The notes under the pieces: generated by a model
Seen by the model: the letters and a program-made list of their open reading frames with translations, nothing else
Database searches by the model: none
What the model was told of the DNA's origin: nothing
Assembly: GCF_964355755.1 (NCBI RefSeq)
Contig: NC_092676.1
Location: 4,012,288-4,076,287 of the forward strand
Source of the DNA: Antedon mediterranea
Lineage: Eukaryota; Echinodermata; Crinoidea; Comatulida; Antedonidae
Reading direction: 5' to 3'
DNA: 64,000 bases
Shown here: positions 1-64,000 of the stretch, piece after piece
How the letters are laid out: each line of letters begins with the position of its first letter
Numbering within the stretch: the first letter of the stretch is position 1
Program-made: the position numbers and the translations under genes

Positions 1-87
1 AAGCAAACCTAAAGTAGATTGAACCAGCTTAAACCAACCTAAACTAGATTGAACCAGTTTAAGCCAACCTAAACTAGATTGAACCAA
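1..87. repeat. 30-bp tandem repeat, about 3 copies
   Basis: Three adjacent, slightly diverged copies of a 30-bp unit containing CTAGATTGAACCAG. The array runs off the left edge of the window. From 88 to about 415 only AT-rich sequence is seen, presumably intron. Confidence 0.7.
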
Positions 88-415
88 ATATTGTCAGTTG
101 TCAAAAATATTGCTAACTGGATGAAAGGAGTTGATAATTAGCAAATCAATTGTGATTGGCTACTGATTATATAACGTTTATGCAACTCCTCATTATTGTG
201 TTTTACTATTACTGTATATTTTATTTTTCTTATTTTATTGTTACTGCAATGTATGAATACTATTTCATTTTTTAAAATACTGAAAATGTTTTTCATAGCT
301 ATACATTGTTATTAGTAATGTTTTCTTTTTCTCGTTCTCTTTATTCGGACACTTGTTTGGCTTTACACTTACACTTTGTCTTTACATGCTTCGCTTGTTT
401 TGATTCTGTGGATAG

Positions 416-517
416 TTGGTCGTGCTTTGAAAGTACCACGCCCTCGTTCGCCATTCGATGACAACGTGGGAAATAGCGCATCTGCTCCTGCCAGCATCGT
501 TGATAGCTTTCTTGGCG
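416..517 (+). CDS. candidate internal exon of PICALM/AP180-like gene
   Basis: A GC-richer island in AT-rich DNA is open in one frame and encodes a Ser/Ala/Pro-rich stretch ending ASIVDSFLG. A pyrimidine-rich tract and AG end at 415, and a GTGATA donor follows 517. It starts with two bases completing a codon and leaves one base over, the same phase as the three recognised exons at 1000, 2610 and 4476, and it joins the exon at 1000 to give SFLG-G-LAPTNPF. No family motif is visible in it, so the call rests on phase, splice sites and composition. It could be chance. Confidence 0.42.
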
Positions 518-999
518 GTGATAATACACAAAGTATAGCATACCTGTTTATTACTTTGCTCTTTCTTTTGTATTTTCAATCTTTCAATGTTTCGCACATT
601 AAACGTATTTAAAGCACTTGTAATTTTTTTTTTTTTTACTTTATTGAATTAAATGTCCATATGTTAATGTTGTGATCAAAATTATAAGAAATGCAGTTAT
701 TTTGTTTCTTACATTGTCAGCATATAGTGTTTTGCTATATAAGGCCATATATATTTATAATTATGTTGACCAAATTTCAAAGTATATAGGTAATAATCTT
801 GACCTAGATCCTTAATGATCTGAAGGTATGATTCCACACCTGTTATTTGAGATATTAGGTTTGTGTCCCACCCTAAAAACAACTTCTTTAGTGATCTCAC
901 AATGTAAATATGTATGATTATTTTTATAACTAAAAATAATTCAATTGTTAAAAGATGAAGCTAAATGGCCCTGTTAGATATGAGGCTTCTATTCTCTAG

Positions 1000-1209
1000 G
1001 CTTGGCACCAACCAACCCGTTTACTAACACAGCAAAACCCAGCATAGGATCGCCGTCACGTGGCTATGAACGCCACAGCTGGACTCCAAGCATCCTAGAA
1101 CCAGAGGGTGGCTTAGAATCTGGCGGTAATGCCGTCGCTGATCTGGAAGCTTTCTTCAGTTCACCCTCCGTGTCCCCTAGCGGAACACCTACTCGCCAAA
1201 CAAGATCTG
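1000..1209 (+). CDS. PICALM: PICALM/AP180-like clathrin assembly protein, exon with NPF motif
   Basis: Open exon after a CTCTAG acceptor, ending at a GTACTT donor. It encodes a disordered Pro/Ser/Thr-rich segment beginning LAPTNPFTNTAKPS, with AVADLEAFFSS further on. NPF is the tripeptide bound by EH-domain endocytic proteins, and low-complexity linkers with such short motifs are typical of the C-terminal half of AP180/PICALM. The exon has two bases, 69 codons and one leftover G; joined to the exon at 2610 the leftover makes a Gly codon. Identity comes from the downstream exons; this one alone would not be diagnostic. The protein works at the plasma membrane, linking PIP2-rich membrane, clathrin and AP-2. 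A 33-bp minisatellite begins about 20 bp after the donor. Confidence 0.75.
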
Positions 1210-1230
1210 GTACTTTTTTGACATCTGTCA

Positions 1231-1422
1231 TGACCCATTCCTCCTGTGTTTGGATGTTGTTGTGACTCCTCCCTCTTGTGTTTGAATGTTTGTCATGACT
1301 CCTCCCTCTTGTGTTTGGATGTTTGTCATGACTCCTCTCTCTTGTGTTTGGATGTTTGTCATGACTCCTCCCTCTTGTGCTTGGATGTTTGTCGTGACTT
1401 CTCCCTCTTGTGTTTGGATGAT
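1231..1422. repeat. 33-bp minisatellite, 6 copies (intronic)
   Basis: Six head-to-tail copies of a 33-bp unit containing CCTCTTGTGTTTGGATGTTT, with a few substitutions per copy. The unit length is divisible by three, so frames on both strands stay open by construction; not coding. It lies just inside the intron after the exon ending at 1209. Confidence 0.9.
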
Positions 1423-2357
1423 GTATGCATTTGGAATGTACTGTGTCTGGAAGTTATTAACCACTACCATTTTCCATGGTTTTTTTTTCAATGTCTAAAT
1501 TCTTGATATATCTTTTATTTTTTTCTCATTGTTTTGAATTTTCTCCACAGTACTATATTTCAAGTGGATGTACTGTAGTTATAAAATGAGTTGGACAGAA
1601 TGATTGAAAGAGAATGTATTAATTTAAAAAGACAGCGGTTGAAGATAAATAAAATTTAAATATAATTGTTTGGATATCTTCAATATTCTGTACACAAAAT
1701 GTCATGCAAATATTTTTTGATTTCTATGCACAACTTTATGGAGAACACCAATATTAGTGAGTTCTACTAGGCCCAATTTTAACTTCTCAAACCACCCAAA
1801 CTGGATAGCTGAAAAGCCTAATTTCACCATAGGCACTCCAGAATTCCTCTGGATATCTGAACGTACTTTATTTTTTTCAAACCTAGCTTTAACTTATTGA
1901 CAACCTAACCCCTACAATTCTCTACCTGCCTGGGACACACAGATCATGTTTTTTTTTTAATGAGGGTGATCCATCCATTTTGTCTAATAGAAGCACAATC
2001 ATGCAAGGGGATCTGAAATAAATACAGACTCTTTTTTTAACACCTTACACAAAGTTTAGATATGAATATGTAGCATGGTGGTAATTGTCTATCAACTGTT
2101 CAAATGATAACCCATGTTAAGACTTTGTTGTATTTATTTACCATATTTTCCCTACAATTTCAGTTATTTATGTAAATATGTGTTTGTATAAATATACAGT
2201 ATCTAATTTTAATCGAAAGTTTAATTATATTTTTTTTTTAATGAATTACTGTATACTTTAATATATTTTTATCCCGTACACACTGTATAATCATGAAAAT
2301 ATACATATTTTATTTATTAGATTATTATTATATATTTAAATAATGATTTAATTCCTC
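1423..2357. other. intron, AT-rich, nothing recognised
   Basis: AT-rich sequence with homopolymer runs. No exon-like island, RNA gene or dispersed repeat was recognised. Confidence 0.6.
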
Positions 2358-2522
2358 TTAAGCTCTGTCTATACTATCAAACTAGTTTGACAAAAAAAGT
2401 GTGATGTGCCCAAATATGGTAGTGATATGCTCAAATATGGTAGTGATATGACATCATCATGTCCATATATGGGCACATCATATTTTTTTGTCGCATAGTT
2501 TGATAGTGTAGACACAACTTAA
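2358..2522. mobile_element. MITE with TTAA-flanked terminal inverted repeats
   Basis: The ends are inverted copies of each other: TTAAGCTCTGTCTATACTAT at the left matches, with few mismatches, the reverse complement of the right end. The TTAA at both ends may be a target-site duplication, as for piggyBac-type elements. A second copy lies at 8424-8865. Internally it repeats CAAATATGGTAGTGATATG. No coding capacity. Confidence 0.75.
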
Positions 2523-2609
2523 TGCTAATTAACAAAGGTGCTAATTTTTCACAGGCTGCTATACAATATTTAATAAGAAGAAATATTACTTTGTCATTAT
2601 AATTTTCAG

Positions 2610-2702
2610 GCATGCTGCCACCAACTAACTCTCCTTCACCTTCAACCAATAGCCTCATCGATCCAGGCTTAACAGCTTATAGTGCTAGGCCAATTCAAAC
2701 AG
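2610..2702 (+). CDS. PICALM: PICALM/AP180-like clathrin assembly protein, internal exon
   Basis: A 93-bp exon between a TTTTCAG acceptor and a GTAATA donor. It encodes a Pro/Ser/Asn-rich linker (MLPPTNSPSPSTNSLIDPG, then LTAYSARPIQTG). Two bases complete a codon, 30 codons follow and a G is left over; with the G from the previous exon the junction codon is Gly. The segment has no domain and belongs to the unstructured C-terminal region that carries clathrin and adaptor motifs. Assignment is by phase and position in the gene. Confidence 0.75.
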
Positions 2703-3552
2703 GTAATAAAGGTTGCACGCTGCAAATAGCTTTTAAAAGTCTAGCTTTTTTAACAATTTATCACTTTGTATTTAGACTAACATAACAATTTGGTACTAAT
2801 CAATACTAATGTTTTATAAAGCCTAGTTTCTTTAAAGTCAATATGCTGCTGATAAAATGTTCCGTTGAATTTATCGACATATGCAGAACAGTATCATGAT
2901 TTCTTAAGCGGGAAATTGAGTTTTTTTAAATCCACAAAATGGTCTCATCTTATTTTTCTCATCCCACCCCCTTCATCTCATCCCAAGAGATTTTTAATAT
3001 ATTTAATGAGGTTGATCCATCTAGCAATTGATGATCATTATACAATTCGGTTCATTTTGATAACCCCCTGTGTATAAATGCACGCATAAGTAAAAATTTG
3101 TGTAACGAACAAACTTCAAAATGTCTCTGTTAAAGATCCAACATATTTCGTCTGTCTCCAACATCAGGATTTTAAAAATTACAATTAAATTGATATTGAC
3201 AAATTAACGGAAAATTTAGTCCTGCCAATGCCATGTGCCAGTGAACTTATTGATTTTAAGTAAAACAGGCTTAAGTTTCTATTTAAACTCAAATAATTCA
3301 AATCAAATTTAATAACAATAATACAGGTAGGTATTTGAGTTATCAAATCATTGCTTAGTTCAGAATTGTCTCATTGCTCTTAATTTGTAATATAGTTTGT
3401 AACAAATAATAATAGAAACACAAAATACATGAATCGACCATAATACGCATGACATGATGACCATTTGGCTGATGGCAAGGAACGGGAATGCGTTGATACA
3501 TTTCGGCAGGTATTGTTATATCTCCCAGAAATGTTAAGGACAGTGTTTAAAT
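2703..3552. other. intron, nothing recognised
   Basis: AT-rich intron sequence without an exon-like island or a recognised repeat. Confidence 0.55.
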
Positions 3553-4112
3553 TCTGGTACCCTCTGGAATTTCCCCTGGGATGACAATGTGTGTGACACC
3601 CTGGTACCTTGGAATTTACCATGGGATGACAGTGTGTGTGACACCCTGGTACCTTGGAATTTACCCTGGGATGATAGTGTGCGTGACACCCTGGTACCTT
3701 GAAATTTCCTCTGGGATGACAGTGTGCGTGACACCCTGGTACCTTGGAATTTCCTCTGGAATGACAGTGTGCGTGACACCCTGGTACCTTGAAATTTCCC
3801 CTGGGATGACAGTGTGCGTGACACCCTGGTACCTTGGAATTTCCCCTGGGATGATAGTGTGCGTGACACCCTGGTACCTTGGAATTTACCCTGGGATGAC
3901 AGTGTGCGTGACACCCTGGTACCTTGGAATTTACCCTGGGATAACAGTGTGCGTGACACCCTGGTACCTTGGAATTTCCTCTGGAATGACAGTGTGCGTG
4001 ACACCCTGGTACCTTGAAATTTCCCCTGGGATGATAGTGTGCGTGACACCCTGGTACCTTGGAATTTCCCCTGGAATGACAGTGTGCAAGGCACCCTGGA
4101 ATGCCCGTGGCA
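3553..4112. repeat. 45-bp minisatellite, about 12 copies (intronic)
   Basis: Head-to-tail copies of a 45-bp unit containing GACACCCTGGTACCTTGGAA. Eleven copies of the core are spaced exactly 45 bp apart, with degenerate copies at the ends. Copies differ at a few recurring positions (TTGGAA/TTGAAA, ATGACA/ATGATA, CCCTGG/CCTCTGG). The period is a multiple of three, so long frames are open on both strands; no splice or start context supports translation. Confidence 0.93.
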
Positions 4113-4475
4113 TCACCCCTGGCATCTTGTGTTTCTACTATTTTTGTTATAATATAGAATGCTTAGGAATCTGTAGAACCAAACCCTCACGTCAATAACT
4201 GTATATATTAACATAATATTTTTATGTACAAAATAATTCCAAGAAAAAACATTTCTAAACGTCAACTTCCAATTAGTTATAATGAAATAACTACTGAAGT
4301 AAACACCAAATTACTGCAGTAATCATTTCATTATAATTGATAAGAAATTAACCTACAAACCAGCATGAGTATCCAACATTTTTCAGATGACCTTTGACCC
4401 CAAGTAAGTGTCGTATGCTTGTTATTGTTTTGTATCACTGTGCATTTTTTCCTTCATTTTGCCATTCATTGTTAG

Positions 4476-4544
4476 GGGTCATGCAAACTCAAGTAGGGGC
4501 TAACTTTGATCAAGCCTTTGGTACGGCATCTACCAAAACGTCAG
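4476..4544 (+). CDS. PICALM: PICALM/AP180-like clathrin assembly protein, short internal exon
   Basis: A 69-bp exon after a TTGTTAG acceptor, with a GTAGGT donor. It encodes VMQTQVGANFDQAFGTASTK plus TSG. The FDQAFG stretch resembles the Phe-rich short motifs that AP180/PICALM proteins use to contact AP-2 and clathrin. The phase chain continues: two bases, 22 codons, one leftover G. It lies between the 45-bp minisatellite and a 170-200-bp tandem repeat, both intronic. Confidence 0.75.
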
Positions 4545-5133
4545 GTAGGTTCATGCAATGGGTATTAATACCCAAAGAAGGGGTGCAATCTAGAAGTAGT
4601 GGTACAATCTAGAATTAGGATACTAACTTGAAGAACGGATATAGCAAAGGGGAAAAGGTCATTCCGAAATTCTAGAAACAGATCGAAGCCCTGCCCTTTT
4701 GTTTCATAATAGTTCATATTATTTATTAATACAAATTTTTCATTCACTAACATTTTTTTTTTTAATTCAAGTTCAACTTTAAAATGAGATATTTTTTTTT
4801 TTAAAGCAATTCAAAGAACGGGTCATTCTAAACAAAAAATTATTACTTAAACTAATGATGTTACTGTATTGCCAAACAATTGCATTTTACTTTAAAGGCC
4901 AAAACTCGAGTTGCAAAAGCTGATTGATTTTGATCTTTTTTGTCACATTTTATTGTTTATTTTATGTGTGACATGAGTGACAAATAAAGTATTTACACAA
5001 ATGTATCATTTCTTACATTGAATCCAATACAAATTTTAATTTCTGCCATGTTGTCTTATATTTTGTTGAATTTTAACAATTGTTAATAACATTTTTAATT
5101 CATTTAGTGTTTATTAGAGATTATTTACAATAA
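4545..5133. other. intron, nothing recognised
   Basis: AT-rich intron sequence with homopolymer runs; no feature recognised. Confidence 0.5.
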
Positions 5134-5545
5134 TGTACTATGCATGTGCTGCCCTCTCTTGTTTGATTTATCCAAGGTAAGCCTGTGTGAGGGCAGTATA
5201 ATTGTCAAAACCTTCTAACCATTTCAAGATCTTGTCTCATGTTTAATTTCCCAGGCATGCAAAATCATTACATTATGATTATCTTTAATCCTCTATCTCA
5301 AATTTACTATGTATGTGCTGCCCTCTCTTGTTTGATTTACCCAAGTTAAGCCTGTGTGAGGGCAGTATAATTGTCAAAACCTTCTAACCATTTCAAGATC
5401 TTGTCTCGTGTTTAATTTCCCAGGCATGCAAAATCAATTTACGTTGTGTATTAGAGATAATAGTATATGATTATCTTTAATCCTCCTTGTCTCAATCTAA
5501 TGTACTATGTATGTGCTGCCCTCTCTTGTTATTGTTTCCAAGATA
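5134..5545. repeat. 170-200-bp tandem repeat, about 2.3 copies
   Basis: A unit starting TACTATGCATGTGCTGCCCT and ending near CCCAGGCATGCAAAATCA occurs at about 5134 and 5307, and its first part again at about 5504. Copies differ by scattered substitutions. Intronic. Confidence 0.8.
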
Positions 5546-5690
5546 AACCTGTTTGCTTGCAGTTTAAAGTTTAATATATGAATATTATTACTATTATTAC
5601 GAACACTTTGTTTTAATAAGTAGAATGCTGTCAGAAAACTAATATAATAATTAACAAAATAAAAAATGATTTCATATTGATAAATTTCAG

Positions 5691-5853
5691 GCGGAGCTGA
5701 ATTACTCGGAGAGGTTATGCAGCCGATGAACAAGAGAATAGAACCAACACCCCCCGCAGAAAATCTTGTTTCAAATGGAACAAGCAAGGATATTGATAGC
5801 ACATTGGCACATCTAGCCACTAATCTAAATATGAAAGGAGGAACACCGAAAAA
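5691..5853 (+). CDS. PICALM: PICALM/AP180-like clathrin assembly protein, conserved C-terminal exon
   Basis: Exon after an AATTTCAG acceptor with a GTAATT donor; two bases, 53 codons, two leftover bases. It encodes GGAELLGEVMQPMNKR and then DIDSTLAHLATNLNMKGG. The second segment closely resembles the conserved DLDSSLANLVGNLGIG motif of vertebrate PICALM, recalled from knowledge of the family. This is the strongest identification point for the gene. The phase changes here from 1 to 2, and the exon at 8232 accepts it exactly. The family binds PIP2 through an N-terminal ANTH domain (outside this window) and clathrin and AP-2 through this tail, controlling vesicle size and SNARE cargo during endocytosis. 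Confidence 0.88.
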
Positions 5854-6178
5854 GTAATTATATATGACCTTTGACTCTTAATTTCAAATTCAGATATTTA
5901 CTTACCTCTTAGAAATGTGTGTATACTCTACACTTATTTTTGTTTTATTTCAACAATATTTTACAAGGGTGGTCCAAAGCTGATCATTAGGGACCCTCAC
6001 AAAAAACAATATGACAAGAAATAAACATATAACAATTCTCACTGATTGTAAACAATTAAATTAAAATTAGAATTTATAAAGATAAACAAAATCAAATAAT
6101 GCACAAAAAAATTTGAATTTAAAAAAATGTAAAATTAGAAATAAAATAAAATAAATATGTATTGTATGTATGTATATT
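5854..6178. other. intron, nothing recognised
   Basis: A-rich intron sequence leading into the 90-bp array. No feature recognised. Confidence 0.5.
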
Positions 6179-7343
6179 ATAACTTCTCTTCCCCATCTTC
6201 TCCCACACCCCCTCCTCATCCTATCCAAGCAATCTCACTGTACTTTGTGTCTACAAGGACTTAATATTATAACTTCTCTTCCCCATCTTCTCCCACACCC
6301 CCTCCTCATCCTATCCAAGCAATCTCACTGTACTTTGTGTCTATAAGGACTTAATATTATAACTTCTCTTCCCCATCTTCTCCCACACCCCCTCCTCATC
6401 CTATCCAAGCAATCTCACTGTACTTTGTGTCTACAAGGACTTAATATTATAACTTCTCTTCCCCATCTTCTCCCACACCCCCTCCTCATCCTATCCAAGC
6501 AATCTCACTGTACTTTGTGTCTACAAGGACTTAATATTATAACTTCTCTTCCCCATCTTCTCCCACACCCCCTCCTCATCCTATCCAAGCAATCTCACTG
6601 TACTTTGTGTCTACAAGGACTTAATATTATAACTTCTCTTCCCCATCTTCTCCCACACCCCCTCCTCATCCTATCCAAGCAATCTCACTGTACTTTGTGT
6701 CTACAAGGACTTAATATTATAACTTCTCTTCCCCATCTTCTCCCACACCCCCTCCTCATCCTATCCAAGCAATCTCACTGTACTTTGTGTCTACAAGGAC
6801 TTAATATTATAACTTCTCTTCCCCATCTTCTCCCACACCCCCTCCTCATCCTATCCAAGCAATCTCACTGTACTTTGTGTCTACAAGGACTTAATATTAT
6901 AACTTCTCTTCCCCATCTTCTCCCACACCCCCTCCTCATCCTATCCAAGCAATCTCACTGTACTTTGTGTCTACAAGGACTTAATATTATAACTTCTCTT
7001 CCCCATCTTCTCCCACACCCCCTCCTCATCCTATCCAAGCAATCTCACTGTACTTTGTGTCTACAAGGACTTAATATTATAACTTCTCTTCCCCATCTTC
7101 TCCCACACCCCCTCCTCATCCTATCCAAGCAATCTCACTGTACTTTGTGTCTACAAGGACTTAATATTATAACTTCTCTTCCCCATCTTCTCCCACACCC
7201 CCTCCTCATCCTATCCAAGCAATCTCACTGTACTTTGTGTCTATAAGGACTTAATATTATAACTTCCCTTCCCCATCTTCTCCCACACCCCCTCCTCATC
7301 CTATCCAAGCAATCTCACTGTACTTTGTGTCTACAAGGACTTA
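6179..7343. repeat. 90-bp minisatellite, 13 nearly identical copies (intronic)
   Basis: Thirteen head-to-tail copies of a 90-bp pyrimidine-rich unit, starting at 6181 and every 90 bp to 7261. By eye the only differences are ACAAGG versus ATAAGG in two copies and CTTCCCTT in the last. Such homogeneity points to very recent expansion or gene conversion. The period is divisible by three, giving a spurious 273-codon frame; each copy would encode the same 30 residues. It lies in the intron between exons 5691 and 8232. Confidence 0.97.
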
Positions 7344-7504
7344 TGCTATATTTCTTTCTATCTATCCAATGTTAGTTTCATTATGACGCATGACTTATTT
7401 CACGGAAAACATAAAGAATTACTAATAATGAATATTTTAGTGGTAATCGTTTCTCAACGTTGATAAGAAATTGAGAATTGAGATTGACAATTAAAGTTTG
7501 TACA

Positions 7505-7830
7505 TACAGATTTAAATCTGATTGGTTATTTGGTTGCTGGACAAAATGGTAGACAGTTGATTGGTTGGCTTAATAATAGGCAGTTGATTGGCTGGTAGCT
7601 TGAAACAAGTAAAAGATAGTTGATTGAAAGATGGACAAAATTTAAATAGACAATTGATTGGTTGAATAAGGTGTAAAGAGCCAAATAGAGGACAAAACTT
7701 AAGAGAGTTTATTGGCTAGTTGTTCAAAAAAGTTATAGATGAAAGATAGACGCATGGTTGACAAAATTAATGATGTTTGATTGGTTGGCAAAATTAAAGA
7801 TGTTTCATTGGCTGGTTCATTGTAATCATT
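7505..7830. repeat. degenerate GTTGATTGG-rich tandem array
   Basis: Many imperfect repeats of a 30-40-bp unit with the core AGTTGATTGGTTGG followed by GACAAAA. A related array lies at 9725-9995. Both carry many ATTGG pentamers, the inverse CCAAT box. Intronic. Confidence 0.65.
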
Positions 7831-8231
7831 TCTATCTATGTTTTAAAAAAAAATAAAACATCATGTCCTAATTTATTTAAAGATATAATGTCCCCCTAAA
7901 AATATAATTTTTTAACATATTTTGTAGAATATTATTATTATTTTAATGTCACATATTAGTTATTCACTTTGACCAAAAATTGGATCATAAACAAAATGTA
8001 TTTACCAGAAAAAATTTAATTTAATGCAAAAAATAGTCAAATGGTTTTTGGTTGAATTTAACTGTTTGTTTTGTCATTTTATAAGTGAAAACATTATTTT
8101 TTGAGTTCTTTTTCCCAATTGAAGTGATTAACTTAATTAAAACTACAAAATAACCTATTCAAAGTCTGAATTGATTAATCTTCATTTTTCATGCTTTTGG
8201 GGGACAATAAATGTTTACTGATAATTTTCAG
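7831..8231. other. intron, nothing recognised
   Basis: AT-rich sequence ending in the TTTTCAG acceptor of the next exon. Confidence 0.5.
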
Positions 8232-8346
8232 AGCCGATCACCAATGGACCAAAAACCCTTCCAAGAATATGAAGACAGGTGGCGCTAATTGGGCCCCACA
8301 ACAGACAACGTCAACAACGACATGGCCACAAGGACAACAATATATG
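8232..8346 (+). CDS. PICALM: PICALM/AP180-like clathrin assembly protein, exon with conserved GGANW
   Basis: A 115-bp exon after a TTTTCAG acceptor, ending ATATG before GTAAGA. One base completes the codon from the previous exon, then 38 whole codons follow. It encodes HQWTKNPSKNMKTGGANWAP and a Gln/Thr-rich tail. The pattern W-x(n)-K-K/M-TGGxNWxP parallels the vertebrate PICALM segment VNWSQPGEKKLTGGSNWQP, so with the previous exon it makes the family call firm. From here on every junction is phase 0. The donor is followed about 80 bp later by a TTAA-flanked MITE. Confidence 0.88.
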
Positions 8347-8423
8347 GTAAGATATAAATAAAAAGAAAACATCATTTCATATTTAATACCCGATTCACTC
8401 TAAAAATCTAGTAAAATATCATC

Positions 8424-8865
8424 TTAAGCTCTGTCTACACTATCAAACTAGTTTGACAAAAAAAGTGTAATGTGCTCAAATATGGTAGTGATGCTTAAAG
8501 GACAACTTTCCCGAGGACCATATTTTAACAACGTATTAGGGATGTACATATGATTTCAGAACCATCGCGAATTAAGGATATTGCTGAACGCGCTCGCCGT
8601 ACAGCCGTCGCCGTAAATTGCTGTGACGTCACAGGTGCATTGCAAAATTTACGTAATGATTTTTCAGGCAAAGTCTGTACGGCGAGCGTGTGCGGCGATA
8701 TCCTTAATCTCGTGATTTTTCTGAAATCATATGTACTTCCCTAATACGTTGTAAAAATATGGTCCTCGGTAAAGTTGTCCTTTAAATATGGTAGTGATAT
8801 GACATCATCATGTCCATATATGGATTTTTTGTGACATCAATTTTGATAGTGTGGACAGGACTTAA
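8424..8865. mobile_element. second copy of the 2358-2522 MITE, interrupted
   Basis: It starts TTAAGCTCTGTCTACACTAT and ends with the matching inverted end GTGTGGACAGGACTTAA. The outer parts match the copy at 2358-2522, but 8499-8781 is a different element inserted inside it. Confidence 0.82.
8499..8781. mobile_element. 283-bp palindromic MITE nested at a TTAA site
   Basis: Near-perfect inverted ends: AGGACAACTTTCCCGAGGAC at the left equals the reverse complement of the right end apart from one base. The symmetry continues inward (GGATATTGCTGAACGCGCTC against its inverse) almost to the centre, so the element could fold into one long hairpin. TTAA flanks it at 8495-8498 and 8782-8785, a target-site duplication inside the outer MITE. 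TTAA duplication is characteristic of piggyBac-like elements; the superfamily is inference. Confidence 0.85.
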
Positions 8866-9111
8866 GTTCTGAGTCAAGAAACAGAACCCTCAATGAAAAC
8901 TCCAATTTATATATTTTTATGTAATTTTATGGTATAAATTTACAGAAATTTGTAACTTTTAAACTTGTATAAATATTTATCTAACAAAATGTAATCACAA
9001 ATTAAGTAATTGATATAATTAAAAATAAATAAATAAACTCAACTTAATATCAGGCCAAACTTAGTCTATACAGACGAGGTGTATTAAATCACAAGTCTAC
9101 AGTAGTTCTAG

Positions 9112-9290
9112 TAATAATAATAAATACTTTATTTTAACACGCAAATGCTTGTATCACCACAAAGGTGTTCTTGTACAAAGACCTGATCTACTTTAATACA
9201 TTACTAAATGTAAAAATAACAAAAGAGAAAATAAAATAAACTGAAACCTTAATTATTTATCCTAGGAATACAAAATAAAATTACACCAAT
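9112..9290 (-). mobile_element. 3' end of a LINE, 5'-truncated
   Basis: Read on the - strand, a short AT-rich 3' segment ends in AAATAAAGT-type sequence and a (TTA)n-like tail (AATAATAATAAATACTTTATT on the + strand). Microsatellite tails of this kind are typical of CR1/L2-like elements, and similar starts occur at 11468, 26347, 27266 and 34534. The 5' limit is uncertain. Confidence 0.45.
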
Positions 9291-9724
9291 AATCTTTTAA
9301 AATTATCGAAAAATAATGATTTGGGTTAAAATTATTTTTCTTTTAAATGTATACAAATGTATCTGGCTATTTTCACTTATAATTCAGAATTTTTTGGTCT
9401 TCTTTATCTAAGTGAGATTTAATTAAAAAAAAAAAAGTAATATACTAGAATATTAGAATTGAACGTCAGTTTTACAAATCTATCAACTATGATTGTTTTC
9501 AAAGGTAATTGAATTCTACTGTAGAATCATATAATCGGTTATACAGATAGATTTTAATTATTAACATGTTCGATTATCTAGCATGCCAGATTCAGTACTT
9601 GATAGAAAACGTACAACTAGCGACAATGAATATTTTAGTACTACTGTTAAGCGTTTTACAGCATTTATGAAAGTCAATGTTCTAAGATTGGCGATTAATG
9701 TTTTGTATCTGTACATACTGTATT
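9291..9724. other. intron, nothing recognised
   Basis: AT-rich; no feature seen. Confidence 0.45.
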
Positions 9725-9995
9725 GAATTGTTATTGGTTGGTTGGTTGTCCGACAAAATCGTAAACAGTTGATTGGTTGACAAAAGTATGAAGAGCTAAT
9801 TGTGTGACAAAGTTAAAGACAGTTGATTGGCCGATTGAAACACAAAATCATAGACTGTTGATTGGTTGATAACATTGTAGACAGTTGATTGGCTAAATAG
9901 ACAAGGCAGTTAATTTTGAAACAAGTGAAAGATAGAGAGTTGATTGGCTGGTTGATTGAAACAAGTCAAAGAAAGTTGATTGGCTGTAATTATAC
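9725..9995. repeat. degenerate GTTGATTGG-rich tandem array, second block
   Basis: About eight imperfect repeats of a unit with core GACAGTTGATTGGTTG followed by ACAAA. It belongs with the block at 7505-7830, which is in the intron on the other side of the exon at 8232. Confidence 0.65.
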
Positions 9996-10214
9996 ACAGT
10001 CGACAAACATCATGTACTATTGAATTGTTAATATGTTTTTTCAAGATGTTGTTTTCTTCCTATTTTCAATGCTTATCACAGGAGGTACAGTAATATTATG
10101 GTTTGAAAACTAATTTACTCTTTAATCTAGTGTGTGACAATGTTTGTAGATAATTTGGGAGAATATGAAGATAGGGGAGTCCATTTATTATATAACCGCA
10201 TCATTAGGTCCATC

Positions 10215-10520
10215 ATCAAGCATTTTGGTCATGTCATATCGTTAATGACATTTTTATTGTCATTAATATAATGACAGTGTCATTTATATCATCATCAGTA
10301 TTGTCATCATCCTTACCATCATTGTTGCCGTCATCATCACCATCATTGTCATCACCAACATCACGATCATCATCGTTATCATCACCATCACCATCGTCTT
10401 TATCACCATCACCATCGTCTTTATCGTCGCCTTTGTCATCTTAATCATCATCACCATTATCATCATCTTCAGCATCATCATCATTGTCATTATCATCAAA
10501 TATCATCATTGACATTGTTT
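10215..10520. repeat. CAT/ATC trinucleotide microsatellite, degenerate
   Basis: Long run of imperfect CATCAT, CATCAC and GTCATC units. On the - strand it reads as a Met-rich frame, which is an artefact of the repeat. Confidence 0.9.
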
Positions 10521-10619
10521 TGCATTGTCATCATCTTATTAATATTATCACCAATATTGTCATTGTTCTCCAATATATTTCCATCATCTTATTAATATTA
10601 TCACCTATATTAGATGAGT

Positions 10620-11010
10620 GGAAATAGACTTTTCAGTCAAACAAATTGCAACAGTTTGTTTTTTTGCTGAAATATGCTCAACTATATGTAGATATTATCA
10701 TATCCAAAATCTACCCTGATCTGCCCATTATAAATTACCTAATTTGCATAAAATCAAAATGGCTGCCATTTTACAACTTTGATCCCAATTATCTCTTAAA
10801 CCATAAAGAATTTGGTGTAAGAATGTATTGAACACAAATATAAACATGACCCCAAAGATTCAGAATAATATATTTGATTTGTCTTTGGGGTCAAGGTCAA
10901 AGGTCATTCCAGTATGGCCTCTAAAATATGCTAATTATCTCTTAATCCATTAGGTATTTTGAATAAGAATGTATAAGTACAAATATAAATGTGACCCTAA
11001 ATATTTAAAA
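10620..11010. repeat. diverged dispersed repeat related to the arms of the 20498-23340 element
   Basis: Shares AACAAATTGCAACAG, TATCATATCCAAA and TCAAAATGGC-GCCATTT in the same order as the left arm of the inverted-repeat element at 20498, but is clearly more diverged. A second weaker unit follows from about 10880. Intronic. Confidence 0.5.
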
Positions 11011-11467
11011 TAATGTATTTGATCAATATTGTCAGTATCAATTGTAAACAGCATGGTTCATAGCCATTTTGTCTCAATAAGCATGTTATATTTGATGGTT
11101 CTAAAATAAACGTGTAAATATTATAATTTTTACATTACACAAAAATTAGAAATTATGTAAAATAATGTTCAGTGAAATTCTAAGTAGGATTTAATTATGA
11201 ACATTATTACCATATTTGGCTAATTACAAATGCTAATATTATCTTTTTTGGATAACCCGTATCGCCGTAATTATATAAAAACACTATACCATTTGAATAA
11301 ACTTAGTATATCCCACAAGGCCCCACCACAGAAGAAAGCTGAAAACATTATTGGATGCAACTAATTACAGTAGTCAAATACATGATTGCTAAACAAAAAA
11401 ATAAATTATATATTATTTCTTAATTTGTAGCAACATACTAGAAATTTTATGTACAACTTGCACCATT
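11011..11467. other. intron, nothing recognised
   Basis: AT-rich; no feature seen. Confidence 0.45.
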
Positions 11468-11590
11468 TGTTTTTATTTATTTATTTTTATTTTAATTCAA
11501 ATTATCACACAGGCACAAAAATAGAAAAACATAAAATAAACCATGACATTAAACTTAGCACTTAGCAACAAATTATATATATTTGTATGT
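11468..11590 (-). mobile_element. possible LINE 3' end, 5'-truncated
   Basis: A TTTATTTATTTATTTTTATTTT run leads into a segment resembling the - strand 3' ends at 9112 and 26347. Called by resemblance only. Confidence 0.3.
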
Positions 11591-11783
11591 ACAGTACTAT
11601 AAACTCTTTACAACTGCATGTTTCAATATTATTATTTTTCTTTATGTTCTTCTTGTAATTTAGTATACCTTACATCTGTTATCCATCACTATGTATAAAC
11701 ATATGTTAGTTATTTTTTGTAAAATTCTGCATGAGTTCCACTTACAAGTAAACCTGTTTTATTTACCTTTGACATTCTTAAAG

Positions 11784-11813
11784 GAGGGAATCCAGTCTCA
11801 GCCACCCAAGCTG
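11784..11813 (+). CDS. PICALM: PICALM/AP180-like gene, 30-bp microexon with tandem acceptor
   Basis: Ten codons, EGIQSQPPKL, between an acceptor ending TTCTTAAAG and a perfect GTAAGTAG donor. It is phase 0 on both sides and fits between the exons at 8232 and 15894. The acceptor has two AGs three bases apart (11782-11783 and 11785-11786), a NAGNAG arrangement, so the exon may be 30 or 27 bp, including or omitting the first Glu. Such a small frame-preserving exon is probably alternatively spliced. It could be spurious, but donor, phase and Gln/Pro-rich content agree. Confidence 0.6.
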
Positions 11814-12084
11814 GTAAGTAGACACACATATGCACACTATTCATACGGACCTCTTACTCATCTTCGGGTTTTGAAAAATTATAATGTTTCGTTTTTCGGC
11901 ATGCATGATGTACGAGATTTATTAGTTTTGATAACGTCACGGTGAAGAATTCATATTAATGGAATCAGATAGAATAGAAAACATCACATCATCATCAATG
12001 TATTTACTGTAGTTTAATCATGACAACTGGTTGGGTATTGTAGTTGGTTTATAATTAATTCACTATACTGGCTTTGGTATAGCA

Positions 12085-12400
12085 CTCTATCCAATAAAGT
12101 ATAACATACTGGTAACATACTGAACTCCTATCTCATAATGGGTAACATACTGAACTCCTATCTCATAATGGGTAACATACTGAACTCCTATCTCATATTA
12201 GGGTGACATACTGAACTCCTATCTCATATTAGGGGTAACATACTGAACTCCTATCTCATAAAGGGTAACATACTGAACTCCTATCTCATATTAGGGGTAA
12301 CATACTGAACTCTTATCTCATAAAGTATAACATATTGAACTCCTATCTCATAAAGTGTAACATACTGAACTCCTATCTCATAAAGGGTAACATTAACCGC
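12085..12400. repeat. 28-34-bp tandem repeat, about 10 copies
   Basis: Repeats of GGTAACATACTGAACTCCTA followed by TCTCATA, joined by spacers of variable length (TTAGGG, ATGG, AAG). Intronic. Confidence 0.92.
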
Positions 12401-13004
12401 TTAAAATAATCTTTGTAACATCACCTATTTAGGAGATAATTTCCCATTAAAATGAACTAGAAGCGATATGTGTGCTAACATGACGGCCGTATTAAGGGTA
12501 AACTTTTGTTTGGTCCTGGAGTTGTCATATTAATACAGGTTGTACTGTATGAACATTTAATATACTTTATAACAGTGTGATCAATGATTATTAATAATAT
12601 TAACATGTTTCATAATGGTGTTGAATATGAATTTACAAAAAACATATTGATAACATTAGTTTTAGTCATCTTATAATATATTCTAATATCATATAAAAAA
12701 TACATAATATTTTAGCCTATAATTATTTTAATATGTTTTATTTGTAATACGCTTCCATTGAGATCAGTGCTACTAAATCAACAAAGACATTTAGTATATG
12801 TTATATATGTATGTGACCCCTTCATTCAGAGATGATATCATGGTGACCTCTGCCCCCATCCAAAAAAACCCCTCTATTACTGAATAGTGTTCTATTCTCT
12901 ATAGTTTAATGCAGGCTTTTTATTGGCTTACATATCAAATTAATAGCAGAAAATATTTTAAACCTTCATTACATTTACTAAATATATATTTCTTCCCGTC
13001 GTCT
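12401..13004. other. intron, nothing recognised
   Basis: AT-rich; no feature seen. Confidence 0.45.
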
Positions 13005-13240
13005 TGTGCGGTTAAGGACTGTAAACTGTAGGTCAAATCTACACAAAAATGCTTGTGTACACTTTAAAGAACTTAGTACATCTTTCGAGACGAGTAGGGG
13101 GTCACCCCGGTGTACTAGTTCGCACTCAGCCACTGTGAGTAGGCTACCCAGTGTACTAGTACATCACAGCCACTGTGAGTAGGCTACTGGTCCCTCTAGG
13201 AGAACAGTCCTTGATTAAAGAGGTCACTTAGAGGTCACAC
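13005..13240 (+). mobile_element. SINE, 5'-truncated copy
   Basis: Matches the body of the fuller SINE at 42196-42517: CTGTAAACTGTAGGTC, ACTTAGTACATCTTTCGAGA, CGAGTAGGGGGTCACCCCGG, then the closing GAACAGTCCTTGATTAAAGA block and CAGTATAAA. The tRNA-like head is missing apart from GCGGTTAAGGA. It has its own internal duplication of the AGCCACTGTGAGTAGGCTAC segment. Confidence 0.75.
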
Positions 13241-14790
13241 AGTATAAAGAAGAAACAAAAACTGATTTTAATAACAAAATGTTAAAAATCAAACAATATA
13301 TCAGTATACCATATCTATACAACTGTTTATGGTTCTAGATTTGTATTTCCAGTACTTTGTTCTTGATGTTTCTATTAAAGAAACTAGACCTGCAATTTTT
13401 GACGTTTTCTAAAAATAATATATAACTATTATTTTTAAAAACATTAAACCAGGTCATTTCTTTTCTTAAATGTGCGTTCTACGGTTAATTGTGATAGAAA
13501 GAGAAAAACAATGCACTACCTATAAGTAGCTCGGGTCGTAAGTTCTCTTGTGTAGACGTGTAGGCCTAGCTTAGTTAGGCTTAGTTTTGTAGGCCTAGCT
13601 GGTAAAGAGCGGTAATGTACGAACATTGCTCGCTAGCTATAGGCCTAGCCTGACGTCCAGTTGCTAAATTAATTGTCTTTCCTTTTTTGGCAGAGAATTC
13701 GATAAAATAAATTGGAGAAGACCTGATATTTTTGCTGATAATTTACGGTTCTTTTATTTGGCTATTTTTCACGCGATCGGTTGAAGTGGGTACATACATC
13801 ACAATATGAAAATATCAATCCGTGCGCAATGCATGTTGGGATTTATAACCGGCCGCTAAAATGATTAGAATCGACTTATTTTCACATTTTTAACCGTTTA
13901 AAGATGAAGAAATATCGCAATAGGTCCATATAATATATGTGTGTAGTGTGTAACCTTAAATTAGGTCAAAGAGACATAGGGCTAGTGTCTTTAATTACAG
14001 TCTGGAGAATCTAATTTTCAAATTTACGTTGTTTTATTTTGATCAAATAAACTACTAGACTTTGTTTGAAATTTAAAGTTCAGATCTTGATGTGGCTTGC
14101 TTTGATTGCTATCACAGCAACGGATGTGTATCATATCGCTAAAAGCAACTATAAATAATTTATGCAGCTACCAGGAAAGTGTTTGTTAATTCATATTAAT
14201 CAAAGTACTGCAATGAAGATACTGTTAGGATAATAATTATGAATTATGATATGTTAAGATAAACAATGGAATAATTATAATAATTCAAAAGCCTTCGTTC
14301 GTTATTGAATAAACTCTGTTGAGAATTAACGATTAAGAAAAGTTTGTCAATACCAATAACAAAACTAAATTAAACAATATTTATATTATTAAAATTCTTA
14401 TTTTTACCCAACCGACTTGTGTAAATGTAAAATGCAATTTAGGCTACAATTTTTTTGTACTGTATTTAAAGATGTGTTGTCCCTGAAAAATATGAAAAAT
14501 AACGATTTAAAATATCAGACTTTTTTTAGGCCATTTTACAAATTACAGTTTTAATGAAGTTATTCAATTCCATTTAAAACAAAACAAAAACAGACTATAT
14601 TTTTAAAGATATTATCATTAAAAGGTTTTGTTGAATCAAATCTTCCAAACATTATTAAATCAACTTTAGAAAGTTTCATTACAAATGATAACGTGTCAGA
14701 AATCTTGTAGTTAGTTAGGAATGTAATAACATAATAGAGTAAAAAAAGCCTAAATAATAATCATAAAGTATAGGTTTAGGCCTAAAAGCT
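13241..14790. other. intron; TAGGCCTA-rich patch, nothing coding recognised
   Basis: Repeated TAGGCCTAGC motifs lie at about 13555-13650. The stretch around 13760-13860 is less AT-rich, but no frame or splice pair supports an exon. A 40-bp phrase near 14288 (AAAAGCCTTCGTTCGTTATTG) recurs near 16095. Confidence 0.4.
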
Positions 14791-14926
14791 ATTTCTACTA
14801 GGATGTAACGCAAGAATGTGAGTGAGTTGACCAATCACAAGCGACAGTTAGGATGATCCATCGCGTCGTGATTGGTCAAATTACATATGTTGTGCTCACG
14901 TCCCTGCGTTCCATCCAAGTAGGAAC
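14791..14926. mobile_element. small palindromic MITE, family B copy 1
   Basis: Left end TTCTACTAGGATGTAACGCA and the inverse of the right end (TTCCTACTTGGATGGAACGC) match closely, and the inner GACCAATCACAAGCGA is mirrored by CGTGATTGGTC. A related copy lies at 19097-19220. No coding potential. Confidence 0.65.
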
Positions 14927-15893
14927 CAAGTGTATGATATTAATATTAATAATAATTCAAAATTATTGTTCAATTTTGCATTAAGGGTTTTATTTTAGGA
15001 TTTTAGCATATCACTTTTAAACCTTTTTGTATTTGCAACAATTTCTATTTTTTCCTTGTGTTTTTTAACTTCTAGTACATTGTATGGTATATTGTATCAA
15101 CTGCACATATATTAAATTGTGTGTTTATTTTTGTGCTATAATTATGATTTTTTTTTAATATAATTTATTTTTCTTTTTTTTTTTAATTTCTTTTCTAATG
15201 GTCTTTTAAGAATGTTTATAAGTGTTTAGTTGTCAAATATTTAAATTTCTTTGATGTGACAGGGATGGGTGGGTGAAAACATTCTAAAATAGTATTATTT
15301 GTGTGCCTCTCTTGTTGAGAAATGGATTCTTTGCAGCTGTGCAAACTACTTTAATTATTACCTCTAGTGCATGGAAGGAATGGACCTATTCTCATTCCTC
15401 AGCAATATCTGCACATATTGTGTATAAATAATAATAATCATTTTTTCAGTTATTGTGTGTGATCATATTAATTTTATATCGAATATAATAATTTGTTAAG
15501 CCTTGAAAATAATCCTTTTTTTTTACTGTACTTTTAATCTTTCCTTTGTAATATTGAATATAAATAAATTGATGTTAATATTAGTTCAAAGATGATTTTA
15601 GTGAAATATTCAAGCATATTCAATTGCTTGTTTTTTACATTTTGTAGATGAAAATCCAGTACTGAATAAGATAAGGCAATATGATATAATGATAATATTA
15701 CTAAAAATTATTTTTAAATTAATATTTTAATGTTTACTAAACCATTTAACATCATGTAAAATAAAATTACAAGTCATCTACCACAAAAACTACTTTATAT
15801 TCTACTAGTGCTTCTATTGTTACAATTACTTTCAGTTTGTTTTTTAATCAAAATTAGTTTACTCGTATTTGGTACGTTCCATTGTTGTTGCAG
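14927..15893. other. intron, nothing recognised
   Basis: Very AT-rich with long T runs; ends in the TTGTTGTTGCAG acceptor of the next exon. Confidence 0.5.
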
Positions 15894-15962
15894 GGAGGTC
15901 AGCCAGCTGATTGGAGATCAGGAGCTTTTTCTGGACAGTTTGTGGCACCTAATCAACAAATG
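15894..15962 (+). CDS. PICALM: PICALM/AP180-like clathrin assembly protein, internal exon
   Basis: Exactly 23 codons between a strong TTGTTGTTGCAG acceptor and a GTATGT donor: GGQPADWRSGAFSGQFVAPN then QQM. Both junctions are phase 0, as for its neighbours. The composition fits the Gly/Gln/Met-rich distal tail of AP180/PICALM proteins. Being phase 0-0 it can be skipped without a frameshift. Confidence 0.75.
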
Positions 15963-16625
15963 GTATGTCTCCTAAATAATTTCTAAATTCACAGTTTTGT
16001 AGATATAACAAAATAATAATAATTAATATATATCTTATTTCCTATATTCCTTTTGTTATGTAAACGTATTTGTACAATAAAGTTAAAATGATTCAAAAGC
16101 CTCCCTTCGTTTGTTATTGAATAAAGTTTGACAATACCAATCAATTCAACATAACAAAATAGATAAATTTATACAAATAGTGTTCATGATTTTAAAGTTA
16201 TGTTGACACAAATATTTGTCCTGCACTGCCCCGCATTGAGTGCATTACAATGATGTGCCATTTTGTAGAAAGTTGCGGGACATTGCATGAAATACATGCC
16301 CAAACATCAATATTTACGCCTGCATTTATATTCCTGAATTGTGCAATAATACGCACCATGGTTGCAGCCGTGCATGTTATTGTGGGAAATGACACGCATT
16401 TCACGACTAGTTCATGACATGTGGTATAATAATTTGTGCATACTTTACGCTGGTTTTTTAGGTAATAGGTTGCCCATGACCATGTGACCTATAGGGTACT
16501 ATTTGTGACAATGTAACATTATATGGCACAACATTGAATGTAAAACAGTGTGGGCGAAAATGTGTGATAGTGAATCAGGACCTAACTAATCACTATAACA
16601 AGTGTTGATTACTTCATTATTTTAG
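15963..16625. other. intron, nothing recognised
   Basis: Contains a second copy of the AAAAGCC..TTCGTT..TTATTGAATAAA phrase seen near 14288, otherwise unremarkable. Confidence 0.45.
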
Positions 16626-16709
16626 GGAATGAGAACAGGTATGGCATACAATGCAGCAGGAGCACAGCAAATACATAGACCACCAACACAGCAAAATACA
16701 GATCCATTT
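16626..16709 (+). CDS. PICALM: PICALM/AP180-like clathrin assembly protein, penultimate coding exon
   Basis: Twenty-eight codons, phase 0-0, between a TATTTTAG acceptor and a GTAAGT donor. It encodes GMRTGMAYNAAGAQQIHRPP and ends QNTDPF. In vertebrate PICALM the matching place reads RPPNPFGPVSGAQIQFM; here the NPF is a DPF, the tripeptide typical of AP-2 alpha-appendage ligands. The 17-bp minisatellite starts about 30 bp after the donor. Confidence 0.82.
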
Positions 16710-16739
16710 GTAAGTACGGAAGTCACCCACAGAGCACTA

Positions 16740-17306
16740 CATAAGTAAGCGCCACAGTCCAGTAAGCGCCGCAGTCCAGTAAGCTCTGCAGTCCAGAAAG
16801 CTCTGCAGTCCAGTAAGCGCTGCAGTCTAGTAAACGCCACAGTCTAGTAAGCGCCGCAGTCTAGTAAGCGCCACAGTCTAGTAAGCGCCACAGTCCAGTA
16901 AGCGGCACAGTCCAGTAAGCGCCTCAGTTCAGTAAGCGCCGCAGTCCAGTAAGCGACGCAGTCCAGTAAGCACCACAGTTCAGTAATCGCAACAGTCCAG
17001 TAAGCGCCACAGTTCAGTAAGCACAACAGTCCAGTAAGCGCCACAGTGCAGTACGCACCACACAAGTAAGCAGTCATGCCAGTAAGCACCGCAGTCTTGT
17101 AAACGCCATAGTCTAGTAAGCGCCGCAGTCCAGTAAGCGCCTCAGTTCAGTAAGCGCCGCAGTTCAGTAATCGCAACAGTCCAATAAGCGCCACAGTTCA
17201 GAAAGCGCAACAGTCCAGTACGCACCACACAAGTAAGCGCCACAGTCCACAAAGTGCCACCGTCCAGTAAGCTCCTCAGTCTAGTAAACTCCGCAGTCCA
17301 GTAAGG
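16740..17306. repeat. 17-bp minisatellite, about 33 copies (intronic)
   Basis: Tandem degenerate copies of AGTAAGCGCCGCAGTCC, with a slightly irregular period. It fills most of the last intron of the PICALM-like gene. Each unit contains AGTAAG, which resembles the intron side of a splice donor. Confidence 0.92.
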
Positions 17307-17466
17307 CACAACAAATTCAAAGCTTATTAAAATTGACAATTTTATTTTTTCTTAAGCAATTATTTACTAATTATTATATGCTGTAGATTTGTATAAAATC
17401 TTTGATTCAATTTTGATGAAGTGAGAAATAAATTTATTTCTACTATAATTTTTTTTATATTTGCAG

Positions 17467-17478
17467 GGAAGTCTGTGA
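17467..17478 (+). CDS. PICALM: PICALM/AP180-like clathrin assembly protein, terminal coding segment and stop
   Basis: After a TATTTGCAG acceptor the phase-0 frame reads Gly-Ser-Leu-stop (TGA at 17476-17478). The protein thus ends TDPFGSL. Short last coding exons with most of the exon as 3'UTR are common; confidence is limited by the shortness of the coding part. Confidence 0.6.
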   Translation, partial: GSL

Positions 17479-18100
17479 AGCTAACTGTGATAAATAAAGA
17501 TATATATATATATATATATACACAAGTTAGCTCTTTTAAGAACTAGACATATTCATCTGAAAAAGAAGAAAATATAAAGATATTTAATCATTGCGACATT
17601 CAAAATATCAGAAATATCATAATTTACAGGATGTAGCAAAATGGTTTTTAGTTAATAATATTTGTTACCAATGAATTATAAAAATTGTAATTGTCACCCA
17701 AAATCATTGTTTTCCTGACACATTTTCAGGGGAGGAAATATATCTTGAAACAACATATATTAAATCATTTTATAAAGATAGAGTTACAATTAATTTAATG
17801 TGAACAATTAAAATTGTAATTGAGTTGTTTAAATATCTGAGAGAAATCCTCCTTTTGTCGATCATGCTAGTAATTCTGTAGAAAGTGAGTTTATATTTTT
17901 TATCTGGAGATGTGAATTACATTGTATATTATATAATTTTGTTATATAAAATGTTGGTTTATAGATCAACAAATTATTCGTGTGTTTATACTATGATGCT
18001 AACACGATACATTGTGAAATGGAAATATGAATACATGTAACAAATATGTATTTCATAATAAATGAAAGAGTAAAACTAAAACATAAATGCATTTATTTAA
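17479..18100 (+). other. probable 3'UTR of the PICALM-like gene
   Basis: AT-rich sequence after the stop, with a (TA)n run near 17501-17520. AATAAA polyadenylation signals occur at 17493-17498, very close to the stop, and at 18057-18062. Which is used cannot be told from the sequence. Confidence 0.45.
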
Positions 18101-19096
18101 TTAATTTGTTTTTCATATTAAAATGAAATTAAAATTAAAGAGATACATACATTTGATAAATTTGTATTTCATAACAAATGAAATATAGTATAATTACAAT
18201 ATTAAAGGGACAACGTTAGGATCCAAGAAAGTGTCCCTTTAATTTGGGGTGTCCCCTAAATAGGGGTGTCCCAAAGAAGGGGTTCATACTTTATGTATAT
18301 ACATTAAATCATATAAGGAATAGCCAACGTCTCTCATACAGTTGTTATTTTTTTGTTATGGTCATAGTATAAACACATTTTAGGAATTAAATTTTCATTT
18401 TTTTTAAAGTAATTCCGAAAATCTTTATTTTATTTATTTCTGATTCTTCATATTTCTTGTTTAATTGCTGCCATTGTTTTTAAAACATGAACCAAATACT
18501 TTGCCACCTGCAATACTGACCACATGTGCTCAATATGACCCCAAGTGACCCCATATTAATTAGTAAATTCAGTAACTGATTCATAATTGCAGAATAATTA
18601 ACAGTTTTTTGTAACGAGCAATAGACGGGTTACAAACAATTATTTGTTTATGAAACTTATATATAAAGAAAATTATCAATTTTTCCTTTGGTCCTATATT
18701 TTTATTTTTGTTATTATATGTTTTTGTTTATTATAATAATATATAATTATAAATGTATAATATTACTGTACTAAGACTATAAACATGTTTAGTATAATAG
18801 TATTGCATGCTATGTTGAACTCTATCCGTGTTTATATACAAGTATGTGTACCACTTATACAATAGACTATATGTTCAAACATTGTTGTTATGCCTTCATT
18901 TTTTGTAGACATATGGCTACTGATTTATCTGAATAAGACAATTGAACAGACTAGGTGTTTTTATAGACCTGGTTCACGCTAGAAATTTGTATGGAGTCAT
19001 GATTCACACTAGAGAGTTGTTATCGGGAGCTAACTAATCGTGTCAGTCTGTGTAAGAAATTATCGATCTTATAGGGCGATCTCAATTTTCATGCTT
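18101..19096. other. intergenic, nothing recognised
   Basis: AT-rich DNA. A phrase near 18965-19020 (GGTTCACGCTAGAAA, ATTCACACTAGAGAG) hints at another diverged inverted-repeat element but its ends could not be set. Confidence 0.45.
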
Positions 19097-19220
19097 GGTT
19101 CCCACTCGAGGCGCAACACAAGGACGTAACGCAACGTAAGTGATTTGACCAATCACAAGCGATGGATTATTCGAACTGTCGATTGGTTAACTCGCTTGCT
19201 GTGTGCCTCTAGTGTAAACC
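19097..19220. mobile_element. small palindromic MITE, family B copy 2
   Basis: Starts GGTTCCCACTCGAGGCGCAA and ends with the approximate inverse CTCTAGTGTAAACC. It shares GTAACGCAA and GACCAATCACAAGCGA with the copy at 14791-14926. Confidence 0.6.
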
Positions 19221-19849
19221 AATAGTCGACTAATCAGAATCTGGTTGTTATTATTGGAAACCGATTTTGATCAGCCCTAGTATGTATTGCAAATCAGGGT
19301 TACCGGTAAAATGACTTCAGTAATTTTATGCGTGTGAAGAGGGGATTTGATTTATGCCTGTGATTGGTGACCGGGTGTAAACAGAGCCTTGACAGTATGT
19401 TTAGCATAATTTACATTAAAGTGCGCAATATGTATTGCGAAAACTGTATAATTCACTCACTCTTTTCTCAATCAGAGTTAAATACAATCTTACAGATTGA
19501 CTTGTCATTATATCAGATATCGCCCTGAGACCTAGCAAAGTTATATCGGAGTTATAATCGGATATCCCGTAAGTGGTCACCTGCCGTACGCGGCCAGTTT
19601 TTCCGGTCCCGAGGGTGGTCGCTTACGGAATGTTCAACTGTATAGGCCTTATATTGTTATTGTCCAATTTTTTAAACGAATATTACATTTTGTTTGACGA
19701 AATTTGGCAATTAAACATTTTAGGTAGGCCTCTTTGGAAGGAAAAAAACGATAATATAATAGTACTATATGCACATAATATTAAGGTATCATTGTCTTAT
19801 GGAGTCATATAAGCAATTATGTCAACAAACAAAAAAAAATTAAATTAAA
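19221..19849. other. intergenic, nothing recognised
   Basis: Somewhat more GC-rich near 19560-19640. A short open frame there has no splice, start or family support. Confidence 0.4.
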
Positions 19850-20497
19850 AAATTAAATTATGCCATAATATTGTTATATATAAAAAATTCCATCTACTAT
19901 AGTATAGCAATTTTCGAAAAATTGACATGCAATAAATGTCGACCCATTTTGACATTGCAGTGACGTGACATGCGCAGAATCGTATACGATTTCGACCTTT
20001 TTCTGTTTTTAGAAAAAGTCTGGAAAGTATGGAAATTACATGCATTTATAGAAATATTAGAGCATATTAAATGAAATTAAAAAACGCAATGTTTTGGGTG
20101 ATTTTTTTGGTTACTATGACTCTAAGATGATGATAACGCAACATATGCGCATATATAGTAATATTATTGCATAATTATTGAATTTTAAAGAGTCGATATT
20201 TTGGCTATTTTTTAAAAAATCCCTGTACTATAGTACACGGAAATTTTCGAAAAATGACAAAATTTCGACGCTTTTATTTGTTGACATACCTACAGTTAGT
20301 ATGACTCTATAAAGATGATGATAACGCAATATAATATGTGCATATGGCAACATTATTGCATAATAATTTAATTTCAAATAATCGATGTTTTGGCCATTTT
20401 TGAAAAAAGCCCTGTTTTCGAAAAATTACCAAATTTGGACCCTTTTATTTGTTGACATAACTAGTTACTATGACTCTATAAGATGATAACGCAATAT
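19850..20497. repeat. 170-185-bp tandem repeat, interrupted on its right
   Basis: Units beginning ATGACTCTAAGATGATGATA start at about 20119, 20302 and 20470, with a diverged unit before them. Each contains GATAACGCAA, TCGATNTTTTGGC and TTTTCGAAAAAT. The third unit is split by the element at 20498-23340 and resumes at 23341, ending near 23500. Confidence 0.8.
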
Positions 20498-23340
20498 TAG
20501 TCCAGTAAAGATAAGTCAAAAATAGGGTGAACCTAGAACAAATTGCAACAGAATTTGTTTTTGTTTTGTCTGGTAAATATGGTTCAAATGAATATCATAT
20601 CCAAAGTTTACCAAAATCGGACATCGGGAAGTGGGTTAATTAGCATAAATTCAAAATGGCCGCCATTTGCTATTTTGAAGCCTCATATCTCTCTAACGGT
20701 TGGATTTAGACCACCTAAGTGCATTACGAGTAGATATAAATGTGATATTAAACATTCTAATTAGCATATTTAAATTTCCATATGACGTACTTATGACGTC
20801 ATATGGTAGTTGTGACGTCATATATTATGTTATAACTGTTTAAATGACATTATACTATTCGAACAATTTAGGGACTGCAAGAAAACATGTTTCTTGACAT
20901 TCTCCTTGTTAAAATGAACATTATTTCCAAAGTTTACCAAAATCGGACGTCAGGAAGTGGGTTAATTAGCATACATTCAAAATGGCCGCTATTTATCATA
21001 CCATTTTGAAGCTCCATATCTCCTTAACGCTTGGTTTTAGACCACCTAAGTGCATTGAGAGTAGATATAAATGTGATATTAAACTTTATAATTAGCATAT
21101 TTAAATTGCCATATAACGTACCTATGATGTCATAAGACATATGACGTCATGTATTTTGTCACAATAATGCTCAATTGGCATTATTCTAAGGGGAAAATAT
21201 AGAAACCGAAAGGAAAAAATGATTTTAATCTCATGAAAATAGTAGAACATTTACCACATCCAGGTTAAGATCATGGGTATCAGAAGTTATTCGGCCACCC
21301 TTCACAACATGCAATAGAACATTCCAGTTAATTTTCTGCAACTGCAACTTTTTATAACTGCATATATATCTCATATATCTCATATATAATATTTAAAGAA
21401 ATAGGATTCTTAATTAAGTAATGAGTCTGGGATTTAATAATTCGACCCCATCCTAAATATGGAGTTGGATCACAGTAAGTTTCCAATCCAAAGTACATAC
21501 ATAGAAAATGTAATGTTGGCGCCGTCAAAATACTTCCACCATACATGTAGGCACAGCAAGTCTACTTCATTGGCTTTTCTGATGTCTTTTTAAATTTTGG
21601 ACCAAACAGTTCTTGCTTAGAATAGAATGCATCCCCCTGTTTCTTTGCAAGTGCAGAGCATTACAAAGATGTTGCAAATTTGCTCCTTAAGATGTTTTCT
21701 TTAAGTACCAATTATTCCACTATTTTTTGCTTCTTCTGTCTTAAAACGCAATCGCTTTTTTTAATTATGGCAAAGTAAGATATTTAATAGATCCCCATCT
21801 GCATTCAAAGTTTCTATTCCATTTTTCTGACATTTTTTGTCAAGGAAGTTGAATACTGTCTTGTCGAAAAATAAAATACTGTAATTAGTAGTGGCAAGTT
21901 TGAAAATTACTGTATTACCTTAACAACCCCTTTTTGGATTCCGTTGATGTGTATCTTTTAACTGATGGTTCTTCATCCTAGTTAACACTAGGATGAAGTG
22001 TCCTTGTTATATGCTCATTGAATCTTGGAAACAGCATTCAAAAGATAAACATTATATAAAACATCATAAACAGTTGTTGTCTCATAAATGATCGACACCA
22101 AACAGATGCAATGAAATAGCAAATTTGAAAGAGCAGAATGGAGATGCTGACTATACAGAAAACTACAGTATGACATTTATCATTTTCATTTCAATTGAGA
22201 TGAGTTTGTGGGAATGATGGGTTTGAATAGCCTGACCCACAATCAATCGCCTCATTACAATATTTTTTTTATTCCTTTACCAATTTAAAGAGATAAAGTT
22301 CTAAAAGATGTAGTTTTAGAAAACACAAAACAAGATGTGCGCTTGAGTACAAATCAGTTTCGGAAATACAGTTGATGATCACCTTTCATACGGTTCTGTA
22401 GAATATCTATTTTCATAAGATTTTGTAAATGGAAACTTAATGATAAATTTCAATGGTTTTTACATATATATCTACTCGTAATGCACATAGGCTGTCTAAA
22501 CCCAACCGCTAAGTAGATACAGGGCTTCAAAATGGTATTTTGAATTTATGCTATTATTGACCCTCTTGAAGTCTGATTTTGGTGAACTTAGGATATCATG
22601 TTCATTTCAACAGGAAATTGTTAGAAAATTGTTTTCCTGCAGTTTCTACATTTTTTAGCATGGGATAATGCCATTTAAGCAGTTATAACATAATATATGA
22701 CGTCACAACTACCTTATGACGTCATATTTACGTCATATGGTAATTTAAATGTGCTAATTGGGAAGTTTAATGTCACATTTATATCTACTCGCAATGCACT
22801 TTGGTGGTCTAAAACCACCATTAAGGAGATATAGGGCTTCAAAATGATATAGTAAATAGCGGCCATTTTTAATTTATGCTAATTAACACACTTCTTGACG
22901 TCCGATTTTGGTCAACTTTGGAAATTATGTTCATTTCAACAAGGAGAATGTTAGGAAACTTGTTTTTCTGCAGTTTCTAAATTGTTCGCATAGTATAATG
23001 TCATTTAAGCATTTATAACATAATTTATGACGTCACAACTACCATATGACGTCATAGGTACGTCCTATGGAAATTTAAATATGCCAGTTAGAATGTTTAA
23101 TATCACATTTATATCTACTCGTAATGCATATAGGTGGTCTAAATCCAACCGTTAAGGAGATATGGGGCTTTAAAATAGCAAATGGCGGCCATTTTGAATT
23201 TATGCTAATTAACCCACTTCCCGATGTCCGATTTTGGTAAACTTTGGATATGATGTTCATGTTCACCATATCAACCAAATAAAATAAAAAAAAATTCTGT
23301 TGCAATTTGTTCTAGGTTCAACCATATTTTTACTGGACTA
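20498..23340. mobile_element. 2.84-kb element with long inverted arms of 330-bp units
   Basis: TAGTCCAGTA at the left end is the exact inverse of TACTGGACTA at the right end, and the next sequence (GAACCTAGAACAAATTGCAA) is mirrored as well. The left arm (to about 21200) holds two and the right arm (from about 22450) three copies of a unit of about 330 bp. Each unit has AAAATGGCCGCCATTT-like and TGACGTCA motifs. The centre, 21300-22440, is single copy; short frames on the - strand could be a decayed transposase but none was recognised. It splits a unit of the surrounding tandem repeat; flanks read CAATAT on the left and TATATG on the right, so a 3-bp TAT duplication is possible. Confidence 0.8.
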
Positions 23341-23519
23341 TATATGCATATATGGCAATAGTATGGCATAATAATTGAATTTTAAATACAGTAGTCGATA
23401 TTTTGGCCTGTACTAGTACAGGAATTTTTTCAGAAAATGGCAAAATTTCGAACCCTTTTAGTTTTCGACAAAAGTGTGTATTATGGCTCTATAAGTTGTT
23501 GCAAATAAATTTTTTTTTT

Positions 23520-23765
23520 CTCTCTTTGGTTTGGTGTGTGCCTCTCTTCATATACATATACATAAGTAAATAAGGGTTAGTACACTACCAGTGTCTAACT
23601 AATACTCCTGATATATTCCCATTATATTCATTTTCTCATTTAGAATGTTCAATTCTTGCAAACATTCTTAAACAATTACGTTACCTTCAATTATTAGAAT
23701 ATTGTTATGTGTTATGATATGGACTTTGTTCTGAAATAAAAGTGAATTGATTTGAATTGCATTTA
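23520..23765 (+). mobile_element. possible LINE 3' end
   Basis: Ends GGACTTTGTTCTGAAATAAA followed by GTGAATTGATTTGAATTG, a polyadenylation-like signal and a short ATTGA-type repeat tail, typical of 5'-truncated non-LTR insertions. No coding part is visible, so this could be another kind of 3' end. Confidence 0.3.
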
Positions 23766-23978
23766 GCCTTTGTTCTAAAAAACCTTAGATAATAATCAAT
23801 AGTACAATAGTCAATTCACATTCATTACTGTTTATCTTAAATCTATATATGTAATTGCTTATTCGAACAAAACAATTAAATATTAATATCAACTACTAAC
23901 CAAAGTCATACACCTGGTGAACTGATTTATCTAAATTATTTAAAACTCTTTTGCAACAATACTAAAAGAAACAATATT

Positions 23979-24126
23979 ATGTCAAACGTTGAGATGACTT
24001 TGGGAGATAAAGTTTACTACGCACATCACGGTACTGAATTGCGTAAGAAGATGTTTGTCTTTAAAGTGGTAATAATATTGGTGGAGTTATCGTTTTCTAG
24101 TTGTGCTGATGTTGGTTCAAATTCTG
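23979..24126 (+). CDS. candidate signal-peptide exon (possible first exon of the SRCR-LRR gene)
   Basis: An ATG at 23979 opens a frame that ends at a GTATGA donor after 49 codons plus one base (phase 1). A second ATG at 24051 starts MFVFKVVIILVELSFSSCA followed by DVGSNS. That is a short charged start, a hydrophobic core and a small-residue cleavage site after SCA, a classical secretion signal. From the first ATG there would be 24 extra residues before it, so the second start may be the real one. The phase-1 donor matches the phase-1 acceptor of the SRCR exon at 41727; the junction would read SNS-DIRLVDG, an ordinary SRCR start. The intron would be 17.6 kb. Nothing else links the two. Confidence 0.38.
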
Positions 24127-24632
24127 GTATGATTCGTTCTTTTAATATTTATCATTTGTAATAGATATTATAATATAGTAGGGCATTATAATAATTCATG
24201 ACCTTTTCTGAATTTGAGGCTAGGTCTAACCATCCTTATTTTACAATATTTATTATTCTATAATGTTTTATTGAAAATGAAATGAAAATATTTTTTCGAA
24301 CTAAATATTTTAGCTTTATTATATACGGTACTGTGATCAAATTCTTTAGTTAATGTTGTCAATAGTTTACCTTTTAATGAACAAATAGTAAAATTTTAAT
24401 TTCATGAGTTTTTTTTCCATTTGTTCATAAATTAATATTTTGCACTAATTTGTTCACCTTTTGATGTATCCACACACTTAAGACCGGTTCACACTGAGCA
24501 TTTTACACGCGCGTCAAGCGTCAAACCGAAACGATTCGCGACTAAACTTGAAAAAGTTGCCCATGTTGGGGAGCAACAACTGAAAATATAACATACACTA
24601 TATACCGCATATATAAGCTGTCTGCGAGCTCA
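24127..24632. other. putative first intron, nothing recognised
   Basis: AT-rich, with a GC-richer patch GGTTCACACTGAGCATTTTA at 24486 and nearby CG-containing motifs of the kind seen at repeat ends. No definable element. Confidence 0.4.
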
Positions 24633-26077
24633 TCTATATATAAATTTACGTAAGGGCAAAATTCGGTAAATCGCGCCTTACTTTTAGAATTTTTACTCGA
24701 TGGTATATAAAGTTGGTTCGTACTTTCGGTACTGATTTTAACAGCCTGATGTAACCCTGTTTACTAATTAAATTAAGTTAGATAATTAGTTATTGACGAT
24801 TAAAACGAATTTAGGTTCAACAATTTGCCCCAAATAGGGGTGTTTTCCGATCGTGGTATACACTGTCTAATGGATGTCTATCTTGAAAAATACCCGCCAC
24901 AAAAATGCGAGGAGGCTTCGCATTTTCCTATCTCCTCCTACGATAATTGTTTTTAATAGCTGAAAACCGGTTGAACAGCTCGAGTACAGTATCATAATGT
25001 TGAAGACAGGCCGATTTTCTCAAAAAAATACTATTTTGATAGAATTAATATACGTTTATGCAAATGTATTGATTTGAAATGAATGGAACATTCCAATCTC
25101 TGTTCCACAAGTGTCTATTCCCTCAGGCGTCGTAAAGGCAAGTACTGTACACTCATAACAGAAATTCGATCCATTTTTTTTTTCAATCTGTGCTGCAGAG
25201 GTTGGATATAGATATTTTTTAACGGATAATGAGCTAGCGTTTTCAGTCGCCGTATATTATGTACAAATCTTTATTATTGCAGTTAAACCACCCACGTGAC
25301 AGCATCACCCTTCCCCCACTGGCATGAGTAGCGTTGTAAAGCCAGTAGAGGATAGGCCTACGGTGCATCACATGCCCTAAACGCAGAACAACTTTGGTGG
25401 GTAGGGTTAGGAACCAACTTAAGTATGAATTGGCTCTAAGAAACAATTGAAACCCATTAGGCCTACTAATTAAGTTGAGTTAGATAATTTAATATTTATT
25501 ACTCGAATTTATGATTTGCCACGAATAGGTGTGGTTTTCACAAATTGTTTTACATTATATAAACATATTATACACGTAGTAGTGATGTATCGTTACATGT
25601 ACTATACTATTTCAATCGACTAGGACGGTGATAGTTTCAACAAAGTATTACATCGCAATGTTTTACTGTGTTTAGTGGTATATTATTTGTAAAACATGAA
25701 AACAATTAATATTTCGTTACTACATGGATAAAGAATATATTTAAAAATTGTTCCTCTTTGCACCCATCCTCTTTCCCATCCCTCAACCCTAATGTTACAT
25801 ACAAAACACAAATTAAGTTTGTTTAAATTTGACTTAAACAATTGGTCTCATTTTGTGACAAGTTTCTCTTTCGGAAGTAATTCCAAGGGTGCTAATTTTA
25901 GTTCAGTACATAAATCACAGTGTTTATTTATTCGTTCCTGTAAACGACATGTATTATTGTCCTGCGGTACGTACATTTGAAATCGCCAGTTTTTTAACGC
26001 TGAAATTATTATGTATTCGAGAACCATCTGTGGGCACGACCTAGATGGTACGCGAGCGAAGCGAGCGTACCATCTAG
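24633..26077 (+). mobile_element. non-autonomous Helitron, family 1 copy A
   Basis: Starts TCTATATATAAATTTACGTA directly after an A and ends in CTAG directly before a T. The 3' end is a hairpin with stem CTAGATGGTACGC / GCGTACCATCTAG around a GAGCGAAGCGA loop. TC start, CTAG-type end, 3' hairpin and insertion between A and T without target duplication are hallmarks of Helitrons. The same ends flank copies at 59519-60963 and 55126-55935. No Rep/helicase coding seen; short frames inside are not conserved as proteins. Confidence 0.85.
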
Positions 26078-26346
26078 TTTCATAAATTTGTCAAAACACA
26101 TTAAAGTATTATTGTATTTCCCAGAATATATAACATTTTATCGTTATTGTTATTGGTGCAGAATATTTCCCACACATCTAACTCATTATGCTAAATTAAA
26201 TCTTGTGTTTTTATTTGTTCTTCTCTTATACATTACAATGCATCTCAACTGAATATAAAGTGAGATATGTCCTCTATGTTACCACATTTCCATAATGTAG
26301 ATAATTTTCCTCGGTCCATTTTCTTAATAATTTAAAGGTATATCAA

Positions 26347-27262
26347 GTTTTCAAGTTCAAGTTCAAGTTTATTGTTTCACACAATACAATACAATAGAAC
26401 AGTAACATAAATTAATAAAAACAATTGTGTGAGGAGGACGCATTAAGCCAAGGCTTTAAGTTTGGTCCTCCAGATAATTAACGTAGCAGATGTACGGGTG
26501 AGACGGGTGGGTCTGTCTATTACGGGAAATAAATTAGCTGAATATATACAATTTAAAAAATCTGATGTTAGTGTATGGGAACTGAATTTAAGCAAATCAA
26601 TATTAAAATCTCCACAAGCATAAAAACTTTTTTTTCTGTGTTGATTACTTCAAATAATAGTGATATGTTTTCATTAAAAGTTTTTATGGATTTTTCTGGT
26701 GGTCGGTATATTACTGAGAAAATATAATTTTTTGGTTTTAATTCTATTTCAATGCAGATATTTTCAGCTTCATTATTAATTAAAGAACTCAAATCATCTC
26801 TCATTCTAAAATTAATATCATCCATAATATAAAGACAGACGCCACCACCTTTCTTATCTACTCTATCACAATAAATTAATGTATAACCAGGAATGTTATA
26901 TAAAGTATGTACAGTATTTGAACTAAACCAGGTCTCAGTGAAACATAATATATTAAATTTGTGATTAAGAGTTTCAAGATATTCAGTTATTTCAGTAAAG
27001 TTTTTTACCAGGCTACGTGAATTAAAATGAATAAAACTAAAATTGTTATTAATATTTTCAATTGAACTATTAAAGTTATCGCTGAGATGATATCTACATG
27101 TAGAAGGAATGGATGTATTTACGTCAAAAGGGTTAATACTTAATGAATTTAGATGATCAAAATCAACAAATTGGTTTACGTGAAATTGTTTTATTTCATG
27201 TAAAAACTCATCATCATTGAGTATATGATTAAACGGAAGTAGAGAAATATTACATGACGTAC
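26347..27262 (-). pseudogene. internally deleted CR1/L2-like retrotransposon: endonuclease start joined to 3' end
   Basis: On the - strand, from about 27260 down to 26570, a frame reads through the N-terminal part of an APE-type endonuclease. Recognisable blocks are FSFIHFNSRSLVKN, ILCFTETWFSS, GYTLIYCDR, KKGGGVCLYI and YIFSVIYRPPEK, the usual order in CR1/L2/Jockey elements. At the GDFN block the frame is disrupted (KKVFMLVEILILI). Soon after, the sequence jumps to what looks like a 3'UTR with a CAATACAATACAAT tail at 26347-26400. The rest of the endonuclease and the whole reverse transcriptase are missing. Confidence 0.75.
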
Positions 27263-27265
27263 AGT

Positions 27266-29405
27266 ATTATTATTATTATTATTATTCACTTTTATTTCAA
27301 ATATCAAAAAATTGACCAAAATTACAACTCGTGGCTAAGAGCCAAATTGCGTGTAAAATACATGTCATATCAAAAATATAAATATATATAAAAAAAATGA
27401 AAAAAAAAAACAACAAAGAAGGGGAGAGCAGTCGCAAGCGAGCAGGGGAGAAAATTAAGAATTTAGTAATTTGATGAAGTAGGGTATAGGGCTATTGGTA
27501 AATCTGGATGTTTTAGACGCTAGCTGGGTAATTTTGTTTTTATTTCTTAAATTCCTACCATGACAGCTATGTCTGGTCGGTGGGATTAAATCAGCTGTTT
27601 GTTTAATTTTGGGGAGATACTCAGCGAACTTGCGACAATGCTCCACCCTTCTTTGAGCCAAAGTCTCTAATTTAAGAAAATCAAGGGCACCAGAGTAAGA
27701 AAAGTAATCATTGCCTAACATAATACGGCAAGCCCTCTTTTGAACATTTTCAATACAATCGCTTAATCTACTAGACAGGCCAGAATGCCAAACAACATCA
27801 GCATACTCAACAACTGGTCTAATGTAACCACAAAAGGTCAATTTAAGCTCTTCAATGTTAAAACCAAATCGTTTTAGAGATCGTAAAAAGAAAAGTTTCC
27901 TGGAAGCTTTAGTGATGATGGAATCAATATGACAGTCCCATTTAAGGTTGTCTTGAAAAAAAAACTCCCAGGATCTTGGCTTTATTAACATATTGGAGCT
28001 TATCAGTTCCCAAGTGTATGTCAACGTGTGAAGGTTGGGTAGAACTGAAACACACCTTAAGGGCTTGACATTTTTTGGGGTTAAGCACTAAACAGTTGTT
28101 GTTACACCAGCGGAAAAAAGAATTAGGATCATCTTGTAAAAAAACAGGCAATGAGAGCTTACGATTTTCACAAAATGTAAGATCATCTACATATTTCAGA
28201 TACTTAGTTTTAGCATTTGTACCAGCATCGTTGATCATGATCTGGAAACATAAAGGGCCTAACTTGGTTCCCTGTGGGACACCAGCTTTTAAGTAAGAGT
28301 AATTAGATTAGGTACCATTATATTTAACACACTGCATACGCATAAAAAGAAAATCACACAACCATGGTACCAAAGCCCCCCTGACACCAATATCAATGAT
28401 CTTATTAACAATGATGGTATGGTCGATAAGATCAAAGGCCTTGGAGAAATCAGTAAGAACCATGGTACCAACATTGTGCTTATTCTCAGCACCTTGACAG
28501 AGATAATGCACCAAGTGGGTCAGGTAATGAGCAGTAGACAAACCCTTAACATTTCCAAACTGGTTAACATCGATTTTTGAACTTATATCTTGTAAGATCC
28601 AGTCAGTGATAAACTCCTCAGCTACTTTGGCAAACACAGAAGTAATGGAGATAGGTCTGAGTTTGTCAATAGTAGGAGGCTGAACCTTGGGCACAGGGAC
28701 TACAACTGCCTTTTTCCACTGAGAAGGGACAATGCCTTCAGAAAAAGAACAGTTGAGTATATCACAAAGTGGTTCACAAAACTCCATGGCAAATAATTTA
28801 ACAGGCCTTGTTTTCTTTAATAGATCTTAATTTTTTATAAATATCCCAAGGATAAAGTTTAGGTGCAGGTTTGTCAGAGGGAAGGAATGCAGGGAGTTGG
28901 GTTTTATTTAGAAAAGGGATGTGAGCACTAATGTTAGTAAACAAGTCATTGATGACATTAGCAATGGATTTATGATCCAATGGAGAGATTTAAGGAACTG
29001 GTATATTGAGATCAATTTTCTTAGTGTTTGTCATAACTCTGACCTGTTGGTGCCATTTACCTGGGTCAGTTTTTTGCAGGTGTCTAACTCTATCTACATT
29101 AAATTTTACTTTAGATTTAATGATTTCCCTCTTGACTTTGTTTCTGCAAGCTTTCCAATGGGTTAAGTTATTGGATTTAAACGCTTTTTGGCGTTCAGAA
29201 ATAGAATTTCTGATATTTTGTGTTAGCCAAGGTTTATCAGTATTGTGCGTTTTAATATTTTTCAACGGGAAAAACTTATTAATAGCAGTGATCAGTTTGT
29301 AATAGAAAGCATCAACTTTACTCTGTGTAGACATGCAGCTATAAATATCATTCCAATTCTGAGATACAATCCAGGTGCCAAACGATCTTATTCTGGTATC
29401 ATATA
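27266..29405 (-). pseudogene. CR1/L2-like non-LTR retrotransposon, reverse transcriptase part, 5'-truncated
   Basis: On the - strand the linker (IRSFGTWIVSQNW, about 29400-28990), pre-RT (28980-28798) and RT (28787-27942) follow in order. Motifs seen: LRPISITSVFAKVAEEFI, FSKAFDLIDHTIIVNKI, AGVPQGTKLGPL and the catalytic YVDD in LKYVDDLTF. The C-terminal region (27990-27458) has RPVVEYADVVWHSGLS and ENVQKRACRIMLG. Breaks: an in-frame TAA at about 28309 between the KAFD and PQG motifs, a frameshift in a T run near 27960, and no endonuclease. The element ends in an (ATT)n tail at 27266-27287. The clade is inferred from motif style. Confidence 0.88.
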
Positions 29406-29914
29406 AGGGACGAACACTTATAGATCAGTACCATTCTGGTTCTATGGAAAAACATTGGGCATGTGCGTACCCATTACATAATGCACATCTGTTTAGATTA
29501 ATATCGCCACTCATGAGAGCGTTTCTGCATACAATACAAATCATATTAATAAGAAATTGTTTTTAGAAAATATAGTGTTCGTTTTGTCTCAAGGGACATA
29601 ATATATTCATAAAAGTATATTGCCATGCACAACAAGTAATAATAAATACATATACATATATAATAAAAATAAACGACGAAAATAGAAAAAAAAGGTAATA
29701 TGCCTTTAATATGTAAATTTAAAAATTCCAAACTTCTAATGGAGTAAATTTTTAAAAAGTGTTGCATTTGTAATCTGCAAGGAAAAGTAAAAAAAAACAG
29801 TTATTTAATAAACAATGGTATCAGAGTCTACTCTCGTCTACGTTTAACCGAATGTGATAAAAGAAAATATCTTTTAAATTATTATGTGGAGAAAAAGCTA
29901 CTAAATAAATAATG
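29406..29914. other. between retroelement fragments, nothing recognised
   Basis: AT-rich; no coding block of an endonuclease could be found here, so the RT fragment and the ORF1 fragment are not evidently one element. Confidence 0.45.
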
Positions 29915-29916
29915 TT

Positions 29917-30960
29917 AGTTATAAAATAATAATAATAACGTTAGGTTTGACTGTCCTGCAACTTCCGTTTATGTACAAGTTGCCATTTCTGAAGGACGGC
30001 CTTTTCCCCTCTCTATAAGCTATGGCCATTGTGTCTTTCAGGCTTCGTTTTTTAATTAGGTCCGCCTCACAGAGATCATCGATGACATATATGTTACTGC
30101 TTTTTAGTGATGACTTCGACTTGGAGAGAACTTGATGTCGCTGGGGACGATATATGAACTTGGCGATGATATGCCTGGGCTTGTCGTTAGGTCCTCGCGG
30201 CTTACCGGACCGGTGCGCATTTTCTATTTTAACATTAGGAATGCATAACTCATTTTCAATCAGGTCTGTGATTTTCTGGACTGTATTTTCATTGATTTCT
30301 TCCGGTAAGCCACCAAATCGCAAATTAAAAGACCTTGAATAGCGTTCAAGCTTGTTCAGTTGATTTTGTACCGATAAGCACTTTGATTTTTCAGCTTCAA
30401 CAGTAGGTGATACGCCTTTAAGCTCTGTAGTTACATTTTTCATTTTGATTTCCATTTCTGATATCGTACTGCTAACAAATTCAATTGATGTTTCAAGTTG
30501 AGTTTGTTTGTTTTCAATTTTGTCTATCCTTCCAAGTATGGTATTCTGATTTGTTAGGACCGTGTCCAGCTGGTTACGTATACCAAACAATTCTCTTGCT
30601 ATTGTTGAATTTCGCGCCTCAGTGCTTCCGTGCTGGTCGCATCGGCTGCTTCAAGCACAGGGGGCGACTCCAGTGATTGTTGGCCTACGTCTGATGTTTT
30701 TTGGATTTCGCGCCTCCTGCTGGTCGCATCGGCTGCTTCAAGCACAGGGGGCGACTCCAGTGATTGTTGGCCTACGTCTGATGTTTTTTGGATTTCGCGC
30801 CTCAGTGCTTCCGTGCTGGGCGCCTCGGCTGCTTCAAGCACCGGGGGCGACTCCTGTGATTTTGCGCCTACGTCTGTTGGCTTTTTTTTTTCCCATTTTG
30901 AGTGCTTGATTTCTCTATTAAAGTCAGATTCAATTTGTTAAATGCACTTACAGTTTTTTT
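29917..30960 (-). pseudogene. retrotransposon ORF1-like (coiled coil plus L1-type RNA-binding domain)
   Basis: On the - strand a 223-codon frame (30590-29919) begins with a coiled coil (NQLDTVLTNQNTILGRIDKI and on, about residues 5-60). It continues into LNKLERYSRSFNLRFGGLPE and ends with NAHRSGKPRGPNDKPRHIIA and KSSLKSSNIYVIDDL. These are the RRM-like and C-terminal blocks of L1-type ORF1 nucleic-acid chaperones, also found in some CR1/Tx1-like elements. Upstream, in a frame offset by one base near 30600, three tandem copies of about 95-110 bp (30612-30880) encode VGQQSLESPPVLEAADATS-type repeats. It ends in an (AAT)n tail at 29920-29938. Probably a dead copy. Confidence 0.72.
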
Positions 30961-31000
30961 TACGGTTTATTTGTCCAACGTTGTATTAGTGTAGCATGTA

Positions 31001-32401
31001 TCTATATTATAAGTGAGAGAGTTTGTCTGTCTGTCTGTTTGTTTGTTTGTTTGTTTGTTCGTTATACAAATTTTTGTTACTGCACGTAATCTTACATATG
31101 GGGTATCAAAATGACCGCAATTGTACCGGGAATGTTCTAAGCTATATTTCAACATCATCCGCCACCTAGGATCCATGTTAGGGACCAAAATGTGGTCAAA
31201 ACCCCCACTTTCGATGTTTGTTCGTTATACAAATTTCTGTTTCTGCACGTAACCATACGTATGGGGTATCAAAATGATGGCAATTGTACCCGGAAGGTTT
31301 TAAACTACATTAAAAAAAAATTCCCCCCGACTCCTGGGGTTTTTGTGGGAGAGGTGGGTGGTGTGGTGGTTTGTGATGTCACATTTTTGCTAGGGCTCGG
31401 GGTTGTAGGCTATCGAATTGTAAAATATATACTACAAAAGTTTTACAGTATTTGAATTATCCTCAGCAAGGCGTTTGGGGAAATATAGATATAGATATAC
31501 ATATTTTATTCATTAACCAATATGACACCTATTCAATTACACATTTAGCAAAGTACTTTAACCATATCCAGCTATGTATCGGTCTCTTGGATTGTCTCAT
31601 TACAGACATCCATACCTGTGTGAACATACACATGATGTTTACTGTTACTGTGTTCAACTACATCACCAATCCTCCAAGAAAAAAACGTCAATTGTGGGAG
31701 AGTGGGGTTGGGAGATAGGGTTTGGGTTCAGGGGATTTTGCTTACACCAGAATTGTGGTTGGAAAATGTTAAAGTATTTAATCATCCCTGGAAGCAGATG
31801 GGAGTTTGGGGTGGGGATGTAGGCCTATCACCATGACCGAAACTGTATTTGGAATGTTTTAAACTACATTTGAAAACTGCCACTGAGGGATTATGGGTTG
31901 GGAGTGATAATAACATAATTTGTACTGGGGTGTAGTGTAGTAGGGGGAGGAGGAGCGAAAATACTAGCGTAATGAAGTAGCCTATATGATTGGATTGTAC
32001 TAGGAAAAGTTACTAAATTTGAACTGTCCAGGGGAGGAGTTAAGGTTTGTTGATGGTGGCTGGGGTGGTGAAAGGAGAAAGAAGGCTGGGGGACCGCAGT
32101 ATCTAAATTACATATTTTAATTATCATCCAATATGACACCTATTCATTTACACAATTTACAACGTACCATTTAACCATTATTAGACCCATCGTAGCTATG
32201 CATACTCCTCTCAATTCGAAGCTTAGGTTGAATTGAATTTGTCCATCACTGGGAAGAATTTGTTTTTAAGAAAGAGTATGGGGTGTTATTGAAGAGGGGT
32301 GGAGGTTGGCGAGTATAGACAGATACTGGCGTCGGGTGTTATGTACTGAGAAGGCTGTAAACTAATTTTGAAACCCGCCCTGGGGCGGGTATAATTGCTA
32401 G
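31001..32401 (+). mobile_element. non-autonomous Helitron, family 2
   Basis: Begins TCTATATTATAAGTGAGAGA after an A at 31000 and ends CTAG before a T at 32402. The 3' end has a perfect 8-bp hairpin, ACCCGCCC-TG-GGGCGGGT at 32373-32390, seven bases before CTAG. Near the 5' end lie (TGTC)n and (TTTG)n microsatellites, then two copies of a block (TTCGTTATACAAATTT...TGGGGTATCAAAATGA at about 31058 and 31223). No Rep/helicase frame. Classified by structure alone. Confidence 0.83.
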
Positions 32402-33409
32402 TTATTTATATATTAGACGGAGCAAACTATCCACGTCTGTTCACTCACGTAGCATCTTATTACTTTTTAATATATAGTATTGGAACGAACTTCACATTTA
32501 AGACGATAATATTTGTTTTATCAAAAGATAAGGCTTCAATTTTAATTTCACATACAAATTGTTGATTACCTAAAATATTTTGTTTTAGTAAATTAAACCA
32601 ACATATGGTTCGAATGTTAGTAACAAGCGAATTTATAGGCGCAGAGGCTCCGCAAGTTCCGCATTCTCCGCGTTTGGAGTTGAAAATCGACTGACGCTTG
32701 TCACATTCGATTTCATGTTCCCTCTGATGATATTGTTTTTGGAATTTTACGTGTGTCACTTCGCGTGTAGATTGTTCAGTGCGTGCACAATACGTAGCAA
32801 TATGGAGCTTTGATTTGCAACGACCCAATTAGGTCAGGTCAATCGATGTGTCATCGATCGCCGCCTGGACCTACAAACCATTATAATGTGTGTAGAGGTG
32901 GAGAGCGGGGAAACACGTCCCAATTTCCCCGCATGGGTACAATGAATAAAATAACATCATTTCGTCGTCGGTCGTCGTATAGCTCCCTATACGCTCGCAA
33001 AGACAGAACTTTTAATATTACAAGAGAAACGGAGACAATGGCTACTATTATGAAGCTAATTTACATAATATTAAAGTTAAGGTAATACAATTAACATTTT
33101 CCTTTCCTTGACATAATTTCATTAAACATCCACATACAGTACAACTCTTCTTAACAACATTTTTTTCAATCTTCTATCAACTAAAAGTCGTAGTTAGTCA
33201 TGTCTCGGGTCACATTCTATGGTCACCGTACAGATAGGCTACTACATCAGTACTTCTATGACTGGATGACTAGTTGGTGAGAAGAACGCTAGTTGGTCAT
33301 ACCCAGTACCGTTTTGATTTTACGATCATTCGGGAAACCACCTCACGACGATACTATTATTAAAATATAACACTCTCTTTTCGTTAGAGTAATACAATTA
33401 ACATTTTCC
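32402..33409. other. unassigned; small less AT-rich patch
   Basis: A 123-codon - strand frame at 32828-32460 has a stretch rich in charged residues and four Cys. It has no recognisable domain and no splice or start support; it may be the 5' part of a retroelement. Otherwise nothing seen. From about 33360 the sequence grades into the satellite. Confidence 0.35.
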
Positions 33410-34533
33410 TTTCCAAATTTCAACTTCGTATTATCACATACGATTGTTAGGTCACACTTTATAAGATTTGACTGGTTTTAATCGCCGGACATTGCTTCCA
33501 TTTTGTATGCGTATTATCACATACGATTGTTAGGTTACACTTTATAAGATTTGACTGGTTTTAATCGCTGGACATCACTTCCATTTTGTATGCGTATTAT
33601 CACATACGATTGTTAGGTCACACTTTATAAGATTTGACTGGTTTTGATCGCCGGACATCACTTCCATTTTGTATGCGTATTATCACATACGATTGTTACG
33701 TCACACGTTATAAGATTTGACTGGTTTTAATCGCCGGACATCGCTTCCATTTTGTATGCGTATTATCACATACGATTATTACGTCACACTTTATAAGATT
33801 TGACTGGTTTTAATCGCCGGACATAACTTCCATTTTGTATGCGTATTGTTTTGATCGCCGGACATCACTTCCATTTTGTATGCGTATTATTACATACGAT
33901 TGTTACGTCGCACTTTATAAGATTTGACTGGTTTTGATCGCCGGACATCACTTCCATTCTGTATGCGTATTATCACATACGATTGTTACGTCGCACTTTA
34001 TAAGATTTGACTGGTTTTGATCGCCGGACATCGCTTCCATTTTGTATGCGTAATATCACATACGATTGTTACGTCACACTTTATAAGATTAGGCTGGTTT
34101 TAATCGCCGGACATCGCTTCCATTTTGTATGCGTATTACCACATACAATTGTTACGTCACACTTTATAAGATTAGGCTGGTTTTAATCGCCAGACGTCAC
34201 TTCCATTTTGTATGCGTATTATCACATACGATTGTTACGTCACACTTTATAAGATTAGGCGGATTTTAATCGCCGGACATCGCTTCCATTTTGTATGCGT
34301 ATTACCACATACAATTGTTACGTCACACTTTATAAGATTAGGCTGGTTTTAATCGCCAGACGTCACTTCCATTTTGTATGCGTATTATCACATACGATTG
34401 TTACGTCACACTTTATAAGATTAGGCTGATTTTAATCGCCAGACGTCACTTCCATTTTGTATGCGTATTATCACATACGATTGTTACGTCACACTTTCTA
34501 AGATTAGGCTGGTTTTAATCGACGGACATCGCT
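33410..34533. repeat. 83-bp satellite, block 1
   Basis: Head-to-tail monomers of about 83 bp: CTTCCATTTTGTATGCGTAT, TATCACATACGATTGTTACG, TCACACTTTATAAGATTTGA, CTGGTTTTAATCGCCGGACA. Some monomers are truncated (near 33845). Each has the imperfect dyad GTATG...CATAC. Confidence 0.95.
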
Positions 34534-34971
34534 TATATATATAAACTTTATTTAGACACGAGACTGATGTGCAGTACAACTCGTTCAATCAATATTGATT
34601 GTTTTTACACAAGTTCGTGAAACTGTATTACAAAACAAAAAAAAATCAACACCATATAAATACAACAGAAACGAAAAAAATTGAAATTGAAAAGAAACAA
34701 AATTACAGCAGAATCCCCTTCATCTGACAACTCTATTTAGGGTACACCATACCGGTACTTCCCGTGTAAACGGAAACCCTTATCGAAGTGTAGAATTCAT
34801 GGGGATTCAACTGTAATACATAATAAATCTTTTGGATTTCATTTACCTTAAAATAATAGTGATAAAACACACATTTTACATAGTATTTAGCCATTTTAAA
34901 AGTTGGATGTAGATCGTAGATTACCATACCATTATGTTTTAAAATGCATTTTTCAGATACGTTTTAAACAA
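34534..34971. repeat. 438-bp non-satellite insert, copy 1
   Basis: Unique-looking sequence inside the satellite, starting TATATATAAACTTTATTTAG. An essentially identical copy lies at 37217-37654, and satellite resumes after CGTTTTAAACAA on both. The left end resembles the - strand LINE 3' ends at 9112 and 26347, so it may be a retroposed fragment that was later duplicated with its surroundings. Confidence 0.85.
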
Positions 34972-37216
34972 CTTCCATTTTGTATGCGTATTATCACATA
35001 CGATTGTTACGTCGCACTTTATAAGATTTGGCTGGTTTTGATCGCCGGACATCACTTCCATTTTGTATGCGTATTATCACATACGATTGTTACGTCACAC
35101 TTTATAAGATTTGACTGGTTTTAATCGCCAGACATCGCTTCCATTTTGTATGCGTATTATCACATACGATTGTTACGTCACACTTTATAAGATTTGAATG
35201 GTTTTGATCGCCGGACATCACTTCCATTTTGTATGCGTATTATCACATACGATTGCTACGTCGCACTTTATAAGATTTGAATGGTTTTGATCGCCGTACA
35301 TAACTTCAATTTTGTATGCGTATTATCACATACGATTGCTACGTCGCACTTTATAAGATTTGACTGGTTTTAATCGCCGGACATCGCTTCCATTTTCGTT
35401 GCATAGTATACATACGATTGTTACGTCACACTTTATAAGATTTGACTGGTTTTGATAGGCGGACATCGCCTCCATTTTCGTTGCATAGTATCACATACGA
35501 TTGTTACGTAGCACTTTATCAGATTAGGTAGGTTTTAATCGCCAGTCATCGCTTCCATTTTCGTAGCATAGTATACATACGATTGTTACGTAGCACTTTA
35601 TAAGATTTGACTGGTTTTAATCGCCGGAAATCACTTCCATTTTGTATGCGTATTATCACATACGATTGTTATGTCGCACTTTATAAGATTTGACTGGTTA
35701 TAATCGCCGGACATCACTTCCATTTTGTATGCGTATTATCACATACGATTGTTACGTCACACTTTATAAGATTCGGCAGGTTTTGATCGGCGAACATCAC
35801 TTCCATTTTCGTTGCATAGTATCACATACGATTTTTACGTAGCACTTTATAAGATTCGGCAGGTTTTGATTGCCGGACATCACTTCCATTTTCGTTGAAT
35901 AGTATCACATACGATTGTTACGTCACACTTTATAAGATTTGGCTGGGTTTGATCGTCGGACATCGCTTCCATTTTGTATGCGTATTATCACATACGACTG
36001 TTACGTCACGCTTTATAAGATTATCAAGGTTTTGATCGGCGGACATCGCTTCCATTTTCGTTGCATAGTATCACATACGATTGTTACGTCGCACTTTATA
36101 AGATTTGACTGGTTTTGATTGCCGGACATCGCTTCCGTTTTCGTTGCATAGTATCACATACGATTGTTACATATAGCACTTTATAAGATTTGACTGGTTT
36201 TGATTGCCGGACATCGCTTCCATTTTCGTTGCATAGTATCACATACGATTGTTACGTAGCACTTTATCAGATTTGACTGGTTTTAATCGCCGGACATCGC
36301 TTCCATTTTCGTTGCATAGTATCACATACGATTGTTACGTCACACTTTATAAGATTTGACTGGTTTTAATCGCCGGACATCACTTCCATTTTGTATGCGT
36401 ATTATCACATACGATTGTTACGTAGCACTTTATAAGATTTGACTGGTTTTAATCGCCGGACATCACTTCCATTTTGTATGCGTATTATCACATACGATTG
36501 TTATGTCGCATTTTATAAGATTTGACTGGTTTTAATCGCCGGACATCACTTCCATTTTGTATGCGTATTATCACATACGATTGTTATGTCGCACTTTATA
36601 AGATTTGACTGGTTTTAATCGCCGGACATCACTTCCATTTTGTATGCGTATTATCACATACGATTGTTACGTCACACTTTATAAGATTTGACTGGTTTTA
36701 ATCGCCGGACATCACTTCCATTTTGTATGCGTATTATCACATACGATTGTTATGTCGCACTTTATAAGATTTGGCAGGTTTTGATAGGCGGACATCGCCT
36801 CCATTTTCGTTACATAGTATCACATACGATTGTTACGTATAGCACTTTATAAGATTAGGTAGGTTTTGATCGCCAGTCATCGCTTCCATTTCCGTTGCAT
36901 AGTATCACATACGATTGTTACGTAGCACTTTATAAGATTTGACTGATTTTAATCGCCGGACATCGCTTCCATTTTGTATGCGTATTACCACATACAATTG
37001 TTACGTCACACTTTATAAGATTAGGCTGGTTTTAATCGCCAGACGTCACTTCCATTTTGTATGCGTATTATCACATACGATTGTTACGTCACACTTTATA
37101 AGATTAGGCTGATTTTAATCGCCAGACGTCACTTCCATTTTGTATGCGTATTATCACATACGATTGTTACGTCACACTTTCTAAGATTAGGCTGGTTTTA
37201 ATCGACGGACATCGCT
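34972..37216. repeat. 83-bp satellite, block 2
   Basis: About 27 monomers of two interleaved subtypes: one with TTTTGTATGCGTATTATCAC, one with TTTTCGTTGCATAGTATCAC. Variation is also common in TTACGTCAC/TTACGTAGC/TTATGTCGC. Confidence 0.95.
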
Positions 37217-37654
37217 TATATATATAAACTTTATTTAGACACGAGACTGATGTGCAGTACAACTCGTTCAATCAATATTGATTGTTTTTACACAAGTTCG
37301 TGAAACTGTATTACAAAACAAAAAAAAATCAACACCATATAAATACAACAGAAACGAAAAAAATTGAAATTGAAAAGAAACAAAATTACAGCAGAATCCC
37401 CTTCATCTGACAACTCTATTTAGGGTACACCATACCGGTACTTCCCGTGTAAACGGAAACCCTTATCGAAGTGTAGAATTCATGGGGATTCAACTGTAAT
37501 ACATAATAAATCTTTTGGATTTCATTTACCTTAAAATAATAGTGATAAAACACACATTTTACATAGTATTTAGCCATTTTAAAAGTTGGATGTAGATCGT
37601 AGATTACCATACCATTATGTTTTAAAATGCATTTTTCAGATACGTTTTAAACAA
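37217..37654. repeat. 438-bp non-satellite insert, copy 2
   Basis: Same sequence as 34534-34971, displaced by 2,683 bp. A short open frame in each copy is identical, which follows from the duplication and is not evidence of coding. Confidence 0.85.
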
Positions 37655-40600
37655 CTTCCATTTTGTATGCGTATTATCACATACGATTGTTACGTCGCAC
37701 TTTATAAGATTTGGCTGGTTTTGATCGCCGGACATCACTTCCATTTTGTATGCGTATTATCACATACGATTGTTACGTCACACTTTATAAGATTTGACTG
37801 GTTTTAATCGCCAGACATCGCTTCCATTTTGTATGCGTATTATCACATACGATTGTTACGTCACACTTTATAAGATTTGAATGGTTTTGATCGCCGGACA
37901 TCACTTCCATTTTGTATGCGTATTATCACATACGATTGCTACGTCGCACTTTATAAGATTTGAATGGTTTTGATCGCCGTACATAACTTCAATTTTGTAT
38001 GCGTATTATCACATACGATTGCTACGTCGCACTTTATAAGATTTGACTGGTTTTAATCGCCGGACATCGCTTCCATTTTCGTTGCATAGTATACATACGA
38101 TTGTTACGTCACACTTTATAAGATTTGACTGGTTTTGATAGGCGGACATCGCCTCCATTTTCGTTGCATAGTATCACATACGATTGTTACGTAGCACTTT
38201 ATCAGATTAGGTAGGTTTTAATCGCCAGTCATCGCTTCCATTTTCGTAGCATAGTATACATACGATTGTTACGTAGCACTTTATAAGATTTGACTGGTTT
38301 TAATCGCCGGACATCACTTCCATTTTGTATGCGTATTATCACATACGATTGTTATGTCGCACTTTATAAGATTTGACTGGTTATAATCGCCGGACATCAC
38401 TTCCATTTTGTATGCGTATTATCACATACGATTGTTACGTCACACTTTATAAGATTCGGCAGGTTTTGATCGGCGAACATCACTTCCATTTTCGTTGCAT
38501 AGTATCACATACGATTTTTACGTAGCACTTTATAAGATTCGGCAGGTTTTGATTGCCGGACATCACTTCCATTTTCGTTGCATAGTATCACATACGATTG
38601 TTACGTCACACTTTATAAGATTTGGCTGGGTTTGATCGTCGGACATCGCTTCCATTTTGTATGCGTATTATCACATACGACTGTTACGTCACGCTTTATA
38701 AGATTATCAAGGTTTTGATCGGCGGACATCGCTTCCATTTTCGTTGCATAGTATCACATACGATTGTTACGTCGCACTTTATAAGATTTGACTGGTTTTG
38801 ATTGCCGGACATCGCTTCCGTTTTCGTTGCATAGTATCACATACGATTGTTACATATAGCACTTTATAAGATTTGACTGGTTTTGATTGCCGGACATCGC
38901 TTCCATTTTCGTTGCATAGTATCACATACGATTGTTACGTAGCACTTTATCAGATTTGACTGGTTTTAATCGCCGGACATCGCTTCCATTTTCGTTGCAT
39001 AGTATCACATACGATTGTTACGTCACACTTTATAAGATTTGACTGGTTTTAATCGCCGGACATCACTTCCATTTTGTATGCGTATTATCACATACGATTG
39101 TTACGTAGCACTTTATAAGATTTGACTGGTTTTAATCGCCGGACATCACTTCCATTTTGTATGCGTATTATCACATACGATTGTTATGTCGCATTTTATA
39201 AGATTTGACTGGTTTTAATCGCCGGACATCACTTCCATTTTGTATGCGTATTATCACATACGATTGTTATGTCGCACTTTATAAGATTTGACTGGTTTTA
39301 ATCGCCGGACATCACTTCCATTTTGTATGCGTATTATCACATACGATTGTTACGTCACACTTTATAAGATTTGACTGGTTTTAATCGCCGGACATCACTT
39401 CCATTTTGTATGCGTATTATCACATACGATTGTTATGTCGCATTTTATAAGATTTGACTGGTTTTAATCGCCGGACATCACTTCCATTTTGTATGCGTAT
39501 TATCACATACGATTGTTACGTCACACTTTATAAGATTAGGCTGGTTTTAATCGCCGGACATCGCTTCCATTTTGTATGCGTATTACCACATACAATTGTT
39601 ACGTCACACTTTATAAGATTAGGCTGGTTTTAATCGCCAGACGTCACTTCCATTTTGTATGCGTATTATCACATACGATTGTTACGTCACACTTTATAAG
39701 ATTTGGCTGGTTTTGATCGCCGGACATCACTTCCATTTTGTATGCGTATTATCACATACGATTGTTACGTCACACTTTATAAGATTTGACTGGTTTTAAT
39801 CGCCGGACATCGCTTCCATTTTGTATGCGTATTATCACATACGATTGTTACGTCGCACTTTATAAGATTTGACTGGTTTTAATCGCCGGACATCGCTTAC
39901 ATTTTCGTTGCTTATTATTACTAACCCTTGATACGTCACACTTTGTAATGTTAGGCTGGTTTTGATCGCCGGACATCGCTTCCATTTTGTATGCGTATTA
40001 TCACATACGATTGTCTTTATAAGATTTGGCTGGTTCTGATCGCCGGACATCACTTCCATTTCCGTTGCATAGTATCACATACGATTGTTACGTAGCACTT
40101 TATAAGATTAGGTAGGTTTTAATCGCCGGACATCGCTTCCATTTTCGTTGCATAGTATACATACGATTGTTACGTCACACTTTATAAGATTTGGCAGGTT
40201 TTGATAGGCGGACATCGCCTCCATTTTCGTTACATAGTATCACATACGATTGTTACGTATAGCACTTTATAAGATTAGGTAGGTTTTGATCGCCAGTCAT
40301 CGCTTCCATTTCCGTTGCATAGTATCACATACGATTGTTACGTAGCACTTTATAAGATTTGACTGGTTTTAATCGCCGGACATCACTTCCATTTTGTATG
40401 CGTATTATCACATACGATTGTTACGTAGCACTTTATAAGATTTGACTGGTTTTAATCGCCGGACATCACTTCCATTTTGTATGCGTATTATCACATACGA
40501 TTGTTATGTCGCACTTTATAAGATCTGACTGGTTTTAATCGCCGGACATCACTTCCATTTTGTATGCGTATTATCACATACGATTGTTACGTCACATTTT

Positions 40601-40836
40601 ATAAGATTCGGTAGGTTTTAATCGGCGAACATCACTTCCATTTTCGTTGCATAGTATCACATACGATTGTTACGTCACACTTTATAAGATTTGGCTGGTT
40701 TTGATCGTCGGACATCGCTTCCATTTTGTATGCGTATTATCACATACGATTGTTAGGTCACACTTTATAAGATTTGACTGGTTTTGATCGCCGGACATCG
40801 CTTCCATTCTGTATTCATATGATCACATACGATTGT
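37655..40836. repeat. 83-bp satellite, block 3
   Basis: Continuation of the satellite after the second insert. The first 1.8 kb repeats block 2 monomer by monomer. The rest is a different mix of the same subtypes, with a degenerate patch near 39900-39950. Confidence 0.95.
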
Positions 40837-41165
40837 TTTTTTTTTTTTTTTTTTTATTCAGTATATTACACAGAGGCGCCTTACAAGATGGAACCATCTT
40901 AGCTTCAAGGCGCCTCAGATTAACAAATACAACATTTTAAAACAACTAACAGAAACATTAATTAAATCTTCCAGAATTAACAAGAAATTGTTGTACATAA
41001 TAAAATAATAAAGCATTTTCACAATTCGAAAGAAGATCGGAACCAAAAATAAAAATTTCACTTAAAAATGTAAAATTAAATGTTAAAGAAAAATCCTTGG
41101 CTAAGATATCCTCAATAATTGAGTTAGCGCTTACAAGTAGAATATCTCTTTGTGTATTATACATA
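40837..41165 (-). mobile_element. retroposed fragment (LINE 3' end) inserted in the satellite
   Basis: Begins with about 21 T (a poly(A) tail on the - strand) and continues into non-satellite sequence with the small palindrome AGGCGCCTTACAAGATGG...AAGGCGCCT. The satellite phrase ACATACGATTG occurs on both sides, consistent with an 11-bp target-site duplication from target-primed insertion. Confidence 0.7.
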
Positions 41166-41445
41166 CATATATTACATACGATTGTTACGTCACACTTTAT
41201 AAGATTTTACTGGCTTTGATCGCCGGACATCCCTTACATTCTGTATTCATATGATCACATACGATTGTTACGTCACACTTTATAAGATTTTACTGGCTTT
41301 GATCGCCGGACATCCCTTACATTCTGTATGCATATGATCACATACGATTGTTACGTAACACTAAGATTCGGCAGGTTTTGATCTCTGCACATCACTTTCA
41401 TTTTCGTTGCATAGTATCACATACGATTACTGTTTTATCTAATTG
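41166..41445. repeat. 83-bp satellite, block 4 (diverged edge)
   Basis: Last three or four monomers, more diverged than the centre (CTTTGATCGCCGGACATCCC, CTTACATTCTGTATTCATAT). Confidence 0.88.
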
Positions 41446-41726
41446 TCGCATTTGATAATTTATAGATGATAAGCAGTAATTACTATAATTAAGTAATAAT
41501 AATTTAATTTTAGGCTTCAGTAAACATTTTCCGCAAACTATATATTTACTTATTTGTAGGGCAGAATATTATTACCCCTCACTTTAAGAATACCGTGAAA
41601 AAGTACTACTACTACTGCACCACTACCACCCCCACCACCACTACTACTAACATTCAGTAGGATTAATAGCAGTATACATTTAAATAAAGAAATGTTTTAA
41701 ACTATATTGTAATTGTTGTTATGCAG
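41446..41726. other. AT-rich stretch with CTA/CCA microsatellite before the first SRCR exon
   Basis: Short trinucleotide run (TACTACTACTACTG, CCACCACCACTACTACTA) at about 41605-41650, then the acceptor of the SRCR exon. Confidence 0.6.
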
Positions 41727-42032
41727 ACATTAGACTTGTGGATGGCAGCAATATTTATGAGGGACGAGTTGAAGTTTACGATGGCACAGAATGGGGTACA
41801 ATATGTGATGATGACTGGGACATCAACGACGCTCAGGTTGTATGTCGACAATTAAGACTAGGACCAGCTATCCAAGCTCCAATGCGAGCTCATTTTGGCC
41901 AAGGGACTGGTCCGATTATGCTTGATAATGTTCGGTGTTCAGGAAGTGAGACATTTATCACAGGCTGTCTTAATAGAGGAATGAGGGTACACGATTGTGG
42001 ACATTCTGAGGATGCTAGTGTTATTTGTGGAG
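41727..42032 (+). CDS. scavenger receptor cysteine-rich (SRCR) domain exon 1
   Basis: A single exon holds a whole SRCR domain: [68 protein letters not shown] and CGHSEDASVICG. Acceptor is TTATGCAG, donor GTAAAA; two bases, 101 codons, one leftover base, so the exon is symmetric (phase 1-1), the usual layout of SRCR modules. Six Cys are present; the two positions filled in eight-Cys domains (before EGRVEV and in the LxxGP segment) are Tyr and Leu, so this is a group A-like pattern. SRCR domains bind microbial or host ligands on secreted or membrane proteins. If the ORF began here there would be no signal peptide, so upstream exons are expected. Confidence 0.93.
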
Positions 42033-42195
42033 GTAAAAAGGATTAACACAGAAAACAACAATACTCTAAGGCCAAGACACTTTTTTAACTAGGAAATGTC
42101 AATATGTTTATCTCAGTTTAAAAGGAAAATGTGTTTTTTTCATATTTTTGTTCATTGCCACCATTCAGACTTTGTGTCCTTTGTATCATTACTTT

Positions 42196-42517
42196 GTGAG
42201 TGGCCGAGCGGTTAAGACATTGGAACCGTAATTACGTAGCCATAACATCGGCAGGGGTTCGAGGCACACTCACTCCATGGTTGTGGTGGTAGAACGAGTC
42301 TTCTCGGATAAGGTCTATAAACCGTAGGTCCAGTGTACACATCTAGCTCGTGTGCACTTTAAATAACCTAGTACATCTTTCGAGACGAGTAGGGGGTTAC
42401 CCCGGTGTATTAGTACATCACAGCCACTGATCACCAACTGGGCCCTCTGGGAGACCAGTCTTTGACTGAAGAGGTTACCCAGTATAAATATATATTTCAA
42501 TCAATCAATCAATCAAT
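42196..42517 (+). mobile_element. tRNA-derived SINE
   Basis: A tRNA-like head at 42196-42273 has a complete 7-bp acceptor stem (GTGAGTG with CACTCAC), an A box GTGGCCGAGCGGTTAAG and a B box GGGGTTCGAGGC, resembling tRNA-Ser/Leu. A unique body follows (ACATCTTTCGAGACGAGTAG, GGGAGACCAGTCTTTGACTG). The tail is (ATCA)n. A truncated copy is at 13005-13240. It lies in the intron between SRCR exons 1 and 2 and is absent from the paralogous intron after exon 2. Confidence 0.88.
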
Positions 42518-42525
42518 CCACGTCT

Positions 42526-43188
42526 CAGTTATATTACTCATTAAATGTTAAAATAAAAACGTTAAGCAATTTCAAGTTGCTACTCATCTTATAAAATAAT
42601 GGGCAGTTTGTCAGAGTTGGAAAACAGAACCAATTTATTTTTTATTTAGTTGCAATCTCAAAATCATAATTTGTTTAAGAAATGTATTATCCATTTAAAC
42701 ATATTCATTCATCATTTAATTTTATATCTGTTTATTTCAGTTCATTCAATTTTTACAAAACAGTAGACATAAATGTAAAAAGGTAACAGAAAATAATAAA
42801 CTAATAATGAAGATAATGTTATTTTAGTGATGAAAGCTTAAAATGTTAAAAATATTTCTAAGGGCAGATATTATCTCATATTAAGATATACCTCATCATT
42901 TAAATATCCTTTTTATTGAACAGGTTTTAAATTTAGGAATAAACTGTTTAATAGCAGTAATTAATAATACTATATTAGGTACCCTTACAATGGACGGGCG
43001 CCATCTTATGATTATTTTAAGGTTCGGGAATCAAAAACATAGTACAGTAATATAATGTAATGTCCTGAGTTACTAGTGTGTCAGATTTACGTCAGCTGTT
43101 CAAATAGACTTAACGAGAGTATAGCTTCACAGTGAGAGATATATCAATATAAAGAAATGATTTTAACTTGTACATTTGTTTCATTTAG
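42526..43188. repeat. duplicated SRCR intron, copy 1
   Basis: This intron and 43673-44340 match almost throughout (AAATGTTAAAATAAAAACGT, CAATGGACGGGCGCCATCTT, TATAGCTTCACAGTGAGAGA). Exon plus intron forms a unit of about 1,152 bp, duplicated in tandem. Confidence 0.88.
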
Positions 43189-43494
43189 TAAACATTAGAC
43201 TTGTGAATGGCAGCAATATTTATGAGGGACGAGTTGAAGTTTACGATGGCACAGAATGGGGTACAATATGTGATAATAGCTGGGACATCAACGACGCTCA
43301 AGTTGTATGTCGACAATTAAGACTAGGACCAGCTATCCAAGCTCCAAGACAAGCTTATTTTGGTCAAGGGATTGGTCCGATTATGTTTGATAATGTTCAG
43401 TGTTCAGGAAATGAGACATCTATCACAGACTGTCCTAAAAGAGGAATGAGGGTACACTATTGTGGACATTCTGAGGATGCTAGTGTTGTTTGTG
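43189..43494 (+). CDS. SRCR domain exon 2
   Basis: Acceptor TTTCATTTAG, donor GTAAGT; phase 1-1, the same 306-bp length as exon 1. Encodes [59 protein letters not shown] and CGHSEDASVVCG with the same six Cys. Differences from exons 1 and 3 are a handful of substitutions, such as DDD/DNS/DNG before WDIND, MRAH/RQAY and HDC/HYC. It follows exon 1 in a tandem duplication that includes the intron. Confidence 0.93.
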
Positions 43495-43672
43495 GTAAGT
43501 AAAATAGTAACTGTAGAAAAAGGATTAATAAATGCAGACAACAACAATACTGTAAGGCCAACACACTTTTTAAACTAGGAAATGTTAATATGTTTATCTC
43601 AGTTTAAAAGGAAAATGTCTTTTTTTTTCATATTTTTGTTCATTGCCACCATTCACACTTTGTATCCATGTC

Positions 43673-44340
43673 CCAATTATATTACTCATTAAATGTTAAA
43701 ATAAAAACGTTAAGCAATTTCAAGTTGCTTCTCATCTTATAAAATACTAGGCAGTTTGTCACAGTTGGAAAACAGAACCAGTTAATTTTTTATTTAGTTG
43801 CAATCTCAAAATCATAATTTGGTTAAGAAATTTATTATCCATTTACACATTTTCATTCATCATTTCATTTTATATCTGTTTATTTCAGTTCATTCAATTT
43901 TTACAAAACAGTAGACATAAATGTAAAAAGGTACCAGAAAATAATAAATAAACTAATAATGAAGATGGCATTATTTAGAGATGAAAGCTTAAAATACAAA
44001 AAATAGTATTTTTCTATGGGCAGATATTATCTCATATTAAGATATACCTCATCGTTTAATCATCCTCTATTGAACAGGTTTTAAATTTAGTTTTAAACTG
44101 TTTAATAGCAGTAATTAATAATACTATATTAGGTACCCTTACAATGGACGGGCGCCATCTTATGATTATTTTAAGGTTCGGGAATCAAAAAGATATTACA
44201 GTAATATAATGTAATGTCCTGAGATACTTGTGTCAGATTTACATTAGCTATTCAAATAGACTTAACGAGAGTATAGCTTCACAGTGAGAGATATATCAAT
44301 ATAAAGAACTGATTTTAACTTGTACATTTGTTTCATTTAG
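43673..44340. repeat. duplicated SRCR intron, copy 2
   Basis: Paralogue of 42526-43188, with the same order of phrases and a few small indels; lacks the SINE. Confidence 0.88.
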
Positions 44341-44649
44341 TAAACATTAGACTTGTGGATGGCAGCAATATCTTTGAGGGACGAGTTGAAGTTTACGATG
44401 GCACAGAATGGGGTACAATATGTGATAATGGCTGGGACATCAACGACGCTCAAGTTGTATGTCGACAATTAAGACTAGGACCAGCTATCCAAGCTCCAAG
44501 ACAAGCTTATTTTGGTCAAGGGACTGGTCCGATTATGCTTGATGATGTTCAGTGTTCAGGAACTGAGACATCCATCACAGACTGTCCTAATAGAGGAATG
44601 AGGGTACACGATTGTGGACATTATGAGGATGCCAGTGTTATTTGTCAAG
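44341..44649 (+). CDS. SRCR domain exon 3
   Basis: Acceptor TTTCATTTAG, donor GTAGGA; two bases, 102 codons, one leftover base. Encodes [56 protein letters not shown] and [12 protein letters not shown]. One codon longer than its siblings at the 3' end. Its leftover G joins the two bases at the start of the LRR N-cap exon (46747) to make Val, so SRCR and LRR parts can be spliced in frame. Whether they are is not shown by the sequence. Confidence 0.93.
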
Positions 44650-44989
44650 GTAGGAAAATTTGACACTAAATACAAACTTCAGTACTAACAGACGGTATTA
44701 CAATACACTATTGACTAAGAGGGAGTGTTTTGTTTTATAAATTATATAAAAATAAGTTCTATTTTCAATAGTTTTACCCATTTAGAGAAAAAAGAGATTA
44801 AAGCTACATTTGGCGTCGTTTATTCTCCTTATATAATATTCCATTGTTTAACACGACGAAATGAACAATACCATTAAATTAAACAGTGTAATAATGAAGC
44901 TTAAATATAATATGTTTTTATTTCACCTGTATCGAATTATAAGAATTTATGTTCATGTTTAAATTACTCATTGTTATCACACCACCAGT
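44650..44989. other. intron, nothing recognised
   Basis: AT-rich intron; ends with the 8-bp target site of the hAT-like element. Confidence 0.5.
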
Positions 44990-46610
44990 CAGGGGTGGCG
45001 CCAGGATCTTCCCGACGCGGGGGCTACATTCCCCGACGAGGGGGCTATGCGAGCGAAGCGAGCATCACTAGGCTGGGGGACAGGGGGCCGCCAAGGGCCC
45101 CCGGTGGGGGTCCAGGGGGCGAAGCCTCCGGAAGCAACGCGTTCTAGCGTCATTTGAGGTCATTTTAATCAGATTTAGGGTAGCCATTTTTTTCCATTTT
45201 TTATAATGCATAAATAAAATACTAAAATACTGCGTGCAAAAAAACGATGCGCGATGACTGTTTCAATCTATATTTTTCAATTTAAAAAATAAAAGTTCAA
45301 AGAAAATTTAGAAAAATAGAGTTTTGGAGGTCCCGGAAATTGAACTTATTATACTTCAAAACATGAAACAAAATATATAAGTCCCTATAAAGGTTGTGAC
45401 TGAGCTAAGAAATGTTGAAAAATAGAGATGTTAGGTCCCGGAAAATGCACTTCCTTGTACTTCGAAATATGACCAGCTTTATTGTTGGGGCTGAGCTAAG
45501 AAACTGTTTAAAACTAGAGCTGCAGGTCTTCAAAAAATTGCATTTTATACTTCGGAAAAATCAGGCCTAGAGGCTTAAAAAAAGCAAGCGTAGACCTTTT
45601 TCAGTCGGGGAAATAAGTTTATTCCTCCCAAGTGTATGCGTGCGTACCATCTGGACTCCCGAGTGGTGAGAAATTCATGACATACAGGACATTGAAAATG
45701 TAATAACTTAGCTATAATAAGATGTTGGCTAAGCGAAAATGGCATGTTTTTTTGTTTAGTAATGGATGAAAAATGTTTTTTAGGTGCCCCACGGTACAGA
45801 AGGTTACTTGTAAAAAATTGGTGAACATACGAACAATTAACATAATTCGTTTTTGCTGTAGTGTAGCGTACGTCGACGCAGTACACGATGTAACCGTCAG
45901 TAAACTTCGCCTGGAAAATAACTACAGTACACATTTTGGTCCCTGGATGGAACATGATATCACGCGTCTCGACCCAACGTTGAACGATTCGTACAAAGGG
46001 ATACCGCCAGACAAGTGCGAACCTAGCTATTGTTTAGTAGTAAGTTAGATCGCTGGCAATAATGAATGCATATAAAGTGCATAATATCACTCTGACGTGC
46101 TCTCACGGTCAATGAAACGTCGCGGTTTTCTAGGCGCTGAAGCTAGCTACGAAGTGAACGCGAACGCTTTTTACTGTATATTATATTCCCCGACAAAAAG
46201 TACCCGTGTTCCCTTCGGTAACCGTCGGTAAACTTCGCCTAGAAAATAACTACATTACACATTTTGGTCCCTGGATGGAACTTGATATCACGCGTCTCGA
46301 CCCAACGTTGAACGATTCGTACTGAGGGATACCGCCAGACAAGTGCGTACCTAGCTAATGTTTAGTAGTAAGTTAGATCGCTGGCAATAAATGAATGCAT
46401 AAAAGTGCATAATAGCCCTCTGACGTACTCTCACGGTCAATGGAACGTCGTGGTTTTCTAGGCGCTGAAGCTATATGAAGTGAACGCGAACGTTTTTTAC
46501 TGTATATTATATTCCCCGACAAAAAGTACCCGTGTTCCCCGACGGGGGGGGGCTAGGCTCCCGACGAGGGGGTTAGAGCCCCCGTAGCCCCCCCGCTGGC
46601 GCCACCACTG
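44990..46610. mobile_element. non-autonomous hAT-like transposon, 1.62 kb
   Basis: Inverted ends CAGGGGTGGCGCCAG (left) and CTGGCGCCACCACTG (right), flanked by the 8-bp direct duplication CCACCAGT at 44982-44989 and 46611-46618. An 8-bp duplication and CAGGGGT-type ends fit hAT. Subterminal regions are G/C-rich with many small hairpins (GGGGGCCGCCAAGGGCCCCC). The interior has a 325-bp tandem duplication (about 45885-46200 and 46215-46530). No transposase; open frames inside are short and unlike any known protein. Confidence 0.88.
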
Positions 46611-46746
46611 CCACCAGTATTCATCATTATCGTAGTGTTCTACTATGTAAGATAGAAATAAAGTACTTGGTAATGCTGTTGTTTTACATGAATTACTGAA
46701 TTGTATTATTTACTGCTTGTGTTTTTTTTTAACAAAATCATTGTAG

Positions 46747-46888
46747 TCAGATGCCCAACATATTGCACCTGTAATGTCCAGACGTGTTACTTAGCAAGTT
46801 GTTATAATAACACTAGATGTACTCAATGGAATGCAAATATACATACAGAACTTGTTGACTACAATGTATATGATCCAATAACAAGATT
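46747..46888 (+). CDS. LRR N-terminal cap (LRRNT) exon
   Basis: Encodes VRCPTYCTCNVQTCYLASC and on to DYNVYDPITRL. CPxxCxC at the start is the signature of the cysteine-rich cap before a run of LRRs in secreted or extracellular proteins. Acceptor ATTGTAG, donor GTAAGT; two bases, 46 codons and TT left over. The TT is completed by the first G of each LRR exon to give the first Leu of the repeat. More Cys than the usual four (six in this exon), which may mean an altered disulphide set. The phase fits SRCR exon 3 upstream. Confidence 0.85.
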
Positions 46889-47337
46889 GTAAGTAGAACT
46901 AAGTTTATGTCATACTGTGAGCAAAATAAACAATTTATATTTCTTTGATAATATAGGTCCATGCTATTTATACAGCAGAATCATGATAATATTGAACAGA
47001 TGGGGAGTGGGTGGATTTTGTTAATGTGGAACTACTGGTCTTGTGGCGGTCTACAGTATATTTAGGTCGTTTCAATCAGTTTACGGGCTCATCAGTAATC
47101 TGGTCATTTTCCGTATACGACATTTTACGTAAGAATGTGATAGTAGACTAAAAATAACATTTTTTATTTTAACATAGTATATTGTGACATCACTAAAGTA
47201 CATACAATAGAGTACATGCAGTATAACTACTGTATAATGTACAGGAAATGTAGAAATTTCAACATTTGAGGTGACAGAAAAACTAAAATAATTTAAAAAC
47301 AGCTTGGATATTGTGATTTACTTACACTGTGCATTCT

Positions 47338-47372
47338 TTGGGATTTGACCTATAACCAAATTAAGTACATGT
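47338..47372 (+). pseudogene. LRR exon remnant (5' half only)
   Basis: GGGATTTGACCTATAACCAA then ATTAAGTACATG matches the first half of the LRR exons. The TTTTACTTTTAAG acceptor is deleted to CATTCTTT, an extra T shifts the frame, and the second half and donor are gone, replaced by intron sequence (GTTGGTTAAACAATG). Confidence 0.8.
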
Positions 47373-48144
47373 TGGTTAAACAATGATAATGGTTTAATAT
47401 TATATTGATTTCACAATTTGTGATCTTATAAAAATAACTTTAAAAATCAAGTTTTTTGTTCATCCACCATGTAATGAACTTTATTTTTTTTATATATAAT
47501 AATTCAAAATCAATTTTTATTGTAAATATCACAATATAAATATAATTATATTTATATATATCATCATAACAAATGTTACTAAATAATTAAAATTTGTTTA
47601 TGTATTAATTTTGTCTTATGAGAAAAAATGTTTCAAAATATAAATATATATTTTATATTTTGACATTAAAATGTTTATGCAATACAGTGAATGCATTGTA
47701 GGATCAATTGTAATATTGGACTAATATGCTATACATTATGACTATTTACAGTAAAAAGAATTTTAAAATAAACATTTTTTAAATGTATCCACCATGATTG
47801 AACTATTTATTTTGGTAAGATCTAACAATTGAAACTAAATCTGTATTACATATAGATAATACATTTATTATATGGTTGCTAACGAACAATTTGAAATTGG
47901 TGTAGAAATTTTGTTTTAATAAAATAAGTTATCAAAATAAATTTACCACATTTTTATTTTAACATAGTATATTTTGACATCACTAAAGTACATACAATAT
48001 AGTACATGCAATATAACTACTGTATAATGTAGCCTACAGGAATGTAGACATTTCAACATTTGAGGTGACAGAAAAACTAAAATAATTTAAAAACAGCTTG
48101 GATATTGTGATTTACTTATACTGTGCATTCTTTTTACTTTTAAG

Positions 48145-48216
48145 GTCTTTGTACGATAACCAAATAAGTACATTGCAAGCCAATGCATTTGCTGGTTTGA
48201 CAGCATTGGAAACACT
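48145..48216 (+). CDS. leucine-rich repeat exon 1
   Basis: A 72-bp exon, phase 2-2, between CTTTTAAG and GTAAGTGT. With the TT carried in, it reads LSLYDNQISTLQANAFAGL then TALETL: one canonical 24-residue LRR (LxLxxNxIxxLxxxxFxGLxxLxxL). The outward positions of the beta strand are S, Y and D. It can be skipped or duplicated without altering frame. Confidence 0.92.
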
Positions 48217-49066
48217 GTAAGTGTATTGCTTATGTTTGCTAACTTTTATCAGTTTGGTTTTAATCTAGAAATTAAATTACAAATTATTTTGAATTGTTGA
48301 TTAAGCAATTATAATGGATTAATATTATTACATAATTGCACAATTTGTGATCGTATAAAAAATATCTTTATAAATCACAAGTTTTTAGTTCATCCACCAT
48401 GAATGAACTTTATTTTTGTGTAATACATAATAATTCTGAATTAATCTTAAATGTAAAATTTCACAATATAAATATCATTATAATGATTGTTATACTAATT
48501 AATTAGTATTTGTTTATGTAGTGATTTTGTTTTATGATAATAAAAATTATTAAAATATAAATATATATTTTATATTTTGACATCATTAAAATATTGATAC
48601 AATACAGTGCATGTATTGTAGGATCAATTGTAATAATGGACTAATAATATTTACCTTATGATTTCATGATTATTCACAGTAAAACAAATTTAAAAAGCAA
48701 CAATTTTGTAATTTATCCACCATGATTGAATTATTTATTTTTGTAATATATAACAATTGAAACTGAATTTACATTACATATTAGATAATACATTTATTAT
48801 ATGGTTGCTATCAAACAATTTGAATTTGTTGACATTTTGTTTTAAGAAAATATGTTATTCAAATAAATTTACCATATTTGTATTTTAACATAGTATATTT
48901 TGACATCACTAAAGTACATACAATAGAGTACATGCAGTATAACTACTGTATAATGCACAGGAATGTAGACATTTCAACATTTGAGGTGACAAGAAAAACT
49001 AAAATAATTTAAAAACAGCTTCGATATTGTGATTTACTTATACTGTGCATTCTTTTTACTTTTAAG

Positions 49067-49138
49067 GGATTTGGGCAGTAACCAAATAAGTACATTACAA
49101 GCCAATGCATTTGCTGGTTTGACAGCATTGGAAACACT
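49067..49138 (+). CDS. leucine-rich repeat exon 2
   Basis: Same layout and splice sites as exon 1, reading LDLGSNQISTLQANAFAGL then TALETL. It differs from exon 1 only in codons 2, 4 and 5 (Asp, Gly, Ser) plus one silent TTG/TTA change. Confidence 0.92.
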
Positions 49139-49942
49139 GTAAGTGTATTGCTTATGTTTGCTTACAGTTACTAATTTGGTTTTATATTATAAATTAAATT
49201 ATAAATTATTTTATATTGTTGGTTAAACAATGAAAATGGATTAATATTATTCTATAATTTCACAATTTGTGACCTTATAAAAAATATCTTTATAAATCAC
49301 TAGTTTTTACTTCATCCACCATGAATGAACTTTATTTTTGTGTAATACATAATAATTTTAAAAATAATATTAATTGTAAAATTTCACAATATAAATATCA
49401 TTATAATGATTGTTATACTAAATAATTAGTATTTGTTTATGTAGTGATTTTGTTTTATGATAATACAAATTATTAAAATATAAATATATATTTTATATTT
49501 TGACATCATTAAAATGTTGATACAATACAATGCATGTATTGTAGGATCAATTGTAATAATGGACTAATAATATGTATCAACATTTTTAAAATGTATCCAC
49601 CATGATTGAACTATTTATTTTTGTAAGATATAACAAAACTGAATCTGTATTACATATTAGATAATACATTAATTATATGGTTGTTAACAAACAATTTGAA
49701 TTTGTTGTAGACATTTTATTTTTAATAAAATAAGTTATTAAAATATATATACATTTTTACTTTAACATAGTATATTTTGACATCACTAAAGTACATACAA
49801 TATAGTACATGCAATATAACTACTGTATAATGTACAGGAATGTAGACATTTCAACATTTGAGGTGACAGAAAAACTAAAATAATTTAAAAACAGCTTGGA
49901 TATTGTGATTTACTTATAATGTGCATTCTTTTTACTTTTAAG

Positions 49943-50014
49943 GAATTTGTACAGTAACCAAATAAGTACATTACAAGCCAATGCATTTGCTGGTTTGACA
50001 GCATTGAAAACACT
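49943..50014 (+). CDS. leucine-rich repeat exon 3
   Basis: 72 bp, phase 2-2, reading LNLYSNQISTLQANAFAGL then TALKTL. Variable positions are Asn, Tyr and Ser, and the Glu near the end is Lys. Otherwise identical to exon 2 at the nucleotide level. Confidence 0.92.
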
Positions 50015-50725
50015 GTAAGTGTATTGCTTATGTTTGCTTACTTTTACCAATTTGGTTTTAATTTAGAAATTAACAAACTTTATTTTTTTGAATAATATTA
50101 TAATAATTCAAAATACATTTTTATTGTAACTGTCACAATATAAATATTATTATAACAAATGTTACTAAATAATTAGTATTTGTTTATTTAGTGATTTTGT
50201 TTTATGAGAATAAAAATTATTGAAATATAAATATATATTTTATATTTTGACATTAAAATATTGATACAATACAGTGCATGTATTGTAGGTTTGATTGTAA
50301 TAAGGGAGTAATAATATGTACTTTATGATTTCATGATTATTTATAGTAAAAATAATTTTAAAGTGAACATATTAAAAATGTATTCACCATGATTGAACTA
50401 TTTATTTTTGTAAGATATAACAATTGAACTGAATCTGTATTACATATAGATAATACATTTATTATGGTTGCTATCAAACAATTTTTAATTTGTTGTAGAC
50501 ATTTTATTTTAATAAAATAAGTTATTAAAATATACATTTTTACTTTAACATAGTATATTTTGACATCACTAAAGTACATACAATAGAGTACATGCAGTAT
50601 AACTACTGTATAATGTACAGGAATGTAGACATTTCAACATTTGAGGTGACAGAAAAATTAAAATAATTTTAAAACAGCTTGGATATTGTGATTTACTTAT
50701 ACTGTGCATTCTTTTTACTTTTAAG

Positions 50726-50797
50726 GGATTTGAGGGGTAACCAAATAAGTACATTACCAGCCAATGCATTTGCTGGTTTGACAGCATTGAAAACACT
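50726..50797 (+). CDS. leucine-rich repeat exon 4
   Basis: 72 bp, phase 2-2, reading LDLRGNQISTLPANAFAGL then TALKTL. Variable positions are Asp, Arg and Gly; Gln is replaced by Pro in STLP, the form most common in vertebrate extracellular LRRs. Confidence 0.92.
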
Positions 50798-51764
50798 GTA
50801 AGTGTATTGCTTATGTTTGCTAACTTTTAACAATTTGGTTTTAATTTCGAAATTAAATGAAAAATTATTTTACAAAGTTGGTTAAACAATGATAATGGAT
50901 TAATATTATTATATAATTTCACAATTTGTGATCTTATAAAAAATAACTTAAAAAATCAGTAGTTTTTTGCTCATCCACCATGAACAAATTTTAATTTTTT
51001 AAATATTATATAATAATTCAAAATAAATTTTTATTGTAAATGTCACAATAAAAATATCATTATAACAAATAATACTAAAACTAAATAATTAGTATTTGTT
51101 TATGTAGTGATTTTGTTTTATGAGAATAACAATTATTAAAATAGGAATATATTTTATATTTTAACATTAAAATATTGATACAATACAATGCATGCATTGT
51201 AGGATCAATTGTAATAATGGACTAATCATATGTACCTTATGATTTCATGATTATTTACAGTAAAAAGAATTTTAAAGTCAACATTATTTTTATTTGTAAT
51301 TTATCCACCATGATTGAAGTATATATTTTTGTAAGATATAACAATTGAAAGTGAATCTGTATTTAATACATAATAGATAATACATTTATTATATGGTTGC
51401 TATCAAACAATTACATTTGGTGAAGACATTTTATTTTAAGAAATTAAGTTATTAAATTATATTTACCACATTTTTATAAAACTGACAAAATGTTTCTAAG
51501 TAGGCCTAATCAATATTTGTTTATGTACATTTTTGTTTATTTTAACAAAATAAGTTATTAAAATATACATTTGTATTTTAACATAGTATATTTTGACATA
51601 ACTAAAGTACATACAATAGAGTACATGCAGTATAACTACCGGTACTGTATAATGTACAGGAATGTAGACATTTCAACATTTGAGGTGACAGAAAAACTAA
51701 AATAATTTAAAAACAGCTTGGATATTGTGATTTACTTATACTGTGCATTCTTTTTACTTTTAAG

Positions 51765-51836
51765 GAATTTGAGATGGAACCGAATAAGTACATTACAAGC
51801 CAATGCATTTGCTGGTTTGACAGCATTGGAAAAACT
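51765..51836 (+). CDS. leucine-rich repeat exon 5
   Basis: 72 bp, phase 2-2, reading LNLRWNRISTLQANAFAGL then TALEKL. Variable positions are Asn, Arg and Trp, with Arg also after the Asn of the ladder and Lys near the end. Confidence 0.92.
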
Positions 51837-52979
51837 GTAAGTGTATTGCTTATGTTTGCTACTTTTACAATTTGGTTTTAATCTAGAAATTAAATTACAA
51901 ATTATTTTGAATTGTTGATTAAGCAATTATAATGGATTAATATTATTACATAATTTCACAATTTGTGATTGTATAAAAAAATATCTTTATAAATCACTAG
52001 TTTTTAGTTCATCCACCATGAATGAACTTTATTTTTGTGTACATAATAATTCTGAATTAATCTTAAATGTAAAATTTCACGATGTAAATATCATTATAAT
52101 GATTGTTATGCTAAATAATTATTATTTGTTTATGTAGTGATTTTGTTTTATGAGAATAAAAATTATTAAAATATAAATATATATTTTATATTTTGACATT
52201 AAAATGTTGATACAACACAATGCATCCATTGTAGGATCAATTGTAATAATGGAGTAATATGTACTTTATGATTTTCTATAATTTCACAATTTGTGATCTT
52301 ATAAAAAAACTTTAAAAATCAATAGTTTTTTGCTCGTCCAACATTAACAAACTTTATTTTTTTGAATAATATTATAATAATTCAAAATACATTTTTATTG
52401 TAACTGTCACAATATAAATATTATTATAACAAATGTTACTAAATAATTAGTATTTGTTTATTTAGTGATTTTGTTTTATGATAATAAAAATTAATAAAAT
52501 AAAAATATATATTTTGACATTAAATATTGATACAATACAGTGCATGTATTATAGGATCAATTGTAATAATGGACTAATAATATGTACTTTATGATTTCAT
52601 GATTATTTACAGTAAAACCAATTTTAAAATCAACATTTTTAAAATGTATCCACCATGATTGAACTATTTATTTTTGTAAGATCTAACAATTGAAACTGAA
52701 TCTGAATTACATATAGATAATACATTTATTATATGGTTGCTATCAAACAATTTGAATTTGTTGACATTTTGTTTTCAGAAAATATGTTAATCAAATAAAT
52801 TTACAACATTTTTATTTTAACATAGTATATTTTGACATAACTAAAGTACATACAATAGAGTACATGCAGTATAACTACTGTATAATGTACAGGAATGTAG
52901 ACATTTCAACATTTGAGGTGACAGAAAAACTAAAATAATTTTAAAACAGCTTGGATATATTGTGATTTACTTATATTTA

Positions 52980-53023
52980 TTACCAGCCAATGCATTTGCT
53001 GGTTTGACAGCATTGAAAACACT
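52980..53023 (+). pseudogene. LRR exon remnant (3' half only)
   Basis: TTACCAGCCAATGCATTTGC through GCATTGAAAACACT and the GTAAGTG donor match the second half of the other exons, but the acceptor and first half are deleted. A cryptic AG at 52985-52986 would give a 37-bp exon in the wrong frame, so this exon is probably dead. Confidence 0.82.
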
Positions 53024-53289
53024 GTAAGTGTATTGCTTATGTTTGCTTACTTTTATCAATTTGGTTTTAATTTAGAAATTAAATGAAAAATTATTTTACA
53101 TTGTTGGTTAAACAATGATAATGGATTAATATTATTTATAAAATTTCACAATTTGTGATCTTGTAAAAACAAACTTAAAAAATCAATAGTTTTTTGCTCA
53201 TCCAACATGAATGAACTTTTTATAATATATAATATTTCAAAATGATTTTTTATTGTAAATGTCACAATATAAATATATTTTTGTAAATC

Positions 53290-53352
53290 AACAATTTCAG
53301 CCGTCGGGCTGCATGTTTTTTATTATATAAACCTGAATAAATAAATAAATAA
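53290..53352 (+). mobile_element. short LINE 3' end, strongly 5'-truncated
   Basis: CAGCCGTCGGGCTGCATG, then AAACCTGAATAAATAAATAA: a small hairpin followed by an (AATA)n tail, typical of the 3' ends of CR1/RTE-like elements. It sits at the switch between the direct and inverted copies of the LRR unit. Confidence 0.5.
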
Positions 53353-54092
53353 ATTATTACAATTGATCCTACAATACATGCACTGTATTGTATAAACATT
53401 TTAATGTCAAAATATAAAATATGTAATCACTACATAACAAATACTAATTATTTAGTATAACAATCATTATAATGATATTTATTGTGAAATTTTACAATTA
53501 ATATTATTTTTAATTATTATGTATTACAGAAAAATAAATTTCATTCATGTTGGATGAATTAAAAACTAGTGATTTATAAATTTATTTTTTATAAGATCAC
53601 AAATTGTAAAATTATGTAAATTATGTAATAATATTAATCCATTATCATTATACAGTTGTTGTACTGCATGTACTCTATTGTATGTACTAGTGATGTCACA
53701 ATATGATATGGGTAAATAAAAATGTATATTTTAATAACTTATTTTATCAAAATAAAATGTCTACAAAAAATTAAAATGTTTTGATAGCAACCATATAATA
53801 AATGTATTATCTATATGTAATACAGATTCGGTTTCAATTGCTATGTCATGGTGGATAAATTTAAAAATTGTTGATTTTAAAATTAGTTTTACTGTAAATA
53901 ATCATGAAATCATAAGGTACATATTATTAGTCCATTATTACAATTGATCCTACAATGCATTCACTGTATTGTATAAACATTTTAATGTCAAAATATAAAA
54001 TATATATTTATATTTTAATAATTTTTATTCTCATAAAAAAAATCACTACATAAACAAAATACTAATTATTTAGTAACATTTGTTATAATGGT
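53353..54092 (-). repeat. inverted copy of the LRR-array intron unit, exon missing
   Basis: Reverse complement of the array's intron phrases (ACAATTGATCCTACAATACA, AATGCATTCACTGTATTGTA, GTACTCTATTGTATGTACTA). The place where an LRR exon would lie, near 53650, has been deleted. Confidence 0.85.
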
Positions 54093-54966
54093 ATATATAT
54101 ATATATGGAAACACAAATATTTAAAAAAATACCAAAATTTATACAAAATATAAAAAAATTTGAAAAATTCAGTTAAAAAAATAAAATTATGTTAAAAAAA
54201 TTACAAAATTTATATACAAATGCATAGGCCTATATATGTAAATATTTATAACATAGCCATCTTCAGCGTGATCAGTTTAGGTACTGTTTAAATTAAGGAT
54301 TCTACTTATAGTAAGGGCAGGCGAGGTCTTAAGACGGTTAGTTCTACAAACAGGTATATTAATTAGGGGTTTATGGACTAATATGTACTTTATGATTCCA
54401 TGATAATTATTTACAGTAATTTTGTTTTAAGAAAATAAGAAATAAGTTATGAAAATATATTTACAAAAGTATATTTTGACATACTAAAGTATACAATAGA
54501 TGGATTACATGCAGTATAGTGTATTTACTGTACTACAATTTAGTTTTAATTAAAAAGGTAAATTAGAAATTGTATTTTACATTGTAGAACAATTATAACA
54601 AAATATTTAATATATAATTTCATTATTATGTGATTATAAGTTTAAACCCCACCTCACCAAAAAAAACCACAAACAACTGGTTTTTCGTATATGATAATAT
54701 AGGCCTAATAAATCAAATATCAATTTTCAGTTGTTATTTTACAATATAAATATCATTTAAAATATCATTTAAGTTAATTTTACTACATTTAGTATTTGTT
54801 TACTTTAACCAGAAAACAAACAAAAATAAAAGGGATAAATGCAGTGTTTATATTACCGTAAATCAATAGATAATTGGCAACTAACTTAATTAACTGCTAA
54901 AGCCCAAACTAGCAAGACCATAATGTGCATTATTTATCATATACTGTGTATTTTTTATCATTTAAG
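54093..54966. other. intron, low complexity; nothing coding recognised
   Basis: A/T-rich tracts (ATATATATATGG, AAAAAAATACCAAAATTTAT). One short tract (54365-54500) again resembles the array's intron sequence. Confidence 0.5.
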
Positions 54967-55041
54967 GTGGTTCATGAATGGTAACCAAATACACACATTG
55001 GAAGCCTATGCATTTGCCGGTTTGGAATCATTGACAGAACT
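54967..55041 (+). CDS. leucine-rich repeat exon 6
   Basis: 75 bp, phase 2-2, between ATTTAAG and GTGAGT, reading LWFMNGNQIHTLEAYAFAGL then ESLTEL. It is one codon longer than the array exons in the beta-strand region. It is closely related to exon 9 at 58020 and its surroundings are too, so the two are a duplicate pair. A Helitron follows in its intron. Confidence 0.88.
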
Positions 55042-55125
55042 GTGAGTATTTTTTCAATACTTGTACAAACTTCCTTATTTTTAAAAGAAACTTTATTTAT
55101 TGTTGTTTTAGAACTATTCTAATTA

Positions 55126-55935
55126 CTAGATGGTACGCTTGCTTCGCTCGCGTACCATCTAGGTCGTGCCCACAGATGGTTCTCGAATACATAATAATTT
55201 CAGCGTTAAAAAACTGGCGATTTCAAATGTACGTACCGCAGGACAATAATGTCGTTTACAGGAACGGATAAATAGACACTGTGATTTATGTACTAAACTA
55301 AAATTAGCACCCTGGGATTTACTTCCGAAAGAGAAACTTGTCACAAAATGAGACCAATTGTTTAAGTCAAATTTAAACAAACTTAATTTGTGTTTTATAT
55401 GTAACATTAGGGTTGAGGGATGGAAGAGGAACAATTTTTAAATATATTCTTTATCCATTTAGTAACGAAATATTAATTGTTTTCATGTTTTACAAATAAT
55501 GTACCACTAAACCATGGAGGTATTTATACCCCCATGACTAAACACAAGTAAAACATTGCGATGTAATACTTTGTTGAAACTATCACCGTCCTAGTCGATT
55601 GAAAAGTACAGTACGTATAACGATACATCACTACGACGTGTATATGTTTATATAATGTAAAACAATTTGTGAAAACCACCTCTATTCGGGGCAAATCATA
55701 AATTCGATTTAATCGTCAATAAATATTAAATTATCTAACTCAACTTAATTAGTAGGCCTAATGGTTTTCAATTGTTTCTTAGAGCTAATTCATACTTAAG
55801 TTGGTTCCTACCCTACCCACCAAAGTTGTTCTGCGTTTAGGGCATGTGATGCACTGTAGGCCTATCCTCTACTAAACATTCTAGAAATAACGCGCTATTT
55901 ACCGAATTTTGCCCTTACGTAAATTTATATATAGA
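55126..55935 (-). mobile_element. non-autonomous Helitron, family 1 copy C (internally deleted)
   Basis: Same ends as copies A and B: the CTAG hairpin at 55126-55162 and the TC end at 55935, flanked by T and A in the element's sense. About 640 bp of the interior is missing, and a 30-bp palindromic piece with ATGGAGG...CCCCCATG is added near 55514-55545. The paralogous intron after exon 9 gives the empty site at 58179/58180. Confidence 0.88.
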
Positions 55936-56162
55936 TTCCAGTTGATACTGTATGTCATACTGCCCTAATATTGCTGTAACACCGGTGCCAATCAATTTAC
56001 ATCTAACAACATGAATTATATTATTGTTTATATACATGAAAATTTTATTCAAAGATCTCTTTTGTCAATACATTTTTTATTAATGAAAATTTACAATCAT
56101 ACAGTATCAAAACAACTTGGATGTATATGATTTTAATTACTATGAATCATTTTATTTTGAAG

Positions 56163-56234
56163 ACGTTTGAATGGTCACAAAATCAGTACATTGCCAGCTA
56201 ATGCATTTAATGGTTTGACAGCATTGACAACACT
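56163..56234 (+). CDS. leucine-rich repeat exon 7
   Basis: 72 bp, phase 2-2; acceptor TTTTGAAG, donor GTAAGT. With TT carried in, the first codon is TTA (Leu): LRLNGHKISTLPANAFNGL then TALTTL. Diverged from exons 1-5 but with the same framework. Confidence 0.88.
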
Positions 56235-57563
56235 GTAAGTGTTTTATTTAGTTCATAATACTTTTATAATTATTTTTTTTAATTATACATTTTAAAATAA
56301 AATTTAATGAGAAAAAAGATAGATGCTGTTAATTTTACTCATTTGTTCTTTAGAATGGTTCCGAAACGTTGATCTTTTTTTGTCATTACATTTTATTTTA
56401 AAGTTATGTAGTAAACGTCTCTTAATTTGTAATTATGAATTCCTTTTTAAATTATAGTTAAATGTAAATCATGCAATTTTCTAAATGCAAATTTTAATGT
56501 AATGGTCCTATAGAGTAATTGTTTCACTTCATTTAATAATTAATATTTGATTAAAACTCCGAACAATGGGTCTTGATGTCCCCTTAAGGAGGTCCAGTAA
56601 TATCATTTTCAGTATTTCTATCAAAATTATATTTACTGTCAAAAAGTATTTAGGTAACCGGTTACGGGATTATAAATACATGAAAAACCCCTTATTGTCA
56701 AAAATTGTCTGTGTGCCTATGGTACAGTAATATACGTTTATACAAATGTATTGATTTGCAATGAATGGAACATTCCAAATTATTTGGTTTAACCATACTT
56801 GCATACCTCTATGGTTTAACACAAGTAGGTAAATTGATAGACCCTTGGAGAATAAACAGAAATAGTACTGTAATGCTATACAATACTGCAAATAGGTATT
56901 AACCACTTTTGATCGCCATTTGAATCAAAAGTGTGTTGTACTGTTAGATATAATATAAACAAATATACTAATAAACTTTATCACTTATTATAAACACATA
57001 ATAATATAATACTTTATTACTGTCAGTTGTTTCTCAACGTTTGTATTAATTAATAATTACAAAAATATAAACGTATTAGTGGTCTTTAAATGTACTTTAC
57101 TATTTCAATCGACCATGAGACAGTGACAGTTTATAAAGTATTAAATCGGAAATGTTTTACTCTAATTAGTGGTATATTATTTATAGTATTAAGTAATGAA
57201 GGAAGAAAGTTTGTGGAAACAAACATATTGAATTTGAATTTAAATAATAGGTGTTTAAGACTATCTTCTGTTAGTTGAGGAACATAGATTTAAGTATTTT
57301 TAAAAATTGTATTTATTTTGTTAATGCAAATTTTTAGAATTGTTAATTATACAAAAAAAATTGTTTTTTTTTCCTGTCCTCTTTTGGAAGTCTGTTTAAT
57401 AAAAGGCCAAGTAATTAAATAGAAAAGACACACAAAGACTTTTGGGCGAGTGTCCGTTATGAGAGTTGTCCATTTACGAATGGTGTCCACACAGGGAGTT
57501 TTGGACCATTACTTAGGAAAGATAAAGCATCAAACTTTACAGTTTATTCTTTATTCTTTGTAG
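56235..57563. other. intron; nothing coding recognised
   Basis: AT-rich. The segment at about 57240-57410 recurs at 59130-59285 (GTGTTTAGAC/GTGTTTAAGA, CATAGATTTAAGTA, TTTTCCTGTCCTCT), another trace of segmental duplication within the locus. A 62-codon frame near 57090 has no support. Confidence 0.5.
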
Positions 57564-57635
57564 AAGGTTGGACGATAACCAAATAAGGAAATTGCCAGCA
57601 AATGCATTTAATGGTTTGACAGCATTAAAAAAACT
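57564..57635 (+). CDS. leucine-rich repeat exon 8
   Basis: 72 bp, phase 2-2; acceptor TTCTTTGTAG, donor GTGAGT. Reads LRLDDNQIRKLPANAFNGL then TALKKL. Most like exon 7 in the NAFNGL part. Confidence 0.88.
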
Positions 57636-58019
57636 GTGAGTGTATCTCAAATTTATCCCAATTCATTAATTTACGTTTTAGAATAATGACAGATTCATAT
57701 TATTTAGTTTATCATTTCATAATGTGATCTTGTAACAAACAATTAATGAGAGGCAATGATCACCCAAGATCCATGAAATAACACCTTTGTACCAATAGGG
57801 TTACATGCTCTAGCATAATTTTAAAGGAAAAAAATTCACAAGAAAAGTTTAAGACTAATTAGCCGTGGATGGAAGAAGAAATATAATCAGAAAAATAAAG
57901 GGGTAAACACAGTGTTTATATACGGTAAGGTGTAGAAATCAATAGATAATTCACAACTAACTTAACTGCTCAAGCGTAAGCTAGCAAGACTATATACTAT
58001 GCATTATTTATTATTTAAG

Positions 58020-58091
58020 GCGAATGAATGGTAACCAAATACACACATTGGAAGCCTATGCATTTTCTGGTTTGGAATCATTGACAGAACT
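58020..58091 (+). CDS. leucine-rich repeat exon 9
   Basis: 72 bp, phase 2-2; acceptor TTATTTAAG, donor GTGAGT. Reads LRMNGNQIHTLEAYAFSGL then ESLTEL. Near twin of exon 6; its downstream intron carries the empty Helitron site. Confidence 0.88.
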
Positions 58092-59518
58092 GTGAGTATT
58101 TTTTCAATACTTCACTTTACCAACTTTCTAATTTCAAAAGAAATTGATTATTGTTTAGAACCATTATAATGTCAAATTATTCCAGTTAATACTGAATGTC
58201 ATATAGACTGCCCTAACAAACATTGAGTAAACAGTGTCAGTCAATGGAATTACAATGAACAACATGAATTATATTGTGATCCTTTTGATTCCAAGATATT
58301 TTTTGTCACAAAAAAAGAAATAATGACATTTTACCATAATACTGTATCAAACAACTACTATATATATATATATATATGATGTATATATTATATGATTTTC
58401 CTTAGTATGAATTATTTTATGTTGTAGTCAGTTAAGAAAATAATATCATAAAGTAGTTAAGTGTACTGTAGATTTGAATCCAATTTGTTTGCTAAATATA
58501 AACGAAATATTTAACAAAGACACTAAGTTAGGGAAGGGCCGGACATATTGATAACCTTTGTAAAAATACAAAGAAAACAAATAGGTGTTTTATATAAACT
58601 AAGATATTTGGTTTCTTTTAAAATAAATATTAATTTTAATATATAACTTCTTTATTTTACCGTTATTATTTATGGTATAGAAGTCTGGGGAAACACTCAT
58701 ATAATGTTACATTTTCTGATTTCATTTTATATAATTGTTTAAACAACTTAATATTATAGATGTTTAAAAGTTATGTTATATGTTTTGTGTTTTAATTATT
58801 ATCATTTGTATTTATTATTTATATGCTATATTCATTTAATAACTATATCGGCGTCTATTAAAAAATTATTTATGTGTTACATTTCGAAGGCCAAATCTCG
58901 CCAACCGAAAGCTTTTTATTTAGTCGTTTTGTCAAATAAGTAAATCATGTAATTATTATTATTTTACATTTTGTAAAAAAAGTCAAAAAGACTATGCATT
59001 ATATTAAATAAAATAAACAGAAGGGCGTGAAAGATTACTGCAATTTTTGACTAAAAATCATGATCCTAATACATTAAAAGTTTTAATTTCTTTTGTGAGT
59101 TGTTGAAGCTTCCATAACATGAACAAGTGTTCGTTGCTATAGGTGTTTAGACAATCTCCTGTTAGTTGAGCAACATAGATTTAAGTAGTTTTAAAAACTG
59201 TATTCATTGTGATAATGCAAGTTTTTAGAAGTTAATAATACAACAAAAAATGTTTTTTTCCTGTCCTCTCTTGAAAGTCTGTTTCAATTATTAAATAATA
59301 AATTATTTTACATTGTTGGTTAAGCAATGACAATGGATTAATCACAATTTGTGGCTTATAAAAGATAATTTTTAAAAATCACAGTTTTTAGTTCATCTAT
59401 CATGAATGAACTTAATTTTTTTTTTAATTATTCCAAATCATTTATCCCCAAGTCAATTACAGTTTTCAACAACACCATTACTAGATACTTTGGTTCTGTT
59501 TAAGTAAATTGTTGTGTA
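58092..59518. other. intron; nothing coding recognised
   Basis: AT-rich, including a (TA)n run near 58361 and the duplicated segment at 59130-59285. The part from 59286 to 59415 again resembles intron sequence of the LRR array (AATTATTTTACATTGTTGGT, TTCATCTATCATGAATGAAC), but the exon is absent. Confidence 0.5.
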
Positions 59519-60963
59519 CTAGATGGTACGCTCGCTTCGCTCGCGTACCATCTAGGTCGTGCCCACAGATGGTTCTCGAATACATAATAATTTCAGCATT
59601 AAAAAACTGGCGATTTCAAATGTACGTACCGCAGGACAAATACATGTCGTTTACAGGAACGAATAAATAGACAATTTGATTTATGTACTCAACTAAAATT
59701 AGCACCCTGGGAATTACTTCCGAAAGAGAAACTTTTCACAAAATGAGACCAATTGTTTAAGTCAAATTTAAACAAACTTAATTTGTGTTTTGTATGTAAC
59801 ATTAGGGTTGAGGGATGGGGAAGAGGATGGGTGCAAAGAGGAACAATTTTTAAATATATTCTTTATCTATTTAGTAACGAAATATTAATTGTTTTCATGT
59901 TTTACAAATAATATACCACTAAACACAGTAAAACATTGCGATGTAATACTTTGTTGAAACTATCACCGTCCAAGTCGATTGAAATAGTACAGTACATGTA
60001 ACGATACATCACTACGACGTGTATATGTTTATATAATGTAAAACAATTTGTGAAAACCACCTCTATTCGGGGAAAATCATAAATTCGATTTAATCGTCAA
60101 TAAATATTAAATTATCTAACTCAACTTAATAAGTAGGCCTAATGGTTTTCAATTGTTTCTTAGAGCCAATTCATACTTAAGTTGGTTCCTACCCTACCCA
60201 CCAAAGTTGTTCTGCGTTTAGGGCATGTGATGTACCGTAGGCCTATCCTCTACTGGTTTTACAACGCTACTCATGCCAGTGAGAGAAGGGTGATGATGTG
60301 GGTGGTTTAATTGCAATAATAAAGATTTGTACATAATATACGGCGAGTGAAAACTCTAGCTCATTATCCGTTTAAAAAAAAATGTATATCCAACCACTGC
60401 AGCACAGATTGAAAAAAAAAATGGATCGAATTTCTGTTATGAGTATACAGTACTTGCCTTTACGACGCCTGAGGGAATAGACACTTGAGGAACAGAGATT
60501 GGAATGTTCCATTCATCGCAAATCAATACATTTGTATAAACGTATATTAAATCTATCAAAATAATATTTTTTAAAGAAAATCGGCCTTTCTTCAACATTA
60601 TGATGCTGTACTCGAGCTGTTCAACCGGTTTTCAGCTATTAAAAACAATTATCGTAGGAGGAAATAGGAAAATGCGAAGCATCCTCGTATTATTGTGTGC
60701 GGGTATTTTTCAAGACGGAAATCCATTAGACAGTGTATACCACGATCGAAAAACACCCCTATTTGGGGCAAATCGTTGAACCTAAATTCGTTTTAATCGT
60801 CAATAACTAATTATCGAACTCAATTTAATTAGTAAACAGGGTTACATCAAGTGGTTAAAATCAGTACCGAAAGTACGAACCAACTTTATATACCATCGAG
60901 TAAACATTCTAGAAATAACGCGCGATTTACCAAATTTTGCCCTTACGTAAATTTATATATAGA
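59519..60963 (-). mobile_element. non-autonomous Helitron, family 1 copy B
   Basis: Same length (1,445 bp) as copy A and the same ends in reverse: hairpin and CTAG at 59519, TC end at 60963. In its own sense it lies between A and T. It sits in the intron between LRR exons 9 and 10. Confidence 0.87.
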
Positions 60964-62167
60964 TAACGTTTATGTGTAGTTTGTATAGCGTGTATAATGT
61001 TCTCATATATTTATTCATTTCTTAAAATAGTGTACAAAAAAAAACAGATTTCTGATTTGTTTTATTGAATCCAATTAATGCTGTGAGAGCAGCGAATTAT
61101 TAATGTTATTATAAAGCAATATGTAGAGACAGCAGACTTTCTTCATCGGCATAATACTACTACTGTAGTTGGAAGCAGGAGTACTTGTTACTCAGTATAA
61201 CATTTTGATTTTCAATCATTCTGGAAGTATCCATTCATAATGTAATAATAATTTTACATTGCAGGTTAAACAACTATAACAATAGATTTAATATTATTAT
61301 ATAATTTTATTATGTGATTTTATAACAAATTAGTTACAAAAAAAAAACCCAAAAACAACCGGTTTTTAATTAATTCATAATGAATTATTTTTATTTTTTT
61401 GTAAGATAGGCCTAATATAAATATAATTTAAGTGAGATTTTCTACATTTAGTATTTGCTTATGTAGTGATTTTGTTATCAAATTATAAATATATTTTTTT
61501 AATATTAACAATTACTTTGTATTTCTCTTACTTTGAAGGATATTGCACATCGGGCAAGTCATTGGATATCGGTATTTTTTTTAAAAATTATTCTTATGAA
61601 TTTCTTTTGATTAATAATTCATTAGTTCAATATATGTACTGCAAAAATGAATTCATATATGCCATGCAGTTGTTTGAAATGTTTAATTTTGATAACACAT
61701 CTAAGTATAGCATTTAAATATTTCCATTCCGTTCAGGGTTAAGTGGTACTACTATCACTACAGTTTTCCTTAAAACAAATTAGTTTACGGCCATTGCGGC
61801 TCTTCTCCACGTTCAAACATTTGAGAGACATCTATTTATTTCCTTTGAGACTTATTATAGGCTAACATTGGCAGAATTGTAAATTGTTATAGAAATTTGT
61901 CTTGCGACATCAACATAAAGTCTAAAAAAAGCACAAAAAAAATAAGTGTAATGACAAATATGCTTAATTTTGTATAAAATTTAAAGTAATTGAGTAAACA
62001 ATTTTTTCTTTCCTTTTCACAACATAATTTAGGTGGCTCTGAGAACAAATTTGTAATTGTTTACTTATAATATTAAATATCAATGAATAAATGAATGTGA
62101 ACAAAACAAGGCTATCAAATTAAATTAATGAAATCACTTTTTCTAAACCTTAAACCTATTCTTAAAA
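60964..62167. other. intron, nothing recognised
   Basis: AT-rich. The 83-codon frame at 61466 lacks any domain. A short phrase GGTTAAACAACTATAACAAT near 61265 recalls the LRR-array intron. Confidence 0.45.
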
Positions 62168-63866
62168 AAACAAGGCCAACATCCATTAAGTCGCGTGCTA
62201 CAATGCATAGTGATACCGGACCGACCGACAGACCGACCGACCGGCATAGTGAACAATAGAGTCGCGTCCACGCGACTAAAAAGGCATAATTTTGACGAAT
62301 TTTTGAACTTTTTCATCAAAAACGTGCGCAAATTATCCAATTCGACGTGCTCGTATGACGTAATTTTAAGTCAAAACTGTTTAAAAGTTGGTAAAATTAT
62401 TAGAAAAGGCTGCAAAAACATAAATCCCGCGAAAAAAGTATGTATTTAACGCTACGTGCGCACCGCGCGCGTAAACATTTGCGCGCGTATGGGAATTTTT
62501 GACATGCTCAAAATGACAAGAAACGCGTAGAAAGTTGATTAAAAATTAATTTTGCGCATTTTAAAATTTTAAATGCGCGCGCGCGCGTAACTTTGTGTAA
62601 AACACACATTTTTTTTCAACAGAAAGTTAGCGCCTGATATGAATTAAACTTTTGCAAAGCTTCAATTTAAAATGTTATTTGGTTTTTGCCCTATGTTTAA
62701 TACGAGAAAATCGTTAAATCGCGCGTAAATCACGTTGCGCAACTCTAACGTCATTCAAAATAGGATGTCCACAATTTCACGTAAATGCCCACATGTTGAC
62801 AGTTCAAAAAGTACAGAAAAGCAATAAAACCCATAGTAATACCGGACCGACAGACCGACCGACATAGTGAACTATAGAGTCGCGTCTACGCGACTAATAA
62901 ACTTGCCTAACATTATTCAAATTGCTTCTTATACTTCTACCTTTTTACTAATTCATTTCTTATACTAATGTATAATCTTGTTCCAATAAGCATGATTATT
63001 TTGTGTAATCTTCATAATGAAACTTCATTCAGTACCATTTTTTTGTAAAGACCTGTTTCATTTATTGAGTTGCAGGCTGCATTGCAGCGGTGATAACTAA
63101 TGGTTTTAATATATTGTAGTTGAAAACATATAATTTACATCAAAAATTAAATACTGCAATTTTTAGTCGCGTGGACGCGACTCCATAGTTCACTATGTCG
63201 GTCGGTCGGTCTGTCTGTCGGTCCGGTATCACTATGCGTTTTATCGCTTTCTGACCTTATCTTGATATCAGTTTAATCTAGCTAAGTCAATTTTTCACAG
63301 TATATTCCTTATGGCCAGGAATCGATGTGGTTATGTTTTCCCGGTGCGCAATAACAAATTACGCGGTCTACGCACGACGATTTAACGAAATCACGTTTGT
63401 AATCATATCTTCAAAACCATGAATCACAATTAAATAAAATTTGGTACTTGTAAATTACAGGGCATAAATCATCATATGGCAATACAATTACATGCGTAGC
63501 GCATGTAACGCATGCGTACGCGCGCTTACAATTTTCAAAATTTATTTTCGATGAAATAAGAGTACGTTTCAGGCAATTTTAAGCGTTTACAAAATTGCCA
63601 TGAGTGCGCAGATTTTTGCGCGTTAAATGTTATTGCGCACTCTATTTGCCCGATTTCTGTTTTCTTGACTTACTTTTCAACTCGAAATTATGTTATACGA
63701 GCACGTCAAAAGTGTCAGGCTACGCACGTGTAAATTAAAAAAATATAAATGTTTTTAAACATTTCAACATTTTTAAACATGTTCAGTAATTTCGGTCAGT
63801 TGGTAGGTTGGTCGGTCGGTAAACACTAATGAGCACGCGACTGCAGCCATCTATATGGCCTTGTTA
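62168..63866. mobile_element. 1.7-kb foldback-like element with GTCGCGT and (CCGA)n modules
   Basis: Ends are inverted: AACAAGGCCAACATC...GTCGCGTGCT at the left against AGCACGCGAC...ATATGGCCTTGTT at the right. A module of (CCGA)n with CATAGTGAAC.ATAGAGTCGCGT..ACGCGACT occurs forward at about 62208 and 62840, and inverted at about 63160-63240. GCGCGCGCGC runs lie near 62575. No coding potential seen; superfamily unknown. Confidence 0.65.
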
Positions 63867-63890
63867 ATTCATACTGAACTTTTTCTTCAG

Positions 63891-63968
63891 GCCTGGCGTG
63901 TGGGACTCTAATCAAATACCTACAATAGAAGCCAATTCATTTAATGGTTTGACATCACTGCTACAACT
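63891..63968 (+). CDS. leucine-rich repeat exon 10
   Basis: 78 bp, phase 2-2; acceptor TTTTTCTTCAG, donor GTGAGT. With TT carried in it reads LPGVWDSNQIPTIEANSFNG then LTSLLQL. Two codons longer than the standard exon in the beta-strand region. The LRR run therefore continues past the window; the C-terminal cap and any membrane anchor are not in view. Confidence 0.85.
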
Positions 63969-64000
63969 GTGAGTATTTTTTCAATTTGTATACTTCTACA

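Follow-up and report, generated by a model that had tools for sequence, protein, structure and literature searches.

The window, a stretch of 64,000 nucleotides taken here as a whole, contains an array of LRR exons that are nearly alike except at a few codons, and this raises the question of what keeps the exons so similar in most places and so different in a few. An earlier note on this DNA had read the pattern as diversifying selection on a recognition surface. Based on the data described below, the array very probably belongs to a family of LGR-class (relaxin-receptor-like) GPCRs, diversified in the germline and under diversifying selection, and encodes hypervariable (HV) LRR modules of their ectodomains.

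The array and its gene

The five HV exons all have AG/GT splice sites, are each open in one frame and start one base into a codon, confirming the five 72-nt, phase 2-2 exons of the earlier note; each exon specifies one LRR module of 24 residues. When joined, they match the Pfam family LRR_8 (7e-45). Rfam at gathering thresholds has no match within the window, and COX1 has none in the assembly. A degenerate exon-start pattern with at most one mismatch was found at 166 places in the whole genome and its reversed control at 0, and the exon pattern is therefore far beyond chance. HV exon clusters lie on C3, C5, C7 and C9 among the 100 of these places that were listed.

Table 1. Features of the predicted receptor gene
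Feature	Position	Strand	Remarks
SRCR domain 1	41741..42028	+	Pfam PF00530 match
SRCR domain 2	43203..43493	+	exon end in phase 1, read by eye
SRCR domain 3	44358..44648	+	exon end in phase 1, read by eye
LRR N-terminal cap exon, CPTYCTC	46747..46888	+	phase 1 to 2; motif and splice phase
Decayed 5' part of HV exon	47338..47371 (approximate)	+	by eye
HV LRR exon 1, SLYDNQISTLQANAFAGLTALETL	48145..48216	+	72 nt
HV LRR exon 2, DLGSNQISTLQANAFAGLTALETL	49067..49138	+	72 nt
HV LRR exon 3, NLYSNQISTLQANAFAGLTALKTL	49943..50014	+	72 nt
HV LRR exon 4, DLRGNQISTLPANAFAGLTALKTL	50726..50797	+	72 nt
HV LRR exon 5, NLRWNRISTLQANAFAGLTALEKL	51765..51836	+	72 nt
Decayed 3' part of HV exon	52976..53026 (approximate)	+	donor site kept, core at 52986
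75-nt LRR exon (WFMNGNQIHTLEAYAFAGLESLTEL), tentative	54967..55041	+	by eye
LRR exon RLNGHKISTLPANAFNGLTALTTL	56163..56234	+	
Membrane-proximal type LRR exon RLDDNQIRKLPANAFNGLTALKKL	57564..57635	+	
Membrane-proximal type LRR exon RMNGNQIHTLEAYAFSGLESLTEL	58020..58091	+	
78-nt LRR-like exon, tentative	63891..63968	+	by eye
7TM exon, ~8.2 kb beyond window	L001:8229-9290 (C7:4084516-4085577)	same orientation as LRR exons	

The pieces listed in Table 1 were joined on the basis of order, orientation and phase. Read in this way, the predicted gene consists of three SRCR domains, an LRR N-cap, the five HV LRR exons, further exons of LRR type and, at its end, a 7TM exon of the rhodopsin class. The cap exon connects the SRCR part to the LRR exons by phase, and the predicted splice phases match along the series SRCR, LRR cap and HV LRRs. 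By motif, a CPxxCxC cap exon is present in gene A and five other genes. For the genes on C5 and at C7-3.19 Mb, the roughly 7.7-8.4 kb before the LRR cap showed no SRCR, arguing that SRCR is not general in the family. Before SRCR domain 1 no 5' part of the gene was found, neither a signal peptide nor an LDLa; one LDLa motif gave nothing in the window, and none of the 150 PF00057 hits scored, out of 956 candidates, lies near C7:4.05-4.48 Mb.

The 7TM exon matches Pfam 7tm_1 (6.5e-31), and its best PDB sequence is RXFP1 (relaxin receptor 1; 165 bits, E 2e-47), followed by FSHR (112 bits) and LGR4 (53 bits), in a set of chains that did not include GRL101. With 125 of 242 candidates scored, the genome has at least 120 7TM matches, at least 54 of them uninterrupted, with 290 or more of 317 residues covered and an identity of 54% or higher; in at least 10 genes on three chromosomes (C5, C7 and C9) the 7TM is 92-100% identical.

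Variation is concentrated at a few codons

Codons are numbered here without the split codon, and codons 1, 3 and 4 are thus codons 2, 4 and 5 of the earlier note. Pairwise among the five window exons, the nine HV bases differ in 49 of 90 comparisons (0.54) and the remaining 63 exon bases in 22 of 630 (0.035). The variable triplets S-Y-D, D-G-S, N-Y-S, D-R-G and N-R-W are as had been claimed, and so are the other replacements (Q/P once, Q/R once, E/K in two exons, T/K once) and the two silent changes, TTG/TTA and AGG/AGA. The claim that the introns are nearly unchanged was too broad: it applies to the proximal 180 bp upstream (pairwise difference 0.020) but not to the 60 bp downstream (0.106) or to upstream positions 181-600 (0.112), and distal divergence is about 11% in the window array and about 23-24% family-wide.

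The unfiltered family set was collected by the intron acceptor only, from 29 searched sequences (the window and 28 loci). There were 74 acceptor matches, 73 with an open 72-nt exon and GT; 59 are distinct. Across the 73 unfiltered exons, codons 1, 3 and 4 reach a nucleotide diversity of 0.434, compared with 0.0435 for the other exon bases and 0.0135 for third bases of the framework, the underlying pairwise counts not being independent. The HV codons have pN 0.556 and pS 0.047 (pN/pS 11.8), and the 16 least variable codons pN 0.020 and pS 0.017. A previous set of 68 exons agrees (0.430 at HV codons, 0.039 elsewhere, pN/pS 11.7), with part of its framework constancy built in because the framework filter itself fixed several framework residues. 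The acceptor-only set adds three exons that fail this filter, and the outcome is the same.

Codons 4, 3, 1 and 23 rank highest by entropy, with 23 barely above 11 and 22, and these four make up the x.x.xx pattern flanking the strand leucines. The four most variable residues are the concave-face positions of this motif; change is focused on the codons of the concave beta-strand residues, with very little silent change. Codons 11, 14 and 22 also vary, each chiefly between two residues. Codons 3 and 4 are associated (0 of 500 shuffles reach the observed value), codons 1 and 4 weakly so (18 of 500), and codons 1 and 3 show no clear association (57 of 500); 500 shuffles gave no association of codons 1, 3 or 4 with codon 11.

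Selection versus other sources of variation

The LRR motif by definition has variable x positions, and ordinary degeneracy, with these positions free and the framework alone constrained, would need no positive selection. The P control exons (n=16, mixed subclasses pooled) are likewise more variable at HV-equivalent than at other codons (0.335 and 0.119). However, relaxed constraint cannot surpass the neutral rate, and HV diversity (0.43) is far above that of the proximal intron (~0.06) and also above that of the distal intron (~0.24). The pN/pS of the HV codons speaks against degeneracy as well, and the x positions are nearly fixed in the N control exons of the same genes (n=9; 0.068 at HV-equivalent codons, 0.054 at others). 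The corresponding values for the W control exons, also from the same genes (n=8), are 0.194 and 0.088, and an HV-like contrast is much weaker in membrane-proximal LRR exons. Comparison with introns, silent sites and control exons led to the rejection of generic LRR degeneracy, which is extremely improbable.

The family-wide intron values, 0.02-0.07 over the 180 bp upstream and 0.23-0.24 distally, are thus below the HV value in both parts. Together with the contrast within the exon and the pN/pS ratio, this strongly supports the proposal of diversifying selection on a concave recognition surface. Closely related exons show the same difference: where the proximal intron diverges by 0.5-1.5% (6 of 2016 pairs), the difference per HV base is 0.315, and where it diverges by 1.5-3% (62 pairs), 0.41; 12 pairs with 0.5-2% distal intron divergence have 0.231. 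Among the 8 closest pairs there is mostly no difference at HV codons; in a C5/C7 pair the flank differs at 7 of 695 bases, yet five codons differ. Gene conversion may be partly behind the low intron divergence. A functional element in the conserved 180 bp was considered and rejected, since other clusters match only part of it: in the C3 cluster the match is confined to the last 26-35 bp, and in the C7-8.27 Mb cluster it consists of up to about 79 bp (76%) and a separate piece of 41 bp. Given this partial sharing, recency or homogenisation suffices for the rest.

Targeted mutagenesis of the HV codons, by a mutator or from a template, could replace selection on random mutation as the source of the pattern. 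Diversity-generating retroelements (DGRs) produce NNY codons, and the change seen here is confined largely to nine bases whose third-base positions are mostly T, C and T, outwardly NNY-like. The details point the other way. The HV third base is changed in 26 of 204 codons of the 68-exon set (27 of 219 unfiltered), always giving a codon for E, R or W, and a silent T/C exchange occurs in 0 of 178 pyrimidine-ending HV codons (0 of 192 unfiltered). The adjoining AAC of the Asn ladder is retained in 71 of 73 unfiltered exons. In addition, the 16 exons of the C3 cluster have the same pattern (0.456 at HV codons, 0.049 elsewhere) with different third bases. Because every third-base change alters the encoded residue and T/C silent changes are absent, a DGR-like mutator is disfavoured, and targeted mutagenesis in general is very improbable; selection remains the preferred explanation.

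Turnover of the arrays

The earlier note also proposed that the exons can be added or lost. Gain and loss, and also exchange, of exons are supported by array sizes of about 5-14 HV exons across genes, by the two decayed partial copies on either side of the window array, and by sharp recombination breakpoints inside the arrays, which are mosaic. Genes A, B and C have 0-5 mismatches across stretches of 4.6-12.1 kb; between A and C there is a breakpoint at about 50864, followed by 12.1 kb free of mismatches.

Such near-identity means that an assembly artefact is possible for those copies, and one could suppose that the arrays as a whole are artefacts or dead repeats. The decayed copies in the window would fit a dead array, as would the C3 cluster, near which only 7TM fragments with stops were found (125 of 242 candidates scored); the C3 cluster may for this reason not be a working receptor gene. 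Nevertheless, the HV clusters are spread over C3, C5, C7 and C9 (among the places listed), 71 of 74 core motifs lie within intact open exons with AG/GT sites, 73 of 74 acceptor matches are followed by an open exon, and the near-identical 7TM exons of at least 10 genes are intact. Dead arrays are also not expected to combine saturated replacement with almost no silent change. An artefact or dead array is thus hardly credible as a general explanation, and a germline-diversified receptor family accounts better for the data.

Possible function of the receptors

In the proposed mechanism, the SRCR, cap, LRR and 7TM pieces would be spliced into one transcript, and the concave face would bind ligand, as is common for LRR binding sites (PMC4561518). 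Unequal crossing-over or gene conversion would spread and regroup modules, selection would favour new residues, and signals from every binding face would pass through the constant 7TM to a single G-protein pathway. The most likely ligand class, though somewhat short of an even chance, is variable non-self molecules (microbes, competitors, allogeneic tissue); external chemical or peptide cues are the next candidate, appreciably less likely.

Transcripts might also carry differing subsets of HV exons, giving a repertoire per gene by alternative splicing. The collected exons are equal in length and phase and have very similar splice sites, and alternative splicing of tandem LRR exons is reported for Ectocarpus ROCO genes (PMC11378527). 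However, uniform splice sites are equally compatible with constitutive inclusion, published LGR ectodomains include some with 9, 10 and 17 LRRs (PMC4561518), and the 180-bp element, only partly matched in the C3 and C7-8.27 Mb clusters, shows no special regulatory element. Combinatorial exon choice is therefore unlikely. It is similarly doubtful that one individual draws a large repertoire by HV-exon splicing and/or frequent array recombination, which would make a GPCR an anticipatory, antibody-like recognition molecule outside vertebrates. If the preferred reading of germline diversification is true, GPCRs too have evolved the design of a constant signaller with a variable binder, here built on the scaffold of a hormone receptor. 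With a framework that hardly differs even at silent sites, the family would be an unusually clean natural experiment on how recombination and selection build binding faces.

Comparison with known systems

The open-licence literature that was searched yielded no hypervariable LRR exon arrays in a GPCR. Lamprey VLRs consist of LRR modules in which the framework is nearly constant and the concave residues vary; they arise by somatic assembly of cassettes and lack a 7TM. The analogy to VLR modules drawn earlier holds for the concave variability and constant framework, and a VLR-A structure is among the sequence matches; it fails for the receptor type, since the predicted gene around the array has a relaxin-receptor-like 7TM at its end. 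Unlike in lampreys, the germline LRR exons are already in matching phase between cap and 7TM, and a 7TM exon takes the place of a stalk with GPI anchor or secretion. Dscam also has tandem arrays of duplicated ectodomain exons. These Ig-domain exons are alternatively spliced (PMC11378527), whereas such a choice would be hypothetical for the HV exons.

Type C LGRs (RXFP1/RXFP2, PMC4561518, and GRL101) share the Cys-rich N-cap, LRR ectodomain and 7TM. Ambulacrarian species are reported to have a single ortholog for each of the type C receptors (PMC8286064); the present family differs in its dozens of paralogues, its HV arrays and the SRCR domains of some members, and no LDLa was found in the window. 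Tetrahymena has tandem LRR exons of equal length with phase-2 introns, variable exon number and ectopic recombination between genes (PMC6564038). The arrays described here are alike in all these respects, but the Tetrahymena exons are 90 bp and belong to a ciliate, and in the text of that paper the terms 'concave', 'gpcr' and 'positively selected' are absent.

The closest published anatomy, judging from Teng et al. 2024 (PMC11378527, which cites Zambounis et al. 2012 on the same genes), is that of the brown-algal LRR-ROCO genes. There too each LRR is encoded by one 72-bp phase-2 exon and exons are shuffled; alternative splicing is shown, immune recognition is proposed, and positive selection acts on four concave sites (14, 16, 18, 19). 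The spacing of these sites (0, +2, +4, +5) is that of codons 23, 1, 3 and 4 here. The algal proteins carry a ROC-COR GTPase, whereas the C-terminal exon here is an animal GPCR 7TM, and the likeness is probably convergent. Exon length, phase and the distances between the four selected residues all agree, which would make this a striking convergence.

Anatomy of the predicted gene

At the positions given in the earlier note, the array is made up of five 72-bp LRR exons with AG/GT splice sites and phase 2-2, each open in one frame; these hypervariable (HV) exons are flanked by two decayed pieces. Upstream lie three SRCR exons (the donors of the second and third are phase 1, as read by eye) and a Cys-rich exon for the N-terminal LRR cap, and LRR exons of other types follow downstream. 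Beyond the window is a 7TM exon that matches Pfam 7tm_1 (6.5e-31), with relaxin receptor 1 as its nearest PDB sequence (165 bits, against 101-112 for the FSH, LH and TSH receptors and 53 for LGR4). Because the SRCR, cap, LRR and 7TM pieces lie on a common strand with compatible phases, they are read as a single predicted gene, gene A, in the order SRCRx3 - cap - HV LRRs - other LRRs - 7TM. The 5' start of this gene was not found; upstream is a satellite of about 7 kb, which may separate or hide the first exons. The tandem pair before the cap exon is perhaps a dispersed repeat, since similar text seemingly occurs in L002, a piece fetched from elsewhere in the assembly. The window also contains an open 90-bp repeat and retroelement-like remains (Table).

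Table. Locations of features in the window (C7:4012288-4076287) and in pieces fetched from elsewhere in the assembly (L-numbers; C3 and C7 are chromosomes)
Feature	Location	Phase	Remarks
HV exon array	window 48145-51836		five exons
Cap exon of gene A	window 46747-46888	phase 1 -> phase 2	upstream of HV array; variable loop
Other cap exons with variable loop	L024; L027; L028; L029; L030		
7TM exon	L001:8229-9290		~8.2 kb past window end
83-bp tandem satellite	window 33427-40837 (+ 41166-41428)		~70 copies; just 5' of SRCR exons
~328-bp tandem pair	window 45890-46539		93-97% alike; between SRCR and cap exons
90-bp repeat x13	window 6174-7343		99% match; one frame open for 299 aa
ORFs resembling a broken LINE-type retroelement	window 26568-30650, - strand		endonuclease/reverse transcriptase-like text, by eye
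LRR exon cluster	L031 (C3:10813000-10822900)		
LRR exon cluster	L032 (C7:8274000-8280000)		
SRCR, LDLa and 7TM matches near one another	C3:6.97-7.17 Mb		7TM about 43% identical to query

Variation among the HV exons

HV exons were compared in a set of 68 (54 distinct; copy B, a near-identical copy of gene A, omitted) picked by a filter on framework residues. This filter builds in some constancy, and the count was therefore repeated with exons picked by the intron acceptor alone (at most 3 mismatches to a 22-base consensus). Of 74 such acceptors, 73 lead into an open 72-nt exon with GT behind it, and 59 of these exons are distinct. Omitting the split codon at the exon start, the variable codons are 1, 3 and 4 (2, 4 and 5 in the earlier note), at which 8, 8 and 9 amino acids occur (chiefly Y, S, D, N, G, R and W), whereas codons 8, 9, 10, 13, 15, 18 and 21 each encode a single amino acid in 73/73. 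HV codons of the unfiltered set have a diversity of 0.434, against 0.0435 for the remaining exon bases and 0.0135 for framework third bases (filtered: 0.430, 0.039 and 0.0065). Upstream intron diversity, taken from the filtered set, is 0.02-0.07 per 20-bp bin over 180 bp and 0.15-0.37 beyond, and downstream it is 0.03-0.12 over 60 bp and 0.22-0.50 beyond; the distal means are 0.24 and 0.23, respectively (64 exons with full flanks).

The earlier inference of diversifying selection is supported, in that replacement change is concentrated at the HV codons: by NG86 on the 59 distinct exons, pN is 0.556 and pS 0.047 there, compared with 0.27 and 0.09 at codon 23, 0.20 and 0 at codons 11, 14 and 22, and 0.020 and 0.017 at the 16 other codons (filtered: 0.55/0.047 at HV codons, 0.015/0.010 at the 16 others). 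Codons 4, 3 and 1 rank highest in variability, followed by 23, which is barely above 11 and 22 (1.11, 1.10 and 1.08 bits; unfiltered). In repeat order, codons 23, 1, 3 and 4 are the x residues of xLxLxx that line the concave beta-sheet, the face that commonly holds the binding site of LRR proteins according to PMC4561518. Most HV codons end in T or C (178/204 filtered, 192/219 unfiltered), and no T/C exchange occurs at any HV position in either set. The others end in A or G (26 filtered, encoding E, R or W; 27 unfiltered), and AGG/AGA is the sole silent polymorphism at HV codons.

Other LRR exons of the same genes, likewise chosen with framework filters, served as controls. HV-equivalent bases differ at 0.068 vs 0.054 elsewhere in the N type (n=9), 0.194 vs 0.088 in the W type (n=8) and 0.335 vs 0.119 in the P type (n=16, a pool of three or more subclasses). 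Hypervariability is therefore strong in HV arrays and weak to moderate in other LRR exons. A cluster of 16 exons on C3, in part with other residues and codons, shows the HV pattern too (0.456 vs 0.049), and the 7TM matches listed around it are all broken pieces. The L031 and L032 clusters are of this kind as well, with partly different residues and codons at the same positions; only broken 7TM pieces lie around them among the matches listed.

Rate of change relative to introns

Exons were also compared as 2016 pairs, which are not independent of one another. Where proximal introns diverge by <0.5% (8 pairs) there are 0.014 differences per HV base, rising to 0.315 at 0.5-1.5% (6 pairs) and 0.412 at 1.5-3% (62 pairs), with a plateau at about 0.44. 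Most pairs with the least proximal intron divergence have identical HV codons, which is what fresh duplicates should show. The rise is slower when pairs are binned by distal intron: 0.099 (<0.5%, 9 pairs), 0.231 (0.5-2%, 12), 0.333 (2-5%, 22), then 0.42-0.45. Under either binning, HV bases initially outpace introns about tenfold or more. One C5-C7 pair has flanks differing at only 7/695, yet five codons have changed.

Turnover of the arrays

Copy B, 119 kb from gene A, has 1 mismatch over 5.6 kb of array, and none, with one gap, over 4.6 kb at the 7TM end. Gene C, 260 kb from gene A, matches it from 50865 to 63013 without mismatch (one gap) and has 5 mismatches in 8.8 kb of the 7TM region, but on the 5' side of about 50864 the match breaks off sharply and gene C carries a different HV set; thus, array content has changed while the 3' constant part remained nearly identical. 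A and C share an identical last HV exon, so the change is ascribed to exchange and not to point mutation here, and it reads as unequal crossing-over or conversion, the breakpoint lying immediately 3' of HV exon 4. Other pairs are mosaic units, in which one flank is identical for ~400 bp and the exon and opposite flank differ. The near-identity of A, B and C may reflect assembly error, but the cross-chromosome results are independent of these copies.

The family across the genome

In the assembly searched (354 Mb, 18 contigs; 125 of 242 candidates scored), a 7TM query gave at least 120 matches. At least 54 (counted from the table of matches) are uninterrupted, span at least 290/317 residues and have at least 54% identity, and at least ten, on C7, C5 and C9, are 92-100% identical. 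The exon-start pattern TTTTAAGGNNTTTGNNNNNNAACCAAATAAGTAC occurs at 166 places with at most 1 mismatch (100 listed), and its reversed control at none. In the fetched pieces, intact HV exons number about 5-14 per gene when they are assigned to genes by position. Intact exons hold 71 of 74 core motifs, a count that leaves out copies lacking the core (at least one, in L013); the remaining three are a motif truncated at the locus end, one whose exon has lost its donor, and the decayed copy in the window.

The cap exon likewise occurs in gene C, the related gene D, and the C5, C7-3.19 Mb and C9 genes. Its inter-cysteine loop varies (TCYLASC, TCYSDDC, TCSWDDC, TCYSASC, KCNTADC, TCEDDC) and is perhaps a second variable surface. 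SRCR matches precede the arrays of A, B, C and D; in the C5 and C7-3.19 Mb genes, the 7.7-8.4 kb preceding the cap showed none. The C3:6.97-7.17 Mb region looks as if it held a related LGR type retaining both SRCR and LDLa.

Proposed function and relation to known systems

The anatomy, the concentrated replacement change and the mosaic arrays can be read directly from the DNA. We infer from them that each gene would encode one GPCR whose signalling domain is constant and whose concave face is covered in variable residues, that modules would be regrouped by recombination, and that new faces would be continually favoured by selection, which implies that the ligand itself may be fast-changing. 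Non-self recognition is our tentative preference for the role of such receptors; chemosensation is the less likely alternative, and part of the expectation is unassigned. The SRCR domains of some members would fit non-self recognition without proving it. The analogy drawn earlier to lamprey VLRs holds for the binding face and fails for the protein, which is a predicted GPCR.

The closest published anatomy is that of brown-algal LRR-ROCO genes, with 72-bp phase-2 LRR exons and positive selection at concave-side sites 14, 16, 18 and 19, a spacing equal to that of codons 23, 1, 3 and 4 here (PMC11378527). Tetrahymena has arrays of 90-bp phase-2 LRR exons reshuffled by ectopic recombination (PMC6564038), and amphioxus adhesion GPCRs contain SRCR (PMC2246102). 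A search of open-licence literature found no published account of GPCRs with arrays of HV LRR exons. For type C LGRs, the relaxin receptor/GRL101 class, PMC8286064 reports one ortholog of each per ambulacrarian species; the present expansion is therefore lineage-specific or of another lineage.
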